Of a stretch of DNA of 64,000 nucleotides, positions 1 to 64,000 are shown one piece after another. The stretch covers positions 4,030,001 to 4,094,000 of the forward strand of contig NZ_CP016076.1 of the NCBI RefSeq assembly GCF_001941625.1, read 5' to 3'. Numbering within the stretch: the stretch's first letter is position 1; every line of letters starts with the position of its first letter. A model generated the notes under the pieces. It was not told the DNA's origin, did no database searches, and was given only the letters and a program-made list of their open reading frames with translations. The translations under genes and the position numbers were made by a program. The DNA comes from Actinoalloteichus fjordicus. GTDB taxonomy: Bacteria; Actinomycetota; Actinomycetes; Mycobacteriales; Pseudonocardiaceae.

Positions 1-237
1 GCTCTCGACGTCCCAGCCTCGGTCGGTGGGGAAGCCCGAGATCACGTCGCCGCCCGTCGAGAGCACCTGCCACAGGTCCTCGGGAGACTCGATGCCACCG
101 GGGAATCGACACGCCATGCCGACGATCGCGATCGGCTCCTTGGCCGTCTCCTCCAGCCGGTACAGGCGGTCGCTCGTGTCGTGCAGCTCGGCCGTCACCC
201 GCTTGAGATACTCGCGCAGTTTCGCTTCGTTCGACAT
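1..237 (-). CDS. Type I PKS, N-terminus only (docking helix and start of KS); cut by window edge
   Basis: This is the second PKS gene of the set, read leftwards and cut off at base 1 after 79 codons. It opens with [20 protein letters not shown], a short amphipathic helix of the kind that forms the N-terminal docking domain of a PKS subunit receiving a chain from another subunit. A ketosynthase follows ([15 protein letters not shown] from about residue 36). The ATG at 237-235 lies 26 bases after the stop of the upstream PKS gene, so the two are almost certainly one operon. The C-terminal docking region of that upstream protein is the expected partner. Module content beyond the edge is unknown. 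Confidence 0.93.
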
Positions 238-263
238 CTAGAGGAAACCCCCAAGGCGTGTGA

Positions 264-3200
264 TCAGGATCGGCCGAGCCTGTTGTCGATCAGGGTGAAG
301 ATCTCGTCGTCGGACGCCGAGTCGAGCTGGTCGGCGAAGGAGCCGTGTGCCGCATCGCCGGTCCACCTGGTGAGAAGGGCCTTCAGCCGGTCGGTGACCG
401 CCGACCGCGTCTCGTCGTCGAGATCGCCGGTCAGGCCTGCTTCCAGCCGGTCGAGGTCGGCCAGCACGGGGGATGCGGGAGACTCGGGGACGGCGGCGCC
501 GAACAGCTCCACGTCCAGGAGTCCGACGATCGCCTGCGGGGTCGGGTAGTCGAACACCAGCGTCGCGGGCAGGCGCAGGCCGGTCTCGCGGTGGAGTCGG
601 TTGCGCAGCTCCACGGCCATGAGCGAGTCGAAGCCCAGCTCCTTGAACGCCCGCGTGGGCCGGACCTCGCCGACGGTCGCGTGTCCGAGCACCTCGGCGC
701 CTGCCGATCGGACGAGGGTCAACAGGGCTGCCGCACGGTCCGGCGGATCGAGACGCACCAGGCGGTCGACCAAGGTCGCCTCGCCTGCTGCGGGTGCGGC
801 GGCGGTGCGGCGCGTGGTCCGCTGCAGTGCTCGGCACACGGCGGGCAGCGTGGCCCGGAGGTCGAGTCGCACCGGCAGCACCACGGGTCGTGGTCCCGCC
901 ACGGCGGTGTCGAACAAGGCCAGTCCCTCGTCGGTCGACAGCGGCACCACGCCGCGCCGCGTCATCCTCGATCGGTCTGCGGCGCCGAGTCGGGCGGTCA
1001 TCTCGCTGGTCGACTCCCACCAGCCCCAGGCGAGCGAGTGCGCAGGCAGGCCGTGCGCCCTGCGGTGCTCGGCGAGCGCATCCAGGAAGGTGTTGGCCGC
1101 CGCGTAGTTGGACTGTCCTGCTGTCCCGAACACGCCGGACGCCGAAGAGAACATCACGAAGGCCGACAGGTCGCCTGCGAGTTCGTGCAGGTGCCAGGCC
1201 GCGTCGACCTTCGGGCGGAACACCGTGTCCACCCGCTCCGGCGTCAGCGCGGAGACCACCCCGTCGTCGAGGGCGCCTGCGCTGTGCACCACCGTGGTGA
1301 TCGGGTGCGCAGCGAGCAGCGCGGCCACGGCGGCACGGTCGGACAGGTCGCAGGCCACCACGGCGACCTCGGCGTCCCACCCGGTCAGCTCCTCGCGCAG
1401 CGCGACGGCACCGGGGGCGTCCAGTCCACGACGACTGGCCAGCACCAGGTTGCGGACCCCGTGCCGCCGCACCAGATGTCGGGCCACGGCGGCACCCAGC
1501 GTGCCGGTCCCGCCGGTGATCAGGACGACGCCTGCCGGGTCCCAGGAGGGCGCCGCCGACTCGGTGGTCCTGCTGCGCGCCAGCTGCGGTATGAACAGCT
1601 GCCCGGCTCGGACGGCGATCTGCTGCTCGCCGCAGGCCGCCGCCGCCGACAGCTCCGCGTCACCGGTGTGCTCCTCGGCGTCCAGCAGTATCAGTCGGTC
1701 CGGGTTCTCGGACTGCGCGGACCGCACCAGACCCCAGACGGCCGCCGACGCCGGATCCGGCACGTCGCCGTCGACCGCACGCACCGCGCCTCTCGTGACC
1801 ACCGCCAGGCGGGTGTCGGCGAAGCGCTGGTCGGCGAGCCAGGCGCGGACGACGTCCAACACGGCGCCGACGACCCGGCGGGCCCGCGTGGGCGCGTCCT
1901 GGCTGCCTGCGCAGGCGGCGTCCAGCAGCACGACGGCCGGCGTGGAGCCGTCCGCCGCCTGCGAGTCCAGGTCCAGGTCTCGGCCGATCCAGGCTACCGA
2001 GGTGCCGCCGACCGTCGCGAGTGCCTGCGGTCCGGTCCAGTCGAGGTGGTAGAGCGAGTCCGTCGAGGCGACGGCGAGCTGGTCGGGTGTCACCGGGCGC
2101 AGGGCGAGCGAGTCCACCGAGACCACGGGAGCGCCGGTCTGGTCGGCGGCGTCGAGGGAGACCACGCCCTCGCCCCGCATCGTCAGCCGGACACGCAGCA
2201 CGCGCGCGCCTGCGGCATGTATCGAGACGCCGGACCAGCTGAACGGGAGCCGGACCTCCTCGGTCTGCGCGACCGCTCCGGCCGGATGCAGCGCGGCGTC
2301 GAGCAGCGCGGGATGCAGGCCGAAGGCGGTCGCCCCGGTCGTCGCCTCGGCGGGCAGCATGACCTCGGCGTAGATCTCCTCCTCGGTCCGCCACATCGCC
2401 CGCAGACCCTGGAACATCGGCCCGTACTGGTAACCCTGGTCGTACAGTCGTTCGTACACGCCGGCCAGCGGCACGACCGTCGCCGCAGGCGGCCACGCCG
2501 TCAGGCCGAGGTCGCGGCTCGGCTGGTCGACCCCGAGCTGCCCGAACGCATGACACGTCCATGCGTCGTTCTCGGCATCGGCGCGCCGCGAGTACACACT
2601 CACCGGCCGCAGCCCGGACTCGTCCGGCGCTCCGACCAGTACCTGCACGGCGACCCCGCCGTGGGGCGGGAGGATGACCGGGGCCGCCAGCGTCAGCTCC
2701 GCGACGCGACTGCAGCCGACCTGGTCGCCTGCGTGGACGGCGAGTTCGACGAAGGCGGTGCCCGGCAGCAGCACGGTGCCGGCGACGGCGTGCTCGGCCA
2801 GCCACGGATGCGTCTCGATCGACACCTGTCCGGTGAGCACGACGCCGTCGGAGTCGGCCATCGAGACCGAGGCGCCCACCAGCGGATGGCCCGCGTCCTG
2901 TTGCCCGATCGAGGCCAGATCACCGGCGAAGCCCTTGGGCGTCTGGAGCCAATAGCGTTCACGTTGGAATGCGTAGGTCGGCAGGTCGACCTGGCGACCG
3001 CCTGCCAGCAGGGGCGTGACGTCGACGTCGACACCGTGGGTGAACAGTTCGCCCGCCGAGGCGAGGAAGCGGTCCATGCCGCCGTCGTCCCGACGCAGGG
3101 TACCGATCGCCAGGGCGTCGCCGTCCCGTTCGTCGATGACCTCCTGAATGCCATAGGTCGTCACCGGATGCGCACTGGACTCCACGAACACACCGAAACC

Positions 3201-6200
3201 ACCGACCAGCAACGATTCCACCGCACGATCGAACCGCACCGTCTCCCGCAGATTCCGAAACCAATACCCCGCATCCAACGACGCCGTGTCCGACGGCGCA
3301 CCCGTCACCGACGAATAAAACGGGATCTCCGACGACCGAGGCTCGACATCCGCCAGGCTCTCGACCAGCTCGTCCCGCAGCGCATCCATCAACACCGAAT
3401 GCGAGGCGTAATCCACCGGAACCCACCGCGCCCGAACACCCCGCGACTCACAATCGGCCACCACTCGCTCAAGACCCGAGACCGAACCCGACACCACCAC
3501 CGACGACGGACCGTTCACCGCCGCCAACGACACACCGTCAGGAAGCAGCTCCGTCACCTCGGACGCAGGCAACGCCACCGACACCATTCCCCCGCCACCA
3601 CCAAGACCAGCGATCAAACGGCTCCGCTGAACCACCACCCGCACACCATCACGCAGACTCAACCCACCCGACACCACCGCCGCCGCAATCTCACCCTGCG
3701 AATGACCCACCACCGCCGACGGAACCACACCCACCGAACACCACAACTCCGCCAACGACACCATCACCGCAAACAACACCGGCTGAACAACATCAACCCG
3801 CCCCAACGCCTGCTCATCACCCAGAACGTCAAACAACGACCACCCGACGAACTCCGACAACGCCGCCGCACACTCGCCCATCCGACCCGCGAAAACAGGA
3901 GACGACCCCAACAAACCCGCCGCCATCCCCACCCACTGCGAACCCTGACCCGGAAACACCAACACCACACCACCGGCAACACGACCACCGGGAACCACCG
4001 CACCGGAGGCGACCGCCGACAGGCCCGCCATGAACTCGTCGGTGCGAGACCCCGAGATCAGCACCCGGCGATCGAACCGCGCTCGCGCCGTGGCCAGGGA
4101 CATTCCGACATCCGCTGGACGCACCGCCGGCCGCGCCCGTAGGAAGTCCACCAACCGGTCTGCCTGCGCACGCAGCGCGGCGTCCGACTTGCCCGAGAGA
4201 ATCCAGGGAACGATCGAGTGGTCCGGGGCCGCCGCTGCGGACGCCACGGGGTCCGCCGGGGGCTCGGGCGGCGCCTCCACGATCACGTGCGCGTTCGTCC
4301 CGCTGACGCCGAAGGAGGACACTCCCGCCCGACGCGGCCGGTCGGCGACGGGCCACGGCTGCGCCTCGGTGACCAGCTCCACCGCACCGGCCGACCAGTC
4401 CACGTGCGGCGTCGGCTCGTCGACGTGCAAGGTCTTGGGCACCACCCCGTGGCGCATCGCCAACACCATCTTCATGACGCCCGCGATGCCCGCCGCCGCC
4501 TGGGTGTGCCCGAGGTTCGACTTCACCGAACCGAGCAGCAGCGGCCGGGCACGGTCCTGCCCGTACGTCGCGATCAACGCCTGCGCCTCGATCGGATCAC
4601 CCAGCCGAGTACCCGTGCCGTGCGCCTCCACCACATCCACGTCGGCGGCGGACACCCCGGCCGAGGCAAGGGCCTGCCGGATCACCCGTTGCTGCGCAGG
4701 GCCGTTCGGCGCGGTGAGGCCGTTCGACGCACCATCCTGATTCACCGCAGAACCCCGCACCACCGCCAACACCGAATGCCCGTTGCGCCGCGCATCCGAC
4801 AACCGCTCCACCAACACCAGACCGACACCCTCGGACCAGCCCGTGCCGTCCGCCGCCCCGGCGAAGGACTTGCAGCGGCCGTCGGCGGACAGCCCGCGCT
4901 GCCGGGAGAACTCCACGAAGACGCCGGGCGTCGCGAGTGCGGTGACGCCGCCTGCGAGGGCGAGGTCGCACTCGCCGGAGCGCAGGGCCTGCGCCGCCAG
5001 GTGCAGCGCGACCAACGAGGACGAACAGGCGGTGTCGACGGTGACCGCAGGGCCCTCCAGGCCCAGGGCATAAGCCACGCGACCGGAGGCGACGCTGCCC
5101 GCGTTGCCGTTGCCCGCGTATCCCTCGACGTCCTCCGGCACTCTGGGCAGCCGAGCCGCGTAGTCGTGGTACATCAGGCCCGCGTAGACGCTGGTCCGGC
5201 TTCCCCGCATCGACACCGGGTCGATGCCCGCCCGCTCGAAGACCTCCCAGGAGGTCTCCAGCAGGAGTCGCTGCTGCGGGTCCATCGCCAGCGCCTCGCG
5301 CGGCGAGATCTCGAAGAATCCCGCGTCGAAGTCGGCGACGTCGCGCAGGAAGCCGCCAGCGCGGGTGTAGCTCTTGCCGGGCACGCCGGGTTCCGGGTCG
5401 TAGAGCTCGTGGAGGTTCCAGCCTCGATCGGTCGGGAAGTCGGAGACGACCTCGCCGCCGTCGGCGAGGAGCCGCCACAGGCTGTCCGGGTCGTTCACAC
5501 CACCAGGGAAACGGCAGGCCATACCGACGATGACGATCGGGTCGTCCGAGACCGAGCCCGTCGTGCCGGGCTCCACGGCGAGGGGCTCCGCCGTCGCGAC
5601 GGTCTGGCCGAACAGCCGCTGATGCAGGAAGTCGGCGAGCGCGCCGGGCGTCGGGTAGTCGAACACCATCGTCGCGGGCAGGCGCAGGCCGGTCTCGACG
5701 TTGAGGCGGTTGCGGAGTTCGACGGCCGTCAGCGAGTCGAAACCGAGCAGCTGGAACGTCTGGGCGGTGTCGACGGCCTCGGGGGAGGAGTGGCCGAGCA
5801 CTCTGGCCGCCTGGGCGCGCACCAGGTCCCCGAGCAGGGACTTCTGTCGGGGGTCGTCCAGGTCTGCGATGCGTTCCCGCAGGGTGCCTGCGGCTGCCAC
5901 TGCCCGCCTGCGGGCGGGCACGAGGTCGGCGAACAGGCGCGGCACCTCGCCCTGGAACGCCGTCAGGTCGAGCCGCAGCGGCACCACCGAGGCCTCGTCG
6001 ACGCCGAGTGCCGCGTCGAACCGGGCCAGCCCGTCCTCGGTGGACATCGGGACGACCCCGGCCCTGCCGAGCCGCGTCACGTCCGCGCCGTCCAGTGCCC
6101 CGGTCAGCTCGCTCGCCTGCGACCACAGGCCCCACGCCAGCGACTGCGCGGGCAGTCCCCGTGCTCGGCGATGGTGGGCCAACGCGTCCAGGAAGGCGTT

Positions 6201-9200
6201 CGCCGCCGCGTAGTTGCCCTGCCCGGCGTTCCCGATGAGCCCGGCCGCCGACGAGAAGGACACGAAGGCGGACAGTTCGCCCGCGAGCTCGTGGAGATGC
6301 CAGGCGGCGTCCGCCTTCGGGGCGAACACCGTGTCGAGGCGCTCCGGTGTCAACGACGTCACGACTCCGTCGTCGAGCACCCCCGCCGTGTGCACCACGG
6401 CGTCGACCGGGTGCTCCGCCAACAGCCCGGCGACCTGCTCGCGATCGGCCACGTCACAGGCCACGACGACGACGGCCGCGCCGAGCCCGACGAGCTCGTC
6501 CCGCAGCTCCACGGCATCCGGCGCCGTCAGGCCCCGCCGACTGGTGAGGACCAGGTCTCGGACACCGTGTCTCGTCACGAGGTGTCGGGCGACGGCGGCG
6601 CCCAGCGTCCCGGTGCCGCCGGTGATCAAGGTCGTGCCGGAGGCGTCCCAGGCGGGTTCGGCCACGGCGGACATTCGCCGCAGCCGCGCGGCGAACACCC
6701 GATCACCACGCACCGCCAACTGCGGTTCGTCGAGCGCGGCCAACAGTTCGAGGTCGACGGTGCCGTCGGTGTCCACCAGCACGATCCGGCCGGGATGCTC
6801 GGACTGTGCCGACCGCACGAGCCCCCACACGGCCGCGCCCGCGAGATCGGGCGACTCCTCCGGAGTGACCGCGACGGCGCCTCGGGTCAGCACGACGAGT
6901 CGCTCTTCCGGCTCTCTCGCCAGCCAGGACTGCAGCTCGGTCAGCACACGGCCGACGGCGGTGCGCGGGGTGCTCTCCCGCTCCTGGTGATCGAGCACCG
7001 AGACGGCCGTCCGCCTGCCTGCGGCCTCCGTCGGGACCCACTCCACCCGGAACAGCGAGTCGCGGTTCGAAGAGCCGGCCCGGACCCGCGTCGCGGGACG
7101 CACGACCAGCGACTCGGCCGACAGCACGGGTGCACCGGACGCATCGGCTGCCTGGATCGACATCGTGTCGGCCGCCAGCCGTCGCACGCGCACCCTCAGC
7201 TCCGTGGCGCCCGCCGCGTAGGACCGCACGTCGGACCAGACGAACGGCAGGAGCGGTTCCTGCGGCCCGCTTCCGTCGAGCGCGAAGCTGTGCAGTGCCG
7301 CGTCCAGCAACGCGGGGTGCACGCCGAACCATTGCGCCGCAGCGCCCTCCTCCTCGGCGAGCGCCACCTCGACGAAGATCTCGTCGGCGCGTCGCCACGC
7401 CCGCCGCAGTCCTTGGAAGGCCGGGCCGTAGAGCATGCCGATCTGGGCGAACCTGCCGTAGACGTGATCGACGTCGACGGTCTCGGCTCCGGTCGGCGGC
7501 CACTGGGTCAGGTCGAAGTCGGCCTGCGGCAGGGTGGGCAACAGCAGACCGGTCGCGTGGCGGGTCCAGTGGACGGCGTCGTCGTCGGTACCGCGCGCAT
7601 GGACGCCGACCTGACGAGCGCCGTCGTCTGCCTGCGGACCGACGACGACCTGAATACGCACCGCGCCGGACTCGGGGACCACCAGCGGCGTCTGGAGGGT
7701 CAGCTCATGCAGCCGCGTGCAGCCGACGGCCGCACCGGCCTTCGTCGCCAGCTCCACGAGACCCGTGCCGGGGAAGATCACGGCCCCGTCGACGACGTGA
7801 TCGGCCAGCCACGGCTGTTCGGTGACCGAGATCCGGCCGGTGCAGACGACCTCGTCCGAGCCCGCGACCGGGACCGTCGCACCGAGCAGCGGGTGATCGG
7901 CGGCGTCGAGGCCGACGGAGGCGACGTCGCCCGCCGAGGCGGGCGTCGCCAGCCAGAAGCGGTCGCGTTGGAAGGCGTAGGCGGGCAGGTCGACCCGTCG
8001 GCCACCGGTCAGCAGGGGCGTGACGTCGACATCGACGCCGTGGGCGAACAGCTCGCCCGCCGAGGCGAGGAAGCGGTCCATGCCGCCGTCGGCACGGCGC
8101 AGGGTGCCGACCACCAGCGCGTCGGCGGCATCCCGATCGCCGTCGCGTTCGTCGACGACCTCCTGAATGCCGTAGGTCAGCACCGGATGCGCACTGGACT
8201 CCACGAACACGCCGAGACCGTCGGTCAGCAACGCCGCCACGGCGCGGTCGAACCGCACCGTCTCGCGCAGGTTCCGGAACCAGTACCGCGCGTCCAAGGA
8301 CGCGGTGTCGACCACCGTGCCCGTCACCGACGAGTAGAACGGCACGGCTGAGGAGCGCGGCTCGATCTCCGAGAGGAGTTCGAGCAGCTGATCGCGGATC
8401 TCCTCGATCAGCACCGAGTGCGAGGCGTAGTCCACCGGGATCCAGCGGGCCCGGACGCCCCGTGACTCGCACTCGGCCACCACCCGGGTCAGACCCGCCC
8501 GCGCACCCGAGACCACCACCGAGGACGGACCGTTCACCGCCGCCACGGTGACGCTTCCGGAGAGCAGGTCGGCCACCTCGGGCAGCGGCAGTGCCACCGA
8601 CACCATGCCTCCGCCGCCGCCGAGGGCCGCGATCAGCCGACTCCGCCGGGCCACCACTCGCGCCGCGTCCCGCAGACTCAGGCCGCCCGCGACGCACGCG
8701 GCGGCGATCTCGCCCTGCGAATGACCCACCACGGCCGAGGGGACGACGCCCACCGAGCGCCACAACTCCGCCAAAGAGACCATCACCGCGAACAACACCG
8801 GCTGCACGATGTCGACCCGCGACAACGCCGCCTCGTCACTCAGCACGTCGAACAGCGACCACTCGACGAACTCCGACAGCGCCGCCGCACACTCACCCAT
8901 CCGCTCGGCGAACACCGACGAGGACGCCAGCAGCTCCACGGCCAGGCCGACCCACTGCGAGCCCTGACCGGGGAACACCAGCACCACCCCACCGGCGGCG
9001 CGCCGCCCCGCAGTCAGCCGACCGGCGGCCACCTCGTCGAGGCTCGCCAGCAGGTCCGCCCGATTCGCACCGGCGAGCAACACGCGCCGGTCGAACAGCG
9101 ACCGCGATGCCAGTGCCGCTCCCACGTCCGTCGGCGGGAGATCGGGTCGATCCCGGAGGAACTCCGCCAGGCGAGCCGCCTGGCCGCGCAGGGCCGCGTC

Positions 9201-12200
9201 CGACTTCCCGGAGAGCACCCATGGGACGACCGGGGACGTCGCGGGCTCGGCTGTGAACTCGATGGCAGCAGGCGGCGGCTCGGGCTGGTCCGCCGCCGGT
9301 TCCGGCGCGGGGGCCGCCTCCAGGATCACGTGCGCGTTCGTGCCGCTGACGCCGAAGGACGACACCCCGGCGCGGCGGGGTCGGCCCGTGTCCGGCCACG
9401 GGACGGACTCGGCGGCCAGCTCCACCGCGCCCACCGACCAGTCCACCTGCGGCGTGGGCTCGTCGACGTGCAACGTCTCGGGCACCACCCCGTGCTGCAT
9501 CGCCAACACCATCTTCAGCACACCGGCGATCCCCGCCGCCGCCTGCGTATGCCCGAGATTCGACTTCACCGAGCCCAACAACAACGGCCGAGACCGACCC
9601 TGTCCGTAGGTGGTCAGCAGGGCATGGGCCTCGATGGGGTCGCCAAGCCGGGTACCGGTGCCGTGCGCCTCCACCACGTCCACGTCCCCGGTGGACAGAC
9701 CCGCCGAGGCCAACGCCTGCCGAATCACCCGCTGCTGCGACGGACCATTCGGCGCCGTCAACCCATTCGACGCACCATCCTGATTCACCGCCGAACCCCG
9801 CACCACCGCCAACACCGAATGACCGAGACGACGCGCATCCGACAACCGCTCCACCAACACCAGACCCACACCCTCAGACCACCCCGTCCCATCCGCCGAG
9901 GCCGAGAACGACCTGCACCGACCATCGGCGGAAAGCCCGCGCTGCCGCGAGAACTCCACGAACACCCCGGGGCGCGACATCACGGTGACCCCGCCCGCGA
10001 CGGCCGCCGTGCACTCGCCGCTGCGCAGGGCCTGCACGGCCAGATGCAGCGCGACCAGGGACGACGAGCACGCCGTGTCCACGGTGACCGCCGGGCCCTC
10101 CAGCCCGAACGTGTAGGCGATGCGGCCGGACACGACGCTGGCGGCGTTGCCGGTCAGGACCTGGCCCTCGACGTCGCGGGGGATGTCGCCGAGGTCGGTG
10201 ACGTAGTCCTGTCCGTTGGTGCCGACGAACACTCCGATCCGCTCGCCGCGCACGGCTGCCGGACGGATGCCCGCGTGTTCGAAGAGCTCCCAGGCGGTCT
10301 CCAACAGCAGCCGCTGCTGCGGATCCATCGCCAGCGCCTCGCGCGGGGAGATCCCGAAGAAGGCGGCGTCGAACTCGGCGGCGTCGGGCAGGAAGCCGCC
10401 CGCGCGTGTGTAGCTCGTTCCCGAACGGGCGGCGGTCGGGTCGTAGAGGGCGTCGAGGTCCCAGCCCCGGTCGGACGGGAATCCGCCGATCGCGTCCTCG
10501 CCGTGGGACAACAGTCGCCACAGGTCCTCGGGTGAGCGCACGCCACCCGGGAACCGGCAGGCCGTGCCGACGATCACGATCGGGTCGTCCGCCACGGCGG
10601 CCGTGACCGGCGCGACGGGGGCGTCCTCGCGGCGGCCGCCGGTCGTCTCCTGGGAGAGGTACGCCGCGAGTGCGGCGGGCGTCGGGTGGTCGAACACCAC
10701 TGCGGCGGACAGGAGCACGCCCGTCGCGGCGCTCATCCGGTTGCGCAGCGCGACGGCGGTCAACGAGTCGAAGCCCAGGTCCTTGAACACCCGATGCGCG
10801 TCGATGTCGGCACCGGATCGGTGGCCCAGCACGGCGGCACTCTCGGTGCGCACCAGCTCCAGCAGGACGCGGCCGCGTTCGGCATCATCGAGGGCCGCCA
10901 GCTCGGTCGAGGGGCTGCGGTCGTCGGTCCGCGCGCCGACCTCGGGCAGGTCCGCCAGCAGCGGACTCCATCGCGCCGCCGTGAACTGCGGGGCGAACCT
11001 CGCCCAGTCGACGTCGGCGACGGTCACCCCCGTCTCGCCACGGTCGAGGGAGAGCTGTAGGGCCGCCAGGGCGGTCGGCACCGGCAGCGCGCGCAGGCCG
11101 TCCTCGGCCAGTCGAGTGCCGACGGGGCCCGCCGCCATGCCCTCACCCGCCCACGGCCCCCAGGAGATCGCCGTCGCGGGCAGGCCTTCGGCGCGGCGGC
11201 GCTCGGCGAGCGCGTCGAGGAAGGCGTTCGCCGCCGCGTAGTTGCCCTGCCCTGCCGTGCCGAGCACCCCGGTCACCGAGGAGAACAGCACGAAGGCCGA
11301 CAGCTCACGGTCCCGCGTCAGCTCGTCGAGGTGGGTCGCGCCCCAGGCCTTCGGGGCCAGCGTCCGATCCAGCTGCTCGGGGGTGAGGGAGGCGAGCACG
11401 CCGTCCTCGAGCACACCTGCCGTGTGGAACACCGCGTCGACCGGGTGGGCGGCCAGCAGCGCGGCGACGGCGGCGCGGTCGGCGACGTCGCAGGCCACCA
11501 CGTCGACGTCGGCGCCCAGCGCCCGCAGCTCGGCGGCGAGGTCGGCGGCGCCCGGTGCGTCGGCGCCCCGGCGGCTGGTCAGGATGAGACGGTCGGCTCC
11601 CCCGCTCGCGAGCAGGCGCGCCACCGCACCGCCCAGCGCCCCGGTGCCACCGGTGACCAGGACGGTGCCCGAGGGCCGCCAGCCGCCGCTTGCGCCGGAG
11701 CGGGCCCTGGCCAGCCGTCGGACGAAGGTCCCCGACTGCCGGACCGCCACCTGGTCCTCCCCTGCGGGATCGGCCAGCACGGCGGTGAACCGGGTCAGCG
11801 TCGCCGCGTCCGGGCGGGCGGGCAGGTCGATCAGCCCGGCCCACAGGCGGGGCGATTCGAGCGCGGCCACCCTGCCCAGTCCCCACACCGCCGCCTGCCA
11901 CGGGTCCACGGGTCCGTCGGAGCCTGCGGCGGCCACGCCGTTGCGCGTCACGCACCACAAGGGGATGGTGCGGTCGCCGAGGGTCTGGATCATCGAGAGC
12001 GTGGCGTGCAGTCCGACGGTGCTCACCACTCCCGCACAGTCGGCGGGTAGGCCCTCGGCCAGTGCGGTCGGGGTGAGCCGGACGACCGCCGCCCCGGCGG
12101 CCGACAGCGCCGCGGCGAGGTCGTCGGCGGCGTCCTCGGAGATCAGCGCCCAGTCGCCGGACAGCCAGGCCGCCGCCGACGGTGTCGTCGGTCGCCACAC

Positions 12201-15200
12201 CACCTCGTGGCGAAGGCCGTCCACCAGGGAGCGACGCTGCCTGCGTTCCCACCAGGAGGACAGCCACGGCAGCAGCTCGGCCAGCGGCGCCCGTTCGTCG
12301 GCGCCGAGGTCGAGCGAGCGGGCGAGGGCGTCGAGGTCGCCTCGGCCGACGGCGGCCCAGAACTCGACGTCGGCCCCGGAACCGCTGGTGATCCGGGGCT
12401 CCAGCCAGAAACGCGTGCGGTCGAAGACGTACGTCGGCAGCGTGATCCGGCTGCCCGCCGTCCCCAGCGTGTCCCGCTCGATCGGGACGCCGAGGGTGAA
12501 GAGCCGCGCGGCCGCCGTCCGCAGGGCGAGCGACTCGGGTCGGTCCGTCAGCAGCGACGGCACGGCGACCGCCGATCCGCGCAGTGACTCCGCCGCCATC
12601 GCCGACAACACCCCGCCCGGCCCCAGCTCCAGCAGCGCCGAGACGCCTGCGTCCTCCAGCCCGCGCACGCCGTCGGCGAACCTGACCGGCTCGCGCACAT
12701 GACGCACCCAGTACTCCCCGTCGCGGAGCTCCTCGGCATCCGCCGGGCCGCCCGTGACGTTGGACAGCACGACGAGACGGGGCGCGTGAAACTCCAGACC
12801 CCGCACGACCTCGGCGAACTCCGCCAGCATCGGGTCCATGAGCGGCGAGTGGAAGGCGTGGCTCACGCGCAGCCGCCGAGACTTCTCGAAGTGGGTGGCC
12901 AGGGCGGCCACCTCGTCCTCGACGCCGGAGACCACCACCGAATGCGGGCCGTTGATCGCGGCGATCGACACGCCCGACGTCAGCAGCGGCCGGACCTCCT
13001 CCTCGCTCGCCCGCACCGACGCCATCGCGCCGCCCGCAGGCAGCGCCTGCATCAGTGATCCACGGGCGGCCACCAGGGTGCAGGCGTCCGCGAGGGTCAG
13101 CACGCCTGCGACATGTGCCGCGACGATCTCCCCGATCGAATGGCCGCCGACGACATCGGGGCGCACGCCCCACGACTCGACCAGGCGGAAGAGCGCGACC
13201 TCGACGGCGAACAGCGCCGCCTGCGTCCAGCCGGTCTGTGCGAGCAGCTCGTGGTCCTCGGCGAAGACGACCTCGCGCAGCGGCCGGTCCAGCTTCGGAT
13301 CCAGCTCGGCGCAGACCTCGTCGAACGCGGCGGCGAAGGCCGGGTGGCTCGCGTAGAGCTCAGAGCCCATGCCTGCCCGCTGAGCGCCCTGACCGGTGAA
13401 GAGCACGGCCAGCCGCCCGGACACGGCGGCGGAGCCGGTGACCGCGAACGTCGAGGATCGTGCGGCGGCGACCGCCGCCAGGCCGTCGATCAGCTCGGCA
13501 CGGTCCCGGCCGATCACGACCGCGCGGTAATCGAACGCGGATCGCGTCGTCACCAGCGAGTGCGCCACGTCGGCGGGATCGACGTCCGGCCGTCGGACGA
13601 ACTCCAGCAGCCGCTCGGCCTGTGCGCGCAGCGCGGACTCCGACTTCGCGGTGAGGACCCAGGACGTCACCTCGGCCCGGCCCGAGGCCGCTGTCTCGGA
13701 CTCGTCCGGCACGACGGCGGAATCAGGAGACGCCGCGTCGGCGGCGGGCCGCCCGCCGAGACGGTCGCCGGGGTCCGAGGACACCGGAACCGGTGAGCGG
13801 CCCGGCACGGACGGCGGTTCCTCCAGGATCACGTGTGCGTTCGTGCCAGAGATCCCGAACGACGAGACACCCGCCCGGCGCACGCCCGCCGACGCCCACT
13901 CGACGGCCTCGGGCACCAGCGACACCGCGCCCGCCGACCAGTCCACCTGCGGACTGGGCTCGTCGAGATGCAGCGTCGCGGGCACAATCCCGTGCCGCAT
14001 CGCCAACACCATCTTCAGCACCCCGGCGATCCCCGCCGCCGCCTGCGTATGCCCGAGATTCGACTTGACCGAACCCAGCAGCACCGGCCGCGAACGACCC
14101 TGCCCGTAGGTCGCGATGACTGCCTGCGCCTCGATGGGGTCGCCGAGCCGGGTACCGGTGCCATGCGCCTCCACCACGTCGACATCCGCCGCGGACAGAC
14201 CCGCCGAGGCCAACGCCTGCCGGATCACCCGCTGCTGCGACGGACCATTCGGCGCCGTCAACCCATTCGACGCACCATCCTGATTCACCGCCGAACCCCG
14301 CACCACCGCCAACACCGAATGACCGAGACGACGGGCATCCGACAACCGCTCCACCAACACCAGACCCACACCCTCGGCGAGGCCGAATCCGTCTGCGGTG
14401 CTGGAGAAGGGCTTGCACCGGCCGTCCGGTGCGAGCCCTCCATGGCGGGAGAACTCGACGAACATGCCCAGGTTCGGTAGGACGGTCACCCCGCCCGCCA
14501 GCGCCGAGGTGCACTCCCCGGCCCGTACGGCCTGCGCCGCCAGGTGCAGCGCGACCAGGGAGGACGAGCACGCCGTGTCCACGGTCACCGCAGGGCCTTC
14601 CAGGCCCAGCGTGTAGGCGATCCGCCCGGAGAGGACGCTGCCGGTGTTACCGGTCAGGACGTGACCCTCGTGCCCGGACGCGGCGTCCAGGCGGGGCCCG
14701 TAGTCCATCGTCATCGCGCCGACGAAGACCCCGGTCCTGCTGCCCCGCAATGACAGCGGGTCGATGCCCGTACGTTCCAGCACCTCCCAGGACGTCTCGA
14801 GCAGCAGTCGCTGCTGCGGGTCCATCGCCAATGCCTCCCGAGGCGAGATCCCGAAGAACTCCGCGTCGAAGAGGTCCGCGTCGGGCAGGAAGCCCGCCTC
14901 GCTCTGGTAGTACTGACCGGGCTTGTCGATCACCGGCGAATAGGCGCCGGTCACGTCCCAGCCCCGGTCGGCAGGGAAACCGGACACCACGTCGACGCCC
15001 TCGGCGACGACCCGCCACAGCTCCTCCGGCGAGGCGACGCCGCCGGGGTAACGGCAGGCCAGGCCGACGATGACCACCGGGTCCTCGGCAGCGGCCGGAA
15101 CCGGGACGACGGCATCGACCTCGGCGGCGCCGAAGAGCTCGGCGTGCAGGAATTCGGCGAGCCGAGCGGGGGTCGGGTAGTCGAAGGCGAGGGTGTGCGG

Positions 15201-16739
15201 CAGCCGCAGCCCGGTTGCGGCGCCCACCCGGTTGCGGATCTCCACGGCGGTGACCGAGTCGAAACCGAGGTCGCGAAAGGGCCGTCGGGGATCGACGAGA
15301 CGACCGTCCGTCCGGCCCAGCGTCACCGCCACCTCGTGACACACCAGTTCCTGCAGCGCCGCCAGCTGCTCGACGGCGGACCGGGGCGCCAGCGCCTCGG
15401 CGAGCGGCACGAACTCGGCGACCGGACCGTCCTCGTCCGCCGCAGGCAGGTCCAAGGCCGCACCGTGGCCCGCGAACACCACCGAGGCGTCGAACTCGAC
15501 GCCGTCGACGTGCAGTTCGGCGAGCGAGTGCGTCACGCGCGCGAGATCGGCCTGATCGCGGCGCAGCGCCCCGCGCACCGACGCCGCAGCCCCGGCGTCC
15601 TCGACGGTTTCCAGCATCGCCGCAGTCAGCACCGGATGCGGGCTCATCTCCAGCAACACGTGGTGGCCGTCGGCGAGCACCGCCCTGGTCACGTCGTCGA
15701 ACCGCACGGTGTTGCGGAGATTGCGGCACCAGTAGTCGGCATCGAGCAGCTCACCGTCGGGCAGCCGAGATCCGTGCAGCGCCGAGTAGAAGGGCAGCTG
15801 CGGCGCCACCGGCCGCAGCGGGGCCAGCTCCCGGCGCAGGCGGGGCATGATCAGGTCGATGTGGGCGGAGTGCGCCGCGAGTCCGACGGCGACCTTGCGC
15901 GCGGTCCTGCCGTCGGCGTGCAGGGCGGTCACGAGCTCGTCGGCGGCGTCGGCGTCCCCCGAGACGATCACTGCGGCGGGTCCGTTCACCGCGGCGACGC
16001 CGAGCGCGTCGCCCCAGGGCCGTAGGAACTCCGTCACCTCCGCTCGGGTCGCGCGGACCGACACCATCTCGCCTCGGCCCGCCAGCGTCACCTGCGCCTG
16101 GCTCCACCGGGCCGCGACTCGGGCCGCGTCGTCGAGGCCCAGCGCACCGGACAACTCGGCCGCGAGGACCTCGCCCAGACTGTGCCCCGCGACGGCCGAG
16201 GGCTCCACGCCGTGTGCGCGCCACACCGAGGCCTGAGCCAGGCCGACCGCGAACAGCGCGGGCTGCGCGATGTCGGCGCGGTCCAACAACAGCTCCGGCG
16301 ACGCCCCGCGCAGCAGATCGAGCAGGGACCAGTCCAGGAACGGCTCCAGTGCCTGCGCGCAGTCGTCGATCCGGGCGCGGAACACGGCGGAGGTCTCCAG
16401 CAGTGCGCGGGCCATGCCCGGCCACTGCGAGCCCTGTCCCGAGAAGACGAAGGCCACGGAGTCCCCGACGTGGGGTCCCTCCACCAGACCGGCGGCGCTG
16501 TGTCCTGCAGCCAGCCCGCGCAGACCGGTCAGGAAGTCGGTGCGCTCGCCTGCGACGAGTGCGGCCCGCCACCCGCCTGCGGGACGACGCTGGGCGAGGG
16601 TCCAGCCGACGTCGACCGGGTGCCAGTCCGGCGTCGAGTCCAGGTGGGCGAGCAGTCGGCCTGCCTGGCCGCGTACCGACTGCACGCCGCCGCCGGACAA
16701 GATCCACGGCAGCCGATCCACCCCGGAACTACGCACCAT
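264..16739 (-). CDS. Modular type I polyketide synthase: loading AT-ACP plus three extension modules
   Basis: A 5491-residue megasynthase. Approximate domain landmarks are: loading AT (GHSLGE near 185) and ACP (LGFDS near 492); module 1 KS (TACSSS near 722), AT (GHSIGE near 1201, HAFH near 1293, so malonyl-type), KR (GTGALG near 1700, Tyr near 1833), ACP (1989); module 2 KS (2222), AT (GHSQGE near 2670, YASH near 2770, methylmalonyl-type), DH ([11 protein letters not shown] near 2980, DAALH near 3148), KR (3377-3511), ACP (3668); module 3 KS (3902), AT (4346, YASH 4446), DH (4646, 4813), KR (5075-5211), ACP (5367), then an acidic C-terminal docking region. No ER lies between DH and KR. All KRs carry LDD or LED, the B-type signature. 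The chain predicted from known domain chemistry is R-CH(OH)-CH2-CH=C(Me)-CH=C(Me)-CO-. The ATG at 16739 is preferred over an upstream GTG (16766) because GGAGAAGGAG lies about 11 bases before it. Starter specificity cannot be read. Confidence 0.97.
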
Positions 16740-17365
16740 TGTGTACCGCGCTCCTTCTCCCCGCACCGGTCACCGCGAACAAAGAGTGAGACCATTCGAC
16801 TGCGGACAGCACGAACGGCAATGGTCGCGCTCAGTCACGCCAGAGTTGCATGGAAGAACCGGGCCGAGTAACCCCTGTCCGAAACCCCTAGGCGTCTCAC
16901 CAGCGCTTTCCTGGCGGGCCCTCCACCTCGTGAGAACGGGATGAATTCCACGCGCAGTCGCCTCGGTGCGAGGTCGCCCGACCTGCGAGATCCGCGATGA
17001 CGACTGCGAAGTCGGACTGCAAACGAGGGAGGAAGGTCCAGTCCGAAGAGGACAGCTGCCCCGCCCGGCGCCGCGCGGCGGCCCTGCCACAGACGATCAC
17101 CGGGCCGCTCGTCGCCCGGATGGGTCGGAAAAGCCGCGTCAGTCGGAAAGCCGCGTCAGAAGGCCGCGACGGAGGAGCCGGGGCATAGGGACACGACGGG
17201 AAGGCGGTCGGCGAACCGCGCGACGAACGCTGTCGAGGAGCGGGACCACTCGGCCGCGCGACACCGAAGGCTTCCGGTCGGGCTCGCGCAGGCGAGCCAG
17301 GGCGGCAGGCCGGGCCCGCTGCCCGCCGCGCCGCCGCGAGCCGCCCCCGCGTCACCTCGTCGAGG
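16740..17365. other. Leader/promoter region of the PKS gene
   Basis: No gene is supported here. Read on the minus strand, it holds the Shine-Dalgarno of the PKS gene and, about 130 bases upstream of its start, CCTAGGGGTTTCGGACAGGGGTTAC in two AGGGGTT direct repeats 13 bases apart. The CTAGGG part resembles one half of the LuxR/PimM-type operator known from macrolide clusters, but the second half is poor. Short open frames across it have no homology or ribosome binding site that I can support. Confidence 0.4.
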
Positions 17366-17484
17366 AGCGGCGATGGTGCCGAACAGACGCAGCGCACGGC
17401 CGACGGCGAGGCCGGCTAGGCCGGCTAGGCCGAGTAGACGACGAGCTGTGTGCCGGGAGCGGACCGGACGTCGAAGGTCTGGAA
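17366..17484 (-). pseudogene. Decayed C-terminal fragment of an MmyB-like XRE regulator
   Basis: Read on the minus strand this gives FQTFDVRSAPGTQLVVYSA, then an in-frame TAG, then (after a duplicated 9-base CCGGCCTAG unit and a shift of frame) PASPSA and ALRLFGTIAA. The intact regulator at 19892-20734 ends FQAFDVRSAPGAQLVVYSA, EPASPSADALRLLGAIAA, so the two are clearly copies. The DNA match is strong only over this stretch, and no helix-turn-helix half is found next to it. It is a dead remnant, either of a duplication of the neighbouring regulator or of a related gene from another strain. Confidence 0.8.
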
Positions 17485-17594
17485 AAACGGACTGGCCGGC
17501 CGCACTCCCGGCCCGACGACCTGCGGGAGCCCGCCTCCGCGATCCGGTGGTGAATCGCGGAGGCGTCGCCTGGAGCCCCCGCAGGCAGGCACCG

Positions 17595-19154
17595 TCACCG
17601 TCGGGCGGTCGCGGGCTCCTGATCCTCGTACCCGTTGTCGATCTCGCTCGCGGCGCCGTCCGCGCCCGTCGATCCGATCGAACGGTCGTCCGACTCCGGT
17701 TCCGACTCCGACTCCGGCTTGTCAGGCGTCGACTTCCCGCCGATGAACAACGAGGTGATGAAGGCGAGCACGCCGACGCCCCCGGCGACCAGGAATGCGG
17801 TCCGCAGTCCGCCCGCGTCGGGAACACCGGACGGAGCCGCGCTGGACAGGGAGGCGACGGTGATGAACACCGCCGTACCGAGAGCACCCGCGACCTGCTG
17901 GAGCGTCGAGAGGATCGCGCTGCCGTGGGAGTAGAGGTGATCCGGCAGGACGCTCAGGGCCGAGGTCATCAACGGGGTCATCATCAGTCCGAGCCCGACC
18001 ATCAGCAGAACGTGGATGGCGACGACCGCCTGAATCGGCGAGTTCGCCCCCAACGTGACGAACAGCCACAGCGCCACGGTCATGGCCAGGGCGCCGGGAA
18101 TCACCAGCGGACGCGCGCCGAATCGGTCGAACATCCGCCCCACCGGCCGACCGAGCAGGCCGAGCGCCAGCCCGCCGGGCAGCACCGCCAGTCCGCTGAC
18201 GAACGTGCTCGTGTTCAGGACCGTCTGCAGGTACAGCGGCAGCAGGATCGCCGAGATTCCCAGCAGACACATGAACAGCAGCGCGGCCAGGACCATGGCG
18301 ACCACGAAGGTGCGGTGACCGAACGGCCCGAGGTTCAGCAGCGCCCGACCGTCACGCTGGAGTCTGAGCTGGCGCCAGGTGAACACGCCGAGGGAGGCCA
18401 GGCCGAGAACGATCGCCGCCCACGGCGGCACCGGGTGCTCTCCGCCTGCGGACTCGCCGATCGAGGACAGTCCGTAGAGCACCCCGCCGAACCCGAGGGC
18501 GGACAGCAGCACCGAGAGCACGTCGAGCGGCACCCGACGGGTCTCGCTGTGCAGCCGCATCAGGTTCGCGCCGATCAGGAGCGCGGCCACCGCGAGCGGC
18601 AGCACGATCCAGAACATCCAGCGCCAGCCCAGCGAGGACAGCACCGCGCCGCCGATCGTCGGACCCAGCGCGGGCGCGACGGCGATGACGATCATGATCG
18701 TGCCCATCGTGGCACCGCGCTTCTCAGCGGGTACCAGACGCATCGCCGAGGTCATCAGCAGCGGGAGCATGACCGCCGTGCCACAGGCCTGCACCACCCG
18801 GCCGAGCAGCAGGACCGCGAAGCCGGGAGCGAGCGCGCTCAGCAGCGTGCCCAGACTGAACAAGGTCAGCGAGGCAAGGAAGATCTGGCGTGGCGTGAAC
18901 CGCTCCAGCAGGAATCCGGTGGTAGGGATGACCACGGCCATCGTCAGCAGGAACCCGCTGGTCAGCCATTGGGCGGTGGTCGTGGACACGTCGAGGTCGA
19001 CACCGAGGTCACGCAGGGCGACGCTCAGGATCGTCTCGTTCAGGATCATCACGAAGGCGGATGCGACCAACACGCCGATCAGGACGTTGGCGCGCGGCGG
19101 CGGCGGGGCGTCGCGGTCGGAGTCCGCAGTGGCTGCGCCCACGGAGTCGATCAT
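17595..19154 (-). CDS. DHA2-family drug:H+ antiporter (MFS, 14 TM)
   Basis: A 519-residue inner-membrane exporter of the major facilitator superfamily, with the length and hydrophobic pattern of the 14-helix DHA2 (EmrB/QacA-like) branch. The first membrane segment starts near residue 24 (VLIGVLVASAFVMILNETI), and a motif-C-like GTAVMLPLLMTSAM segment and LGPTIGGAVLSSLGWRWMFW follow. The C-terminus is a hydrophilic Glu/Asp/Ser tail of about 45 residues. It probably pumps out a small hydrophobic compound. Lying beside the PKS it could export the polyketide, but the flanking regulator and enzyme genes leave other substrates open. A GAGGAA ribosome site lies 9 bases before the ATG. The upstream 740 bases contain two good dyads that may control it. 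Confidence 0.93.
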   Translation of the reverse strand: MIDSVGAATADSDRDAPPPPRANVLIGVLVASAFVMILNETILSVALRDLGVDLDVSTTTAQWLTSGFLLTMAVVIPTTGFLLERFTPRQIFLASLTLFSLGTLLSALAPGFAVLLLGRVVQACGTAVMLPLLMTSAMRLVPAEKRGATMGTIMIVIAVAPALGPTIGGAVLSSLGWRWMFWIVLPLAVAALLIGANLMRLHSETRRVPLDVLSVLLSALGFGGVLYGLSSIGESAGGEHPVPPWAAIVLGLASLGVFTWRQLRLQRDGRALLNLGPFGHRTFVVAMVLAALLFMCLLGISAILLPLYLQTVLNTSTFVSGLAVLPGGLALGLLGRPVGRMFDRFGARPLVIPGALAMTVALWLFVTLGANSPIQAVVAIHVLLMVGLGLMMTPLMTSALSVLPDHLYSHGSAILSTLQQVAGALGTAVFITVASLSSAAPSGVPDAGGLRTAFLVAGGVGVLAFITSLFIGGKSTPDKPESESEPESDDRSIGSTGADGAASEIDNGYEDQEPATARR

Positions 19155-19422
19155 GTCGAGGCATTCCTCACAGAGTCGGGAGCGGCTGGGGTGGGCAGGG
19201 TCGTCGCAGCACCCGTCCGGGAGTCGTCATCGTCACGACGTGCGACAGGCCTCCGCGATGTTCCGCGCCTCGGCTGCCGGACGATCGCCTGCCCGCGCAG
19301 GTCGACGCGACGCTGCACACGTTCGATGGGCACGGTGACACGGCAGACGGCGTACGAGACGCTCGTCTCCCTCCTGCAGACGGCTCGACCCGCCTGACGA
19401 CGATGTCGGGGGGCGGCCGTTT

Positions 19423-19448
19423 CTCGGACGACAGGATCATCGTCCGAG
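19423..19448. repeat. 9-bp inverted repeat, 8-bp spacer (candidate operator)
   Basis: CTCGGACGA, 8 bases, TCGTCCGAG: a perfect dyad of 26 bases about 270 bases upstream of the exporter start. There is no T-run on either strand, so an operator is more likely than a terminator. Confidence 0.5.
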
Positions 19449-19482
19449 CCCCAGAACAACACGGTAACCCCGACCCCCGACG

Positions 19483-19496
19483 ATTTCGATCGAAAT
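19483..19496. repeat. 14-bp perfect palindrome (candidate operator)
   Basis: ATTTCGATCGAAAT is a perfect palindrome and is AT-rich in a GC-rich setting, 35 bases from the dyad at 19423-19448. It is a plausible regulator site for the exporter at 17595-19154. Confidence 0.45.
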
Positions 19497-19891
19497 TCGG
19501 TTGACCGGAAGGCCGGGCCGCCCGTCGCATCCCGGACGGACGAGCCTGCGGTCTCATGCCGACCTCGGGAAGAACGTCATCCCAGGTCGCGGGGTGCCTG
19601 CCGAGCAGCGGCGGCGAACCGGTGTGGCGGTCGGCACACCGCGCACGCCGCAGGCTCGGCGGGCCGGGCGGCGGCGGTCTTCGACGCCGATGTTCGACGC
19701 AAGAGTCGAACGCCAGGCTGTCACGACCCTGGGGAACCCTCCGCCGCTCGGCTCTATGGCGGAGACGTCGTGTCGAGCTGGTCGCGCCTGGGCCCGGACA
19801 CTCACGGCGGACCCGCACCGACGCAGGCGGGCCGACGCCGTCACCGCCGAGAGGCGATGCCGGACCGGGGCGGGGCCGACGCGGCGAGTGG

Positions 19892-20734
19892 TCAGCTCAG
19901 GGTCGCGGTGGTGGCCGCGATCGCCCCGAGCAGGCGCAGCGCGTCGGCCGACGGCGAGGCGGGCTCGGCCGAGTAGACGACGAGTTGGGCGCCGGGCGCG
20001 GACCGGACGTCGAAAGCCTGGAAGCCGAGGGTGAGGCTCCCCACCTGAGGGTGCAGGAACTCCTTCGCCTCGGCGGTCTTCCCGCGCACCTCGTGACGTC
20101 GCCAGTAACGACGGAACTCGACGGCCGCGTGCAGCTCCTCGACGAGGCGGCCGATCTCGGAGTCCGTGCCGTTCCCGGCGACGGCGGTGCGCAGGTTGGC
20201 GGCGCAGGCCTCCGCAGCGCGATGCCAGTCCACGAAGAAGGTCGGTGCGACCGGGTCGAGGAAGGTCATCCGCACGAGGTTGTCGAAGGCCCGGAAGGGG
20301 CTGTACAGCGCCTCGGCGAGGCGATTGGCGGCCAGGACGTCCAGCCGTTCGTTCAGGATCATCGCCGGGGTGTGCGGCCAGGAGTCCAGCAGCGCCCGCA
20401 GTTCCGACGACGCCGTCGCGACGCTCCCGGCGGGCGCGGCGTGGAACGGGACGTCGGCGAGCCGGAACAGGTGCTCCCGGCCGTGCACGTCGAGCCGCAG
20501 CACGCGGGCCAGCGCGTTGAGCACCCCGGCGGAGGGGTTGCGCTCGCGGCCCTGTTCGAGCCGCGCGTAGTAGTCCACGCTGACCCCGGCCATCGCGGCC
20601 AGCTCCTCACGCCGCAGGCCCGCGACCCGACGCCGCCCGGTCTCGGCCACGATGCCGACGTCCTGCGGGGTCACCGCGGCCCGGCGGGCACTGAGGTAGG
20701 CGCCCAGGTCGCCGCGCTTCGTCATGCGCACCAC
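19892..20734 (-). CDS. XRE-family regulator with MmyB-like ligand-binding domain
   Basis: A 280-residue transcription factor. An N-terminal helix-turn-helix (about residues 10-80, with RREELAAMAGVSVDYYARLE) is followed by the MmyB-like domain (WPHTPAMILNERLDVLAANRLAEALY). This domain type is thought to bind a small hydrophobic ligand. It is divergent from the Atu4866/amidohydrolase pair starting at 20864, the usual arrangement of this family with the enzyme it controls. The start is uncertain: GTG at 20734 or ATG three codons on (20725). No clear Shine-Dalgarno precedes either, so the mRNA may be leaderless. A decayed relative lies at 17366-17484 and a full paralogue at 31057-31944. Confidence 0.9.
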   Translation of the reverse strand: MVRMTKRGDLGAYLSARRAAVTPQDVGIVAETGRRRVAGLRREELAAMAGVSVDYYARLEQGRERNPSAGVLNALARVLRLDVHGREHLFRLADVPFHAAPAGSVATASSELRALLDSWPHTPAMILNERLDVLAANRLAEALYSPFRAFDNLVRMTFLDPVAPTFFVDWHRAAEACAANLRTAVAGNGTDSEIGRLVEELHAAVEFRRYWRRHEVRGKTAEAKEFLHPQVGSLTLGFQAFDVRSAPGAQLVVYSAEPASPSADALRLLGAIAATTATLS

Positions 20735-20863
20735 GGTAGGCCGCAGGCGCTCGACCTATCCAGGCCGTGTCACTCCTGGTCAGGAGACGACCTTCCTCCC
20801 CGCCCCTCCGGAGCTGACGATCGAGGTCGTACCACGCGGACGACGACACGAAGAGGACTTTCG

Positions 20864-21835
20864 ATGCAGGCATCGGATTACTGCGGGCTCTGGGTGACCG
20901 AGGACGGGCGCATCCGCCACCGGCTGCTGCCGACCGGTCGCTACGACGAGGCCAGGGACCAGAACGAGCACGCCTACCAGGGTGACTACCGGATCGACGG
21001 CGATCACATCGACTACCGGGACGACACCGGATTCAGCGCCGACGGCGACTTCGTCGACGGCGTCCTGCATCACGCCGGGATGATCCTGTACCGCAGGCCC
21101 GACTTCTCCCCCGCCGCCGGGGAGGAGATCGAGCTGGCCCGCAGGCAGGGACCGCACCGGCCGCTGCTGTTCACGGGCGCGCGGCTCCTGACCGGGGACC
21201 CGCTCATCGGCGACGTCGAGCGCGGCGACGTGCTCCTGGCCGGGCAGACGATCGCGGGCATCGGTCCCGGCCTGCTCACCGCCGCCGACGACGACGGCGC
21301 CATCGTCGTGGACTGCCGGGACACCGTCATCATCCCCGCCGTCGTCGACCTCCTCGCGCTGCACTCGCTGCGCACGGAGCGAGCCGACGCGGTCGGGACG
21401 CTGGTGCCCGGCGCCGAGGCGAGCTTCCTCGTCCTCCGGGAATCCGACGTCGCGACTATCGCGGCGGGGCTGGCCCGGCAGTTCGCGGATTCGACGGTCC
21501 TCGGCGCGGTCGTCAGCCGAGGCGAGGTCGTCCACTGGGGCTCTCGCCCGCGCCCCGACGATCGTCCGTCCGTGTCTGCCGAGGTCCTCGCCGGGCAGAC
21601 CGACGAGCGCCGGGTCGGCACCTGGATCGACGAGACCGGCTTCCTGCATCAGCACCTCGGCTCCGACGGCCGGTACGACGAGACCCGTGGCGGACGGCCG
21701 CACGCGTTCCAGGGGCGTTACTGGATCGACGGCGACCGGATCGACTACCTCGACGACCTGGGGTTCTGGGCCTACGGCGACTTCGTCGACGACGTGCTGC
21801 ACCACGCGGGCTACACCCTGCGACGCCGCCCCTGA
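20864..21835 (+). CDS. Tandem Atu4866 domains around a barrel-less amidohydrolase core
   Basis: A 323-residue protein in three parts. Residues 5-78 (CGLWVTEDGRIRHRLLPTGR...) and 250-322 (VGTWIDETGFLHQHL...) are two copies of the small Atu4866 domain, recognised by GRYDE, YQG/FQG, HIDY/RIDY and GDFVD. Between them, residues 100-162 resemble the N-terminal strands of an amidohydrolase (LLFTGARLLTGDP, DVLLAGQTIAGIGPG, VIIPAVVD). Residues 163-226 resemble its C-terminal strands (RADAVGTLVPGAEASFLVL, VVSRGEVVHWG). The whole catalytic barrel, including the HxH metal site expected after VIIPAVVD, is missing. Catalysis by the middle part is therefore unlikely. The function is unknown. Start: ATG after AAGAGGA. 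The next gene, 38 bases on, is a complete amidohydrolase, so the pair may act together under the divergent XRE regulator. Confidence 0.85.
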   Translation: MQASDYCGLWVTEDGRIRHRLLPTGRYDEARDQNEHAYQGDYRIDGDHIDYRDDTGFSADGDFVDGVLHHAGMILYRRPDFSPAAGEEIELARRQGPHRPLLFTGARLLTGDPLIGDVERGDVLLAGQTIAGIGPGLLTAADDDGAIVVDCRDTVIIPAVVDLLALHSLRTERADAVGTLVPGAEASFLVLRESDVATIAAGLARQFADSTVLGAVVSRGEVVHWGSRPRPDDRPSVSAEVLAGQTDERRVGTWIDETGFLHQHLGSDGRYDETRGGRPHAFQGRYWIDGDRIDYLDDLGFWAYGDFVDDVLHHAGYTLRRRP

Positions 21836-21873
21836 CCCCGTCTCCTCCCCACCGACGAGAGAGCGACCACACC

Positions 21874-23289
21874 ATGCCGACACCACTGCCGGACCTCGGC
21901 AGCCCCGGCCCCACCACGTTCCTGTTCACCGGCGGCACCATCGTCACCGGCTCTCCCACGATCCCCGACCTCGAGTCCGGCGACGTCCTGGTCGGCGACG
22001 GCCTGATCCTCGCGGTCGGCCCGGACCTGCGCAGCTCGCCAGAGTTCGCCGACCGGATCGCCGAGGCCGTCGTCATCGACACGCGCGGCCGCATCCTCGC
22101 GCCCGGCTTCGTCGACACCCATCGACACGCGTGGCAGTCACAGCTGCGACGCAGCATCCCGGACGTCGGCGACCTCGTCTCCTACGTCACCAGCACCCTC
22201 GGCGGCGCGGCCCCCGCGTACACGCCGGAGGACATGCTGATCGGCACCCGGCTGGCGGCGCTCGCGGCGATCGACGCGGGCATCACCACGATGCTCGACT
22301 TCTCCCACAACGCCCGCAGCGCCGCGCACACCGACGCCGCCGTCACCGCGTTGATCGACACGGGGATCCGAGGCGTGCACGCCTCGATGGCGCCGCACTT
22401 CGGCGACTGGGACCGGCAGTGGCCCGCCGACCTCGGCCGAGTCGTGTCGCGATACCAGGGTGCGGAGAGCGGACGCATCACCGTGCAGCTCGCCGCGCTG
22501 GCCACCGACGAGATCGCGGGCGAGCACCTCGCCTACGGTCCGCACCTCGCCTCGGTCGCCGAGTCCCTGGACATCGGCGTCAGCATCGACGCCGTCTTCG
22601 GCGCCTCGTCCTCGCGGGCCCTCCTCGACTGGGCACGGCGGGGCATCCTGCACTCGAAGGTCATGCTCATCCATGCCACCGGCCTGACCGACGAGGCGTG
22701 GCGGGCGGTGGGCGACACGGGGGCGACCGTCGCGCTGGCCCCGACCTCGGAGCCGCAGATCGGCCTCGAATCGGGAGTGCCCGCGATCGACGAGGCCCTC
22801 GCCGTCGGAGTCCGTCCCGGCCTCAGCATCGACGTCGAGGTGGCGCTGGCGGGCGACATGTTCACGCAGATGCGGGCGCTGCTGGCCGTCCAGCGGATGC
22901 GGGCGGTCGAGAACTCCCCCGACCGCGCGAACCCCTCGGCGCGCATCACCACCCGCGACGTCCTCGACTTCGCGACGCTGCACGGTGCCCACACGCTGGG
23001 GCTCGCCGATCGCACCGGGTCCGTCGAGGCGGGCAAGCGGGCGGACCTGATCCTGGTGAACGCCGAGTCGATCGCGACCATGCCGCTCAACGACGCCGTC
23101 GGGACCCTGGTCCTGGGGGCGAGTCCCGCCGACGTCGATGCCGTGCTCGTCGACGGCGTGCCGCGAAAGTGGGCGGGCTCGCTCGTCGGGGTCGACGTCG
23201 ACGCCGTGCGGGACGAGGTCACGGCGTCCAGGGACGCGATCCTGCGGCGTATCGGCGCGGCGGCGGAGCGGCAGGCCGGGCGCGGCTGA
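21874..23289 (+). CDS. Amidohydrolase-family enzyme (cytosine deaminase/SsnA-like)
   Basis: A 471-residue protein with the classic arrangement: N-terminal beta-sandwich (FLFTGGTIVTG), a TIM barrel, and C-terminal strands (GSVEAGKRADLILVNAES). The first metal pair is present as H83 and H85 (GFVDTHRHAWQ). A barrel histidine at H267 (LIHATG) and an acid at D320 (LSIDVEVA) fit the later ligands. The strand-5 histidine usual in this family is not obvious: the matching segment reads IGVSIDAVFG, so the metal site may be mononuclear or altered. Family members deaminate or hydrolyse cyclic C-N bonds, but the substrate cannot be told. It follows the Atu4866 fusion by 38 bases and ends in a stem-loop at 23311-23331. 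GAGAGAG lies 12 bases before the ATG. Confidence 0.9.
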   Translation: MPTPLPDLGSPGPTTFLFTGGTIVTGSPTIPDLESGDVLVGDGLILAVGPDLRSSPEFADRIAEAVVIDTRGRILAPGFVDTHRHAWQSQLRRSIPDVGDLVSYVTSTLGGAAPAYTPEDMLIGTRLAALAAIDAGITTMLDFSHNARSAAHTDAAVTALIDTGIRGVHASMAPHFGDWDRQWPADLGRVVSRYQGAESGRITVQLAALATDEIAGEHLAYGPHLASVAESLDIGVSIDAVFGASSSRALLDWARRGILHSKVMLIHATGLTDEAWRAVGDTGATVALAPTSEPQIGLESGVPAIDEALAVGVRPGLSIDVEVALAGDMFTQMRALLAVQRMRAVENSPDRANPSARITTRDVLDFATLHGAHTLGLADRTGSVEAGKRADLILVNAESIATMPLNDAVGTLVLGASPADVDAVLVDGVPRKWAGSLVGVDVDAVRDEVTASRDAILRRIGAAAERQAGRG

Positions 23290-23310
23290 TCCGCCCGGGC
23301 GCTGCGGGGA

Positions 23311-23331
23311 TCCGATGACGCGATCATCGGA
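23311..23331 (+). terminator. Stem-loop after the amidohydrolase gene
   Basis: TCCGATGA, CGCGA, TCATCGGA: a perfect 8-bp stem with a 5-base loop, 21 bases after the stop codon. It has no U-run, as is common in high-GC actinomycetes. Confidence 0.6.
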
Positions 23332-23721
23332 GCCGGTGTCGCAGGCCCGGCGGCACCGGCCCGACGGCGCTGCGGGAGACGGCACGGTGGGAGACCGCGC
23401 TCCGAAGGCGACGGCGTGCTCGGCCGGGACCGCGCGGGCAGGCGAGCGGACGGCGCGGGAGGACCACGCTCCGCTGCCGCTCCGGGCAGGCGAGTCCGGT
23501 CCGGACGCCGCACGGACGACGAGTCGCCGATCGTCCCGCGTCCCGCGTCCCGCACCGACGGTGAGCCGACGAACTCGGCGCAATCGGTCCGCGAGGAAAT
23601 ACGGGGCCGGTCCGTGCGGAATAGATCACGTCGGTCTCGAATCGGGAATTTCCCCTGAGTTCAGAACGTCTCATCCTGGCGTCCCCGTAGTCGCGTCACC
23701 GCATTCCTGGAGAGCATTCTC
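23332..23721. other. Intergenic region, no gene supported
   Basis: Nothing recognisable until the last 120 bases, which are less GC-rich (around 23595-23700) and probably hold the promoter of the Ddn-like gene. TGGAGAG just before 23722 is its ribosome binding site. Confidence 0.4.
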
Positions 23722-24150
23722 GTGACCAACGCAGCAGACTTCGCCAAGATGAACGAGGGCGTCATCAAGGAGTTCCGAGAGAACGAAGGACAGGTCGGCG
23801 GCATGTTCGCAGGCTCACCGCTGGCCCTCGTGCACCACTTCGGTGCCAAGTCCGGCACCGAGCGCATCGCGCCCCTCGTCTACCTCGACGACGACGGCCG
23901 CATCTTCATCTTCGCGAGCAAGGGCGGCGACCCGAAGCACCCCGACTGGTACCACAACCTCGTCGCCACTCCGAGGACGACCGTGGAGATCGGCAACGAG
24001 ACGATCGAGGTGACCGCCACGGTCATCACCGGCGAAGAGCGCGACGTGATCTACGCGAAGCAGTGCGCGGTGGCCCCGCAGTTCACCGATTACCAGAACA
24101 AGACCACCCGCGTCATCCCCGTCGTGGAGCTGGTCCGCACCTCGGGCTGA
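23722..24150 (+). CDS. Ddn/F420-dependent-type nitroreductase family oxidoreductase
   Basis: A 142-residue protein of the deazaflavin (F420)-dependent Ddn-like split-barrel family. This shows in the order LVHHFGAKSGTERIAPLVYL, IFIFASKGGDPKHPDWYHNL and the final VIPVVEL. The length is typical for the family. Such enzymes reduce activated double bonds or nitro groups with F420H2, often in self-protection or secondary metabolism, but the substrate is unknown. The start is GTG with TGGAGAG 9 bases upstream. It stands alone, with about 430 and 730 bases of non-coding DNA on either side. Confidence 0.92.
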   Translation: MTNAADFAKMNEGVIKEFRENEGQVGGMFAGSPLALVHHFGAKSGTERIAPLVYLDDDGRIFIFASKGGDPKHPDWYHNLVATPRTTVEIGNETIEVTATVITGEERDVIYAKQCAVAPQFTDYQNKTTRVIPVVELVRTSG

Positions 24151-24881
24151 GGACGCACCGACGACGGGGCCGGGCGGGCGGCGCCAGCCGGGCGAACGGG
24201 TTCGGACCGCCCGGCGGAGCATCGGTGCCGACGGATCCCCCGGCGACGACACGCCGGGCGTCGGTCCGGGTGTCGAATGCCGGTGCCGTCCCCGATCCCG
24301 GCCGGGTCCGGCGCCCGCGTCAACCGAAAGTGTCGGAAGAGCGGAACACCGTCGGCGCCGGGGCCGAACGGGATTCCCCCGTCGATTCCCGATCGGAGTC
24401 GTCGGAATTCTTCTCGGACACCGCCGTCGGCCCTTCGGGGCAGGCCGGTGGTGAGCACGGCCCGCCCCGGCCCGGCATCTCCGGGAGCCCCGACGACGGT
24501 GCGGCGCGGCCGCCTCGGGCGGCCGCCGACGGCCTGGCCGACACGGCGGTCGGCGGACCCCGACACACCACGGCCGACGACCGGCGGGGCGGCCTCGCCC
24601 GCATCCGATGGGCTGTCTGTCGCGGCGGTCGTCGTCGGTTGTTGTGGATTAACTTCGATGAGCACTGAAACAACGGAGGCCGGTGACTGCAACCACCGAC
24701 GCGTCAGGCGCCGTGGAGCCCGCCGGACCCCGGCGCCGCACCCCCGAGATCGATGCGTAACGAGAGCTCCGATCAACGACGCCCGATCGGCCGAGGGCAC
24801 GGCCCCAACTAACCGCACGGCCGTTCGTGCTAATTTGCACCAGCCGTCCTGATCGAGGAGTACCGAGGAGGAGTACCGGGC
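24151..24881. other. Long intergenic region, no gene supported
   Basis: The first 480 bases are very GC-rich, with open frames on both strands that look like composition artefacts. From about 24630 the base composition changes (GGTTGTTGTGGATTAACTTC), and the last 60 bases carry GTGCTAATTTGCAC, a small dyad, followed by two GAGGAGTACC repeats. The second repeat serves as ribosome binding site for the hydrolase gene. A promoter is likely here, but I cannot define its boxes. Confidence 0.4.
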
Positions 24882-25787
24882 ATGGCCGTCGTTCAGTCAG
24901 TCGCCAGCGTCACCCTCAACAGCCTGTCCCGCGTCTCGGCCGCACTGGCGGGCAGGGGCGCTTACCGGCTGATGCACATGCCCTTCGCCCGCAGCTCCCC
25001 TCGGCAGGCCGAACGCGAGCGGATGGGCACGGCCCACATCGAGCGGATGCGCGTCGGCGCCGCGTCCGTGGTCACCTACCGCTGGGGCAGCGGCGAACGT
25101 CCCGTGCTGCTCGTGCACGGCTGGCAGTCGCGCGGTTCGCGGCTCACCGATCTCGTTCCGGGGCTGCTCGACCAGGGCCACAGCGTCATCACCTTCGACG
25201 CGCCCGGCCACGGCGACTCGACCGGCCGCAGCGTCACCATCCTGGACTACCGCGAGATCATCACCCGGCTCCAGGACCGGTACGGCGTCTTCGAGGCCAT
25301 CGTGGCCCACTCGATGGGCGTCCTCGGATCGTTCGACCCGCTGAGCCGAGGCGTCCAGACGCGACGGTTCGTGAGCATCAGCGGCGTCTGCGACTTCACC
25401 CATCTGGTCGAGGAGTTCTGCTCGACCCTGCGGCTGCGTGCGCAGGTGCAGGAGCAGATGTACCGCCTGGTCGGCGCGCGGCTCTTCCCCGACCTGCCCG
25501 CCGACCGGATGCCCTTCTCTGTCACGCACGCCGCCGACATCGTCTCGATGCCGGTCCTGGTCATCCACGACGAGCAGGACGACCTGGTCGAGCACGGACA
25601 CGGCCTGCGCATCGCCGCCGCCCTGGGCGATCGGGCCCGGCTCGTCACCACGAACGGACTGGGCCATCGACGCATCCTCGGCGACGGCGAGGTCATCCGC
25701 ACCGTGCTGGACTTCGTGAACGGCGGCGAGCCGCAGCGGACCGAAGCCGCCGAGAAGCACCCGACGGCTCCCCTCGCGGCCGAGTGA
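24882..25787 (+). CDS. Alpha/beta-fold hydrolase
   Basis: A 301-residue serine hydrolase. The oxyanion region is VLLVHGWQSRGS (about 84-95), the nucleophile elbow AHSMG (about 142), the acid lies in VIHDEQDD (about 229-235) and the histidine in GLGHRRIL (about 263). Thus the full Ser-Asp-His set is present. The substrate is probably an ester or thioester but cannot be told. The N-terminal 60 residues contain no clear signal peptide. A TetR gene follows 138 bases downstream on the same strand. Confidence 0.9.
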   Translation: MAVVQSVASVTLNSLSRVSAALAGRGAYRLMHMPFARSSPRQAERERMGTAHIERMRVGAASVVTYRWGSGERPVLLVHGWQSRGSRLTDLVPGLLDQGHSVITFDAPGHGDSTGRSVTILDYREIITRLQDRYGVFEAIVAHSMGVLGSFDPLSRGVQTRRFVSISGVCDFTHLVEEFCSTLRLRAQVQEQMYRLVGARLFPDLPADRMPFSVTHAADIVSMPVLVIHDEQDDLVEHGHGLRIAAALGDRARLVTTNGLGHRRILGDGEVIRTVLDFVNGGEPQRTEAAEKHPTAPLAAE

Positions 25788-25925
25788 TCGCCTGACGGGC
25801 AGGGAGCCTGTCTGCGGGCGGTCGAGGCCTCGCTCACTCGCTCGCCGCACGATCACGCGCACCCTCAGTACACTGCCGCGTTCAGGCACACGAGGTCTCG
25901 GCCCAGCAGACAGGCAGGCACGGGC

Positions 25926-26597
25926 ATGGCAGCACGGGCACGTTCCGACGGAGACGGAAGAGTCGAGCGCGGGAACCAGACCCGCAGACTGATCCTGAAA
26001 CGCAGCGTGGACACGGCGTCCGTCGAAGGACTCGAGGGCCTCTCGCTCGGCCGACTCGCGGCCGAACTCCAGCTCAGTAAGAGCGGGGTGTTCGCCCTCT
26101 TCGGGTCCAAGGTGGACCTGCAACTCGCCACGGTCCGGGCGGCGATCGCGATCTACGTCGAACACGTCGTGCTGCCTCCCCATGAGCTGCCGCCCGGTCT
26201 CGGCAGGCTCTGGAGGGTGTGCACCTCCTGGCTTCGCTACTCCCGAGGGCGGGTGTTCCCCGGCGGCTGTTTCTTCTACGCCGTCTCGGCGGAGTACGAC
26301 GCCCGCGAAGGTCCGGTGCACGAGGCCCTCGCCGCAGCCCGCGCCGACTGGACCGGCTTCCTCGAGCGGACGGTCCGTGAGGCACAGCGGGTCGGCGAGG
26401 TGCGGGCGGAGGTCGACGGCCCTCAACTCGTCTTCGAGATGATCGCCCTGATGGAGCTGGCGAACGCCGAGTCCGTGATGCACGGCGACGACGGCTACTA
26501 CGACAAGGCGACCAAGGGCATCATCACCAGACTGCGCGACGCGGCCGTCGACCCCACGCTGCTGCCCGAAGCATCGTCGCCGTCCGACGTCGGCTGA
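25926..26597 (+). CDS. TetR-family regulator
   Basis: A 223-residue repressor-type protein. The N-terminal DNA-binding part has TRRLILKRSVDTASVEGLEGLSL and the recognition helix LQLSKSGVFALFGSKVDLQLATV (about residues 20-75). The C-terminal ligand domain has FPGGCFFYAVSAEYD, shared by a common actinobacterial TetR subgroup. The ribosome site is weak (AGGCA). It may control the hydrolase gene 138 bases upstream, but I see no clear operator in the short gap. Confidence 0.9.
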   Translation: MAARARSDGDGRVERGNQTRRLILKRSVDTASVEGLEGLSLGRLAAELQLSKSGVFALFGSKVDLQLATVRAAIAIYVEHVVLPPHELPPGLGRLWRVCTSWLRYSRGRVFPGGCFFYAVSAEYDAREGPVHEALAAARADWTGFLERTVREAQRVGEVRAEVDGPQLVFEMIALMELANAESVMHGDDGYYDKATKGIITRLRDAAVDPTLLPEASSPSDVG

Positions 26598-27027
26598 GGT
26601 CGACGACCGCATCGCCGGGCTCGACCTCCCGGCAGGATCGGGACCGGACCACGAAGGCCGCAGGACGCACGCGAGCAGCGTGGTGGACATCCCGTCGTGG
26701 GGCGAGACCGGCGGCCAGACGACCATCCGCGACGGCCGGGCGGCCTCACGCGGCGGTCTTCGGAACCGCGCTTCCTCGCGGCTCCGTCCGCTGCCCGACT
26801 CGCCGCGCCCGCCGTCACGTCGTCACCCCGCTCTCGCGGTGTCGACAGAAGTCGGCGATGCCGTCATCTCGGAGACTCGGAGATCGTGGCGATCGACGAG
26901 GCCTTCCAGCACTGCTCGAGGGCGTTCCTGCACCGCCCGCCTGCCATCGCCCCCGCATGACGGCAGGCGTCCTGCCCGGTCCGGCACGGGGGCAGGACGC
27001 CTGCGTCCGCTCAGCCGAGCCGCCGCC
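26598..27027. other. Convergent intergenic region with terminator
   Basis: It lies between the TetR gene (plus) and the beta-propeller gene (minus). Nothing coding is supported. The only clear element is the strong hairpin at 26963-27004. Confidence 0.5.
26963..27004 (-). terminator. 15-bp-stem terminator of the BVMO/propeller operon
   Basis: GCAGGCGTCCTGCCC, a 12-base loop, then the exact reverse complement: a perfect 15-bp stem starting 24 bases after the propeller stop codon on the minus strand. It would also stop read-through from the TetR gene on the other strand. Confidence 0.85.
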
Positions 27028-28794
27028 TCAGCCCTCGCTCGACGCCGCAGGCCTCGGTGTCAGGCGCAGCACGCTGCCTTCGCCGTTCGCCGAGAGGTAG
27101 AGCGCGCCGTCCCGATCCACCGCGAGGCCGGTGAACTGCCGGGGCAGGCCCGGCATGCCGTGGCAGAAGAGGGCGGGTTCGGCGCGGGTGATCCCCGGCG
27201 GGAGGCCCACCGGAAGGTCCTCGGCGTCGATCCGGTGCTCCCCCGTGCTGAGGCTGATCGCCCGCAGCCGCCGATGCTCGGTCTCCACGACGAACAGCTC
27301 GTCGCCCCGGATCGCCAGGCCCTGTGGCGCGCCGAGGTCGTCGGCGACGAGTACCGCCTCGCCGTCGTCGAGCCGGAACACCGCGCCGCGACCGGCATCG
27401 CTCACGTGACAGCGCTGCCGGTCGTCGAAGGCCACGTCCACGGGGTGGTCCAACCCGTCCGCGAGCACGGTGACGACGTCGTCCTCATCCACCGCAAGGA
27501 CCCGGCCGGTTCCCGTCTCGGCGACGACGAGCGAGCCGTCGCCGCGCACGGCCAGGCCTGCGGGCCGATCCAGTCCATCGGCCCGCACCCGCACGGTTCG
27601 GGCGACCGGGTCGTAGGTGCACAGCCTGCCGTACTGCGAACTCACGTGCAGCAGGCCCTCGGCGGCGGCGACGCCGTGGACGAAGATCATCATCTCGCGG
27701 GTGCGGACGCCGCCCGGCTCCCCGGCCCGACTGCGCGAGCCGTCGAGAACGGCCGGGCCGCCGGGGCCGCCCGCGCTGCCCGAACCCCCGTGCCCCGCCG
27801 AAACCGCCGCGCTCGCCGAGTCCACCGGACTCGCAGGTTCCGCCGGACTCGCAGCGTCCGCCGGACTCGCCAGCCGGTAGTGGTCGGCCGCATACACCGT
27901 GCCGTCGCCGCCGACCGCCACGCCGAACGGGCCGTCGAGCCCCTGCGGGACGACGTCCCTGGTCCGGCCGTCGACGTGCAGCTCGGCGATGCCGCCGCTG
28001 GCATAGCTGGAGACGAACATCCGGTTCTCGTCGTCGAAGGCCGCGTTGTCCAGCCCCGTCACCCCGCTGGCGACGACCGTGCGCGATCCGGTGCCTGCGA
28101 GGTCGACGCCGGTCACGAGGCCCGCTGCCCCGCGCGACAGGACGAAGAGCACGCCGCCCCGATCGAAGCGCACCGCCACGGGCTCGTGCACCTCGTCGGC
28201 GACGAGCTCGGGCTCGCCGCCCTCGAGCGGAATCCGGAAGACCTGGTCGGTGAGCATGTGCGGGTAGTAGAGGCAGCCGTCCGGACCGAGCTGCATCGCA
28301 TTGCCCATGACCAGTCCGTCGGTGAGCACCCTCGGCTCACCGCCGTCCGGGAACAGCTCCACCAGCCTGCCGTCGATCGTCATCTCGTTGACGAAGAGCC
28401 GATCGCCGACGCAGGTGATGCCGTTGGGCACCCGCAGCTGATCGGACACCAGGCTGAACTCGCCGCGCGGATCACGACGCCACACCCGGCCGGGCACGAG
28501 ATCGGTGATGTACATCGAGCCGTCCGCTCCGAAGGCGAGGTCGTCCGGTGCCTGCACGACTCCGTCGGCGGGCACGATCACCTCGACGTCCCCGGAAGCG
28601 ACGTCGACCGCGCTGATCTGCCCGGCGAGGAACTGCGCGACGTACAGCCGTCCGTCCGGTCCGAAGGCGACGCCGTTGGAGCCCCACAGCCGGTTCGGCC
28701 GATTGAGCCGCCGAATCTTCCACCGGGTGCTCGTCGGTCCGGAATGTCCCGCAGCGGCGAACCGGCTCGGCTGCGCGAACGCCTCGGCGCTCAT
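27028..28794 (-). CDS. SMP-30/NHL-type beta-propeller protein, possible lactonase
   Basis: A 588-residue protein made of repeated propeller blades (GPDGRLYVAQF, GADGSMYITDL, GGDGTVYAADHY, RGDGSLVVAETGTG, DRDGALYLSANGEG), about twice the size of a single SMP-30 propeller, so probably two propellers. A low-complexity Ala/Pro/Ser/Gly insert (about residues 298-345, SPADAASPAEPASP) separates the halves. Its ATG overlaps the stop of the monooxygenase gene by four bases (ATGA, 28791-28794), so the two are translationally coupled. Known SMP-30-fold enzymes hydrolyse lactones and bind a divalent metal, and a Baeyer-Villiger enzyme makes esters or lactones, so a ring-opening role is attractive. I cannot identify metal ligands with certainty, and a binding or scaffold role is also possible. 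No signal peptide is seen. Confidence 0.85.
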   Translation of the reverse strand: MSAEAFAQPSRFAAAGHSGPTSTRWKIRRLNRPNRLWGSNGVAFGPDGRLYVAQFLAGQISAVDVASGDVEVIVPADGVVQAPDDLAFGADGSMYITDLVPGRVWRRDPRGEFSLVSDQLRVPNGITCVGDRLFVNEMTIDGRLVELFPDGGEPRVLTDGLVMGNAMQLGPDGCLYYPHMLTDQVFRIPLEGGEPELVADEVHEPVAVRFDRGGVLFVLSRGAAGLVTGVDLAGTGSRTVVASGVTGLDNAAFDDENRMFVSSYASGGIAELHVDGRTRDVVPQGLDGPFGVAVGGDGTVYAADHYRLASPADAASPAEPASPVDSASAAVSAGHGGSGSAGGPGGPAVLDGSRSRAGEPGGVRTREMMIFVHGVAAAEGLLHVSSQYGRLCTYDPVARTVRVRADGLDRPAGLAVRGDGSLVVAETGTGRVLAVDEDDVVTVLADGLDHPVDVAFDDRQRCHVSDAGRGAVFRLDDGEAVLVADDLGAPQGLAIRGDELFVVETEHRRLRAISLSTGEHRIDAEDLPVGLPPGITRAEPALFCHGMPGLPRQFTGLAVDRDGALYLSANGEGSVLRLTPRPAASSEG

Positions 28795-30620
28795 TCGGCG
28801 TCGACCATGACGTCGTTCATTCCACCGCCGTCCCGCCAACGTCTGAGCAGTTCGTGGAACACGACGGGCCCGTTGCTGTAGGTCTCGCCGCGCGGGCGCG
28901 GTCGTCCCTCGTTGTTGTAGTAGCCGGGGGTGCACTCGGCCTGGAACCGGTACTGGTCCGGCGCGTTCGCCCGGAGGGTGGTCACCCAGGCCTCCTCGGC
29001 CGCCGCGCTCGGCTCGATGCGACGGGCCTTGCGCTCGCGTGCCTCGGCGACGACCTCGGCGACATGCTTCGCCTGCTCGTCGAGGACGTGCACGAAGTTG
29101 ACCGAGGCCGCGTTCTGCAACGGGCCCAGATGGAACAGGTTGGGAAACCCGTTGCTGTAGAAGCCGTGCAGTGTCTTGGGACCACGCCCCCAGTACTCGG
29201 TGAGCGCCACCCCGTTGCGGCCGTATACCGGCAGACTGCCGGACAACACGCCCGAGATGCCGACCTCGAAGCCGGTCGCGAAGACGATGCAGTCGACCTC
29301 GTACTCCGTCCCGCCGACCACCACGGCGTTCTCGGTGATGCGCTCGACTCCCCCGTGATCGGCGGTGTCGACCAGCGTGACGTCGTCTCGGTTGAACGCC
29401 TCCAGGTAGTGATCGCTGAAGGTCGGGCGCTTGCACATGTAGCGGTACCAGGGCTTGAGGGCCTCGGCGGTCGCCGGGTCCTTGACGACGGCGTCGACCC
29501 TGGCACGGATCTCGTTCATCTTCTGGAAGTCGGCGATCTCGTTCACGTGCTCCCGCTCCTCGGGAGGCAGATCCCGGTAGGCATCGCTCGGGATGAGGTT
29601 CTGCAGCAGTCGGGCGCTGCCGGTCCAGCCGTCGGCTACCAGGTCCTCCTCGGCCTGACCGCCGTGAACGATCGTGAGGAAGTTGTCCATCCGGCGCCGC
29701 TGCCAGCCGGGAGTCAGCGACTCGGCCCACTTCGGGTCCGTGCGGCCGTTGCCTCGGACGTCGACCGAGGATGGGGTGCGCTGGAACACGTACAGGTGCT
29801 GGGCGTCGCGGCCGAGGTGCGGCACGACCTGAATGGCGGTCGCGCCGGTCCCCACCAGTGCGACGCGCTTGTCCGCGAGCCGGTCCAGGCCGCCGTCGGC
29901 GTTACCGCCGGTGTAGTCGTAGTCCCAACGACTCGTGTGGAAGGTGTGCCCGGCGAAGGTCTCGATGCCGGGGATGCCGGGGAGCTTGGGCCTGCTCAGT
30001 GTTCCGCTGGACACCACGACGTGCCGCGCTCGCATCTCGTCGTCGCGGTTGGTGCGGACGATCCACTCCGACTTCTCGTCGTCCCAGCGCAGTTCGGTGG
30101 CCCTGGTCTGGAAACAGACGTCGCGGTAGAGGTCGAAGTGCCGCCCGATCGCTCTGGCGTGCTGCCGGATCTCCTCGCCCGGCGCGTACTTCCACTCCGG
30201 GACGTACCCGACCTCCTCCAGCAGCGGCATGTAGACGTAGGACTCGATGTCGCAGTGGATACCGGGATAGCGGTTCCAGTACCAGGTCCCGCCGAAGTCC
30301 CCCGCCTCCTCGATCACTCGGATGTCCTCGACGCCCGCCTGCCGAAGGCGGGCTCCGGTGAGCAGGCCGCCGAACCCGCCGCCGACGATCACCACCTCGA
30401 CCCGGTCGTGCAGCGGCTCGCGGGTGCGCTCGACGTCGGAGTAGGGATCGTCCGCGTAGTAGCCGAAGTCGCCGTCGACGCGTCGGTACTGCGCGTTGCC
30501 GTCGGGTCGGATGCGGCGGTCTCGCTCGGCCCGATACCTGGCGCGGAGGGCCTCCGGGTCGAAGCCGAGCTGGTCGGGAAGCGCGGCGTGGGCGGCGGGG
30601 GGCTGGTCAGGCGTGGGCAT
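28791..30620 (-). CDS. Type I Baeyer-Villiger monooxygenase
   Basis: A 609-residue FAD- and NADPH-dependent monooxygenase that should convert a ketone to an ester or lactone. The FAD Rossmann motif is VIVGGGFGGLLTG (78-89), the Baeyer-Villiger fingerprint FxGxxxHxxxW[P/D] is FAGHTFHTSRWD (222-233), and the NADPH Rossmann motif is GTGATA (257-262). EEAGDFGGTWYWNRYPG is also typical. An N-terminal extension of about 70 residues places it with the longer members (cyclopentadecanone and PtlE-like enzymes) rather than the short cyclohexanone type. The start ATG at 30620 has GAGAGG 6 bases upstream. It is first in a two-gene operon with the propeller gene. Its promoter contains the 20-bp dyad shared with the TetR operon and the exporter. 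Confidence 0.95.
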   Translation of the reverse strand: MPTPDQPPAAHAALPDQLGFDPEALRARYRAERDRRIRPDGNAQYRRVDGDFGYYADDPYSDVERTREPLHDRVEVVIVGGGFGGLLTGARLRQAGVEDIRVIEEAGDFGGTWYWNRYPGIHCDIESYVYMPLLEEVGYVPEWKYAPGEEIRQHARAIGRHFDLYRDVCFQTRATELRWDDEKSEWIVRTNRDDEMRARHVVVSSGTLSRPKLPGIPGIETFAGHTFHTSRWDYDYTGGNADGGLDRLADKRVALVGTGATAIQVVPHLGRDAQHLYVFQRTPSSVDVRGNGRTDPKWAESLTPGWQRRRMDNFLTIVHGGQAEEDLVADGWTGSARLLQNLIPSDAYRDLPPEEREHVNEIADFQKMNEIRARVDAVVKDPATAEALKPWYRYMCKRPTFSDHYLEAFNRDDVTLVDTADHGGVERITENAVVVGGTEYEVDCIVFATGFEVGISGVLSGSLPVYGRNGVALTEYWGRGPKTLHGFYSNGFPNLFHLGPLQNAASVNFVHVLDEQAKHVAEVVAEARERKARRIEPSAAAEEAWVTTLRANAPDQYRFQAECTPGYYNNEGRPRPRGETYSNGPVVFHELLRRWRDGGGMNDVMVDAE

Positions 30621-30881
30621 GCAGGCCTCTCTGTCGTGTCGCCGGCGGTGTTCCTCGGTCGCGGAGCGGCTGTGGGCGGGCGAGGTCGCCGCCGTCCACA
30701 GCAGACCGATCGATCGACCTCGACCCGGGGCCTCGCGAGCGGCAGGGCGACGGCGCGGCCGCCCGCTCCCTCGCCCCTGCCGCGCACCGTCGGCACCCGG
30801 CATCCCGTGGCGCACCACAGGAGTGACCATCGGTGTTCCGGCGCCGGGCGCCCGGTCAGGTGCGGCGGCCCGGTTGTCGAG

Positions 30882-30935
30882 CTCGATCGACTCCAGCTAA
30901 GCGTCGCCTGATTGCTGAGTCAATCGACTGACTTA
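30882..30935 (-). promoter_or_regulatory. Promoter with operator copy A, driving the BVMO operon
   Basis: The dyad TGAGTCA-N6-TGACTTA occupies 30916-30935. Read on the minus strand, a TTGACT -35 box (30923-30918) overlaps it, and 18 bases further is TAGCTG (30899-30894) as -10. The same 54-base layout recurs at 37049-37102. The predicted transcript start is about 265 bases before the monooxygenase ATG, so the leader is long. A repressor bound here would cover the -35 box. Confidence 0.7.
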
Positions 30936-31056
30936 ATCATCGCTGGTCACCGCCCCGGGTGATGCTGATCACAGAAAGTGACTGTGAAGTCTGCGTGAGG
31001 ACCGGCGGGCGCCGAGGGACGCGCGGCGGCACCGAAGGTGCGGCTGCGGCCGCGTC

Positions 31057-31944
31057 TCAGCCCGGCTCGGCTGCCGAGGCCTCCGCCTGGCGATCCAGCG
31101 TCGCCGCCCAGCTCGCCAGCAGCCGCAGGGCGTCACGGGCGGTGCTGCCCGGCTCGGCGGTGTAGACGAGGAGGTTGAGTCCGGGGTCGGCGGTGAGGGT
31201 CAGCACCTCCCACGCGAGACCGAGGTCGCCGACCTGCGGATGCTGCATGTGCTTGACGCCGGAGTGGTGGAATCGCACGTTGTGCGCCGCCCAGCGCGTC
31301 CGGAACTCCTCGCTGCGGGTCGACAGCTCGCCGACCAGGTCGGAGAGCCCTCGGTCGTAGGGATCGCGGCCAGCCTCGGCCCGCAGCAGCCCCACGGTGT
31401 CGCTGGCGGCTCGCTCCCAGTCACGCCAGAACGCCCTCGCCCGAGGGTTGAGGAACAGGAAGCGGGCGTGGTTGGCAGGCCGGATCGGATCGGTGTACAT
31501 CTCCGAGTACAGCGCGTGACCGAGCCGGTTGGCGGCGAGGATGTCGAGTCGCCCGTTGAGCACGAAGGCGGGCGCGTCGTCCATCGCGTCGAGGATGCGC
31601 TGCACGCTCGGCCGCACGCGATGCTGCTGCCGGCTGCGTCGCGGACGTGCCGTGGTGTTCGCCGAGCGTGCCAGGTCGAACAGGTGGGCACGTTCTGCGT
31701 CGTCCAGCTGCAACGCGCGGGCGAGGGCGCCCAGCACGCTCTCGGAGACGCCGCTGAGATTGCCCCGCTCCAGACGGGTGTAGTAGTCGACGCTCACCCC
31801 GGCGAGCAGCGCCGCCTCCTCCCGACGCAGGCCGGGAACACGCCGATTGCCGCCGTAGATGCTCAGCCCGGCCTGGTCCGGCGTGATCCTGCCCCGCCTG
31901 GAGGTCAGGAACTCGCGGATCTCGTTCCGGTAGTCCACGACCAC
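31057..31944 (-). CDS. XRE-family regulator with MmyB-like ligand-binding domain
   Basis: A 295-residue paralogue of the 19892-20734 regulator. The helix-turn-helix is GLRREEAALLAGVSVDYYTRLE, and the ligand domain begins at DDAPAFVLNGRLDILAANRLGHALY and ends LVYTAEPGSTARDALRLLASWA. The start is chosen as GTG at 31944 (VVVDYRNEIREFL); GTG at 31938 is equally possible, and neither has a good ribosome site. It is divergent from the alcohol dehydrogenase gene (32159), which it probably controls through the 214-base gap with its nested inverted repeat. Family members often act as repressors released by an electrophilic or hydrophobic compound. Confidence 0.88.
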   Translation of the reverse strand: MVVDYRNEIREFLTSRRGRITPDQAGLSIYGGNRRVPGLRREEAALLAGVSVDYYTRLERGNLSGVSESVLGALARALQLDDAERAHLFDLARSANTTARPRRSRQQHRVRPSVQRILDAMDDAPAFVLNGRLDILAANRLGHALYSEMYTDPIRPANHARFLFLNPRARAFWRDWERAASDTVGLLRAEAGRDPYDRGLSDLVGELSTRSEEFRTRWAAHNVRFHHSGVKHMQHPQVGDLGLAWEVLTLTADPGLNLLVYTAEPGSTARDALRLLASWAATLDRQAEASAAEPG

Positions 31945-31970
31945 CAGGGTAAGACCGGCCCGGACGTGCA

Positions 31971-32008
31971 GGGAGGTACTGCCGTTACCTGACTCGACAG
32001 GTCCTCCC
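31971..32008. promoter_or_regulatory. Nested inverted repeat between XRE and ADH genes
   Basis: The outer arms are GGGAGG/CCTCCC and the inner dyad is ACCTG-ACTCGA-CAGGT (31987-32002). It lies centrally in the divergent promoter region and is the best candidate operator for the XRE regulator. Confidence 0.45.
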
Positions 32009-32158
32009 GAGGCCGCGTCAGTGCGGGTTTCATCCTCGGTGGTCCAGGGGACCCGGAGAGCGAGCACGACGATCCGACCGTCATCGAAGACGGCCTCGCC
32101 GCCCCGGAGACGTCCCTGGGCAGCCCATCGACGAAGACGATTCGAGAGAAGGAAGCTC

Positions 32159-33193
32159 ATGCGAGCCACCTTGATCTACGGTGCCGGTGACGTGCGGGTG
32201 GAGGACGTTCCCGACGCCAGGCTGCACGAGCCCACCGACGCCGTGGTGCGGGTCCTGCGGTCGTGTGTCTGCGGCAGCGACCTGTGGCCCTTCGGCTCCC
32301 GACCCGCCTCCGCGCACGGCGACCGGATGGGACACGAGTTCCTCGGCGTGGTGGAGGAGGTCGGCTCGGCGGTGTCCGGGCTGACGGCCGGTGACGTGGT
32401 GGTCGCCCCGTTCGTCTGGGCGGACAACACCTGTGACTTCTGCGCCGAGGGTCTGCAGACCTCGTGCAGGCACGGCGGGAACTGGGGCGCGCCCGACGTC
32501 GACGGCGGCCAGGGCGAGGCCGTGCGGGTTCCCCAGGCGCAGGGCACGCTGGTCCGACTGCCCGTCGCGGAGGACTCCGCGCTGCTGCCGTCGCTGCTCA
32601 CCCTCTCCGACGTCCTGCCGACCGGCCATCACTGCGCGGTGACGGCCGGGGTCGGACCCCGCACCACCGTCACGGTGATCGGCGACGGCGCCGTCGGGCT
32701 CTCGGCCGTGCTGGCCGCCAAGCGGCTCGGCGCCGAACGCATCCTGCTGATGGGCAGGCACGCCGACCGCACCGACCTCGGCCGCGAGTTCGGCGCCACC
32801 GACGTCGTCGCCGAGCGCGGCGCGGAGGGCGTCGAGCGGGTCCGCGAGCTGACCGGCGGCGACGGCACGCACGCCGTGCTGGAGTGCGTGGGCACCCTGC
32901 CCGCGATCGAGACGGCCTTCGGCGTGGTCCGCGACGGCGGCGCGGTCAGCAGGGTCGGCGTGCCGCAGTACTCCGAGGTCCCCATGGACTTCGGCGTGTT
33001 CCTGCGCAACGTCACCCTCACCGGCGGGGTCGCGCCCGCCCGCGCCTACATCGACGAACTGCTGCCCGCCGTGCTCGACGGTGTCATCCAGCCCGGCAAG
33101 GTGTTCGACCGGACCGTGAGCCTGGACAAGGTGGCCGACGGCTACCGTGCGATGGCCGACCGCACCGCGCTGAAGGTGCTCGTCCAGCCCTGA
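32159..33193 (+). CDS. Zinc-dependent alcohol dehydrogenase family protein
   Basis: A 344-residue medium-chain dehydrogenase. Catalytic zinc ligands are C38 (CVCGSDLW), H59 and E60 (RMGHEFLG). The nucleotide-binding motif is VIGDGAVGLSAVL (about 174-186). The structural-zinc loop (NTCDFCAEGLQTSC) shows three cysteines rather than the usual four, and HGGNWG follows. It should oxidise an alcohol or reduce a carbonyl with NAD(P)H. The start ATG has GAAGGAAG 5 bases upstream. It is divergent from the XRE regulator and ends in a strong shared terminator. In context it could supply the ketone for the neighbouring Baeyer-Villiger enzyme, but that is inference. Confidence 0.93.
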   Translation: MRATLIYGAGDVRVEDVPDARLHEPTDAVVRVLRSCVCGSDLWPFGSRPASAHGDRMGHEFLGVVEEVGSAVSGLTAGDVVVAPFVWADNTCDFCAEGLQTSCRHGGNWGAPDVDGGQGEAVRVPQAQGTLVRLPVAEDSALLPSLLTLSDVLPTGHHCAVTAGVGPRTTVTVIGDGAVGLSAVLAAKRLGAERILLMGRHADRTDLGREFGATDVVAERGAEGVERVRELTGGDGTHAVLECVGTLPAIETAFGVVRDGGAVSRVGVPQYSEVPMDFGVFLRNVTLTGGVAPARAYIDELLPAVLDGVIQPGKVFDRTVSLDKVADGYRAMADRTALKVLVQP

Positions 33194-33238
33194 GCCGCTC
33201 GTTTCGATCCTTAAGCGACTTGCCGGAGCGGACAGGCC

Positions 33239-33271
33239 GAGGTGGCGAGGGTCCGGTGTCCTCGCCACCTC
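33239..33271. terminator. Bidirectional terminator between ADH and P450 genes
   Basis: GAGGTGGCGAGG, a 9-base loop, CCTCGCCACCTC: a perfect 12-bp stem between converging genes, 45 bases from either stop. Confidence 0.85.
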
Positions 33272-33316
33272 CGGCGCGGCGGCGGCCGCGCGTCGGCTCG
33301 GCTCAGCCGACGCCGA

Positions 33317-34527
33317 TCACCAGGCGACCGGCAGTTCGTAGACGCCGTAGACGAAGCCGTCGTGCTTGAAGGGCACCTCGTCGAAGTCGACGGCGAGCCG
33401 CAGACCGGGGATGCGTCGGTAGAGCGTGCTGTAGACGGCCTGGAGTTCCAGCCGCGCCAACGACTGCCCGAGACACTGATGTCCGCCGAAGCCGAAGGCC
33501 ACGTGGTGCCGGGCCTCCCGCAGCACGTCGAGCCGATCGGGATCGGGGAAGGCCTCGGCGTCCCGGTTGGCGATCTCGTTGGGCAGCACCAGGCCTTCGC
33601 CCGCCTGCACGGTCTGCCCGCCGACCTCGATGTCGGCCATGGCCACCCGGCGCCTGCCGCCGTGGGTGATGTTGAGGTAGCGCAGCAGTTCGTCGACCGC
33701 GCCCGCGACGACCTTCGGATCGTCGGCGTCGCGCACGAGGGCGAGCTGATCGGGGTTGCGCAGCAGGGCGAGCGTGCTCAGCGCGATCATGTTCGCGGTG
33801 GTCTCGTGCCCGGCGATCAGCAGGAGCACCGCCATCGACGTGGCCTCCGGCGTGGTCAGCTCGCCCTTGGTGATCCGCGCGGCCAGCCGGGACAGCAGGT
33901 CGTCGCCGGGATCGTCGATCTTGGCGGTCACCAGGGTGTGGAGGTAGCCACCCAGCCGTTCGATGGCGGCGGCCCGCTGCTCCGGCGTCGAGTTCCGGTT
34001 GATGAGGGTCCGGCTGTTGCTCTGGAAGAACTCGTGATCGGCGTAGGGGACGTCGAGCAGGTCGCAGATCACCAGCGACGGCACCGGGAGGGCGAAGGCC
34101 TCCACGAGGTCCACCGGCGTCGGCCCGGCCAGCATGTCGTCGATGGCATCGTCGATGATCTTCTGCACGGCAGGCCGCATGGCCGCCACCCGTTTCACCG
34201 TGAACTCGGCGCTGACCATCCGACGCAGCCGGGCGTGCTCGGGGTCGTCCATCCCGATGAAGCTGAGGCTCCCGGCCTTGCCGGGGGCCTGGCGCGAAAG
34301 TCGGGGCGGGTCATGTCTGCGCTGACCCTGGCGTCACCCAACACCGCGCGCTGTTCGGCATAGCGGGTGACCAGCCAGGGCGTGCTGCCGTCCCAGAGCC
34401 GGACCCGCGTCAGCGGTGCCTCCTCCTGGAGGGTGCGCAGCTCCGGGGGCGGGTCGAAGGGACAGCCCTGCGCCCTGGGCATGGGGTATTCGGGGGTCTC
34501 TGCGGAGGGTTCGGTCGTGCTCGTCAT
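33317..34527 (-). pseudogene. Cytochrome P450 with a one-base frameshift
   Basis: The N-terminal part (ATG 34527, GGAAGGA ribosome site) reads MTSTTEPSAETPEYPMPRAQ... to VSADMTRPDFRA and then runs out of frame. The rest continues in another frame from SLSFIGMDDPEHARLRRM to the end. Adding one C in the GCC run (about 34291-34292; GG to GGG on the plus strand) gives RAQAPGKAGSLSFIGMDDP and a 403-residue protein, exactly a bacterial class I P450. All hallmarks survive: AGHETT in the I helix, the ExxR helix, and FGFGGHQCLGQSLAR around the heme cysteine. It is last in the set with its own ferredoxin and reductase. A sequencing error in a C-run or a recent true mutation would both look like this. 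Confidence 0.88.
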
Positions 34528-34649
34528 CGTGATCCTTCCGGTGAGGGTGCCCGCCCGCGCAGACGGCGAAGGGCGGTACGGGGAGGGGTGGTACGGCGAC
34601 GGGCGTTCGGCGACGGAACGGCCGGGCGGCAGGCGGCGGGGCCCGAGGC

Positions 34650-35909
34650 TCAGCGATCCGCCGTCGCGGTGCGGGCTCGCGCCGCCGTCACGTGCTGTGT
34701 CACCTGCTGCGGTGCCGCGTCATTCGCGGGCGAGCGCTCCGGTCTCGGTTCGGCCAGCTGCCGTCGATGGGCGCGGGCCTGCTTGGGCATGTTCCAGCCC
34801 AGGACGCCGACGGCCTCGCCGCCTCGGCGATAGAGCGCGACGAAGCGGCGCGCGGCGACCTCGCCTTCCACGATCGTCACCTCGGCGTCGGCTCCGGGCA
34901 GGCCGTGGATCTGGAGCCGCGCCCCGAACTGGTCGGTCCAGAAATAGGGCACCGGCACGTACGAGCAGCGCCCGCCGAGCAGGTTGTCGGCGACCACGCC
35001 CGCCTGCTCGGCGGCATTGGTGCGGTTCTCCAGTCGCAGCGAGGCGCCGAGCCGCTCGTGGTGCCAGCGGGCGACGTCGCCCACCGCGTAGATCCCCGCC
35101 TCGGCGCGGCAGTGGGCGTCGCACACCACTCCGTCGGCCAGGCGCAGCCCGCTGCCGCGCAGCCAGTCCGTCGCGGGCACGGCGCCGAGTGCCACCAGGA
35201 CCACGTCCGCCGGGAGCACCTCCCCGTCGGCCAGTCGGACTCCGGTCACCCGGCCGTCGGGTGCGGCGGTCAGGCCGGTCACGGCGGTTCCGAGCCGAAG
35301 TCGGACGCCGTGTTCGGCGTGCAGCTCCGCCAGCGCATCCGCCACCAGCGGACCGAGCTGGGCGGCCAGCGGGGCCTGCTGCGGCCCGGCCAGGACGACG
35401 TCCAGGCCCATGCCGCGCGCGGTGGCGGCGACCTCCGCACCGAGCACCCCGTCCCCGACCACGACCAGTCGAGCCGAGTCCCGCAGGTCGGCCCGCAAGG
35501 CGAGCGCGTCGTCCAGGGTGCGCAGCACGTGGACGCCGCGGATGCCTGCCTGGTCGGGCAGCAGGCGTGGGCGGGCGCCGGTCGCCAGCACGACGGCGTC
35601 CGCGCTCAGGCTGAGCCCGGCTGCGGTGCGGACGGTCCGCGTCGGCACGTCCAACGCGGCGGCCGCATCGCCGAGGACGAGCCGGGCGTCCAGGGCGTCG
35701 AGGGCCTCCGGAGTCCGCAGCCGGGAGCGCGCGGGCTCCCACGTCCCGCCGAGGACCTGTTTGGACAGCGGGGGTCGGTCGTAGGGCGGATGAGCCTCGT
35801 CGCCGAGCAGGGTCAGCTCGCCGCCATAACCCTTGCGGCGTAACGCCTCCGCAGTGGCGAGCCCTGCGGCGGACGCCCCGACCACCAGGACCCCTGCGGG
35901 TGTGCTCAC
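34650..35909 (-). CDS. Ferredoxin reductase, FAD/NAD(P)H-dependent (putidaredoxin-reductase type)
   Basis: A 419-residue flavoprotein that passes electrons from NAD(P)H to the adjacent ferredoxin and on to a P450. The FAD Rossmann motif is at the N-terminus (GVLVVGASAAGLATAEAL), PPYDRPPLSKQVL follows, the NAD(P)H motif is VVGDGVLGAEVAATARGMG (about 146-164), and GDVARWHHERLG belongs to the second FAD motif. The GTG start (35909-35907) overlaps the ferredoxin TGA (GTGA), so translation is coupled. An ATG-proximal frame extending further upstream is rejected because it would overlap the ferredoxin by 39 bases. Confidence 0.93.
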   Translation of the reverse strand: MSTPAGVLVVGASAAGLATAEALRRKGYGGELTLLGDEAHPPYDRPPLSKQVLGGTWEPARSRLRTPEALDALDARLVLGDAAAALDVPTRTVRTAAGLSLSADAVVLATGARPRLLPDQAGIRGVHVLRTLDDALALRADLRDSARLVVVGDGVLGAEVAATARGMGLDVVLAGPQQAPLAAQLGPLVADALAELHAEHGVRLRLGTAVTGLTAAPDGRVTGVRLADGEVLPADVVLVALGAVPATDWLRGSGLRLADGVVCDAHCRAEAGIYAVGDVARWHHERLGASLRLENRTNAAEQAGVVADNLLGGRCSYVPVPYFWTDQFGARLQIHGLPGADAEVTIVEGEVAARRFVALYRRGGEAVGVLGWNMPKQARAHRRQLAEPRPERSPANDAAPQQVTQHVTAARARTATADR

Positions 35910-36106
35910 GCCGTCCCGCTGAGCTGGATCACGGCGGCGGGGCACACGTCGGCGGCCTCGCGGACCCTGTCGTGGAACTCCTCGGCGGGCTCGGCGTCCA
36001 GCAGCACCACGACGCCGTCCTCGTCACGCTGGTCGAACACCTCGGGCACGGCCAGGACGCACGAGCCCGCGCCGCAGCATTTGTCCTCGTCCACAGAGAT
36101 CTTCAT
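35906..36106 (-). CDS. 3Fe-4S ferredoxin, P450 redox partner
   Basis: A 66-residue ferredoxin of the actinobacterial [3Fe-4S] type found beside P450 genes. The first cysteines are in DEDKCCGAGSC and the last in ADVCPAAVI, giving the C-x5-C...CP pattern. The rest is acidic, as expected for docking to reductase and P450. It precedes the reductase with a four-base overlap and lies 72 bases after the TetR stop, so all are probably one transcript. Confidence 0.95.
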   Translation of the reverse strand: MKISVDEDKCCGAGSCVLAVPEVFDQRDEDGVVVLLDAEPAEEFHDRVREAADVCPAAVIQLSGTA

Positions 36107-36178
36107 CGGTTGCGCTCCTCATCACGGCGGGTGCCGGGCCTCGCCCAGGGTGGTGCCCGCCTGTCGATCCGTCTTCGA

Positions 36179-36832
36179 TCACACGTCGGTCACCGTGACC
36201 GGCGCGAGCCACATCCCGGTGATCGCGTCGATCAGGCCGGTAGCGGCGTCCTCCCAGGTGGCCCGGGCCGTGAGCGTTCCCTCGGCCAGGGCGCGCTCCC
36301 GCTCGGCGCAGGTGTGGGACATCAGATAGCGGGCCATCGCGCTGCGCTCGACATGCACCGGCAAGGGCAGCATCGGCAGACAGCGGTTGAGTCCGTCGAG
36401 CACCTGCTGGATGGGCTGGGTGCTCAGCGCCTCGTCGATGATGATCCGTCGGAGGCCGGGGTCGGTCATGACCTGGGCGCCGAACCGGGCGTACCAGGTG
36501 GGTCCGCCCAGCTCCGCCAGGTGTTCGGTGAACGGGCGCACCAGGCAGGCCACCCAGTCGCGCACCTCGTCGCTGTCGCCGATCTCGGCGAGCATCCGAA
36601 TGCGGATCAGCTCCACCGGCTCGGCGTGTCGGCGCACGATGGCACGGACCAGGTCCGCCTTGGTACCGAAGTGGTAGCCGACAGCGAAGTTGTTGCCCTG
36701 CCCGGCGGCCTCGCCGACCTGGCGGTTGGACACCGCGAACACCCCGTGCTCGGCGAACAGCCGCTCCGCCGCGCTCAGGATCAGCTCTCGAGTCTCCTCG
36801 ACCTGCTCGGCTCTTCTCGTTCTGCCCGGCAT
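36179..36832 (-). CDS. TetR-family regulator, likely repressor at the TRAGTCA dyads
   Basis: A 217-residue regulator. The DNA-binding region is EETRELILSAAERLFAEHG ... NNFAVGYHFGTKADLV (about residues 12-60), followed by a large helical ligand domain (VPWVRPF-type TetR_C). The ATG at 36832 is chosen because the protein then begins MPGRTRRAEQ like its relatives. It has no good Shine-Dalgarno of its own and starts two bases after the stop of a short frame with a strong one (36835-37029). It heads the ferredoxin/reductase/P450 set. Its promoter carries copy B of the dyad, so autoregulation is likely, with the monooxygenase operon and exporter as further targets. Confidence 0.9.
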   Translation of the reverse strand: MPGRTRRAEQVEETRELILSAAERLFAEHGVFAVSNRQVGEAAGQGNNFAVGYHFGTKADLVRAIVRRHAEPVELIRIRMLAEIGDSDEVRDWVACLVRPFTEHLAELGGPTWYARFGAQVMTDPGLRRIIIDEALSTQPIQQVLDGLNRCLPMLPLPVHVERSAMARYLMSHTCAERERALAEGTLTARATWEDAATGLIDAITGMWLAPVTVTDV

Positions 36833-36834
36833 CG

Positions 36835-37029
36835 TCACCACCGCACCGAGCCGCCGCGCCGCCCGGCGGGGATGAGGCCCTGGACACGCCGCCGCCCGGT
36901 ACCGGGTGCCGCCTCGTCGCCGCCGGGCAGCGTCGCAAGCGCCGACCCCTGCGGACCGCACGGCTCCGCAGGCGCCGTCAGGGCGGTGATCGGGCGGTTC
37001 AGCGCCTGCTGCGCGTCACTGCGCGTCAT
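36835..37029 (-). CDS. Small hypothetical ORF (64 aa), possible translational leader for TetR
   Basis: MTRSDAQQALNRPITAL..., 64 residues, basic and Pro/Gly-rich at the end, no recognised family. It is supported by its start: GGAGGAGG sits five bases before the ATG and about 25 bases after the predicted transcript start. Its TGA is two bases before the TetR ATG, which lacks a ribosome site. The peptide itself may be dispensable, and coupling may be its job. Alternatively the TetR protein could start in this region by another frame. Confidence 0.4.
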   Translation of the reverse strand: MTRSDAQQALNRPITALTAPAEPCGPQGSALATLPGGDEAAPGTGRRRVQGLIPAGRRGGSVRW

Positions 37030-37048
37030 GAGGCCTCCTCCAGTGGAT

Positions 37049-37102
37049 CTCGATCGACTCAAGCTAAGCGGGCTTCGTGATTTGAGTCAAGCGACTGACT
37101 TA
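37049..37102 (-). promoter_or_regulatory. Promoter with operator copy B, driving TetR/ferredoxin/P450 set
   Basis: The dyad TGAGTCA-AGCGAC-TGACTTA is at 37083-37102. On the minus strand a TTGACT -35 box (37090-37085) lies inside it, with TAGCTT -10 (37066-37061) 18 bases on. CTCGATCGACTC at 37049-37060 and AGCTAAGCG next to it are shared base for base with copy A at the same distance. Confidence 0.72.
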
Positions 37103-37487
37103 ACACGTTCGGTTGACTCCGGACATGGTCCCCGACGCCGCAGGCGGACCCGAGGCCGGCGTCGCTCCCGCCCGCTCCCCCGCCTGGCAGGGCATGGCCG
37201 CCACCCGCCCTGCGACCGGTCCTGCTCGCCACCTCGGAAGACCGCGCGGACCCGCAGTCAGCCGACCGGGCGCGCAGACCGACACGCCCGGCAGGGGGCC
37301 GCCCGACGCGCCGAGCCGTTGCACGGGAGCACGCCGAGGACGGCCCGAGGTTCGTACCCCTGAAGACGCTGCGCGAGACGACGGGACGCGCCAGAGTCGA
37401 AGACAGCGACCCCGACCACCCGAATACCGCCGAACGGACCCGCCGCCGCCCGACGGGCGGATCACCCGCGCCGACCTACGGCTAATC
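37103..37487. other. Divergent intergenic region
   Basis: No coding region is supported. It separates copy B (minus promoter) from copy C (plus promoter of the exporter). It is very GC-rich with no conserved element that I can see. Confidence 0.5.
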
Positions 37488-37507
37488 TAAGTCAACCGAC
37501 TGATTTA
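37488..37507 (+). promoter_or_regulatory. Operator copy C upstream of DHA2 exporter
   Basis: TAAGTCA-ACCGAC-TGATTTA, the third member of the dyad family, 45 bases before the exporter ATG. It lies in a local AT-rich patch with TAATCT just before it as a possible -10 box. A bound repressor would cover the start of transcription. Confidence 0.68.
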
Positions 37508-37552
37508 ATTCTCTCCTTCTCCCCTCACCCGGTCAGGACGAAAGGCTTCACC

Positions 37553-39025
37553 ATGTCGAGTGCTTCGGCACGAACCACCGACGTCGGGACGGTCGCCCCG
37601 CCACGCACGAACGTCGTCGTCTCGGTGCTGGCGATGGCAGGCATCGTCGTGGCGCTGATGCAGACCCTCGTCATCCCGCTGATCCCCGAACTTCCCCGGC
37701 TGCTGAACGCGACCACGGCGGACGCGAGCTGGGTGATCACCGCGACGCTGCTGTCCGCCGCCGTCGCCACCCCCACGATCGGCCGACTGGGCGACATGTA
37801 CGGCAAGAGACGCATGCTGCTGGTGAGCCTGGCGCTCCTGGTGACAGGTTCGGTCATCGGCGCGCTCAGCAACTCGCTTGCGCCCATGATCGTCGGGCGA
37901 GTGCTGCAGGGCCTCGCCGCAGGCGTGATCCCGCTGGGGATCAGCATCATGCGGGACGAACTGCCCGCCGAACGGCTGGGCTCGGCGACGGCGATGATGA
38001 GCGCGTCACTCGGCGTGGGCGGCGCGCTCGGGCTGCCCACCGCGGCGCTGCTGGCCGAGTACACCGACTGGCACGTGCTGTTCTGGGCGTCCGCCGTCCT
38101 CGGGGCGACCGCCGCCGGACTGGTGTTCGCCCTGGTGCCCGAATCCCGCATCCGCACCGGAGGCCGCTTCGACCTCGTCGGCGCGATCGGGCTGTCGACC
38201 GCGTTGATCTGTCTGCTGCTGGGCGTCTCCAAGGGCGCCGACTGGGGATGGACCAGCGGGCTCACCACCACGATGTTCGCCGTCACCGCCGTGGTGCTCG
38301 CGGCCTGGGGCTGGTGGGAGCTGCGGACCCGGCAGCCGCTGGTGGACCTCCGCACCACCATGCGTCGCCAGGTGCTGCTGACCAACCTCGCCTCGGCGGT
38401 GTTCGGCTTCTCGATGTTCGCGATGTCGCTGGTGATGCCGCAGCTGCTGCAGCTGCCCACCGCCACCGGGTACGGGCTGGGCCAGCCGATGATGACCGTC
38501 GGGCTGGTCATGGCGCCGTCCGGGCTGGTCATGATGGCGATGGCCCCGGTGTCGGCCCGCATCTCACGACTGAGCGGGCCGAGGACGACGCTGATGGTGG
38601 GCGCCGTCGTGGTCGCGGCAGGCTACGGCCTGAGCATGGTGCTGATGTCGGCGATCTGGCAGCTGATGTTGATCTCCAGCATCATCGGGGCAGGCATCGG
38701 CATCGCTTACGGGGCGATGCCCGCACTCGTCATGTCGGCCGTGCCCGTGTCGGAGACGGCCGCCGCCAACAGCCTGAACACGCTGATGCGGTCGATCGGC
38801 ACCTCGCTGTCCAGCGCGGTGGCAGGCGTCGTCCTCGCGCAGTTGACCATCACGCTCGGCTCTACCGCCGTCCCGTCCCAGAACGGCTTCCGCGTGGTCA
38901 TGGCCATCGGAGCGGGCGCGGCACTGGCCGCCGCCGTCATCGCCGCCTTCCTGCCCAGGCGGCGGCCGAGCGTGCCGTCCTCGGTGGCGACGGAGAAGGC
39001 CGCACCCGCCGAGCTCGCGAGCTGA
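37553..39025 (+). CDS. DHA2-family drug:H+ antiporter (MFS, 14 TM)
   Basis: A 490-residue inner-membrane exporter. The N-terminal helix starts near residue 22, motif A is GRLGDMYGKRRM (about 78-89), and the motif-C-like region follows in the fifth helix. The length fits 14 helices. It has GAAAGG 7 bases before the ATG and operator copy C just upstream, linking it to the TetR regulator at 36179-36832. It is expected to export the TetR ligand or a related toxic compound or product. It is not closely similar to the exporter at 17595-19154 beyond the family level. Confidence 0.94.
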   Translation: MSSASARTTDVGTVAPPRTNVVVSVLAMAGIVVALMQTLVIPLIPELPRLLNATTADASWVITATLLSAAVATPTIGRLGDMYGKRRMLLVSLALLVTGSVIGALSNSLAPMIVGRVLQGLAAGVIPLGISIMRDELPAERLGSATAMMSASLGVGGALGLPTAALLAEYTDWHVLFWASAVLGATAAGLVFALVPESRIRTGGRFDLVGAIGLSTALICLLLGVSKGADWGWTSGLTTTMFAVTAVVLAAWGWWELRTRQPLVDLRTTMRRQVLLTNLASAVFGFSMFAMSLVMPQLLQLPTATGYGLGQPMMTVGLVMAPSGLVMMAMAPVSARISRLSGPRTTLMVGAVVVAAGYGLSMVLMSAIWQLMLISSIIGAGIGIAYGAMPALVMSAVPVSETAAANSLNTLMRSIGTSLSSAVAGVVLAQLTITLGSTAVPSQNGFRVVMAIGAGAALAAAVIAAFLPRRRPSVPSSVATEKAAPAELAS

Positions 39026-39357
39026 CGGCCGCGTAGCGGAGTGGTCCGCCCTGGACGCAGGCAAGACCGATCCACCTGGGCCGATCCGACGCCGGCGGTC
39101 GTCCAGGCGGCGTGGTCACCGCCCCGACTCACTCCTGGGGCGCCCTCCGGACGCGGCCGATCCGTCGGGCCGGACCCGGCGGCACACCGGTCGGGGGCGC
39201 GGCGAGTAGGTGAGCGGGCCGGGCCGCCGCCGTCCGCCCCGACCACGAACACGGGTGCGGCGCCGAGCCAGGACGCCTGCTGTCGAGGGCCGGGAGCCGC
39301 CCGGTGCCGATCATCGACGAGGATCTTCTCCCCGCGCGTCGACCGGCACCGACGCCG
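39026..39357. other. Convergent intergenic region
   Basis: It lies between the exporter (plus) and the hydrolase (minus). A short GCGGA-GTGG-TCCGC stem 13 bases after the exporter stop is a weak terminator candidate. Nothing else is seen. Confidence 0.45.
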
Positions 39358-40212
39358 TCACCGAGGCAGCGAAGCCAACACGGCCGCCAGTTCGTCGGGC
39401 CGGCTGGCGAACGGGCTGTGGTCGCCGGGGAGCGTGTGCACCGTGAACGGCTCGCCGGGCATCGCCTCGTCGGCCTCGGCGATCATCAGGTCCTGTGCGG
39501 CGGGCAGGAACGCCTGGTCCTCCGCACAGCGCAGGAAGGTGCGCGGGATGCTCCCCCAGCGCTGCGGGGTCAGGGCGACCGGACTGCTCGGGATCGACAG
39601 CGGCAGGTCCGGGGTCAGCGCCGACCGCCACCGGTCCAACCGATCGGCGGGCACGTCCCCGTAATAGGTCCGGTGCAGTTCGTCGACATAGCGCTGCTCC
39701 GTCGAGATCGGATTGATCCGGATCGCACCGATCGCCGCCGGATCGCCGATCGTCAGGCCCGCGCCGCGATCGACGGTGTTCTCCGGCGCGCTCGCGTAGT
39801 CGAGGAAGCGAGGCCGGCCCGCCGGGACGAAGGAGGACAGGTAGACGATCCGATCGACGAGTTCCGGGGCCCGCTCGGCGGCCAGCGAGGCGGGTCCGCC
39901 TCCTGCGCTGTGCGCGACCAGGACCACCGCCCGAGCGTGGCCGCGGACGGCGCGCAGGGCGGCCAGCACGGCGTCGGCGCAGTCGTCCATGGTCAGTCCG
40001 GCCAGTTCCGACTTCTCGGTGCTCATCGTGTTCTGATCACCGGTGAGGTATCCGGTGGGAAGGGGCGCGTCGAAGCCGTGGCCGGGCAGGTCCACCGCGA
40101 TGCTCGCGACGCCGCGTCCGGCAAGGGCACGCTGGGTCGAGACCCATTGCCGGGAGCTGTGCCAGGCGCCGTGGACGAGGACGAACATCGTGTCGATCGG
40201 GGATACGGTCAT
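39358..40212 (-). CDS. Alpha/beta hydrolase (esterase-like)
   Basis: A 284-residue hydrolase. FVLVHGAWHSSRQW near the N-terminus forms the oxyanion region, VAHSAGG holds the nucleophile, AEDQAFLP the acid and PGDHSPFAS the histidine. The family covers esterases such as methyl-salicylate-type and arylesterase-like proteins, and the substrate is unknown. The start is taken at ATG 40212 (MTVSPIDTMFVLV). ATG 40221, three codons earlier, is also possible. It is divergent from the LysR gene, which probably controls it. Confidence 0.9.
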   Translation of the reverse strand: MTVSPIDTMFVLVHGAWHSSRQWVSTQRALAGRGVASIAVDLPGHGFDAPLPTGYLTGDQNTMSTEKSELAGLTMDDCADAVLAALRAVRGHARAVVLVAHSAGGGPASLAAERAPELVDRIVYLSSFVPAGRPRFLDYASAPENTVDRGAGLTIGDPAAIGAIRINPISTEQRYVDELHRTYYGDVPADRLDRWRSALTPDLPLSIPSSPVALTPQRWGSIPRTFLRCAEDQAFLPAAQDLMIAEADEAMPGEPFTVHTLPGDHSPFASRPDELAAVLASLPR

Positions 40213-40316
40213 GATCCTCATCTCATCGGCGACGAGCATCGTCATCGACCGATATGTCTGACACACTGCCCCGCGATACCTGTCGGATATCGCCGCTGAT
40301 CGAGAGGGCCCGCGTC
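40213..40316. promoter_or_regulatory. Divergent promoter with LysR-type dyad
   Basis: GATA-N9-TATC (40276-40292) fits the T-N11-A form of a LysR recognition site. It lies between the divergent hydrolase and LysR genes. Confidence 0.45.
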
Positions 40317-41246
40317 ATGGAGGCACGTCACCTGCGCTACGCGGTGGCGCTGGCCGAGCACCAGCACTTCGGCCGAGCCGCGGCGGCGATCGGGATCGCG
40401 CAGCCGCCGTTGTCGAAGCAGATCGCCGCCCTGGAACAGGAGGTCGGCGCCCGATTGTTCGACCGGACGTCGCACGGGGTCTTCCCGACGGCGGCAGGCG
40501 AGGCGTTCCTCGTGCGCGCGCACCGGGCCCTGGCCGAGATGTCCGCCGCCGCGATCGACTCCGGACGCGCGGCGCGCGGCGAGACCGGCCGACTGCGGAT
40601 CGGCTTCGTCGCCTCGGCGCTGCTCGAACCGCTGCCCGTCGTGCTCGTCCGGTTCGGCAGGGAACGGCCGGATGTGCGGCTGAGCCTGCACGAGATGGCG
40701 ACGAGCCGAAGCACCGCCGCGCTGGTCAGCGGCGAGCTGGACGTCGCGATCGGGCTCGGCGCACCGCGCGGAGCAGGCGCCGAGGGCCTCGTCCAGGTCA
40801 CGCTCGGCCACGACCACCTGGTGGCTGCGGTGGCGCGGTCACACCCCTATGCGGGGCAGCAGACGATCGGACTGGACCAGCTCCGGCAGCAGCACCTCAT
40901 CATCTCCTCCGGCGAGGACGAGCCCGGCGTGATCGGCATGCTGCGCACCCTCTTCGGCGCGGACTCCAGGGCGTTGGAGGGTGCCACCGTCGCGCGAGAC
41001 GTCCACACCATCGCGGGGCTGGCCGCCTGCGGCGTCGGAGTCGGCCTCGGTCCGTCCCGGATGCGGCTGATCACCCGGACCGATCTCTGGGTCTGTGCGG
41101 TGGCGCCGCGCACGCTGCTGCCCGAACTCACACTGGCATTCCGAGCGGCCGACGACTCTCCCGTGCTGGCGGCGTTCCTCGATGCCATCCGCTCCCACTG
41201 CGCGGACATCGACGACGCACTGGGCCGTCGACTCGGTTCGCGCTGA
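40317..41246 (+). CDS. LysR-family transcriptional regulator
   Basis: A 309-residue LysR protein. The winged helix-turn-helix is at the N-terminus (HLRYAVALAEHQHFGRAAAA, IAQPPLSKQIAALEQEVG), and the effector domain starts near residue 90 (TGRLRIGFVASALLEPLP). ATG 40317 is chosen over upstream in-frame starts because GAGAGG lies 8 bases before it and the protein then begins MEARHLRY, the family norm. It is divergent from the hydrolase gene, its likely target. Confidence 0.93.
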   Translation: MEARHLRYAVALAEHQHFGRAAAAIGIAQPPLSKQIAALEQEVGARLFDRTSHGVFPTAAGEAFLVRAHRALAEMSAAAIDSGRAARGETGRLRIGFVASALLEPLPVVLVRFGRERPDVRLSLHEMATSRSTAALVSGELDVAIGLGAPRGAGAEGLVQVTLGHDHLVAAVARSHPYAGQQTIGLDQLRQQHLIISSGEDEPGVIGMLRTLFGADSRALEGATVARDVHTIAGLAACGVGVGLGPSRMRLITRTDLWVCAVAPRTLLPELTLAFRAADDSPVLAAFLDAIRSHCADIDDALGRRLGSR

Positions 41247-42171
41247 GCGATTCCCCTCCGGTGCGGCGCACTCCGTCGATCGGGTCCGCCCCACCGCACG
41301 TCGGCGCCGCGCTGGAATCGCCGCTCCCGCCGCACTGCGGTGCTGGTCCGCGCGCCGAGTCCGGGCCCGCGACGCCGACGGACGGCGGGCACACCAGCGG
41401 GTGACCGGGCCCCGAGGCCGTCGTTCGAGCAGCGAGGCCGCCCGGTTTGATGCGCACCGGTCGCGGCCGCGCGGTGCTCGCAGGCAGGCCCTGGAATCTC
41501 GGCTCCATCGAGCCGGGCCGTCGCCACTGGAGGGTCCTCCACCGCGCTGGCTCACTTGCGCCGGTTGCCCAGTTGGGACAGACGATTCCCTACGCAGGTC
41601 CCGGCCCGGCCAGCAGAATCACCGGGGTCCGGGACTGCGTCCATCGAGACGCGGGGGGAGAGTCCCGGACCGCGTCCGAACACCCACGGGGGAACCAGAC
41701 ATGCCCGCCAGAGCCGAGCCGGACCGACTCGCCGCTGCCACGGTGCTGGTCGGCACGGCGAGCAGGTACGCCGCGCCTGCCGCCGTCGCGGCGGAGCGGA
41801 CTGCCGAGGCGACGCGGGCCGTCGTCGCTCAGCACCGCAGCGACCACGCCGCGCCGGGGCGACAGCCGTGGTCTCAGCCCACGACCCGAGGTGGAGCGTC
41901 ACCAGCGGGACGAGACGGCTCGGTCCCGCGCGCCGCCCTTCGCGTAGGCCGACGCCGGGGACCCGCCGTCCGACCACCGGCCCCGGCTCCGGGTCCAACC
42001 CGGCGGCGACCGCAGGCGACCGCGCCGCGTTCGTCGCGGTCGACGTCGTCGATCCGTTCTCACTCTCCGGCGGTGTGACGCCGCTCGACGCGGCCGGGAC
42101 GACCGCGCTGTCCGACGCGCATTGATCCACTCCGTACCGATCGGAGTTCCCTACTGAAAGGATTCCGTTTG
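41247..42171. other. Long region without a supported gene
   Basis: It is 925 bases long. One plus-strand frame from ATG 41701 has GGGGGAA before it and could encode 125 residues (MPARAEPDRLAAATVLVG...), but it becomes a run of Arg/Pro/Ser typical of composition artefacts. Near 42040-42125 another plus frame reads more protein-like (FVAVDVVDPFSLSGG) but has no start. It may be debris of a lost gene. The end holds the GAAAGGA ribosome site of the serine hydrolase gene. Confidence 0.35.
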
Positions 42172-43299
42172 ATGTCCCTGTCCTCGCTGTCATTCCGCTC
42201 TCGACGCTGGGCGATCGCCGCCGTCGTGGCGGTGTCGGCCACGACGACCACCGCCGTGCTCCCCGCCTCGGCGCAGGCCGACTCGGGTCGGGAGGCCGCG
42301 CAGGCCGCCGTCGACTCCTTCGTGTCCCAGGAGCGGGCGATGGGCGCCGCCGCGTTTCGGGTCGGCGGTGCCGACGACTGGAGCGTGCACGCCGGAACCG
42401 TGTCCAGTCAGGAGGATCGCCCGATCACCGACCAGGACCACTACCGGGTCGGCAGCGTCACCAAGACCTTCGTCGCCACGGTCGTCCTCCAGCTCGTCGC
42501 CGAGGGCGCGATCTCGCTGGACACCGGTTTCGGCACCTATGTCCCCGGACTCACGACGGGCACCGCCCACGATGACACCGCGATCACCGTCCGCCACCTG
42601 CTCCAGAGCACCAGCGGCATCGCCGACTACCTTCCCGGCCTGGCCGCGCTGCCGACCAACTGGTGGCAGAGCTACGACGTGACCGATCACGTCAGGACCG
42701 GGCTGGCCCAGGCCCCGCTATCCGCGCCGGGCGAGGAGCACCACTACTCCAACACCAACTACGTCATCCTCGGCCTGCTGATCGAGGCGGTCACGGGCAA
42801 CACCGCGGCTCAGGAGATCGCCGACCGCATCCTCGTCCCGCACGGGCTGGCGAACACCGGCCTGCAGTCCGCAGGCGAGCAGCTCATGCCCGAGCCGTAC
42901 GTGACCGGCTTCGTCGCGGTGCCGCTGGTTCCGGTGCGGATCGACGCCAGGTCACAGGACCCGACGATGGCCTGGACATCGGCGGCGATGTACTCGACCG
43001 CCGCCGACACGGCACGATTCCTCGATCTGCTGCTCGACGGCGAACTGGTGCCGCCTGCACTGCTGACCGAGATGATGACGCCGTTCCCCGGCGGGTCCTA
43101 CGGCCTCGGCCTCTACGAGACCGAGTTGACCTGCGGGATGACCGTCTACGGGCACGACGGCCTGATGCCCGGATACACCACTCTCGCCCTCGCCGTCCCC
43201 GGTGGTGAGCAGGCAGTCGTCCTGGCCGCCGTCACCCCGCTCTCCGCAGCGGGCCTGCAGCTGCGTGTCGAGGCCGCCTCCGCCGTTCTCTGCCCCTGA
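42172..43299 (+). CDS. Secreted serine hydrolase, class C beta-lactamase/D-Ala-D-Ala carboxypeptidase fold
   Basis: A 375-residue exported enzyme. A signal peptide (RSRR, then a hydrophobic stretch about 13-30, PASAQA cleavage near 36) leads into the penicillin-binding fold. The SxxK motif is S95-V-T-K98, the tyrosine motif Y192-S-N194, and the third motif H328-D-G330 (HxG type). Relatives act as D-alanyl-D-alanine carboxypeptidases, esterases or beta-lactamases outside the membrane. The ATG at 42172 has GAAAGGA 9 bases upstream; a TTG directly before it is not needed. A GC-rich stem-loop follows the gene. Confidence 0.94.
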   Translation: MSLSSLSFRSRRWAIAAVVAVSATTTTAVLPASAQADSGREAAQAAVDSFVSQERAMGAAAFRVGGADDWSVHAGTVSSQEDRPITDQDHYRVGSVTKTFVATVVLQLVAEGAISLDTGFGTYVPGLTTGTAHDDTAITVRHLLQSTSGIADYLPGLAALPTNWWQSYDVTDHVRTGLAQAPLSAPGEEHHYSNTNYVILGLLIEAVTGNTAAQEIADRILVPHGLANTGLQSAGEQLMPEPYVTGFVAVPLVPVRIDARSQDPTMAWTSAAMYSTAADTARFLDLLLDGELVPPALLTEMMTPFPGGSYGLGLYETELTCGMTVYGHDGLMPGYTTLALAVPGGEQAVVLAAVTPLSAAGLQLRVEAASAVLCP

Positions 43300-43316
43300 C
43301 CGACGAGAGGTCGCAG

Positions 43317-43350
43317 GCGGCCGCCGTGCCGCGTGAGGTCGGCGGCCGCC
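43317..43350 (+). terminator. Stem-loop after the serine hydrolase gene
   Basis: GGCGGCCGCC at 43317-43326 and again at 43341-43350. The unit is self-complementary, so the two pair across a 14-base loop, 18 bases after the stop. Confidence 0.6.
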
Positions 43351-43442
43351 GCGACTCGTCCGAGGGGAGCACCGACTCTGTTGACCATCGCCGCACGTGC
43401 CTCCTATCGTCGTGCCGGGGGACGGGCACGCTTCGGGGGTGG

Positions 43443-44402
43443 ATGGTTCTGGACGCGCTCGACCCCGACACGACGCACGGGCTGGTGTATCGCACGCTGA
43501 TCAGCAGGCCGCGCGCCGGGATCACCGAACTCGCCGCCGAGACCGGCATCACGCCCGCGGTCCTGCACGGCGTGCTGCGTCAGCTCGCCGCCGAGCACGT
43601 GGTGATTCCGCTGGACGACGACCGGTGGGAGGCGCACTCCCCCGCCCAGATCACCGAGTCCGCCCTGGACCGGGACGCCGCCCGGCGTGCGGAGCTGCGC
43701 AGATCCGGCGTCGAGCTGGAACGGGTCTTCCGGTTCGCCCGTCGGGAGAGCGGCCATTACGGACCGCTGGAGGTGATCGACGATCCCGTCCGCATCCTCG
43801 CCACCCTGCAGCGGATGCAGGCAGGCGCTCGGCGCGAGATGCGACTGATCGACCGACCGCCGTACTTCGCGCAGCCGCCGTACTACGCCGCACAGGAGAA
43901 GACTCAGCACGAGCTGATGGCGGCCGGGCTGAGCTACCGCACGATCTATTACGAGTCGGCCTTCGCCGACACGCAGATCCCCGACGTGGCGGCGATGGTC
44001 GCGGCGGGCGAGCAGGCCCGCACCCTGCAGGACCCCCCGATGAAACTGGCCATCGCCGATGACGACCTCGCCATGGTGACGGTGCAGTCGGAGAGCGGCC
44101 CCGGGGTGGTGTCGTTGTTCATCCGCCCATCCGGCCTGCTCACCGCCCTGTCCGACACCTTCGAGACGCTGTGGCGGCTCGCGATGCCCATCTCGGCCGT
44201 CGGCGTGGACACCCTCGACGACGAACGGGACCGCCGCATCCTCACGCTGATGGCCAGCGGCGCCACCGACGACGCCATCGCCCGCAGGCTGACGCTGTCT
44301 CGCCGCACCGTCGTCCGTCGGGTCGCGGCGCTGCTCGAACGCCTCGGCGCCACCACCCGGTTCCAGGCGGGCGTCCAGGCGGCCCGGCGCGGGTGGCTCT
44401 GA
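43443..44402 (+). CDS. LuxR-type helix-turn-helix regulator with TrmB-like N-terminus
   Basis: A 319-residue regulator. The N-terminal 75 residues (THGLVYRTLISRPRAGITEL, ITPAVLHGVLRQLAAEHVV) look like a TrmB/winged-helix domain. The middle is a sensor-like region (MKLAIADDDLAMVTV, GVVSLFIRPSGL), and the last 65 residues are a LuxR helix-turn-helix (LMASGATDDAIARRLTLSRRTV, RRVAALLERLGATTRFQAG). This layout is common in Streptomyces and relatives, often near peptidases or secondary-metabolite genes. The ATG at 43443 follows GGGGGTGG closely. Upstream in-frame starts are rejected because that sequence has no family match. Confidence 0.88.
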   Translation: MVLDALDPDTTHGLVYRTLISRPRAGITELAAETGITPAVLHGVLRQLAAEHVVIPLDDDRWEAHSPAQITESALDRDAARRAELRRSGVELERVFRFARRESGHYGPLEVIDDPVRILATLQRMQAGARREMRLIDRPPYFAQPPYYAAQEKTQHELMAAGLSYRTIYYESAFADTQIPDVAAMVAAGEQARTLQDPPMKLAIADDDLAMVTVQSESGPGVVSLFIRPSGLLTALSDTFETLWRLAMPISAVGVDTLDDERDRRILTLMASGATDDAIARRLTLSRRTVVRRVAALLERLGATTRFQAGVQAARRGWL

Positions 44403-44736
44403 TGCAGGCGGGCTCGCCGGATGCCCGGATCTGCGGTTCCCGGTGGACACGTCGGCGGGCGGTGACCCCTGGGCTGGGCGAACCCGATACCGAACGGCGT
44501 CCCGCTCTTCCATGAGCACACCGTGTCTCGAAAACCTGATCTCTTCAGATTCTCGTGTGCCCGCAGGTTCTCCTGCCACGACGGGCTGGCGGCGCCCCGT
44601 CCACACACCACTGGCTGCGACGGGCACGCAGAACGGCCTGCCGGATCACGTGGAGGGGTGCGCTCGAAACGGCGTGGCTCACGGAAGCAGCCGTGACTCC
44701 GCGACGCTCGACGCGGAACGGCTCGGCGATCGACAG
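44403..44736. other. Convergent intergenic region, nothing recognised
   Basis: It lies between the LuxR-type gene (plus) and the TetR gene (minus). A patch near 44515-44580 is less GC-rich. No gene or clear terminator is seen. Confidence 0.4.
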
Positions 44737-45432
44737 TCAGGGATACAGGCCGTGCACCGCGACCCGCAGCGCCTCGCGGACCGCCTCGACAAGGCCCGCA
44801 CCCTCGATTCGCCCCTCCCGGTCGCCCGCCGACGTCTCCTCGGCGTCGTCCGAGCCCCAGGCGTGGTGCTCCACGGCGGCGCGGAGGGCTCCGTTGACCA
44901 TCGCGGCACGCACCCTGGCGCGCAGACCGTCGGGGCGGAATCCGGTCGACCGGCCGAGCGCGGTGGCGAAGATCAACTCGGCGTCGTCGTGCACCGTCAG
45001 CCAGACCGCACGCAGGCCCGGCTCGGTCCGGGTGAGTCGGATCAGGGCGAGCACCGTCGGCACATCGGTGATGGCCTGACCCGCCGCAGCCGCCGCCTCG
45101 TCGACGAGGACGGCCGGATCCGCGCCGGGGTGCCAGCGGGACAGCGCGCGGGTGACGACGTCGACTCCGGTGGTGAGCAGGGGACGGACGCAGCCCTCCT
45201 TCGTGGCCGCGTACCGCCAGAAGGTCCGCAGTGAGATGCCTGCGGCCAGGGCGATGTCCTCGGCGGAGGTGGCGTCCACGCCCCGCTCGGCGAAGAGCCG
45301 GACGGCCTCGCGGGCGATCCCCAGACGCATCTCGGTCTTGCGGCGTTCGCTGAGCGGCGGGCGCCCTGCCCTGGTCGCGGCGGCCGGGACGTCGACGTCC
45401 GCCGCGCCCGCGCCTTCGCCTCGCACCGGCAT
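44737..45432 (-). CDS. TetR-family regulator
   Basis: A 231-residue regulator. A 30-residue Ala/Gly-rich leader precedes the DNA-binding domain (MRLGIAREAVRLFAERGVDA, AAGISLRTFWRYAATKEG). The C-terminal part has PTVLALIRLTRTEPGLRAVW, as in actinobacterial TetR proteins. The true start could be a later GTG or ATG. It is divergent from the SDR gene, and two copies of GGCAC-N3-GTGCC lie between them, its likely operators. Confidence 0.9.
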   Translation of the reverse strand: MPVRGEGAGAADVDVPAAATRAGRPPLSERRKTEMRLGIAREAVRLFAERGVDATSAEDIALAAGISLRTFWRYAATKEGCVRPLLTTGVDVVTRALSRWHPGADPAVLVDEAAAAAGQAITDVPTVLALIRLTRTEPGLRAVWLTVHDDAELIFATALGRSTGFRPDGLRARVRAAMVNGALRAAVEHHAWGSDDAEETSAGDREGRIEGAGLVEAVREALRVAVHGLYP

Positions 45433-45493
45433 GTTCCCCTGCCCTCACTCCTGCACTACTGCCGTCACCCTACTATCTGGCACGATGGGACAC

Positions 45494-45538
45494 GATGGCA
45501 CTCCGTGCCATCAATGGGGTACGGCGGCACGCCGTGCC
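45494..45538. promoter_or_regulatory. Paired operators GGCAC-N3-GTGCC between TetR and SDR
   Basis: Copy 1 is GATGGCAC-TCC-GTGCCATC (45494-45512), a perfect 8-bp dyad. Copy 2 is GGCAC-GCC-GTGCC (45526-45538). The centres are 29 bases apart, nearly three helix turns. An extra half site, TGGCAC, precedes at 45479. Confidence 0.7.
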
Positions 45539-45569
45539 ACCGACAGGACCGAGAGCAGCGGAGCGCCAG

Positions 45570-46331
45570 ATGAGCAGTAGCGGACTCGACGGCAGCAGCG
45601 TGATCGTCACCGGGGCAGGAGCGGGAATCGGCCGCGCGGCGGCCCTGCGGTTCGCGGGCGAAGGCGCCCGCGTGGTGGTGGCCGACCTCGACGCGGACCG
45701 GGCGGCGGCGGTCGTCGCCGAGATCTCGGCGGCGGGCGGGACCGCCGTCGCGGCGGTCGGCGACCTGAGCGGACAACCCGTGGTCGACCGGGTCGTCGCC
45801 ACGGCCGTGGACACCTTCGGCGGGGTGGACGTGCTGGTCAACAACGCCGGGATCATGGACGGGATGACCGCGCTCGCGGACGTCACGGACGCGGAGTGGG
45901 AACGGGTGATCCGGATCAACTTGACCGCACCGTTCCTCCTCAGCCGCGCCGTCCTCCCGCACATGCTCGCCAAGGGCTCCGGAGCGATCGTCAACACCGC
46001 CTCGGAGGCGAGCCTGCGGGGCAGTGCGGCAGGCGCCGCCTACACAGCCTCCAAGCACGGCGTCGTCGGACTGACGAAGTCCCTCGCGGTGATGTACCGC
46101 GACGCGGGCATCCGCACCAACGCCATCGCACCGGGCGGGACGAGGACCAGCATCGCCCTACAGCCTGGGGAGGGAACCGGTCCCGCCGTCCTGGCGCCGT
46201 ACATGGTGAACCTGGGTCGGGTGGCCGAGGCCGACGAGCAGGCGGCGGCGATCGTGTTCCTCGCCTCCCCCGCGGCCTCCAACATCAACGGCGTCGTCGT
46301 CCCCGTCGACAACGGGTGGTCGGCGGTCTGA
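45570..46331 (+). CDS. Short-chain dehydrogenase/reductase (SDR)
   Basis: A 253-residue classical SDR. The cofactor motif is TGAGAGIG (14-21), followed by D39 after the second strand (VVVADLDADR), which suggests NAD(H). NNAG is in the fourth strand and the catalytic pair is in YTASK. It should interconvert an alcohol and a ketone. The ATG at 45570 has GGAGCG upstream. It is controlled, by position, by the divergent TetR protein. No partner gene indicates the substrate. Confidence 0.93.
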   Translation: MSSSGLDGSSVIVTGAGAGIGRAAALRFAGEGARVVVADLDADRAAAVVAEISAAGGTAVAAVGDLSGQPVVDRVVATAVDTFGGVDVLVNNAGIMDGMTALADVTDAEWERVIRINLTAPFLLSRAVLPHMLAKGSGAIVNTASEASLRGSAAGAAYTASKHGVVGLTKSLAVMYRDAGIRTNAIAPGGTRTSIALQPGEGTGPAVLAPYMVNLGRVAEADEQAAAIVFLASPAASNINGVVVPVDNGWSAV

Positions 46332-46470
46332 GGACGCACCGGCTCCGGCGCGGCGAGTCCGACCCGACCGCCGACCGATGCCGGGCGCGGTCGACTCCCC
46401 CGGAGCGTCGCCGACGAGGTCTCCTGAGCTGGTCGACGTCGAGCGGCAGGCCGAGGCAGGCACCGGCCTG

Positions 46471-46503
46471 TCCGCCCGCGGCCCGGCTCGGCAGGCGGGC
46501 GGA
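46471..46503. terminator. Stem-loop between SDR and P450 genes
   Basis: TCCGCCCGC, a 15-base loop, GCGGGCGGA: a 9-bp stem between converging genes. Confidence 0.6.
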
Positions 46504-46541
46504 TCGGGCTCGGGACCGGAGAACAGTCCGATCGGACCGCA

Positions 46542-47771
46542 TCACCAGGTGACGGGCAGCGCGTGCAGGCCGTAGATCGTCATGTCCACGCGAAACGGGA
46601 GCTGCTCCAACGGCACGGCGGGCCGCATCGTCGGGAACCGACGCAGCAGCGTGGCGACGGCGATCTGGAGTTCGACGCGGGCCAGGGTCTGGCCGACGCA
46701 CTGGTGGACGCCGAAGCCGAAGGCGACATGGCGCGCAGCGTTGGGACGGCCGATGTCCAGCACATCGGGATTCCCGAACTCTCGCGGATCGCGGTTGACC
46801 GCGGGAATCGCGATGATCACCCCCTCGCCCGCCCTGAGCCGCCGTCCGCCGATCTCGACATCCTCGGTGACCGCACGACGCGGTCCGTTGCGGATGATGC
46901 TGTGCAGGCGCAACAGCTCCTCGACGGCGCCTCGGATCAGTGCCGGGTCTTGACGGAGACGCTCGGCGGTCTCGGGGTCGCGCATCAGGGTCAGGGCGCT
47001 CAACCCGATCATGTTGGCGGTCGTCTCGAACCCACCGATCAACAGGACCGCGGCGATGGCCAGCAGCTCGTGGCGGGACAGCTCGCCGGATCGCACCTGC
47101 TCGACCACCAGGCGACTGAGGAGGTCCTCACCGGGATCGTGCTCCTTGGCGGTCACCAGCTCGTCGAGGTAGGCAGCCAGTTCGTTCAGGACACCGGCAA
47201 GCTCCGCAGGGCTGCACTCGCGGGAGTTCATCCTGGCGGTGATGTCCCGAAATCGAGGGTGATCCTCCTCCGGGATGCCCAGGAGCAGGCCGATCACCGA
47301 GGACGGCAGCGGCAGCGCCATCGCCGAGACCAGGTCGACCGGCCGTCCGGCCCGTTCCATCGCGTCGCAGAGTCCCTCGGCCAGCTCCTCGATCCGAGGG
47401 CGCAGGGCCTCGACGCGCCGGACCATGAACTCCCCCGTCAGCATGCGCCGCAACCGAGTGTGCTCGGGCGGGTCCATGCGGATGAAGCCGAGACTGACGA
47501 TGTTCGTGTCGGTCGTGCTGCCGCCGACCATGCCGCTGGTCGGGAAGCCGGGTGTGGCGGGCACGGAGCTGAACCGTCGATGGTCGCCGAGCACCGCGCG
47601 GGCCTCGGCGTGACCGGTGACCAGCCAGGCCTCACTCCCGTCGTCGAGGGAGACCCGACTCAGCGGCGCCTCCGCGTGCAACGCGTCCAGACCCGCAGGC
47701 AGCTCGAACGGACAGCCCGGCGGCGGGGCGACCGGCAGCGGCGGCACGGCGGACGCGACGGGGGAAGACAC
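46542..47771 (-). CDS. Cytochrome P450
   Basis: A 409-residue bacterial class I P450. The I-helix is LLIGGFETTAN, with the usual acid-threonine pair. ExxR is in EELLRLH, and the heme loop is FGFGVHQCVGQTLAR with C358. The N-terminus (PPPGCPFELPAGLDALHAEA) is of the same type as the frameshifted P450 at 33317-34527. No ferredoxin or reductase is adjacent, so it may borrow the pair at 34650-36106. The annotated GTG (47771) lacks a close ribosome site. AGGAG lies about 22 bases upstream, at the right distance for an ATG in another frame, so the start deserves care. The substrate is unknown. Confidence 0.93.
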   Translation of the reverse strand: MSSPVASAVPPLPVAPPPGCPFELPAGLDALHAEAPLSRVSLDDGSEAWLVTGHAEARAVLGDHRRFSSVPATPGFPTSGMVGGSTTDTNIVSLGFIRMDPPEHTRLRRMLTGEFMVRRVEALRPRIEELAEGLCDAMERAGRPVDLVSAMALPLPSSVIGLLLGIPEEDHPRFRDITARMNSRECSPAELAGVLNELAAYLDELVTAKEHDPGEDLLSRLVVEQVRSGELSRHELLAIAAVLLIGGFETTANMIGLSALTLMRDPETAERLRQDPALIRGAVEELLRLHSIIRNGPRRAVTEDVEIGGRRLRAGEGVIIAIPAVNRDPREFGNPDVLDIGRPNAARHVAFGFGVHQCVGQTLARVELQIAVATLLRRFPTMRPAVPLEQLPFRVDMTIYGLHALPVTW

Positions 47772-48234
47772 GGTCAGATCGGCTCATATCGCTCCTGCTT
47801 CTCGAGGGCTCGTGCTGCACGAATCGCCCGTACGCACGCGGGTCAGGTCCGGCTGTTTCGCAGACACCGCAGGCGAACGGCGGTCGCTCGCCGAGCCACC
47901 CGGCCCGAGGCCACCGCCCCACGCCACGACACATGTGCGCACAGTAACGATTTCCGGGCCGAAATGTCACTTATCGTGATCACCTGGACGTCGTCGCGGC
48001 CGGTCTCGGACAGGTCTGCCCGCCGCCACCGCGCGGCCGGTCATCCGGTCGGCACCAGGCCTCGGCGGGCCGAGGCGCGGACGAAGGCGGAGTCGCCGTC
48101 CATCACCAGGACTTTTCTCCACTCGGCATCCCCGCTTCGATAGAATCGCGGTTCGTCGATGCACACCGCACCACGGTGGTTCGGACTCGCCCCGAGCCGG
48201 GACCGTCCGTGCGGAGAAACCGGAAAGGACGCCC
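47772..48234. other. Divergent promoter region of P450 and htpG
   Basis: No gene. A less GC-rich patch at 47940-47990 contains ATTTC-CGGGCC-GAAAT, a small dyad on the P450 side. On the htpG side TAGAAT (48141-48146) is a likely -10 box, and GGAAAGGA precedes the htpG start. Confidence 0.5.
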
Positions 48235-50226
48235 GTGACCACGCCGGTCGAGACACTCGAATTCCAATCCGAGGCCCGTCAACTGCTGCAGTTGATGATT
48301 CACTCCATCTATTCGAACAAGGACACCTTCCTGCGAGAGCTGGTGTCCAACGCCTCGGACGCCTTGGACAAGCTGCGGTTGGAGACCTACCGCGACAAGG
48401 ACCTCGAGGCGGACACCTCCGACCTGCACGTTCGCCTGGAGGTCGACAAGGAGCAGCGCACGCTGACGGTGCGCGACAACGGAATCGGGATGAACCGTGA
48501 CGATGTCGTGAGCCTCATCGGCACCATCGCCAAGTCGGGCACTGCAGAGTTCCTCACCAAGCTCAAGGCCTCCCAGTCCCAGGACTCGGCGGTCGCCCAG
48601 GACCTCATCGGCCAGTTCGGGGTCGGCTTCTATTCGAGTTTCATGGTCGCCGACAAGGTCACGCTCGTGACCCGCCGGGCAGGCGAGGTCGAAGGCGTGC
48701 GCTGGGAGTCCGACGGCGACGGCACTTACACGATCGGTCCCGCCGAGGACGCCCCCCAGGGCACCTCGGTGATCCTGCACCTCAAGCCTGCGGACGCCGA
48801 CGACCAGCTCTACGACTACACCTCGCCTGCGAAGCTGCGCGAGGTCGTCAAGCGCTACTCCGACTTCATCACCTGGCCGATCCGGATGGCCGTCGAGGCC
48901 CCAGCCGCTCCCGAGACGGCAGCGGCGACCCCGGAGGCCGACGGGGAGCAGGCCGACGCCGAGCAGGCGAAGGACGACGCCGCGACGCCGGCGCTGGAGA
49001 CGCTCAACTCCATGAAGGCCCTGTGGGCCCGTCCCAAGGACGAGGTCACGCAGGCGGAGTACACCGAGTTCTACAAGCACGTCAGCCACGACTGGACCGA
49101 CCCGCTGGAGACGATCCGGCTCGCAGCCGAGGGGACCTTCGAGTACCAGGCGCTGCTGTTCCTGCCCTCCCGCGCGCCGCTGGACCTGTTCATGCGGGAC
49201 ACCAGGCGCGGCGTGCAGCTCTACGTCAAGCGCGTCTTCATCATGGACGACTGTGAGGAGCTCGTCCCCGAGTACCTCCGTTTCGTCAAGGGCGTCGTCG
49301 ACGCCCAGGACCTCTCGCTCAACGTGTCGCGGGAGATCCTCCAGCAGGACCGTCAGATCCAGTTGATCCGCCGACGCCTGGTCAAGAAGGTGTTGTCGAC
49401 GATCAAGGACATGATGGCGAACAGCCCGGAGACCTACGCGACCTTCTGGTCCGAGTTCGGCCGCGCCGTCAAGGAGGGCCTGCTCTCGGACTTCGACAAC
49501 CGCGAGGCGATCCTGGAGATCTGCTCCTTCCCCTCCACACACGACGAGGAGAAGCCGACGAGCCTGCGGGAGTACGTCGAGCGAATGAAGGAGGGTCAGG
49601 AGCACATCTACTACCTGACCGGCGACTCCCGGGCGAGCATCGAGAACTCGCCGCACCTGGAGGCGTTCCGGGCCAAGGGCTACGAGGTGCTGGCGCTGAC
49701 CGACCAGATCGACGAGATGTGGATCGACTCGGTCGACGGCTTCGACGGGACGCGCTTCCAGTCGGTGGCCAAGGGGCAGGTCGACCTCGACACCGAGGAG
49801 GAGAAGAAGACCTCCGAGTCCGAGCGCGCCCAGCGGGAGAAGGACTTCGCGACCCTGCTGTCGCGCATGTCCGCGAGCCTGGCCGACGAGGTGAAGGAGG
49901 TCCGGCTCTCCGCCCGGCTGACGACCTCCCCCGCCTGCATCGTGGGCGACACGCACGACGTCACCCCGACTCTGGAGAAGATGTACCGCGCGATGGGCCA
50001 GGACATCCCGCAGATCAAGCGCATCCTGGAGCTGAACCCGACGCACCCGCTGGTGACGCGCCTGCGCGCCGCCCACGATGAACAGCCCGACGGCGACGGT
50101 GACGGCGCACTCGCCGAGACCGCCGAGCTGCTGTACGGGATGGCGCTGCTCGCCGAGGGCGGCGAACTCGCCGACACGGCACGGTTCACCCGGCTGCTGG
50201 CGGGCAGGCTGGAGAAGTCGCTGTAA
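48235..50226 (+). CDS. htpG: Molecular chaperone HtpG (bacterial Hsp90)
   Basis: A 663-residue cytoplasmic ATP-dependent chaperone. The N-terminal GHKL ATPase domain begins [20 protein letters not shown], with the ATP-lid motifs DNGIGM (81-86) and GQFGVGFYS (about 130). An acidic, Ala-rich linker (about 224-255) separates it from the middle domain ([32 protein letters not shown]-type segment), and the C-terminal dimerisation part ends at residue 663. The start is GTG with GGAAAGGA 8 bases upstream. It is a housekeeping gene between two accessory regions. Its TAA stop touches the left arm of an inverted-repeat element. Confidence 0.98.
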
Positions 50227-50388
50227 GAGCCTGTCTTTGATCCCCCTGGAGTCGTGAGCGGGGATCAGCGTGGCCGAGCTGCCAGGCGGAGGAAGGAGAC
50301 CTGACGGAGTCATGTCGACTGACGACAACGCCGCAGATCGCCGCGCCTGCCCCGCGCAACAGGACAGTGGGGATCAAAGACAGGCTCT
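50226..50388. mobile_element. 163-bp MITE-like element with 20-bp perfect terminal inverted repeats
   Basis: AGAGCCTGTCTTTGATCCCC at 50226-50245 recurs as its exact reverse complement at 50369-50388. The 123 bases between encode nothing I can support. The size, perfect ends and absence of a transposase fit a miniature inverted-repeat element or the deletion remnant of an insertion sequence. A target duplication is not clear: TAA precedes the left GAGCC end and TCA follows the right one. The left end overlaps the last base of the htpG stop codon. Confidence 0.7.
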
Positions 50389-50582
50389 CAGACAGCGGAC
50401 CGGGCCACGGCCTGGGTTCGGACGCACTGTCACCCGGCGTGCTCTGTACCGGGGACACGGCGACGGGCGTCCGGACTCGGGTCGTAGTCCGGGTTCGGGC
50501 GCCACCGTGGCGGTCGCCGCAGGCCCGCGGCAGGCACTCAGCACCGCAGTCACGAAGAAGTACCCGGACCGCCCGCGCTTTT

Positions 50583-50594
50583 AGAATCCGATAA
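50583..50594 (+). promoter_or_regulatory. -10 box (TAGAAT) for a probably leaderless C-methyltransferase mRNA
   Basis: TAGAAT at 50583-50588 is followed by the ATG at 50594, so transcription would begin at or next to the start codon. No Shine-Dalgarno is present. No good -35 box is seen. Confidence 0.45.
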
Positions 50595-51814
50595 TGGACA
50601 GGAGATGTCGTATCTGCGGTGGCCCGGTACAGGAATTCCTCGATCTGGGTCGGCATCCGACAGCGAACGGTTTTCCACTGCCTGCCGAGTCCGACCGCGA
50701 GACGCTCTTTCGCCTCGCCATCGGTTCCTGTGTGCAGTGCACGATGGTGCAGCTCATCGACGAGATGCCACAGGAACTCCGATATCATGCGGAATATCGA
50801 TATCACGCCTCCGGATCAGCGGGCCACCGACGACATTTCGCCGAGAACGCACGTCGGCTCCTGGCTACGGAACTCACCGGCCGAGACCCGTTCATCGTGG
50901 AGATCGGCAGCAACGACGGCGTCCTGCTCGCCTCGATAGCCCAGGCAGGGATCAGACATCTGGGGGTGGAGCCGTCCGCGACCGTGGCCGAGGTGGCGGA
51001 GTCGAAGGGCGTGCAGGTGCTGCGGGCATTCTTCGACGAGCGGACCGCCGAGGCGATCCGCTCCGGACACGGCATGGCCGACGTCGTGTTCGGAGCGAAC
51101 ACGATCTGCCACATCGCCCACATCGACTCCGTCCTGCGTGGAGTCGACGCGCTGTTGGCGCCCCACGGCGTCTTCGTGTTCGAAGAGCCCTACCTCGGAA
51201 CGGTGATCGAGGGCACCGCCTTCGACCAGATCTACGATGAACACGTCCTGTACTTCAGCGTGACGTCGGTGCAGGCGATGGCCGCGCACTTCGGCTTCGA
51301 ACTGGTCGACGTCGAGCCCACTCCCCTACATGGTGGGGAGATCCGCTACACGCTGGCGCGCGTCGGAGCACGAGCCGTGCAGCCGTCGGTTCCGAGGATG
51401 ATCGGCGAGGAACTGACGCGAAAGCTGACGGACCCTGCGACGTTCGAGCGCTTCGGCCGTACCGTCGAGCGGATCCGGGAGGACCTGGTCACGCTACTCA
51501 CCAGATTACGGGCCGCCGGAAAGCGGGTGGTCGGCTACGGCGCACCCGGCAAGTGCGCCACAGTCACCAACTACTGCGACATCCGCCCCGACCTCGTGCC
51601 GTTCGTCTGTGACTCCACCCCCGCCAAGCAGGGCCGACTCGTCCCGGGGTCGCATCTACCGGTACGGCCCCCTGCGGCGTTCAGCGATCCATACCCGGAT
51701 TACGCCCTGCTGTTCGCGTGGAATCACGCGGACGAGATCATGGCCAAAGAACAGGACTTCCGCGCCGGCGGCGGGCAGTGGATCCGCTATGTACCGGAGG
51801 TCCACATCGTCTGA
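50594..51814 (+). CDS. NDP-sugar C-methyltransferase (TylCIII/EvaC family)
   Basis: A 406-residue S-adenosylmethionine-dependent enzyme of the family that adds a branch methyl group to a deoxysugar nucleotide, usually at C3 or C5. The N-terminal zinc-binding part has C5-x2-C8 and C46-x2-C49. The SAM site is FIVEIGSNDGVLL (100-112), and the C-terminal domain carries RVVGYGAPGKCATVTNYC, typical of the family. The length matches. Codon 305 is TTA, a rare codon used for bldA control in streptomycetes. It is the first of a sugar-gene group with the DegT aminotransferase and sugar dehydrogenase. The position methylated cannot be told. Confidence 0.92.
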   Translation: MDRRCRICGGPVQEFLDLGRHPTANGFPLPAESDRETLFRLAIGSCVQCTMVQLIDEMPQELRYHAEYRYHASGSAGHRRHFAENARRLLATELTGRDPFIVEIGSNDGVLLASIAQAGIRHLGVEPSATVAEVAESKGVQVLRAFFDERTAEAIRSGHGMADVVFGANTICHIAHIDSVLRGVDALLAPHGVFVFEEPYLGTVIEGTAFDQIYDEHVLYFSVTSVQAMAAHFGFELVDVEPTPLHGGEIRYTLARVGARAVQPSVPRMIGEELTRKLTDPATFERFGRTVERIREDLVTLLTRLRAAGKRVVGYGAPGKCATVTNYCDIRPDLVPFVCDSTPAKQGRLVPGSHLPVRPPAAFSDPYPDYALLFAWNHADEIMAKEQDFRAGGGQWIRYVPEVHIV

Positions 51815-52288
51815 GGGTGCCCCGGGTCGGCACGAATCTCACGATCCGGGCGTCTTTCCATGGCGCGGCTGCCTCGACGTGAGTCGCGCCGTGCGGCGTT
51901 CGTCGCCCGGTCACCATGGGTGTCTCCAGCCGGCCCAGGTCCTCAGCAGAATGGCGGCTCAGCGCCGTCTCCTCCGAAGCGACGCACGCCCGAGTTCCGG
52001 CCCTCGGCTCAGCCGCCTGCTGCGGCGCAGCGGAGACCGGGCGGACGCACCGTGTGGAGGTACGCGGACCAGCCACGCCGGGCTCTCGGCCCGGTCGACC
52101 AGGAACGGCTCTCGCCGCACCGCGAACCGCGTCCCGGCCCGCCGGGCGCTCGATCGAAGCGTGCGACGGGCGCACGACGGCAGTCGTCGACGCAGAGCAG
52201 CGCGATCCACGATCACCGCGCAGGCTCGGCGTCGACACCTCGTGCGCGCAGGCGAACCAATCCGAACGCGACGGGCGCCGGAGCCTCG
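51815..52288. other. Convergent intergenic region, nothing recognised
   Basis: 474 bases between the C-methyltransferase (plus) and the aminotransferase (minus). The frames here are Arg/Pro/Ser-rich without homology. It could be the remains of a deleted sugar gene, but there is no positive evidence. Confidence 0.35.
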
Positions 52289-53452
52289 TCAGCGACCTTC
52301 GTCGGCCCGACGGCGCGCACGGACCGAGGACCGCACTGCGGTGACGACGCGTTCCACGTCGTCGTCGCTCAACGACTGGTGCATGGGCAGCAACAGCGTC
52401 CGTTCGGCGGCATCCTCGGCGTCCGGGAGGACGACGTCCGAACCGTACGCCGCCACTTTGTGCAGGAGGGGGTACCGGAAGGTGGTGTAGATGCCACGTT
52501 CGTAGAGATCGCGAGCCACCTCGTCCCGGATGCCACCGTCGAACCTGACCCAGTACATGTAGTGGGAGGTCTCGTGTCCCTCAGGCAGCTGAGGAGGACA
52601 GGACATCCCCTGGAGCCCCGCGAACTCCTGGTCGTAACGACGCGCGACCTCACGCCTGCGTGCCATGAACTCGGGAAGCCTGCTGAGCTGGACACTGCCG
52701 ACGGCGGTGAGCACGTCGTTGGTCACCGACCGCCGGGCGAAGGCCGACACCTCGAACTCCCACCATCGGGTACGGCTGCGCTGTGCCTGGTCGTAGCCGC
52801 TGGCCTGCTCGAGACCGAAGTAGGCGAGTCTGGGTGCCCTGGCCGCCAGTTCCGGATCACGAACGTAGAGCATCCCGCCGTCGACGGTGACCACGATCTT
52901 GCCGTGGTCGAAGCTCCAGACGGCCAGGTCGCCGAACGTCCCACACGCCCGACCGTCCACCCGAGAGTCGATGGCGATGGCGGCGTCCTCGATCAGAAGC
53001 ACCCCGCGCTCTCGGCACAGTTGCGCGATGGCCGCGATGTCGCCGGGATACCCGCCGTAGTGCAGCACGAGCACTGCCTTCGTCCTCGGCGTCATCGCAG
53101 CCCGGATCGAATCGGCAGTCGGGTTGAGTCCGTGAGGATCCACATCGCAGAACACCGGCCGGGCACCCCGCGCCGCGACGGCGTTGGCAGCACCGACGAA
53201 GCTCACCGTCGGCATCACCACCTCGGTGCCGGGACCGACGCCTGCCAGCTCCATCGCCAGAAAAGTCGCCTCGGTGCAGGAGTTCACCGAGGTGACGTGA
53301 CCAGGATCGACCCCGATATGCCGGGCGAACTCCGCCTCGAATGCCGCAGTACGCGGCCCCCGCCCGATCCAGTTGCTCTCGAAGACCTCCTGCACAGCGG
53401 CCAGCTCGCGCGTTCCGAGCGACGGTTGAAATATATTGATCATCTCACTCAT
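52289..53452 (-). CDS. DegT/DnrJ/EryC1-family sugar aminotransferase
   Basis: A 387-residue PLP enzyme that should transfer an amino group to a keto-sugar nucleotide. The N-terminal substrate loop is FESNWIGRGPRTAAFEAEFA, the PLP-binding acid is in LLIEDAAIA (D156), and the Schiff-base lysine is K185 in SFDHGKIVVTVDGG. The ATG at 53452 is used because GGAG lies 7 bases before it and the family N-terminus (INIFQPSLGTRELAAV) starts there. It is divergent from the nucleotide-sugar dehydrogenase. With that gene it resembles the 4-aminopentose route known from calicheamicin (dehydrogenase, decarboxylase, aminotransferase), but no decarboxylase is in the window. Confidence 0.93.
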   Translation of the reverse strand: MSEMINIFQPSLGTRELAAVQEVFESNWIGRGPRTAAFEAEFARHIGVDPGHVTSVNSCTEATFLAMELAGVGPGTEVVMPTVSFVGAANAVAARGARPVFCDVDPHGLNPTADSIRAAMTPRTKAVLVLHYGGYPGDIAAIAQLCRERGVLLIEDAAIAIDSRVDGRACGTFGDLAVWSFDHGKIVVTVDGGMLYVRDPELAARAPRLAYFGLEQASGYDQAQRSRTRWWEFEVSAFARRSVTNDVLTAVGSVQLSRLPEFMARRREVARRYDQEFAGLQGMSCPPQLPEGHETSHYMYWVRFDGGIRDEVARDLYERGIYTTFRYPLLHKVAAYGSDVVLPDAEDAAERTLLLPMHQSLSDDDVERVVTAVRSSVRARRRADEGR

Positions 53453-53835
53453 CACACACTCCGATTCGAGTTGGCCGGGACGAACGATCCCGTCATCATG
53501 GTCCCAGCAGGCGCCGCGATTCGGTAGCTCCCTGACTAGGTCCGCACGATCCGACAAATTCAATCCATCAATGCGACACCGGTCGGAACAGAATTCCGCA
53601 AGCGCGGCCCGGGGGAATCCGTTGACGCACCACCTTTGCGGGCACGCATCGGCGACTGTCGTACGACGGCGGAACACGCTGCACCGACGGTGAGCACCTT
53701 GCGACAACTCACATAGTCTACCGCGCTGCTAACGTGGCAGGCGACCGAGTGGTCACCGGAATTCGGCCGCATCTCGGCCCGACGCCATTCGCAGGGAATC
53801 GGCCGCACTCTGCCGACAGCTAGGGAAGAGCAGTC
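53453..53835. other. Divergent promoter region of aminotransferase and sugar dehydrogenase
   Basis: No gene. It is clearly less GC-rich than its surroundings (for example 53540-53600 and 53700-53735), as expected for promoters. I cannot assign a confident -35/-10 pair. GGGAAGAG before 53836 is the ribosome site of the dehydrogenase. Confidence 0.5.
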
Positions 53836-55188
53836 ATGCGATTCATTCCACGGTTTCGTCACCCCCGTATCGCCGTCGTCGGTTTCGGTTATGTCGGGTC
53901 GTGTCTCGGGGTCACGCTGGCCGAACTCGGCAGGCCCGTCGTCGCGATCGACAAGGACGGCGTGTTGATCGACGAACTCCGAGCGGGGCGGTGCCCGATT
54001 CCGGAGCCTGGTCTTTCCGAGGCGGTGGCCAGGCTGCACGGCTCAGAGCTGCTGACGTTCACCACCGACCACGACGCCGTACGAGACGCGGACATCGTGA
54101 TCATCACGGTGGGCACGCCGGTGGATGAGCACGGCACCCTCCTGACCGACGCACTAGAGCAGGTCTGCGGGCAACTCGCCGCCCGGCTACGACGGGAGCA
54201 GCTCGTGATCCTCAAGAGCACCGTCTCACCAGGGACGACCCGCACGCTGGTCGCACCCCTGCTCGAGCGCTCCGGGCTCCGCGTCGAGCACGATTTCGGA
54301 CTGGCGTTCACTCCGGAGCGGCTTGCCGAGGGGTCCGCACTGGCGCAACTGCGCACGCTGCCGATCGTGGTAGGCGGGTGTGGACCCGACAGCGCCGCGG
54401 CCGCCGAGCAGTTCTGGGCGCAGGCCCTGGAGGTCCCGACGCAGACAGTGCCGACACCGGAGACAGCCGAGGTCGTCAAGCTGGCCACCAACTGGTGGAT
54501 CGATGCCAACATCGCCATCGCCAACGAGGTGGCCCGACTCTCGGCGGCCTTCGACGTCGATGTACTCGACGTGATCGGAGCTGCCAATCAGCTGCCCAAG
54601 GGCGAACGGCACGTCAACATCCTGCTGCCCAGCATCGGCGTCGGCGGGTCGTGCCTCGTCAAGGACCCGTGGATGGTGTGGCGAGCCGCACGTGACCGGG
54701 GCGTCGATCTGCGGACCATACCGGTGGCCCGCCAGGTCAATGAGGCTATGCCAGGTCACAGCCGCCAGGTGATCAGCGATGAACTCCTCAAGCTCAACGT
54801 CAGCCCCGCAGCGGCGAAGGTCGCCGTGTTGGGCGTGACGTTCAAGAACGACACCGGCGATCTCCGCAACACACCGGTCAAGGGAGTGGTGGACGCCCTG
54901 CTGGCTGCGGGGACGACGGTGACGTTGTTCGACCCCTTGGCCGATCCCGATGCCGTTCACGACATGTTCGGCATCCGGCCCGAGTCGACGCTCGAGGCCG
55001 CGGTCGACGGCGCGCACTGCGTCGCGATCCTCGCCGGGCACCGCCAGTTTCGCGAGATCGACTTCGCGGCGCTGTGTACGGTCGTCGCCGACCAGTGTCT
55101 GATCTTCGACGGGCGGATCTACTACCCGGCCGACACGATCCGTCGGCTCCACGACCTCGGGCTGCACTACCGGGGGATCGGGCGTTGA
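53836..55188 (+). CDS. Nucleotide-sugar dehydrogenase (UDP-glucose/GDP-mannose dehydrogenase family)
   Basis: A 450-residue NAD-dependent enzyme that oxidises C6 of a nucleotide sugar to a carboxylate in two steps. The NAD motif is VVGFGYVGSCLG (14-25), the substrate lysine is K215 in ETAEVVKLATNWW, and the catalytic cysteine is C273 in GVGGSCLVKDP. The C-terminal domain (VAVLGVTFKNDTGDLRNTP) is complete. Beside the DegT aminotransferase it suggests a uronic-acid-derived sugar, either an amino-uronate or, with a decarboxylase elsewhere, an aminopentose. It is convergent with the class III aminotransferase and shares a terminator with it. Confidence 0.94.
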   Translation: MRFIPRFRHPRIAVVGFGYVGSCLGVTLAELGRPVVAIDKDGVLIDELRAGRCPIPEPGLSEAVARLHGSELLTFTTDHDAVRDADIVIITVGTPVDEHGTLLTDALEQVCGQLAARLRREQLVILKSTVSPGTTRTLVAPLLERSGLRVEHDFGLAFTPERLAEGSALAQLRTLPIVVGGCGPDSAAAAEQFWAQALEVPTQTVPTPETAEVVKLATNWWIDANIAIANEVARLSAAFDVDVLDVIGAANQLPKGERHVNILLPSIGVGGSCLVKDPWMVWRAARDRGVDLRTIPVARQVNEAMPGHSRQVISDELLKLNVSPAAAKVAVLGVTFKNDTGDLRNTPVKGVVDALLAAGTTVTLFDPLADPDAVHDMFGIRPESTLEAAVDGAHCVAILAGHRQFREIDFAALCTVVADQCLIFDGRIYYPADTIRRLHDLGLHYRGIGR

Positions 55189-55433
55189 CCAGCGGGGCGC
55201 CCGCGATCCGCCCCGTACTTCGCTCGGCACCGCGATCGACGTAGGCAGGCAGGCACGCCCGGCAGGTTCCCCCACGAGTCGGGCTCCGCCTCCCACCGCC
55301 GTACCCGTCTCCGCGCTGAAGGCGTCGGGGCCGCTGGGCGTGTACCACGGCATCGCCCGCCGAAGAGGGACGACTTCCCGGCAGGCAGTCCTTCGGGTCC
55401 CAGTCACGTCCCGGTATTCCGTCGGCGATGCCC

Positions 55434-55467
55434 GACGGGACGGACGCCGTCCAGCGCCCGTCCCGTC
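55434..55467. terminator. Bidirectional terminator in the 336-base convergent gap
   Basis: GACGGGACGG, a 14-base loop, CCGTCCCGTC (10-bp perfect stem). An overlapping CCGTCGG/CCGACGG stem lies just before it. The rest of 55189-55524 holds nothing that I recognise. Confidence 0.7.
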
Positions 55468-55524
55468 GTCGTCGCTAGGAGAACATCGTCGGCCCGCACC
55501 GGGTGAGACCAGTGCGGCCGAACC

Positions 55525-56859
55525 TCATGCGCCGGACCCGGCGAGCACCTCGACCACGGCGGCAGTCGTCCTGCCGACCTCGTCTCCTGTCATGACCAGG
55601 GGCGGGGCCATGATGATGTTGTGCGCGTAAGGTCGAACGATGATCCCGTGCTCGTCACGGATGCGGGCTGTCAACGCGAACACCTCCGGGAAGGGCATCG
55701 GCTCTCGCGTCCGCCGGTCTCGGACCATCTCGACGGCGGCGGCGGCGCCCACCACTCTGACGTCTCCGACGGTGGAGACGTCGGCCAGTGCGGCGAGGCC
55801 TGCGCGGAATCGATCCCCCATCGGGAACGCGCCTGCCACCAGGTCTTCGCGCTCGATGATGTCCAGGTTCGCCAAGGCCACCGCGCTGCCGACGGGGTGG
55901 CCGCTGAAGGTGTAACCATGGAAGAAGCCGGTCTCCCGACAGATGACCTCACCGATCTCATCGCGCATCAGCACCGCACCGAGCGAGAAGTAACCGCTGG
56001 TGAGCCCCTTCGCAGTGGTGATGATGTCGGGTTTCATGCCACGCGCGGCCGATTCGAACCAGGAGCCGGTGCGACCGAACGCCGTGATGACCTCGTCGGC
56101 GACGAGCAGGATCCCGTGCCGAGAGAGCACCTCGCGCACGCGCGGCCAGTAGTCGTCGGGGGGAGTCAGCACGCCGCCGCCGCCCATGACCGGCTCACCG
56201 ACCATCGCCGCGATCCTGCCGGGTCCGATCCGAGCGATCGTCTCCTCCAGCTCGGCGATCAGGAAATCGGTGGGCTCGCGCTCGCCGTACAGCTCGGCCG
56301 CGCGGTAGGCATACGGCGGCGAGACCTTGACGACGTCCGGCAGGTTCGGACCGACACCCGCCTGCATCAGCTCGAAACCGGTCAGGGTTCCGGCACCGTA
56401 GCCCGCACCGTGGAAGCCGAAGTCTCGCGAGATGATCCAGGTACGGTCCGGCTCCCCGCGTCTGCGGTGATAGAGGCGGGCTGCCTTGACTGCGGTCTCG
56501 ACGCTGTCGGAGCCACCGCTGGTGAAGAAGACCTTGTTGAGGTCGTCCGGTGCCAGCCCCGCGAGCCGGGTCGCCAGGGCGATCGTCTTATCGGTGCTGA
56601 ACTCCTGGAAGGTGGTGAAGTACTCCAACTCGGCGATCTGTCGCGCGGCGGCATCGGCGAGCTCACGACGGCCGTGGCCGACATGGGAATGCCACAGCCC
56701 ACCGCCGGTGGCGTCGAGCAGTTCCCTGCCCGCCGCGTCCCACACCGTAGAGCCGCTGCCTCGCACGATGACAACGCGCTCGCCGATCGAGTCCGCCTGC
56801 ATCGGGTGAATGAGATGCCGACGATCCAACTCAGCCAGTTCCGTCGCCGAAAGATCCAT
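55525..56859 (-). CDS. Class III (omega) aminotransferase
   Basis: A 444-residue PLP enzyme of the aspartate-aminotransferase-fold class III family. VFFTSGGSDSVETAVKAAR (110-128) binds the phosphate, D255 (LLVADEVITAFGRTG) contacts the pyridine nitrogen, and K284 (TTAKGLTSGY) is the Schiff-base lysine. Members use beta-alanine, taurine, putrescine or amino-polyol substrates, and the sequence does not say which. In a biosynthetic setting it could make an amine on a sugar or polyketide or supply an amino-acid precursor. The ATG at 56859 lacks a strong ribosome site. The upstream 209 bases are AT-richer and hold its promoter. Confidence 0.93.
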   Translation of the reverse strand: MDLSATELAELDRRHLIHPMQADSIGERVVIVRGSGSTVWDAAGRELLDATGGGLWHSHVGHGRRELADAAARQIAELEYFTTFQEFSTDKTIALATRLAGLAPDDLNKVFFTSGGSDSVETAVKAARLYHRRRGEPDRTWIISRDFGFHGAGYGAGTLTGFELMQAGVGPNLPDVVKVSPPYAYRAAELYGEREPTDFLIAELEETIARIGPGRIAAMVGEPVMGGGGVLTPPDDYWPRVREVLSRHGILLVADEVITAFGRTGSWFESAARGMKPDIITTAKGLTSGYFSLGAVLMRDEIGEVICRETGFFHGYTFSGHPVGSAVALANLDIIEREDLVAGAFPMGDRFRAGLAALADVSTVGDVRVVGAAAAVEMVRDRRTREPMPFPEVFALTARIRDEHGIIVRPYAHNIIMAPPLVMTGDEVGRTTAAVVEVLAGSGA

Positions 56860-57068
56860 TCTTTGGTTCGATGAACTGATCGTCACAATGATTCCAATCA
56901 CGAGTGACCACGATGGGCCGGTTCGAACGAGCCACCAGTCAGGAATAGCACGATGGCGACCGCTGGCCGCTTTCGTCATCGACACTGAAAAGCATCGATT
57001 CACGCATTCCGAGTCTAACCGGCCCGGGCAGTCCGGTTCCCCTCCTGGATTGCTCGCTTCGCAGTCGA

Positions 57069-58331
57069 CTACCAGCTGACGGGCAGGGTGAGAAGTCGCG
57101 GCAGGGTCAGATCGTCGTACCAGGGAATTCGGTCGACCGGCTCGGCCAAGCACAATCCCGGCAGCCGGGTCACCAGGGCATGGAACGCGATCTCCAACTG
57201 CAGTCGCGCCAGATTGTGGCCCAGGCAGTGATGTATTCCGTGGCTGAAAGCGAAATGGCCGGACGGCGGTCGTCGGACGTCCAGCTCATCGGGATGGGTC
57301 GTGAGATCACCACCGAAGTGCGCGGCAGCGAAGCCGATGAGGATGCCGTCCCCCGCCCTGATCACCTCGTCGCCGACCGCGATATCGGTCAGGGCGACCC
57401 TGGCGAGCTGCTCGACGAGGGAGAGGTACCGCATGATCTCGTCCAAGGCGCCGGGGATCAAGGCTGGTTCGGCTGCCAACGCGGCGAACTGTCCAGGCTC
57501 CTCCAACAGTGCCAGTGTCCCGAGGGCGATGGTCTGCGTACTAGTCACGGTGCCTGCGACCAGGATCGCGAGGGTAAACTCGATCAGCTCGCCGACGGCC
57601 AGCCCACCGGTCCGGACGTGGTCGCGGATCAGCTTGCCGAGCAGGCCGTCCGTCGTCCCGCTCTCCGCTGAGCGCGCCAGCTTGTCGGTGATCAGGTCGG
57701 TCAGATAGTCCGTCAGCTCCTGCTGGGCCCGTTCGGCGCGCGTCGGGTCGAACAGCTCCCGCGCGTGCTCTTCGAAACGGGCCCGCTCCTGATAGGGCAC
57801 GCCCAGGAATGCGCAGATCACCATCATCGGCACCGGGCGGGCGAACGCGGTGACCAGGTCGGCGGGCGGTCCCTCCCGCAGCATGAGGTCGATGTGCTCG
57901 TCGACGATCTGCTGGATCTCGTCTCGATGCGTGCCGATGCGGCGGGTGGTGAAACTCGGCAGCAGTATTCGACGCTGCCGAGTGTGCTCCGGCGGGTCGA
58001 CACCGAAGAGCACGCCCGCGAACCCGCCCTCCTGTTCCTGAGCCATCTCTCGCGTGGCCCGCATGTGCAGGTGACTCTCGGCGAGCACCGGATGGTTCGG
58101 GTGATCTGACCTGCTGGACACTCGTTCATCCGCCAGCAGGGCGCGGGCCTCCTCGTATCCGGTCACCAACCACGCGGTGCGACCGTCGTACAGCCGCACC
58201 TTCGTGAGGGGACCGGATCTCGCGAGTTCGCGCAGTTCCGGTGATGGCCGGTAGGGGCACGCCCGCGGGCGCGGGTAGTGCGTCGGCTCCTCGGGCCCTC
58301 CGGGGGGAGACGTCTCCGTCGGCTGTGACAA
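57069..58331 (-). CDS. Cytochrome P450 with atypical I-helix
   Basis: A 420-residue class I P450, N-terminal THYPRPRACPYRPSPELREL. ExxR is in DEIMRYL and the heme loop is FSHGIHHCLGHNLAR with C369. The oxygen-binding I-helix reads LVAGTVTSTQT. The threonine is kept but the acidic residue before it is valine, as in some biosynthetic P450s with altered proton delivery. The start is TTG at 58331, with GGAAGAGG 6 bases before it. It is 46 bases downstream of the AraC-type gene and likely cotranscribed with it. Oxidation of the polyketide or sugar made here is plausible. No redox partner is adjacent. Confidence 0.94.
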   Translation of the reverse strand: MSQPTETSPPGGPEEPTHYPRPRACPYRPSPELRELARSGPLTKVRLYDGRTAWLVTGYEEARALLADERVSSRSDHPNHPVLAESHLHMRATREMAQEQEGGFAGVLFGVDPPEHTRQRRILLPSFTTRRIGTHRDEIQQIVDEHIDLMLREGPPADLVTAFARPVPMMVICAFLGVPYQERARFEEHARELFDPTRAERAQQELTDYLTDLITDKLARSAESGTTDGLLGKLIRDHVRTGGLAVGELIEFTLAILVAGTVTSTQTIALGTLALLEEPGQFAALAAEPALIPGALDEIMRYLSLVEQLARVALTDIAVGDEVIRAGDGILIGFAAAHFGGDLTTHPDELDVRRPPSGHFAFSHGIHHCLGHNLARLQLEIAFHALVTRLPGLCLAEPVDRIPWYDDLTLPRLLTLPVSW

Positions 58332-58377
58332 TGTCCACCTCTTCCGTCTGACCGGGCAGGCAGGTGATGCGCCCGGC

Positions 58378-59151
58378 TCACGCGCTCATGCTGAGCGACC
58401 GCGCGGCATTGACAGCCAGGAGAATCGGCGGATCGAGCGCGGTCATCGGCCGCAGTGTGATGTCGGCGCGCGGCGAATCGGCGGACGACGCGATCTCGAC
58501 GGGACCATAGGTGCCGACATACGGGCCGCGATCTTCGGCAGACCTCGGCGCCGGGATCACGTCGTCAGCCGCAGGTGAGAACGAACAGGCCAGTACATAC
58601 CACGTGCCAGCCGGGACGTCCGTCAGTTCATACTGACCGTGTCCCTCGATGGCCGTGCAGGCGACCGGCAGGCCTTGGGGGATCGGGCCGGGGAAGAGTG
58701 CGATCACGACGAATTCGGGCAGGTGGCTCGGGGAGGAGAAGACCCGTCCGCTGATGGTCGCCAGGCCGGTGTGATGCAGGGCCGCCGTGTCGACGATGTC
58801 GTCGACGCCTGCGGAGACGACTCCGCCGAGCCTGCGATACGCACTCGGCGCCATTCCCACGCAGCTCCGAAAACGCGAACTGAAGGTACCGACACTTGCG
58901 TAGCCGACTTGGTGACTGATGTCGGTGACACTTAATTGCGTGGACCGGAGCAGTCGTTTCGCGGCTTCTAGTCGCATAGCCGACAGGAAACGTCCCGGAG
59001 ACACGCCGGTCGCCCGCAGGAACACTCTCGAAAAATGGAACTTACTGAACATGGCAGCCCGCGCCATGTCGTCAATGGTGATACGCTCGCTAAGGTTCTC
59101 ACGCATCAGATCAATGACCCGCTTGACCGCGCCCTCGACAACTTCGTCCAC
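58378..59151 (-). CDS. AraC-family regulator with N-terminal HTH
   Basis: A 257-residue regulator with the AraC DNA-binding domain first (residues about 5-103: LSERITIDDMARAAMFSKFH, SVTDISHQVGYASVGTFSSRFR). A C-terminal domain of about 150 residues follows (FVVIALFPGPIPQGLPVAC, YELTDVPAGTWYVLACSF), of unknown ligand. Most AraC proteins have the reverse order. The start is GTG 59151, with GGGGGA a few bases upstream. Codon 73 is TTA, suggesting bldA-dependent expression. It precedes the P450 on the same strand. It is the only regulator in the sugar/P450 group and may be cluster-specific. Confidence 0.9.
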   Translation of the reverse strand: MDEVVEGAVKRVIDLMRENLSERITIDDMARAAMFSKFHFSRVFLRATGVSPGRFLSAMRLEAAKRLLRSTQLSVTDISHQVGYASVGTFSSRFRSCVGMAPSAYRRLGGVVSAGVDDIVDTAALHHTGLATISGRVFSSPSHLPEFVVIALFPGPIPQGLPVACTAIEGHGQYELTDVPAGTWYVLACSFSPAADDVIPAPRSAEDRGPYVGTYGPVEIASSADSPRADITLRPMTALDPPILLAVNAARSLSMSA

Positions 59152-60375
59152 AGCAGTCCCCCAATAGGAAGCAAGAGAGAAGAAAATCAACCCGTCTGCC
59201 AAACGGCCCACGGAAGACGAGCAGCACACAGTAAAGAAACCACCCCCAAAGAAAAATCTAACAATAGTGCAGCCGCCGACCGAAGTCAGTCCTATTCCAT
59301 GGTGTTTCCCGGCCGTCCCCGACCTTCATCAAGCTAGCAACCGCACCTCAGGCACGCAACACCCGACACAATCCGGATTCGATGCCAGAGTGCGTCCGTA
59401 CATGGCTTTGGACTACATCAGAGCCGGTCGCAAGGTTCCGCACTACGCGTAATCACGGCTGGTAAGGCAAGCGCGAAGAAATCAACCGCACGCCGCTTTA
59501 CGGAACCGATAAGCCAAAGCGGCCGCGACGTCACTAGGCCAGTCAGCCTAATGCACTGGTTCATTCAAACCAAGCCGAGGGCGACCAGGCCGACGACGAC
59601 CTCGGAAGCAGGAAAAGCAACCCAGAAGGTGCGAAACCAGACACGATCACCTATGGGCAATCATCCACAACTTAGATCCACAGATCGAAAATAAGCCACG
59701 GCGCAACCGATCACGGCCGCCGACGGAACCGAAGAAGGCAACCAGGAATACGCGATGGACCGCCGAGAAGAAGGGGGGCGAGTCGCGCGGCAGTCCCGAG
59801 TCACGGCGTCGGATAAGGCACGAGGAGAGATGTCCGCCGCTTCCGGACCAGAGATGATCCATCCGACAGGAAGGCAGGTCAGGCCCGACGGCGAAACGAC
59901 ACACCGAGCGACCGACAGATTCCGGAGAGAACGGGGAGCCATGACCGAGCCGCCTGCGAGCCGGGCACGGAACGACGTCGGCGACGAGTTCCCACGCCGC
60001 AGCAGCGCTGCTTTCGCCGCGACGGCGCGCCGAAGCGACTCCCGTCGTCCGATGACCATTCCTCGGGCTACCGGGACTCCCGAGTCCAGGACGTCCTGCG
60101 ATATGACCGTCGGGCGCGCCGGTCGGCTGGTACCGGGCGCCCGAGGCGCCGCGAACCGGGCGCTGCTCGGCGAGCCGAGACCTCGACAGTGCAGGCGGTC
60201 CGGCCACTGCACAGCACGGTCGGCAGGCGGCGGAGACCGGTCGCCGGGCGAAGTCGACGGCGCGTGCTCGGCGCATCGGCCCCTCGACGTCGGCGAGCAG
60301 GCTTCGCGGCAGGTAGCCCGGAGCGGGCGACGGCTGCCGAGCAGGCCGACTGCCGAGCGCCGAGCGGCCGACGGC
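59152..60375. other. 1.2-kb region without genes; first 600 bases AT-rich
   Basis: From 59152 to about 59760 the composition falls sharply compared with the rest of the window (runs such as GAAGAAAATCAACC and AAAGAAAAATCTAACAATAG), with no frame I can support. From 59760 to 60375 the DNA is GC-rich again, with only unconvincing frames. It probably includes the AraC promoter and may mark the edge of transferred DNA. No tRNA or integrase was recognised. Confidence 0.45.
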
Positions 60376-61122
60376 TCAACGACGGGAATCCCCCGCCGCC
60401 TTCTTCTTGAGTCCCCGATAGTAGGCCCGCTGGTCCGGATCGAGATGTTCGATCGCGTACCGCAGCATGGTGCGAGGCATCGCTTCGGCGTACTCGTCCA
60501 GGAACGCGATGAGCCGGTCCGGCGCCTTGCGCCCCGCCTCGCGCACCCAGCCGCCTGCCGCCTTGTGGATCAGATCCTCCTCGTCGCCGAGCAGGATCTC
60601 GGCGATCGCGAACGTGTCGTCCACTTCGTCATGCCTGATGAAGTAGAAGGTACTGACGATCGCGGTACGCCGCTCCCAGATGTTCATCGAGCGAGCGAGC
60701 CGATACAGGATGTCGCGCGGCTTGTCGAACAGGTAGCCGCCGATCACATGCGGGGCGGCGAGGTCGACCAGATCCCAGTTGTTGATCCGGTCGATCCGGG
60801 ACAGGTACAGCTCGTACAGCTCTTTCCGCCGCTCCTGGCCCGTCTTCTTCCGCCTGGCCTGCTTGTCCATGACGCTGAGCGCGCCTGCCCGCACCTCGTG
60901 GATCGGACTCGCCAACAGCCGATCGATCTCCGCCGGTGTCAGGTCGATGAACTCCTTCGCCAAGGCGAAGACCTGCCCCATACGCACGCCGATGAACTGA
61001 TCGCCCTCGCCGTACTCGCCCTCGCCGGACTTGAAGTAGCGCTGAATCTTGCGCAGTTCCTCGTCCGAACGGTGGCTCTCCAGACGCTGGACGAACCGCT
61101 CGGCCGTCAATTCGAGCGTCAT
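60376..61122 (-). CDS. DNA alkylation repair protein, AlkD-like HEAT-repeat glycosylase
   Basis: A 248-residue all-helical protein of the AlkD family, which removes alkylated bases from DNA. The tract RIDRINNWDLVDLAAPHVIG matches the AlkD region that holds a catalytic Trp and Asp (NWDLVD). WERRTAIVSTFYFIR supplies the conserved Arg and KAAGGWVREAGRK the later Trp. Start: ATG 61122 with GAGAGGGG upstream. It could protect against alkylating metabolites, but it is common in actinomycetes and may be unrelated to the biosynthetic genes. Confidence 0.9.
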   Translation of the reverse strand: MTLELTAERFVQRLESHRSDEELRKIQRYFKSGEGEYGEGDQFIGVRMGQVFALAKEFIDLTPAEIDRLLASPIHEVRAGALSVMDKQARRKKTGQERRKELYELYLSRIDRINNWDLVDLAAPHVIGGYLFDKPRDILYRLARSMNIWERRTAIVSTFYFIRHDEVDDTFAIAEILLGDEEDLIHKAAGGWVREAGRKAPDRLIAFLDEYAEAMPRTMLRYAIEHLDPDQRAYYRGLKKKAAGDSRR

Positions 61123-61324
61123 CCTGTCATCCCCTCTCGCCGTCTGACAGCGGGACCTCGCCACGCACAGCCTGCCTCCGACCGACCTCGGTCGGGGAAT
61201 CCGAGCCAGTGACCGACGACCAGGTCGCTCCGGCTGCATCGATCCTGCCTGCCGGCCGTACCGAAGCGGCCGCTGGAGGCAGACCTGCGGAGCGGACCCT
61301 GGAAGCGGACACCTTATGAGACTG

Positions 61325-61738
61325 TCAGGCGCGGGACGAGATCTGCTGAAGCGCCCAGCGATTTCCGTCCGGGTCGCTGAAGAAGGCGAACCCGACGTTG
61401 TCCAGTGCATCGTCCTCCGTGCTCGACCGGAACCCCTCCGGTCCCGCCACCTGGACCTCGCTGATCTCGACGCCGCGGCCTGCCAGTTCCTCCCTGGCAG
61501 CGCGAATGTCCGGGACGACGAGTTGGAGCCCCTGGAGCGACCCCGGCTCCATCTCCACCATCCCCAACCCGAGGACGATCGAGCAGCCCGAACCCGGCGG
61601 AGTCAGCTGGATGATCCCCGGTCCACCATCGACCCGGGTGTCGTGGTCCACCACGAAGCCCATCTTCTCGGCATAGAACTTCTTCGCCCGGTCCAGGTCG
61701 GCGACCGGCATGGCAACCACTTCCAGCGTCCAGTTCAT
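61325..61738 (-). CDS. VOC/glyoxalase-family protein
   Basis: A 137-residue protein of two beta-alpha-beta-beta-beta repeats: LEVVAMPVADLDRAKKFYAE at the start and the second half from GLQLVVPDIRAAREELA to FAFFSDPDGNRWALQQ. The family includes glyoxalases, dioxygenases and resistance binding proteins, and the function is open. GAAGGAA lies 8 bases before the ATG. It lies 38 bases downstream of the SRPBCC gene and is probably cotranscribed with it and the ArsR gene, a frequent trio. Confidence 0.9.
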   Translation of the reverse strand: MNWTLEVVAMPVADLDRAKKFYAEKMGFVVDHDTRVDGGPGIIQLTPPGSGCSIVLGLGMVEMEPGSLQGLQLVVPDIRAAREELAGRGVEISEVQVAGPEGFRSSTEDDALDNVGFAFFSDPDGNRWALQQISSRA

Positions 61739-61775
61739 ACGTGCCGTTCCTTCTCTCTCGTCTGCCTGCATACCT

Positions 61776-62321
61776 TCATGCCCGAGTTGACGTGTCACAA
61801 CCTCGACGACGATCCGTCGATCTGCTGTCTCGGGTCGACTTGAGCAACTCGGCGAGGCGGTCACAGCCTTCGCCGAAGCCGCGGTCCATGGGGGTCAGGA
61901 GAGCAGCGTCACGGGTCTCTCGCGAGGGATGCAGCACCGTGCTGATGACGGTGGTCCGCTCGCCGTCCTCGGTGAACTCCGTGGTGACCAACGATTCGAC
62001 ATCCGGGGGCCACGAGTCGCCATAGGACTCGGTCTGCACCAGGCGACGGGGCACGACGATCTCGCGGTACACCCCGCGTTGAACCATCTCGACACCGCCG
62101 GGGCCCCGGGAGACGAAGCGCCATGCCCCGCCGATCCGAAGGTCGACCTCACACGTCACCAGGCTCCACCCGCGCGCTCCGAACCAGTGCATCAGCAGCT
62201 CGGGCCTGGTCCACGCCGCGAAGACCAGCCGCGCAGGCGCGTCGAAGGCCCTGGTCAACCTGATCTCCCGGTCCGTAGGGGTGGTGACCACCAGCCGGCA
62301 GGAGTCTCTCCCGAACGACAT
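61776..62321 (-). CDS. SRPBCC (AHSA1-like) domain protein
   Basis: A 181-residue START/AHSA1-type protein (TRAFDAPARLVFAAWTRPELLMHWFG, IGGAWRFVSRGPGG), a hydrophobic-cavity fold often encoded beside an ArsR regulator. Its ATG shares one base with the ArsR stop (TGATG), so the genes are translationally coupled. The ligand is unknown. Confidence 0.92.
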   Translation of the reverse strand: MSFGRDSCRLVVTTPTDREIRLTRAFDAPARLVFAAWTRPELLMHWFGARGWSLVTCEVDLRIGGAWRFVSRGPGGVEMVQRGVYREIVVPRRLVQTESYGDSWPPDVESLVTTEFTEDGERTTVISTVLHPSRETRDAALLTPMDRGFGEGCDRLAELLKSTRDSRSTDRRRGCDTSTRA

Positions 62322-62677
62322 CAGGTGTTCTCCGGCTTCCCGTCCTGCCGTTCCACGGCCTTGAGCTGCTCTAGCACCGTGTCGAGTCGTTGGAAGCTCT
62401 CCTCCCTGGTGCGGCGGAACTCCTCAAGCCAGAGGACGGCTGCGTCCAGGGGCACCCGGTTCAGTCGGGAGGGTCGTCGCTGCGCGTCGCGGCCCCGCAC
62501 GACCAGGCCTGCTCGCTCCAACACCTTCAGATGTTTCGAGACCGCAGGCTGACTGATATCGAAAGGCGCGGCCAGCTCCGTCACCGTCGCGTCCCCCAGG
62601 GCCAACCGAGCGATGATCGCGCGACGAGTGGGGTCGGCGAGCGCGGCGAACGTCCTGTCGAGCAGCTCCGGACTCAT
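62321..62677 (-). CDS. ArsR-family regulator
   Basis: A 118-residue winged-helix repressor (RTFAALADPTRRAIIARLAL, FDISQPAVSKHLKVLERAGL). It lacks the cysteine pairs of metal sensors, so it is the non-metal type usually paired with SRPBCC proteins. It heads the three-gene operon down to 61325. Its own operator is likely the dyad at 62692-62705. Confidence 0.94.
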   Translation of the reverse strand: MSPELLDRTFAALADPTRRAIIARLALGDATVTELAAPFDISQPAVSKHLKVLERAGLVVRGRDAQRRPSRLNRVPLDAAVLWLEEFRRTREESFQRLDTVLEQLKAVERQDGKPENT

Positions 62678-62691
62678 GCTTCATAACCCCC

Positions 62692-62705
62692 AGGTTTAAT
62701 AACCT
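62692..62705. promoter_or_regulatory. ArsR operator candidate
   Basis: AGGTT-TAAT-AACCT, a perfect dyad in an AT-rich patch 15 bases before the ArsR start. The rest of 62706-63000, up to the methyltransferase, is GC-rich, with no feature beyond the GGAGAG ribosome site before 63001. Confidence 0.6.
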
Positions 62706-63000
62706 TGCGGTTTTGTACCGCTCAGCCTGCCGCGTGTCAAGTCGACCCGACTGCCACGCACGCCACCGAGTGACTACAGCGCGGCCGTCGACACCGCATC
62801 CACGAAGGTGCACCCGAGAACACGCGCGATCAGGATTGATCCTGGCTTCAGGCTCACGGGGTCGAGCACGGCGGCGCCCGAGGACACCGCCCGGTGCACG
62901 CCTGCGGCGCGTTCGACCGAGGCGGGCGGAGCCCGATCGACTGCCCCGGCGCGGTTCGGCAGGCAGCGTCGCAGGGCCCCTTCCCACTGAGAGGAGAGTC

Positions 63001-64000
63001 ATGGCAGACAGCAACGCCATCACCGTCACGGACTCCGACTATCTCCGGCTGATCATCCACGGTGTGACCGCATTCGAATTACTCAGGACGGCGTTGGAGT
63101 TCGACCTCTTCGAGCGGTTGGAACAGGCCGACGGAATGACGATCGACGACGTCGCCTCGGCGATCGAGGTCGACCAGCAGCCGGCCCGAATACTGCTGCT
63201 CGGCCTCGCCTCCCTTCGGTTGCTGGAGAAACGCGGTGACGCGTATGTCAACAGCGCGGTGACGCGCCGCAAGATGCTCCGAGGCAGTCCACGATTCCTC
63301 GGCCCACTCGTGGACATCCAGGCCGAGATCATCAATGCCGGTATCGGTGACTTCGCCGAGTCCATGCGTCGCAACACCAATGTGGGGCTACGGCACCTCG
63401 ACGGACCCGGCACCACGCTCTATGAACGCCTCACCGCGCATCCTCGACTTCAGGAGATCTTCTACGCGAACATGGGCGACGCGTCGAGCAAGGCACTCAC
63501 ACAGCTGCGCACGCTGTACGACTTCTCGGACATCCGCCACCTCGTCGACCTCGGCGGCGGGGACGGGACCAACAGCCTCGAACTCGTCAGGCACCACCCC
63601 GACCTGACGGTGACGGTCTTCGACCAGGAGAGCGTCACCAGACTCGCCGAAGCCAGGGTCGACGACCAGGACCTGCGACGACGAATCGCCTACCACCCCG
63701 GTGACCTGTTCGCCGACCCCTTCCCGCAAGGCGCGGATGCGATCCTGTACTTCCACCTCTTCGAGATCTTCTCCCCGGCACGCAACACGCGGCTCCTCCG
63801 CAAGTGCCATGCGGCACTGCCTGCGGGCGGCGTATGCCTCGTCTACAACTTCGTCTCCGACGACGAGGGCACCGGCTCCCTGAGCGCCGGGCTCGTGTCA
63901 CCGTATTTCCTGGCCCTGGCATCGGGTGAGGGCATGACCTATTCGCCGGCCGACGTCGAACGCGCCGTGCTGGCCGCCGGTTTCTCCAGAGTGGAGCGGC
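63001..64000 (+). CDS. SAM-dependent O-methyltransferase, C-terminus cut by window edge
   Basis: The first 333 codons of a class I methyltransferase of the type with an N-terminal winged-helix dimerisation domain (residues 1-100: LRLIIHGVTAFELLRTALEF, DLFERLEQADGMTIDDVASA) and a C-terminal SAM-binding domain (HLVDLGGGDGTNSLELV at about 179-195; DAILYFHLFEIF). Such enzymes methylate hydroxyls of polyketides and aromatic compounds. The frame is open to the last base. Start: ATG 63001 with GGAGAG 4 bases upstream. Codon 27 is TTA. It faces away from the ArsR operon and probably opens a further biosynthetic stretch beyond the window. Confidence 0.93.
   Translation, partial: MADSNAITVTDSDYLRLIIHGVTAFELLRTALEFDLFERLEQADGMTIDDVASAIEVDQQPARILLLGLASLRLLEKRGDAYVNSAVTRRKMLRGSPRFLGPLVDIQAEIINAGIGDFAESMRRNTNVGLRHLDGPGTTLYERLTAHPRLQEIFYANMGDASSKALTQLRTLYDFSDIRHLVDLGGGDGTNSLELVRHHPDLTVTVFDQESVTRLAEARVDDQDLRRRIAYHPGDLFADPFPQGADAILYFHLFEIFSPARNTRLLRKCHAALPAGGVCLVYNFVSDDEGTGSLSAGLVSPYFLALASGEGMTYSPADVERAVLAAGFSRVER

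What the first reader, a model, noticed from the sequence alone, without database searches (positions are those of the whole stretch)
30882..37507. Three-copy 20-bp dyad defines a TetR regulon: Baeyer-Villiger operon, TetR/ferredoxin/P450 set and exporter
TGAGTCA-ATCGAC-TGACTTA (30916-30935), TGAGTCA-AGCGAC-TGACTTA (37083-37102) and TAAGTCA-ACCGAC-TGATTTA (37488-37507) share the form TRAGTCA-N6-TGAYTTA, with CGAC always at the end of the spacer. Each sits directly upstream of one transcription unit. TetR proteins typically bind such dyads, and the TetR gene at 36179-36832 lies in the middle. Together they look like one ligand-responsive module for oxidation and export that I do not recognise as a described system.
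Basis: partly seen in the sequence, partly recalled or inferred. Interest (0 to 1): 0.75.

Follow-up and report, generated by a model that had tools for sequence, protein, structure and literature searches.

The report
TetR operator regulon for oxidation and export
Three copies of a 20-base palindrome mark the genes that one TetR-type switch very probably controls in this actinomycete (oxidising enzymes and a pump), and the same switch and palindrome occur together in many other actinomycetes, which points to a common chemical-response system for which we found no description.

Summary
The three dyads exist at the stated places and are the only ones with 0-1 mismatch in the 7.12-Mb genome. Comparative evidence ties them to the TetR gene at 36179-36832. 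Among 60 relatives, exact dyads occur in 18 of 22 genomes with this TetR and in 0 of 38 without. In a class-wide sample of 296 genomes it is 27 of 40 against 3 of 256. Of 34 exact sites in the relatives, 33 lie beside TetR, P450, ferredoxin, MFS or BVMO genes, several far from TetR. The fuller operator is TAAGTCA-RNYRNY-TGACTTA. It supplies the -35 box of the TetR/P450 and BVMO promoters and abuts the -10 box of many exporter promoters, so repression is likely. The usual core is P450a-TetR-ferredoxin-reductase-P450b plus MFS; the BVMO operon carries the operator only in the closest homologues. In the window P450a has decayed and P450b is frameshifted. The ligand is unknown; detoxification of a hydrophobic compound is the likeliest role. 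Searches of an open-licence library found no description. It is a new member of a known kind, but widespread and sharply defined.

The parts
30916..30935 (-). Operator 1 (TAAGTCA-GTCGAT-TGACTCA read towards the BVMO gene)
   Evidence: the BVMO promoters of G001, G002, G024 and G025 match TRARTCAN6TGAYTYA exactly, that of G023 with 1 mismatch
30918..30923 (-). -35-like box TTGACT inside operator 1
   Evidence: sequence; 29 of 34 such promoters have TTGACT here
30894..30899 (-). -10-like box TAGCTG, 18 bp from the -35 box
28791..30620 (-). Type I Baeyer-Villiger monooxygenase, 609 aa
   Evidence: PDB best match 5mq6 E 2.7e-135; NCBIfam PtlE 745.6 bits, below cut-off 1100
27028..28794 (-). Tandem beta-propeller, SMP-30/NHL-like protein, 588 aa, start overlaps the BVMO stop
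   Evidence: Pfam SGL 7.5e-19; model pLDDT 77.8, beta-rich
37083..37102 (-). Operator 2 (TAAGTCA-GTCGCT-TGACTCA read towards tetR)
37085..37090 (-). -35-like box TTGACT inside operator 2
37061..37066 (-). -10-like box TAGCTT, 18 bp from the -35 box
36835..37029 (-). 64-aa ORF, probable remnant of P450a, which many relatives carry between this operator and tetR
   Evidence: 64 bp starting with the operator are 79% identical to G001; weak matches to both ends of P450a; no Pfam family
36179..36832 (-). TetR-family regulator, 217 aa, candidate repressor
   Evidence: Pfam TetR_N and TetR_C_30; model pLDDT 93.0; only match at E<=1e-30 in its genome
35906..36106 (-). 4Fe-4S single-cluster ferredoxin, 66 aa
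   Evidence: Pfam Fer4_13
34650..35909 (-). FAD-dependent ferredoxin reductase
   Evidence: Pfam Pyr_redox_2 and Reductase_C (scanned from 35945)
33317..34528 (-). Cytochrome P450 (P450b, CYP105-like); N-terminal and main parts lie in different frames; the main part is 33317-34252
37488..37507 (+). Operator 3
37483..37488 (+). -10-like box TAATCT whose last base is the first base of operator 3
   Evidence: 8 of 13 exporter promoters have TANNNT at exactly this offset, none at 55 other offsets
37553..39025 (+). MFS exporter (EmrB/DHA2-like), 490 aa
   Evidence: Pfam MFS_1; NCBIfam TIGR00711 170.6 bits, below cut-off 230.2

Best explanation
The dyad is the operator of the TetR protein encoded at 36179-36832. 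Without ligand the TetR binds the 20-bp palindrome and blocks RNA polymerase: at the -35 box of its own P450/ferredoxin operon and of the BVMO-propeller operon, and at the -10/start region of the MFS gene. A hydrophobic compound (external toxin, natural product or drug-like molecule), or its oxidised product, releases TetR. The cell then makes a P450 redox chain (P450, ferredoxin, reductase), a Baeyer-Villiger enzyme with a propeller protein that may open the ester or lactone, and an exporter. Shown here by computation: sites, genes, co-occurrence, promoter geometry. Inferred: binding, repression, ligand release, chemistry, detoxification role.
For: Dyad and TetR co-occur: 18 of 22 against 0 of 38 relatives (Fisher 8e-12); 27 of 40 against 3 of 256 in a class-wide sample, or 25 of 38 against 3 of 254 without the four genomes shared with the first set. 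33 of 34 exact sites in the relatives lie beside genes of the same families. Of 30 sites fetched from 25 further TetR-bearing genomes, 20 lie within 220 bp of the TetR match, 4 within 110 bp of an MFS or P450a match and 6 at 0.6-3.5 kb from TetR; the 3 sites in genomes without TetR have no match to any regulon protein within about 5 kb. Sites far from tetR or on another contig precede BVMO (G001, G025; G023 with 1 mismatch), MFS (G028, G114, G281), P450a (G018, G039) and Fd-FdR-P450b (G014, 134 kb from tetR, next to a TetR fragment). Of 80 named-genome loci, 52 have an exact dyad and 61 one with at most 1 mismatch. Spacer positions left free in the search are conserved. Promoter geometry. The best PDB match by Foldseek E-value is NicR2, whose 20-bp inverted repeats with 7-base half-sites overlap the -35/-10 boxes (PMC6550519, passages).
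Against: No binding or expression data. 4 of 22 relatives, 13 of 40 class genomes and 28 of 80 named loci with the TetR lack an exact dyad (19 of 80 lack even a 1-mismatch one). BVMO homologues of 70% identity or less have no match under 4 mismatches within the fetched 1.5-kb flanks. Several genomes have two TetR paralogues that may share sites. The -10 box at 18-19 bp is seen in 16 of 34 promoters and the exporter -10 in 8 of 13; both box patterns were written after looking at the sequences. The window's P450b is frameshifted and P450a decayed, so the oxidising branch may be partly dead here. Geometry suggests repression, but a TetR-family protein can activate (AtrA, PMC3511530, passages).
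Confidence: 0.77

Rival explanations
1. The same TetR regulon, but serving an endogenous metabolite: tailoring, self-resistance or turnover of a compound the strain makes itself, not detoxification of foreign chemicals.
For: BVMO and P450s score best in NCBIfam against pentalenolactone-pathway enzymes. A type I modular polyketide synthase gene lies in the same window at 264-16766, about 10 kb from the propeller gene.
Against: Those NCBIfam hits are far below the curated cut-offs (745.6 of 1100; 233 of 700). Within 5 kb of sites the five commonest protein clusters are P450, TetR, MFS, Fd and FdR. Of the next clusters (5-13 loci each) I scanned 10 representatives: none is a polyketide, peptide or terpene synthase (DNA ligase, response regulators, histidine kinase, SDR, HemC, NPP1, M24 peptidase, two without a Pfam match); other clusters were not scanned. 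The wide spread over genera and the unlinked sites fit a general response better.
Confidence: 0.26
2. The dyads are bound by another regulator of the neighbourhood, such as the XRE protein (31057-31941) or the TetR at 25926-26597.
For: Both lie close to the BVMO operon in the window.
Against: The dyad tracks the 36179-36832 TetR across genomes and sits beside its gene in most loci. No XRE homologue was found (E<=1e-8 to 1e-10) at the BVMO sites of G001, G002, G024 or G025; of these four, only G002 has the other TetR in the fetched region.
Confidence: 0.04
3. The three copies are recent duplications of a promoter segment and the shared sequence has no regulatory meaning.
For: Operators 1 and 2 share about 20 further bases downstream (GCTTAGCT-N-GAGTCGATCGAG) in this genome.
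Against: The flanks differ in other genomes while the 20 bp stay; sites recur across families and keep the palindrome.
Confidence: 0.03

Closest known systems
NicR2 of Pseudomonas putida (nicotine degradation)
   Same: TetR fold (best PDB match by E-value, TM 0.67; PA3006 has the higher TM 0.72); 20-bp inverted repeat with 7-base half-sites overlapping -35/-10; controls oxidative genes and an mfs gene (PMC6550519, passages)
   Different: 21-23% identity; operator sequences differ (CTATATGTACAGCCATATAA there); no nicotine-pathway family among the window proteins' Pfam or NCBIfam hits shown
EthR-EthA of mycobacteria (TetR next to a BVMO)
   Same: TetR regulator and a Baeyer-Villiger enzyme (EthA as BVMO: recalled)
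   Different: EthR motif is larger and not a simple spaced palindrome (PMC4482099, passages); here the BVMO is not divergent from tetR and is a lineage-specific member
Herbicide-inducible P450SU1/SU2 operons of Streptomyces griseolus
   Same: P450SU1 (CYP105A1) is among the best PDB matches of P450b. The ferredoxin partner and chemical induction there are recalled, not seen in a call
   Different: No regulator or operator of that system could be compared; the listings showed no paper on its regulation
Pentalenolactone enzymes PtlE and PntM
   Same: Best NCBIfam models for the BVMO and for both P450 types
   Different: Scores below the equivalog cut-offs
Seven footprinted Streptomyces TetR-family operators (ActR, SCO7222, SCO3367 and others)
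   Same: Operators near the TetR gene, repression of exporters or a monooxygenase
   Different: None of the listed operators resembles TAAGTCA-N6-TGACTTA (PMC3511530 Table 2, passages)

Membership tests
TetR family of regulators | N-terminal TetR helix-turn-helix and all-helical TetR fold | tested here: met
   PF00440 and PF17939 above gathering score; model pLDDT 93.0 with TetR-family structures as best PDB matches
TetR family of regulators | palindromic operator at its own and neighbouring promoters | tested here: met
   sequence and comparative evidence only
TetR family of regulators | ligand-reversible DNA binding | not testable with these tools
   needs purified protein
NicR2-type system | 20-bp inverted repeat with 7-base half-sites overlapping -35/-10 | tested here: met
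   overlap predicted from sequence only
NicR2-type system | same operator sequence | tested here: not met
   CTATATGTACAGCCATATAA and TTATACCGTCGTACATATAA against TAAGTCARNYRNYTGACTTA
Type I Baeyer-Villiger monooxygenases | near full-length similarity to solved BVMOs | tested here: met
   5mq6 E 2.7e-135 over residues 8-579 (its class recalled); phenylacetone monooxygenase 9e-77
PtlE/PenE (neopentalenolactone D synthase) | score above the NCBIfam equivalog cut-off | tested here: not met
   745.6 bits against 1100
Pentalenolactone synthase (PntM) | score above the NCBIfam equivalog cut-off | tested here: not met
   233 bits (P450b main part), 222.3 (P450b part of L041) and 266.9-286.7 (three P450a) against 700
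CYP105 P450s | closest to named CYP105 enzymes and above 40% identity | tested here: inconclusive
   best matches with a CYP105 or P450SU1 name are 8swl (105Q4) and 2zbx (P450SU1); the top match 5y1i carries no family name; identity and formal naming not determined
EthR-EthA system | TetR gene divergent to the BVMO gene | tested here: not met
   BVMO and tetR are on the same strand, 5.6 kb apart

The most novel reading that the evidence does not exclude
This is a conserved actinomycete xenobiotic-response regulon: one sensor family and one operator word that coordinate oxidation (two P450s with their own redox chain, in some lineages a BVMO and a propeller protein, in others perhaps a short-chain dehydrogenase) and export, with unlinked genes recruited by acquiring the operator, much as animal drug-sensing receptors coordinate drug oxidation and efflux.
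Probability: 0.4. Interest if true: 0.72.

Novelty: new member of a known kind. Interest (0 to 1): 0.52.

Why it matters
It gives a precise, testable operator and a sensor for a module found, dyad included, in named species of Streptomyces, Saccharopolyspora, Amycolatopsis, Nonomuraea, Streptosporangium, Mycobacterium and others. What switches on CYP105-like P450s in actinomycetes can then be asked directly with a reporter. The unlinked sites allow reading, genome by genome, which oxidising genes belong to the response, and suggest how a BVMO operon enters or leaves a regulon by gain or loss of the operator.

Tried and rejected
Spacer rule CGAC: true only in the window; replaced by RNYRNY. Other operators in the genome: none convincing, the count up to 3 mismatches is near the reversed control. 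A lost second TetR gene between operators 2 and 3 (G001 carries one there): no remnant detectable, best tblastn score 19.6 bits against up to 25.0 in 100 shuffles. XRE gene and alcohol dehydrogenase as regulon members: no dyad at their starts. Pentalenolactone-type pathway: scores below cut-offs. Hydrolase reading of the propeller protein: the fold search gave generic tandem propellers such as LRP proteins with poor TM-scores, so a lactone- or ester-opening role is a guess. TetR tree: the label 'dyad in region' needs at least 6 changes, 3 of them forced by well-supported branches, so sites have been gained or lost repeatedly. One exact site in G024 (C1:10378527) has an off-rule spacer and no regulon gene beside it; it is counted as the one miss of 34 but was left out of the 105 sites. 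Literature searches in the open-licence library found no description of this operator or regulon; subscription papers are not held.
Full report
Observation. The three dyads are present at 30916-30935, 37083-37102 and 37488-37507. With up to 3 mismatches there is no further match in the window, against a mean of 1.47 in shuffled windows. In the whole genome (one contig, 7,120,854 bases; window = 4030001-4094000) they are the only places with 0 or 1 mismatch. With the refined consensus and up to 3 mismatches the count (33 per strand, these three included) is about that of the reversed control (29), so there is no clear second tier.

Genes. Minus strand: SMP-30/NHL-like protein 27028-28794, BVMO 28791-30620, P450 33317-34528, ferredoxin reductase 34650-35909, ferredoxin 35906-36106, TetR 36179-36832. 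Plus strand: MFS 37553-39025. Between the BVMO and the P450 lie an MmyB-like XRE regulator and a zinc alcohol dehydrogenase, without dyads. The BVMO is nearest to 5mq6 in the PDB. Among the best PDB matches of the P450 are CYP105Q4 and P450SU1.

Who binds the dyad. A search of 60 relatives (own genome included) found this TetR at E<=1e-30 in 22. Exact dyads TRARTCAN6TGAYTYA occur in 18 of the 60, all within those 22 and none in the other 38; the reversed pattern occurs in 2. That pattern had been widened after seeing loci of the same genomes, so the better test is a class-wide draw of 296 genomes (four shared with the first set). There the refined dyad occurs in 30 and the TetR (E<=1e-40, only the 10 best candidates scored per genome) in 40, with 27 in common; without the shared genomes 25 of 38 against 3 of 254. 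The three genomes with a dyad and no TetR have no match to a regulon protein beside it, and two of those stretches have about 40% GC, where chance matches are likelier. Among 36 TetR homologues in the aligned set, 26 lie in a region holding a dyad with at most 1 mismatch. The 10 without comprise 4 of the 30 with at least 53% identity and all 6 with at most 48%. In the window's genome this TetR is the only match at E<=1e-30.

What it marks. In the relatives 33 of 34 exact sites lie beside genes of the same families; one of the 33, the second G042 site, is beside a more distant P450 of about 30% identity. A frequent order is operator, P450a, TetR, ferredoxin, reductase, P450b, with the exporter divergent from the same or a second operator; many loci lack one or more of these. 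Sites far from tetR or on another contig mark the same families: BVMO and propeller gene in G001 and G025 and (1 mismatch) G023, MFS in G028, P450a in G018 (whose TetR is only 44-45% identical) and G039 (P450a 42%), and ferredoxin-reductase-P450b in G014, 134 kb from tetR and next to a TetR fragment. In the class sample the sites away from any TetR in G114 and G281 both precede an MFS gene. Of its 30 sites fetched from TetR-bearing genomes other than G000 and G042, 20 lie within 220 bp of TetR, 4 within 110 bp of MFS or P450a, and 6 at 0.6-3.5 kb from TetR. A short-chain dehydrogenase gene recurs close to sites in 10 loci and may be a further member in some lineages.

The BVMO unit. BVMO homologues (E<=1e-120) occur in 18 of 60 relatives. 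The six of at least 75% identity (G000, G001, G002, G023, G024, G025) all carry the dyad, G023 with 1 mismatch to the half-sites. The homologues of 70% identity or less show no match under 4 mismatches in the fetched loci (1.5-kb flanks), although G009 and G031 keep a clear propeller gene and G026 and G035 partial matches to it. The BVMO-propeller operon is thus a lineage-specific member, not part of the core.

Operator and promoters. From 105 sites (53 distinct up to strand) the consensus is TAAGTCA-R-N-Y-R-N-Y-TGACTTA. The half-sites were selected by the search, but the spacer was free, yet positions 10 and 11 are always Y and R and positions 8 and 13 are strongly biased. In 34 promoters read towards P450a, TetR, BVMO, Fd or another P450, the right half-site gives TTGACT in 29, and a T[AGT][AG]C[TC][GT] box follows at 18 bp in 12 and at 19 bp in 4, with 7 scattered matches at other distances. 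In 13 exporter promoters, TANNNT ends exactly on the first base of the operator in 8, and occurs at none of 55 other offsets. Both patterns were written after looking at the sequences, so they describe rather than test. Both layouts predict direct occlusion of RNA polymerase. The best PDB match of the TetR model (pLDDT 93.0) by E-value is NicR2, which also uses 20-bp inverted repeats with 7-base half-sites over the -35/-10 boxes (PMC6550519, passages), with another sequence.

Decay in the window. Many relatives have a P450a gene between the operator and tetR. Here only a 64-codon ORF remains. The 64 bp that start with the operator are 79% identical to G001, and a 55-bp stretch resembles the end of the G001 P450a gene (71%, E 0.042). 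The ORF's peptide matches P450a weakly at both ends: the C-terminus (42% over 31 residues, E 8e-4) and the N-terminus (36% over 58, E 0.075), in a two-sequence search. This fits an internal deletion but is weak evidence; the G002 stretch gives no clear protein match. P450b of the window is split over two frames near its residue 80, whereas G002 reads through. In turn G002 keeps only a C-terminal stretch of the reductase and has its propeller gene in several frames. These may be real decay or sequencing errors.

Mechanism and role. Shown: sites, genes, co-occurrence and promoter geometry. Inferred: TetR binding, repression, ligand release. The role as detoxification of a hydrophobic compound rests on family knowledge (promiscuous CYP105-like P450s, an EmrB-like exporter, BVMO chemistry) and on the spread over genera. 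An endogenous ligand is not excluded: a type I modular polyketide synthase gene lies about 10 kb from the propeller gene.

Known or new. The kind is known: TetR repressors of oxidation and export. This regulon and operator were not found in the open-licence library (searches; passages seen in PMC4482099, PMC3511530, PMC6550519 and PMC10858194, the rest only as listings). The seven footprinted Streptomyces operators in PMC3511530 differ. The mycobacterial motif logos of PMC4482099 are not in the text and could not be compared.

Noticed in passing
window 33317-34528: The P450b gene is split over two frames while its homologue in the sister genome G002 is continuous; real mutation or assembly error is open.
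   Followed up: partly
L040 1492-3275 and 8832-9119 (genome G002): In G002 the propeller gene is spread over several frames and the ferredoxin reductase is reduced to a C-terminal stretch, so the module seems to decay differently in two sister species.
   Followed up: partly
window 46542-47771: A second P450 gene, 47% identical to the main part of P450b, lies outside the module without a dyad; G002 also has a P450 downstream of its LysR gene (51%, cut by the region's end).
   Followed up: partly
window 30880-30900 and 37047-37067: Beyond the operator, the BVMO and tetR promoters of this genome share about 20 bases (GCTTAGCT-N-GAGTCGATCGAG) downstream, suggesting promoter copying or a further shared element.
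   Followed up: partly
L082 9402-9533 (genome G014): A 44-residue TetR C-terminal piece (73% identical) sits just before an operator that leads into Fd-FdR-P450b, probably a truncated TetR copy.
   Followed up: no
L041, L044, L050: These genomes (G001, G023, G025) carry two TetR paralogues of this subfamily close together, each with an operator nearby; how they share sites is unknown.
   Followed up: partly
L160 7129-7944, L055 10106-10924: A short-chain dehydrogenase gene lies close to dyads in 10 loci, in L055 between two of them; a possible further regulon member.
   Followed up: partly
window 264-16766: A 5500-aa type I modular polyketide synthase gene (KS, AT, DH, KR and ACP domains by Pfam).
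   Followed up: partly
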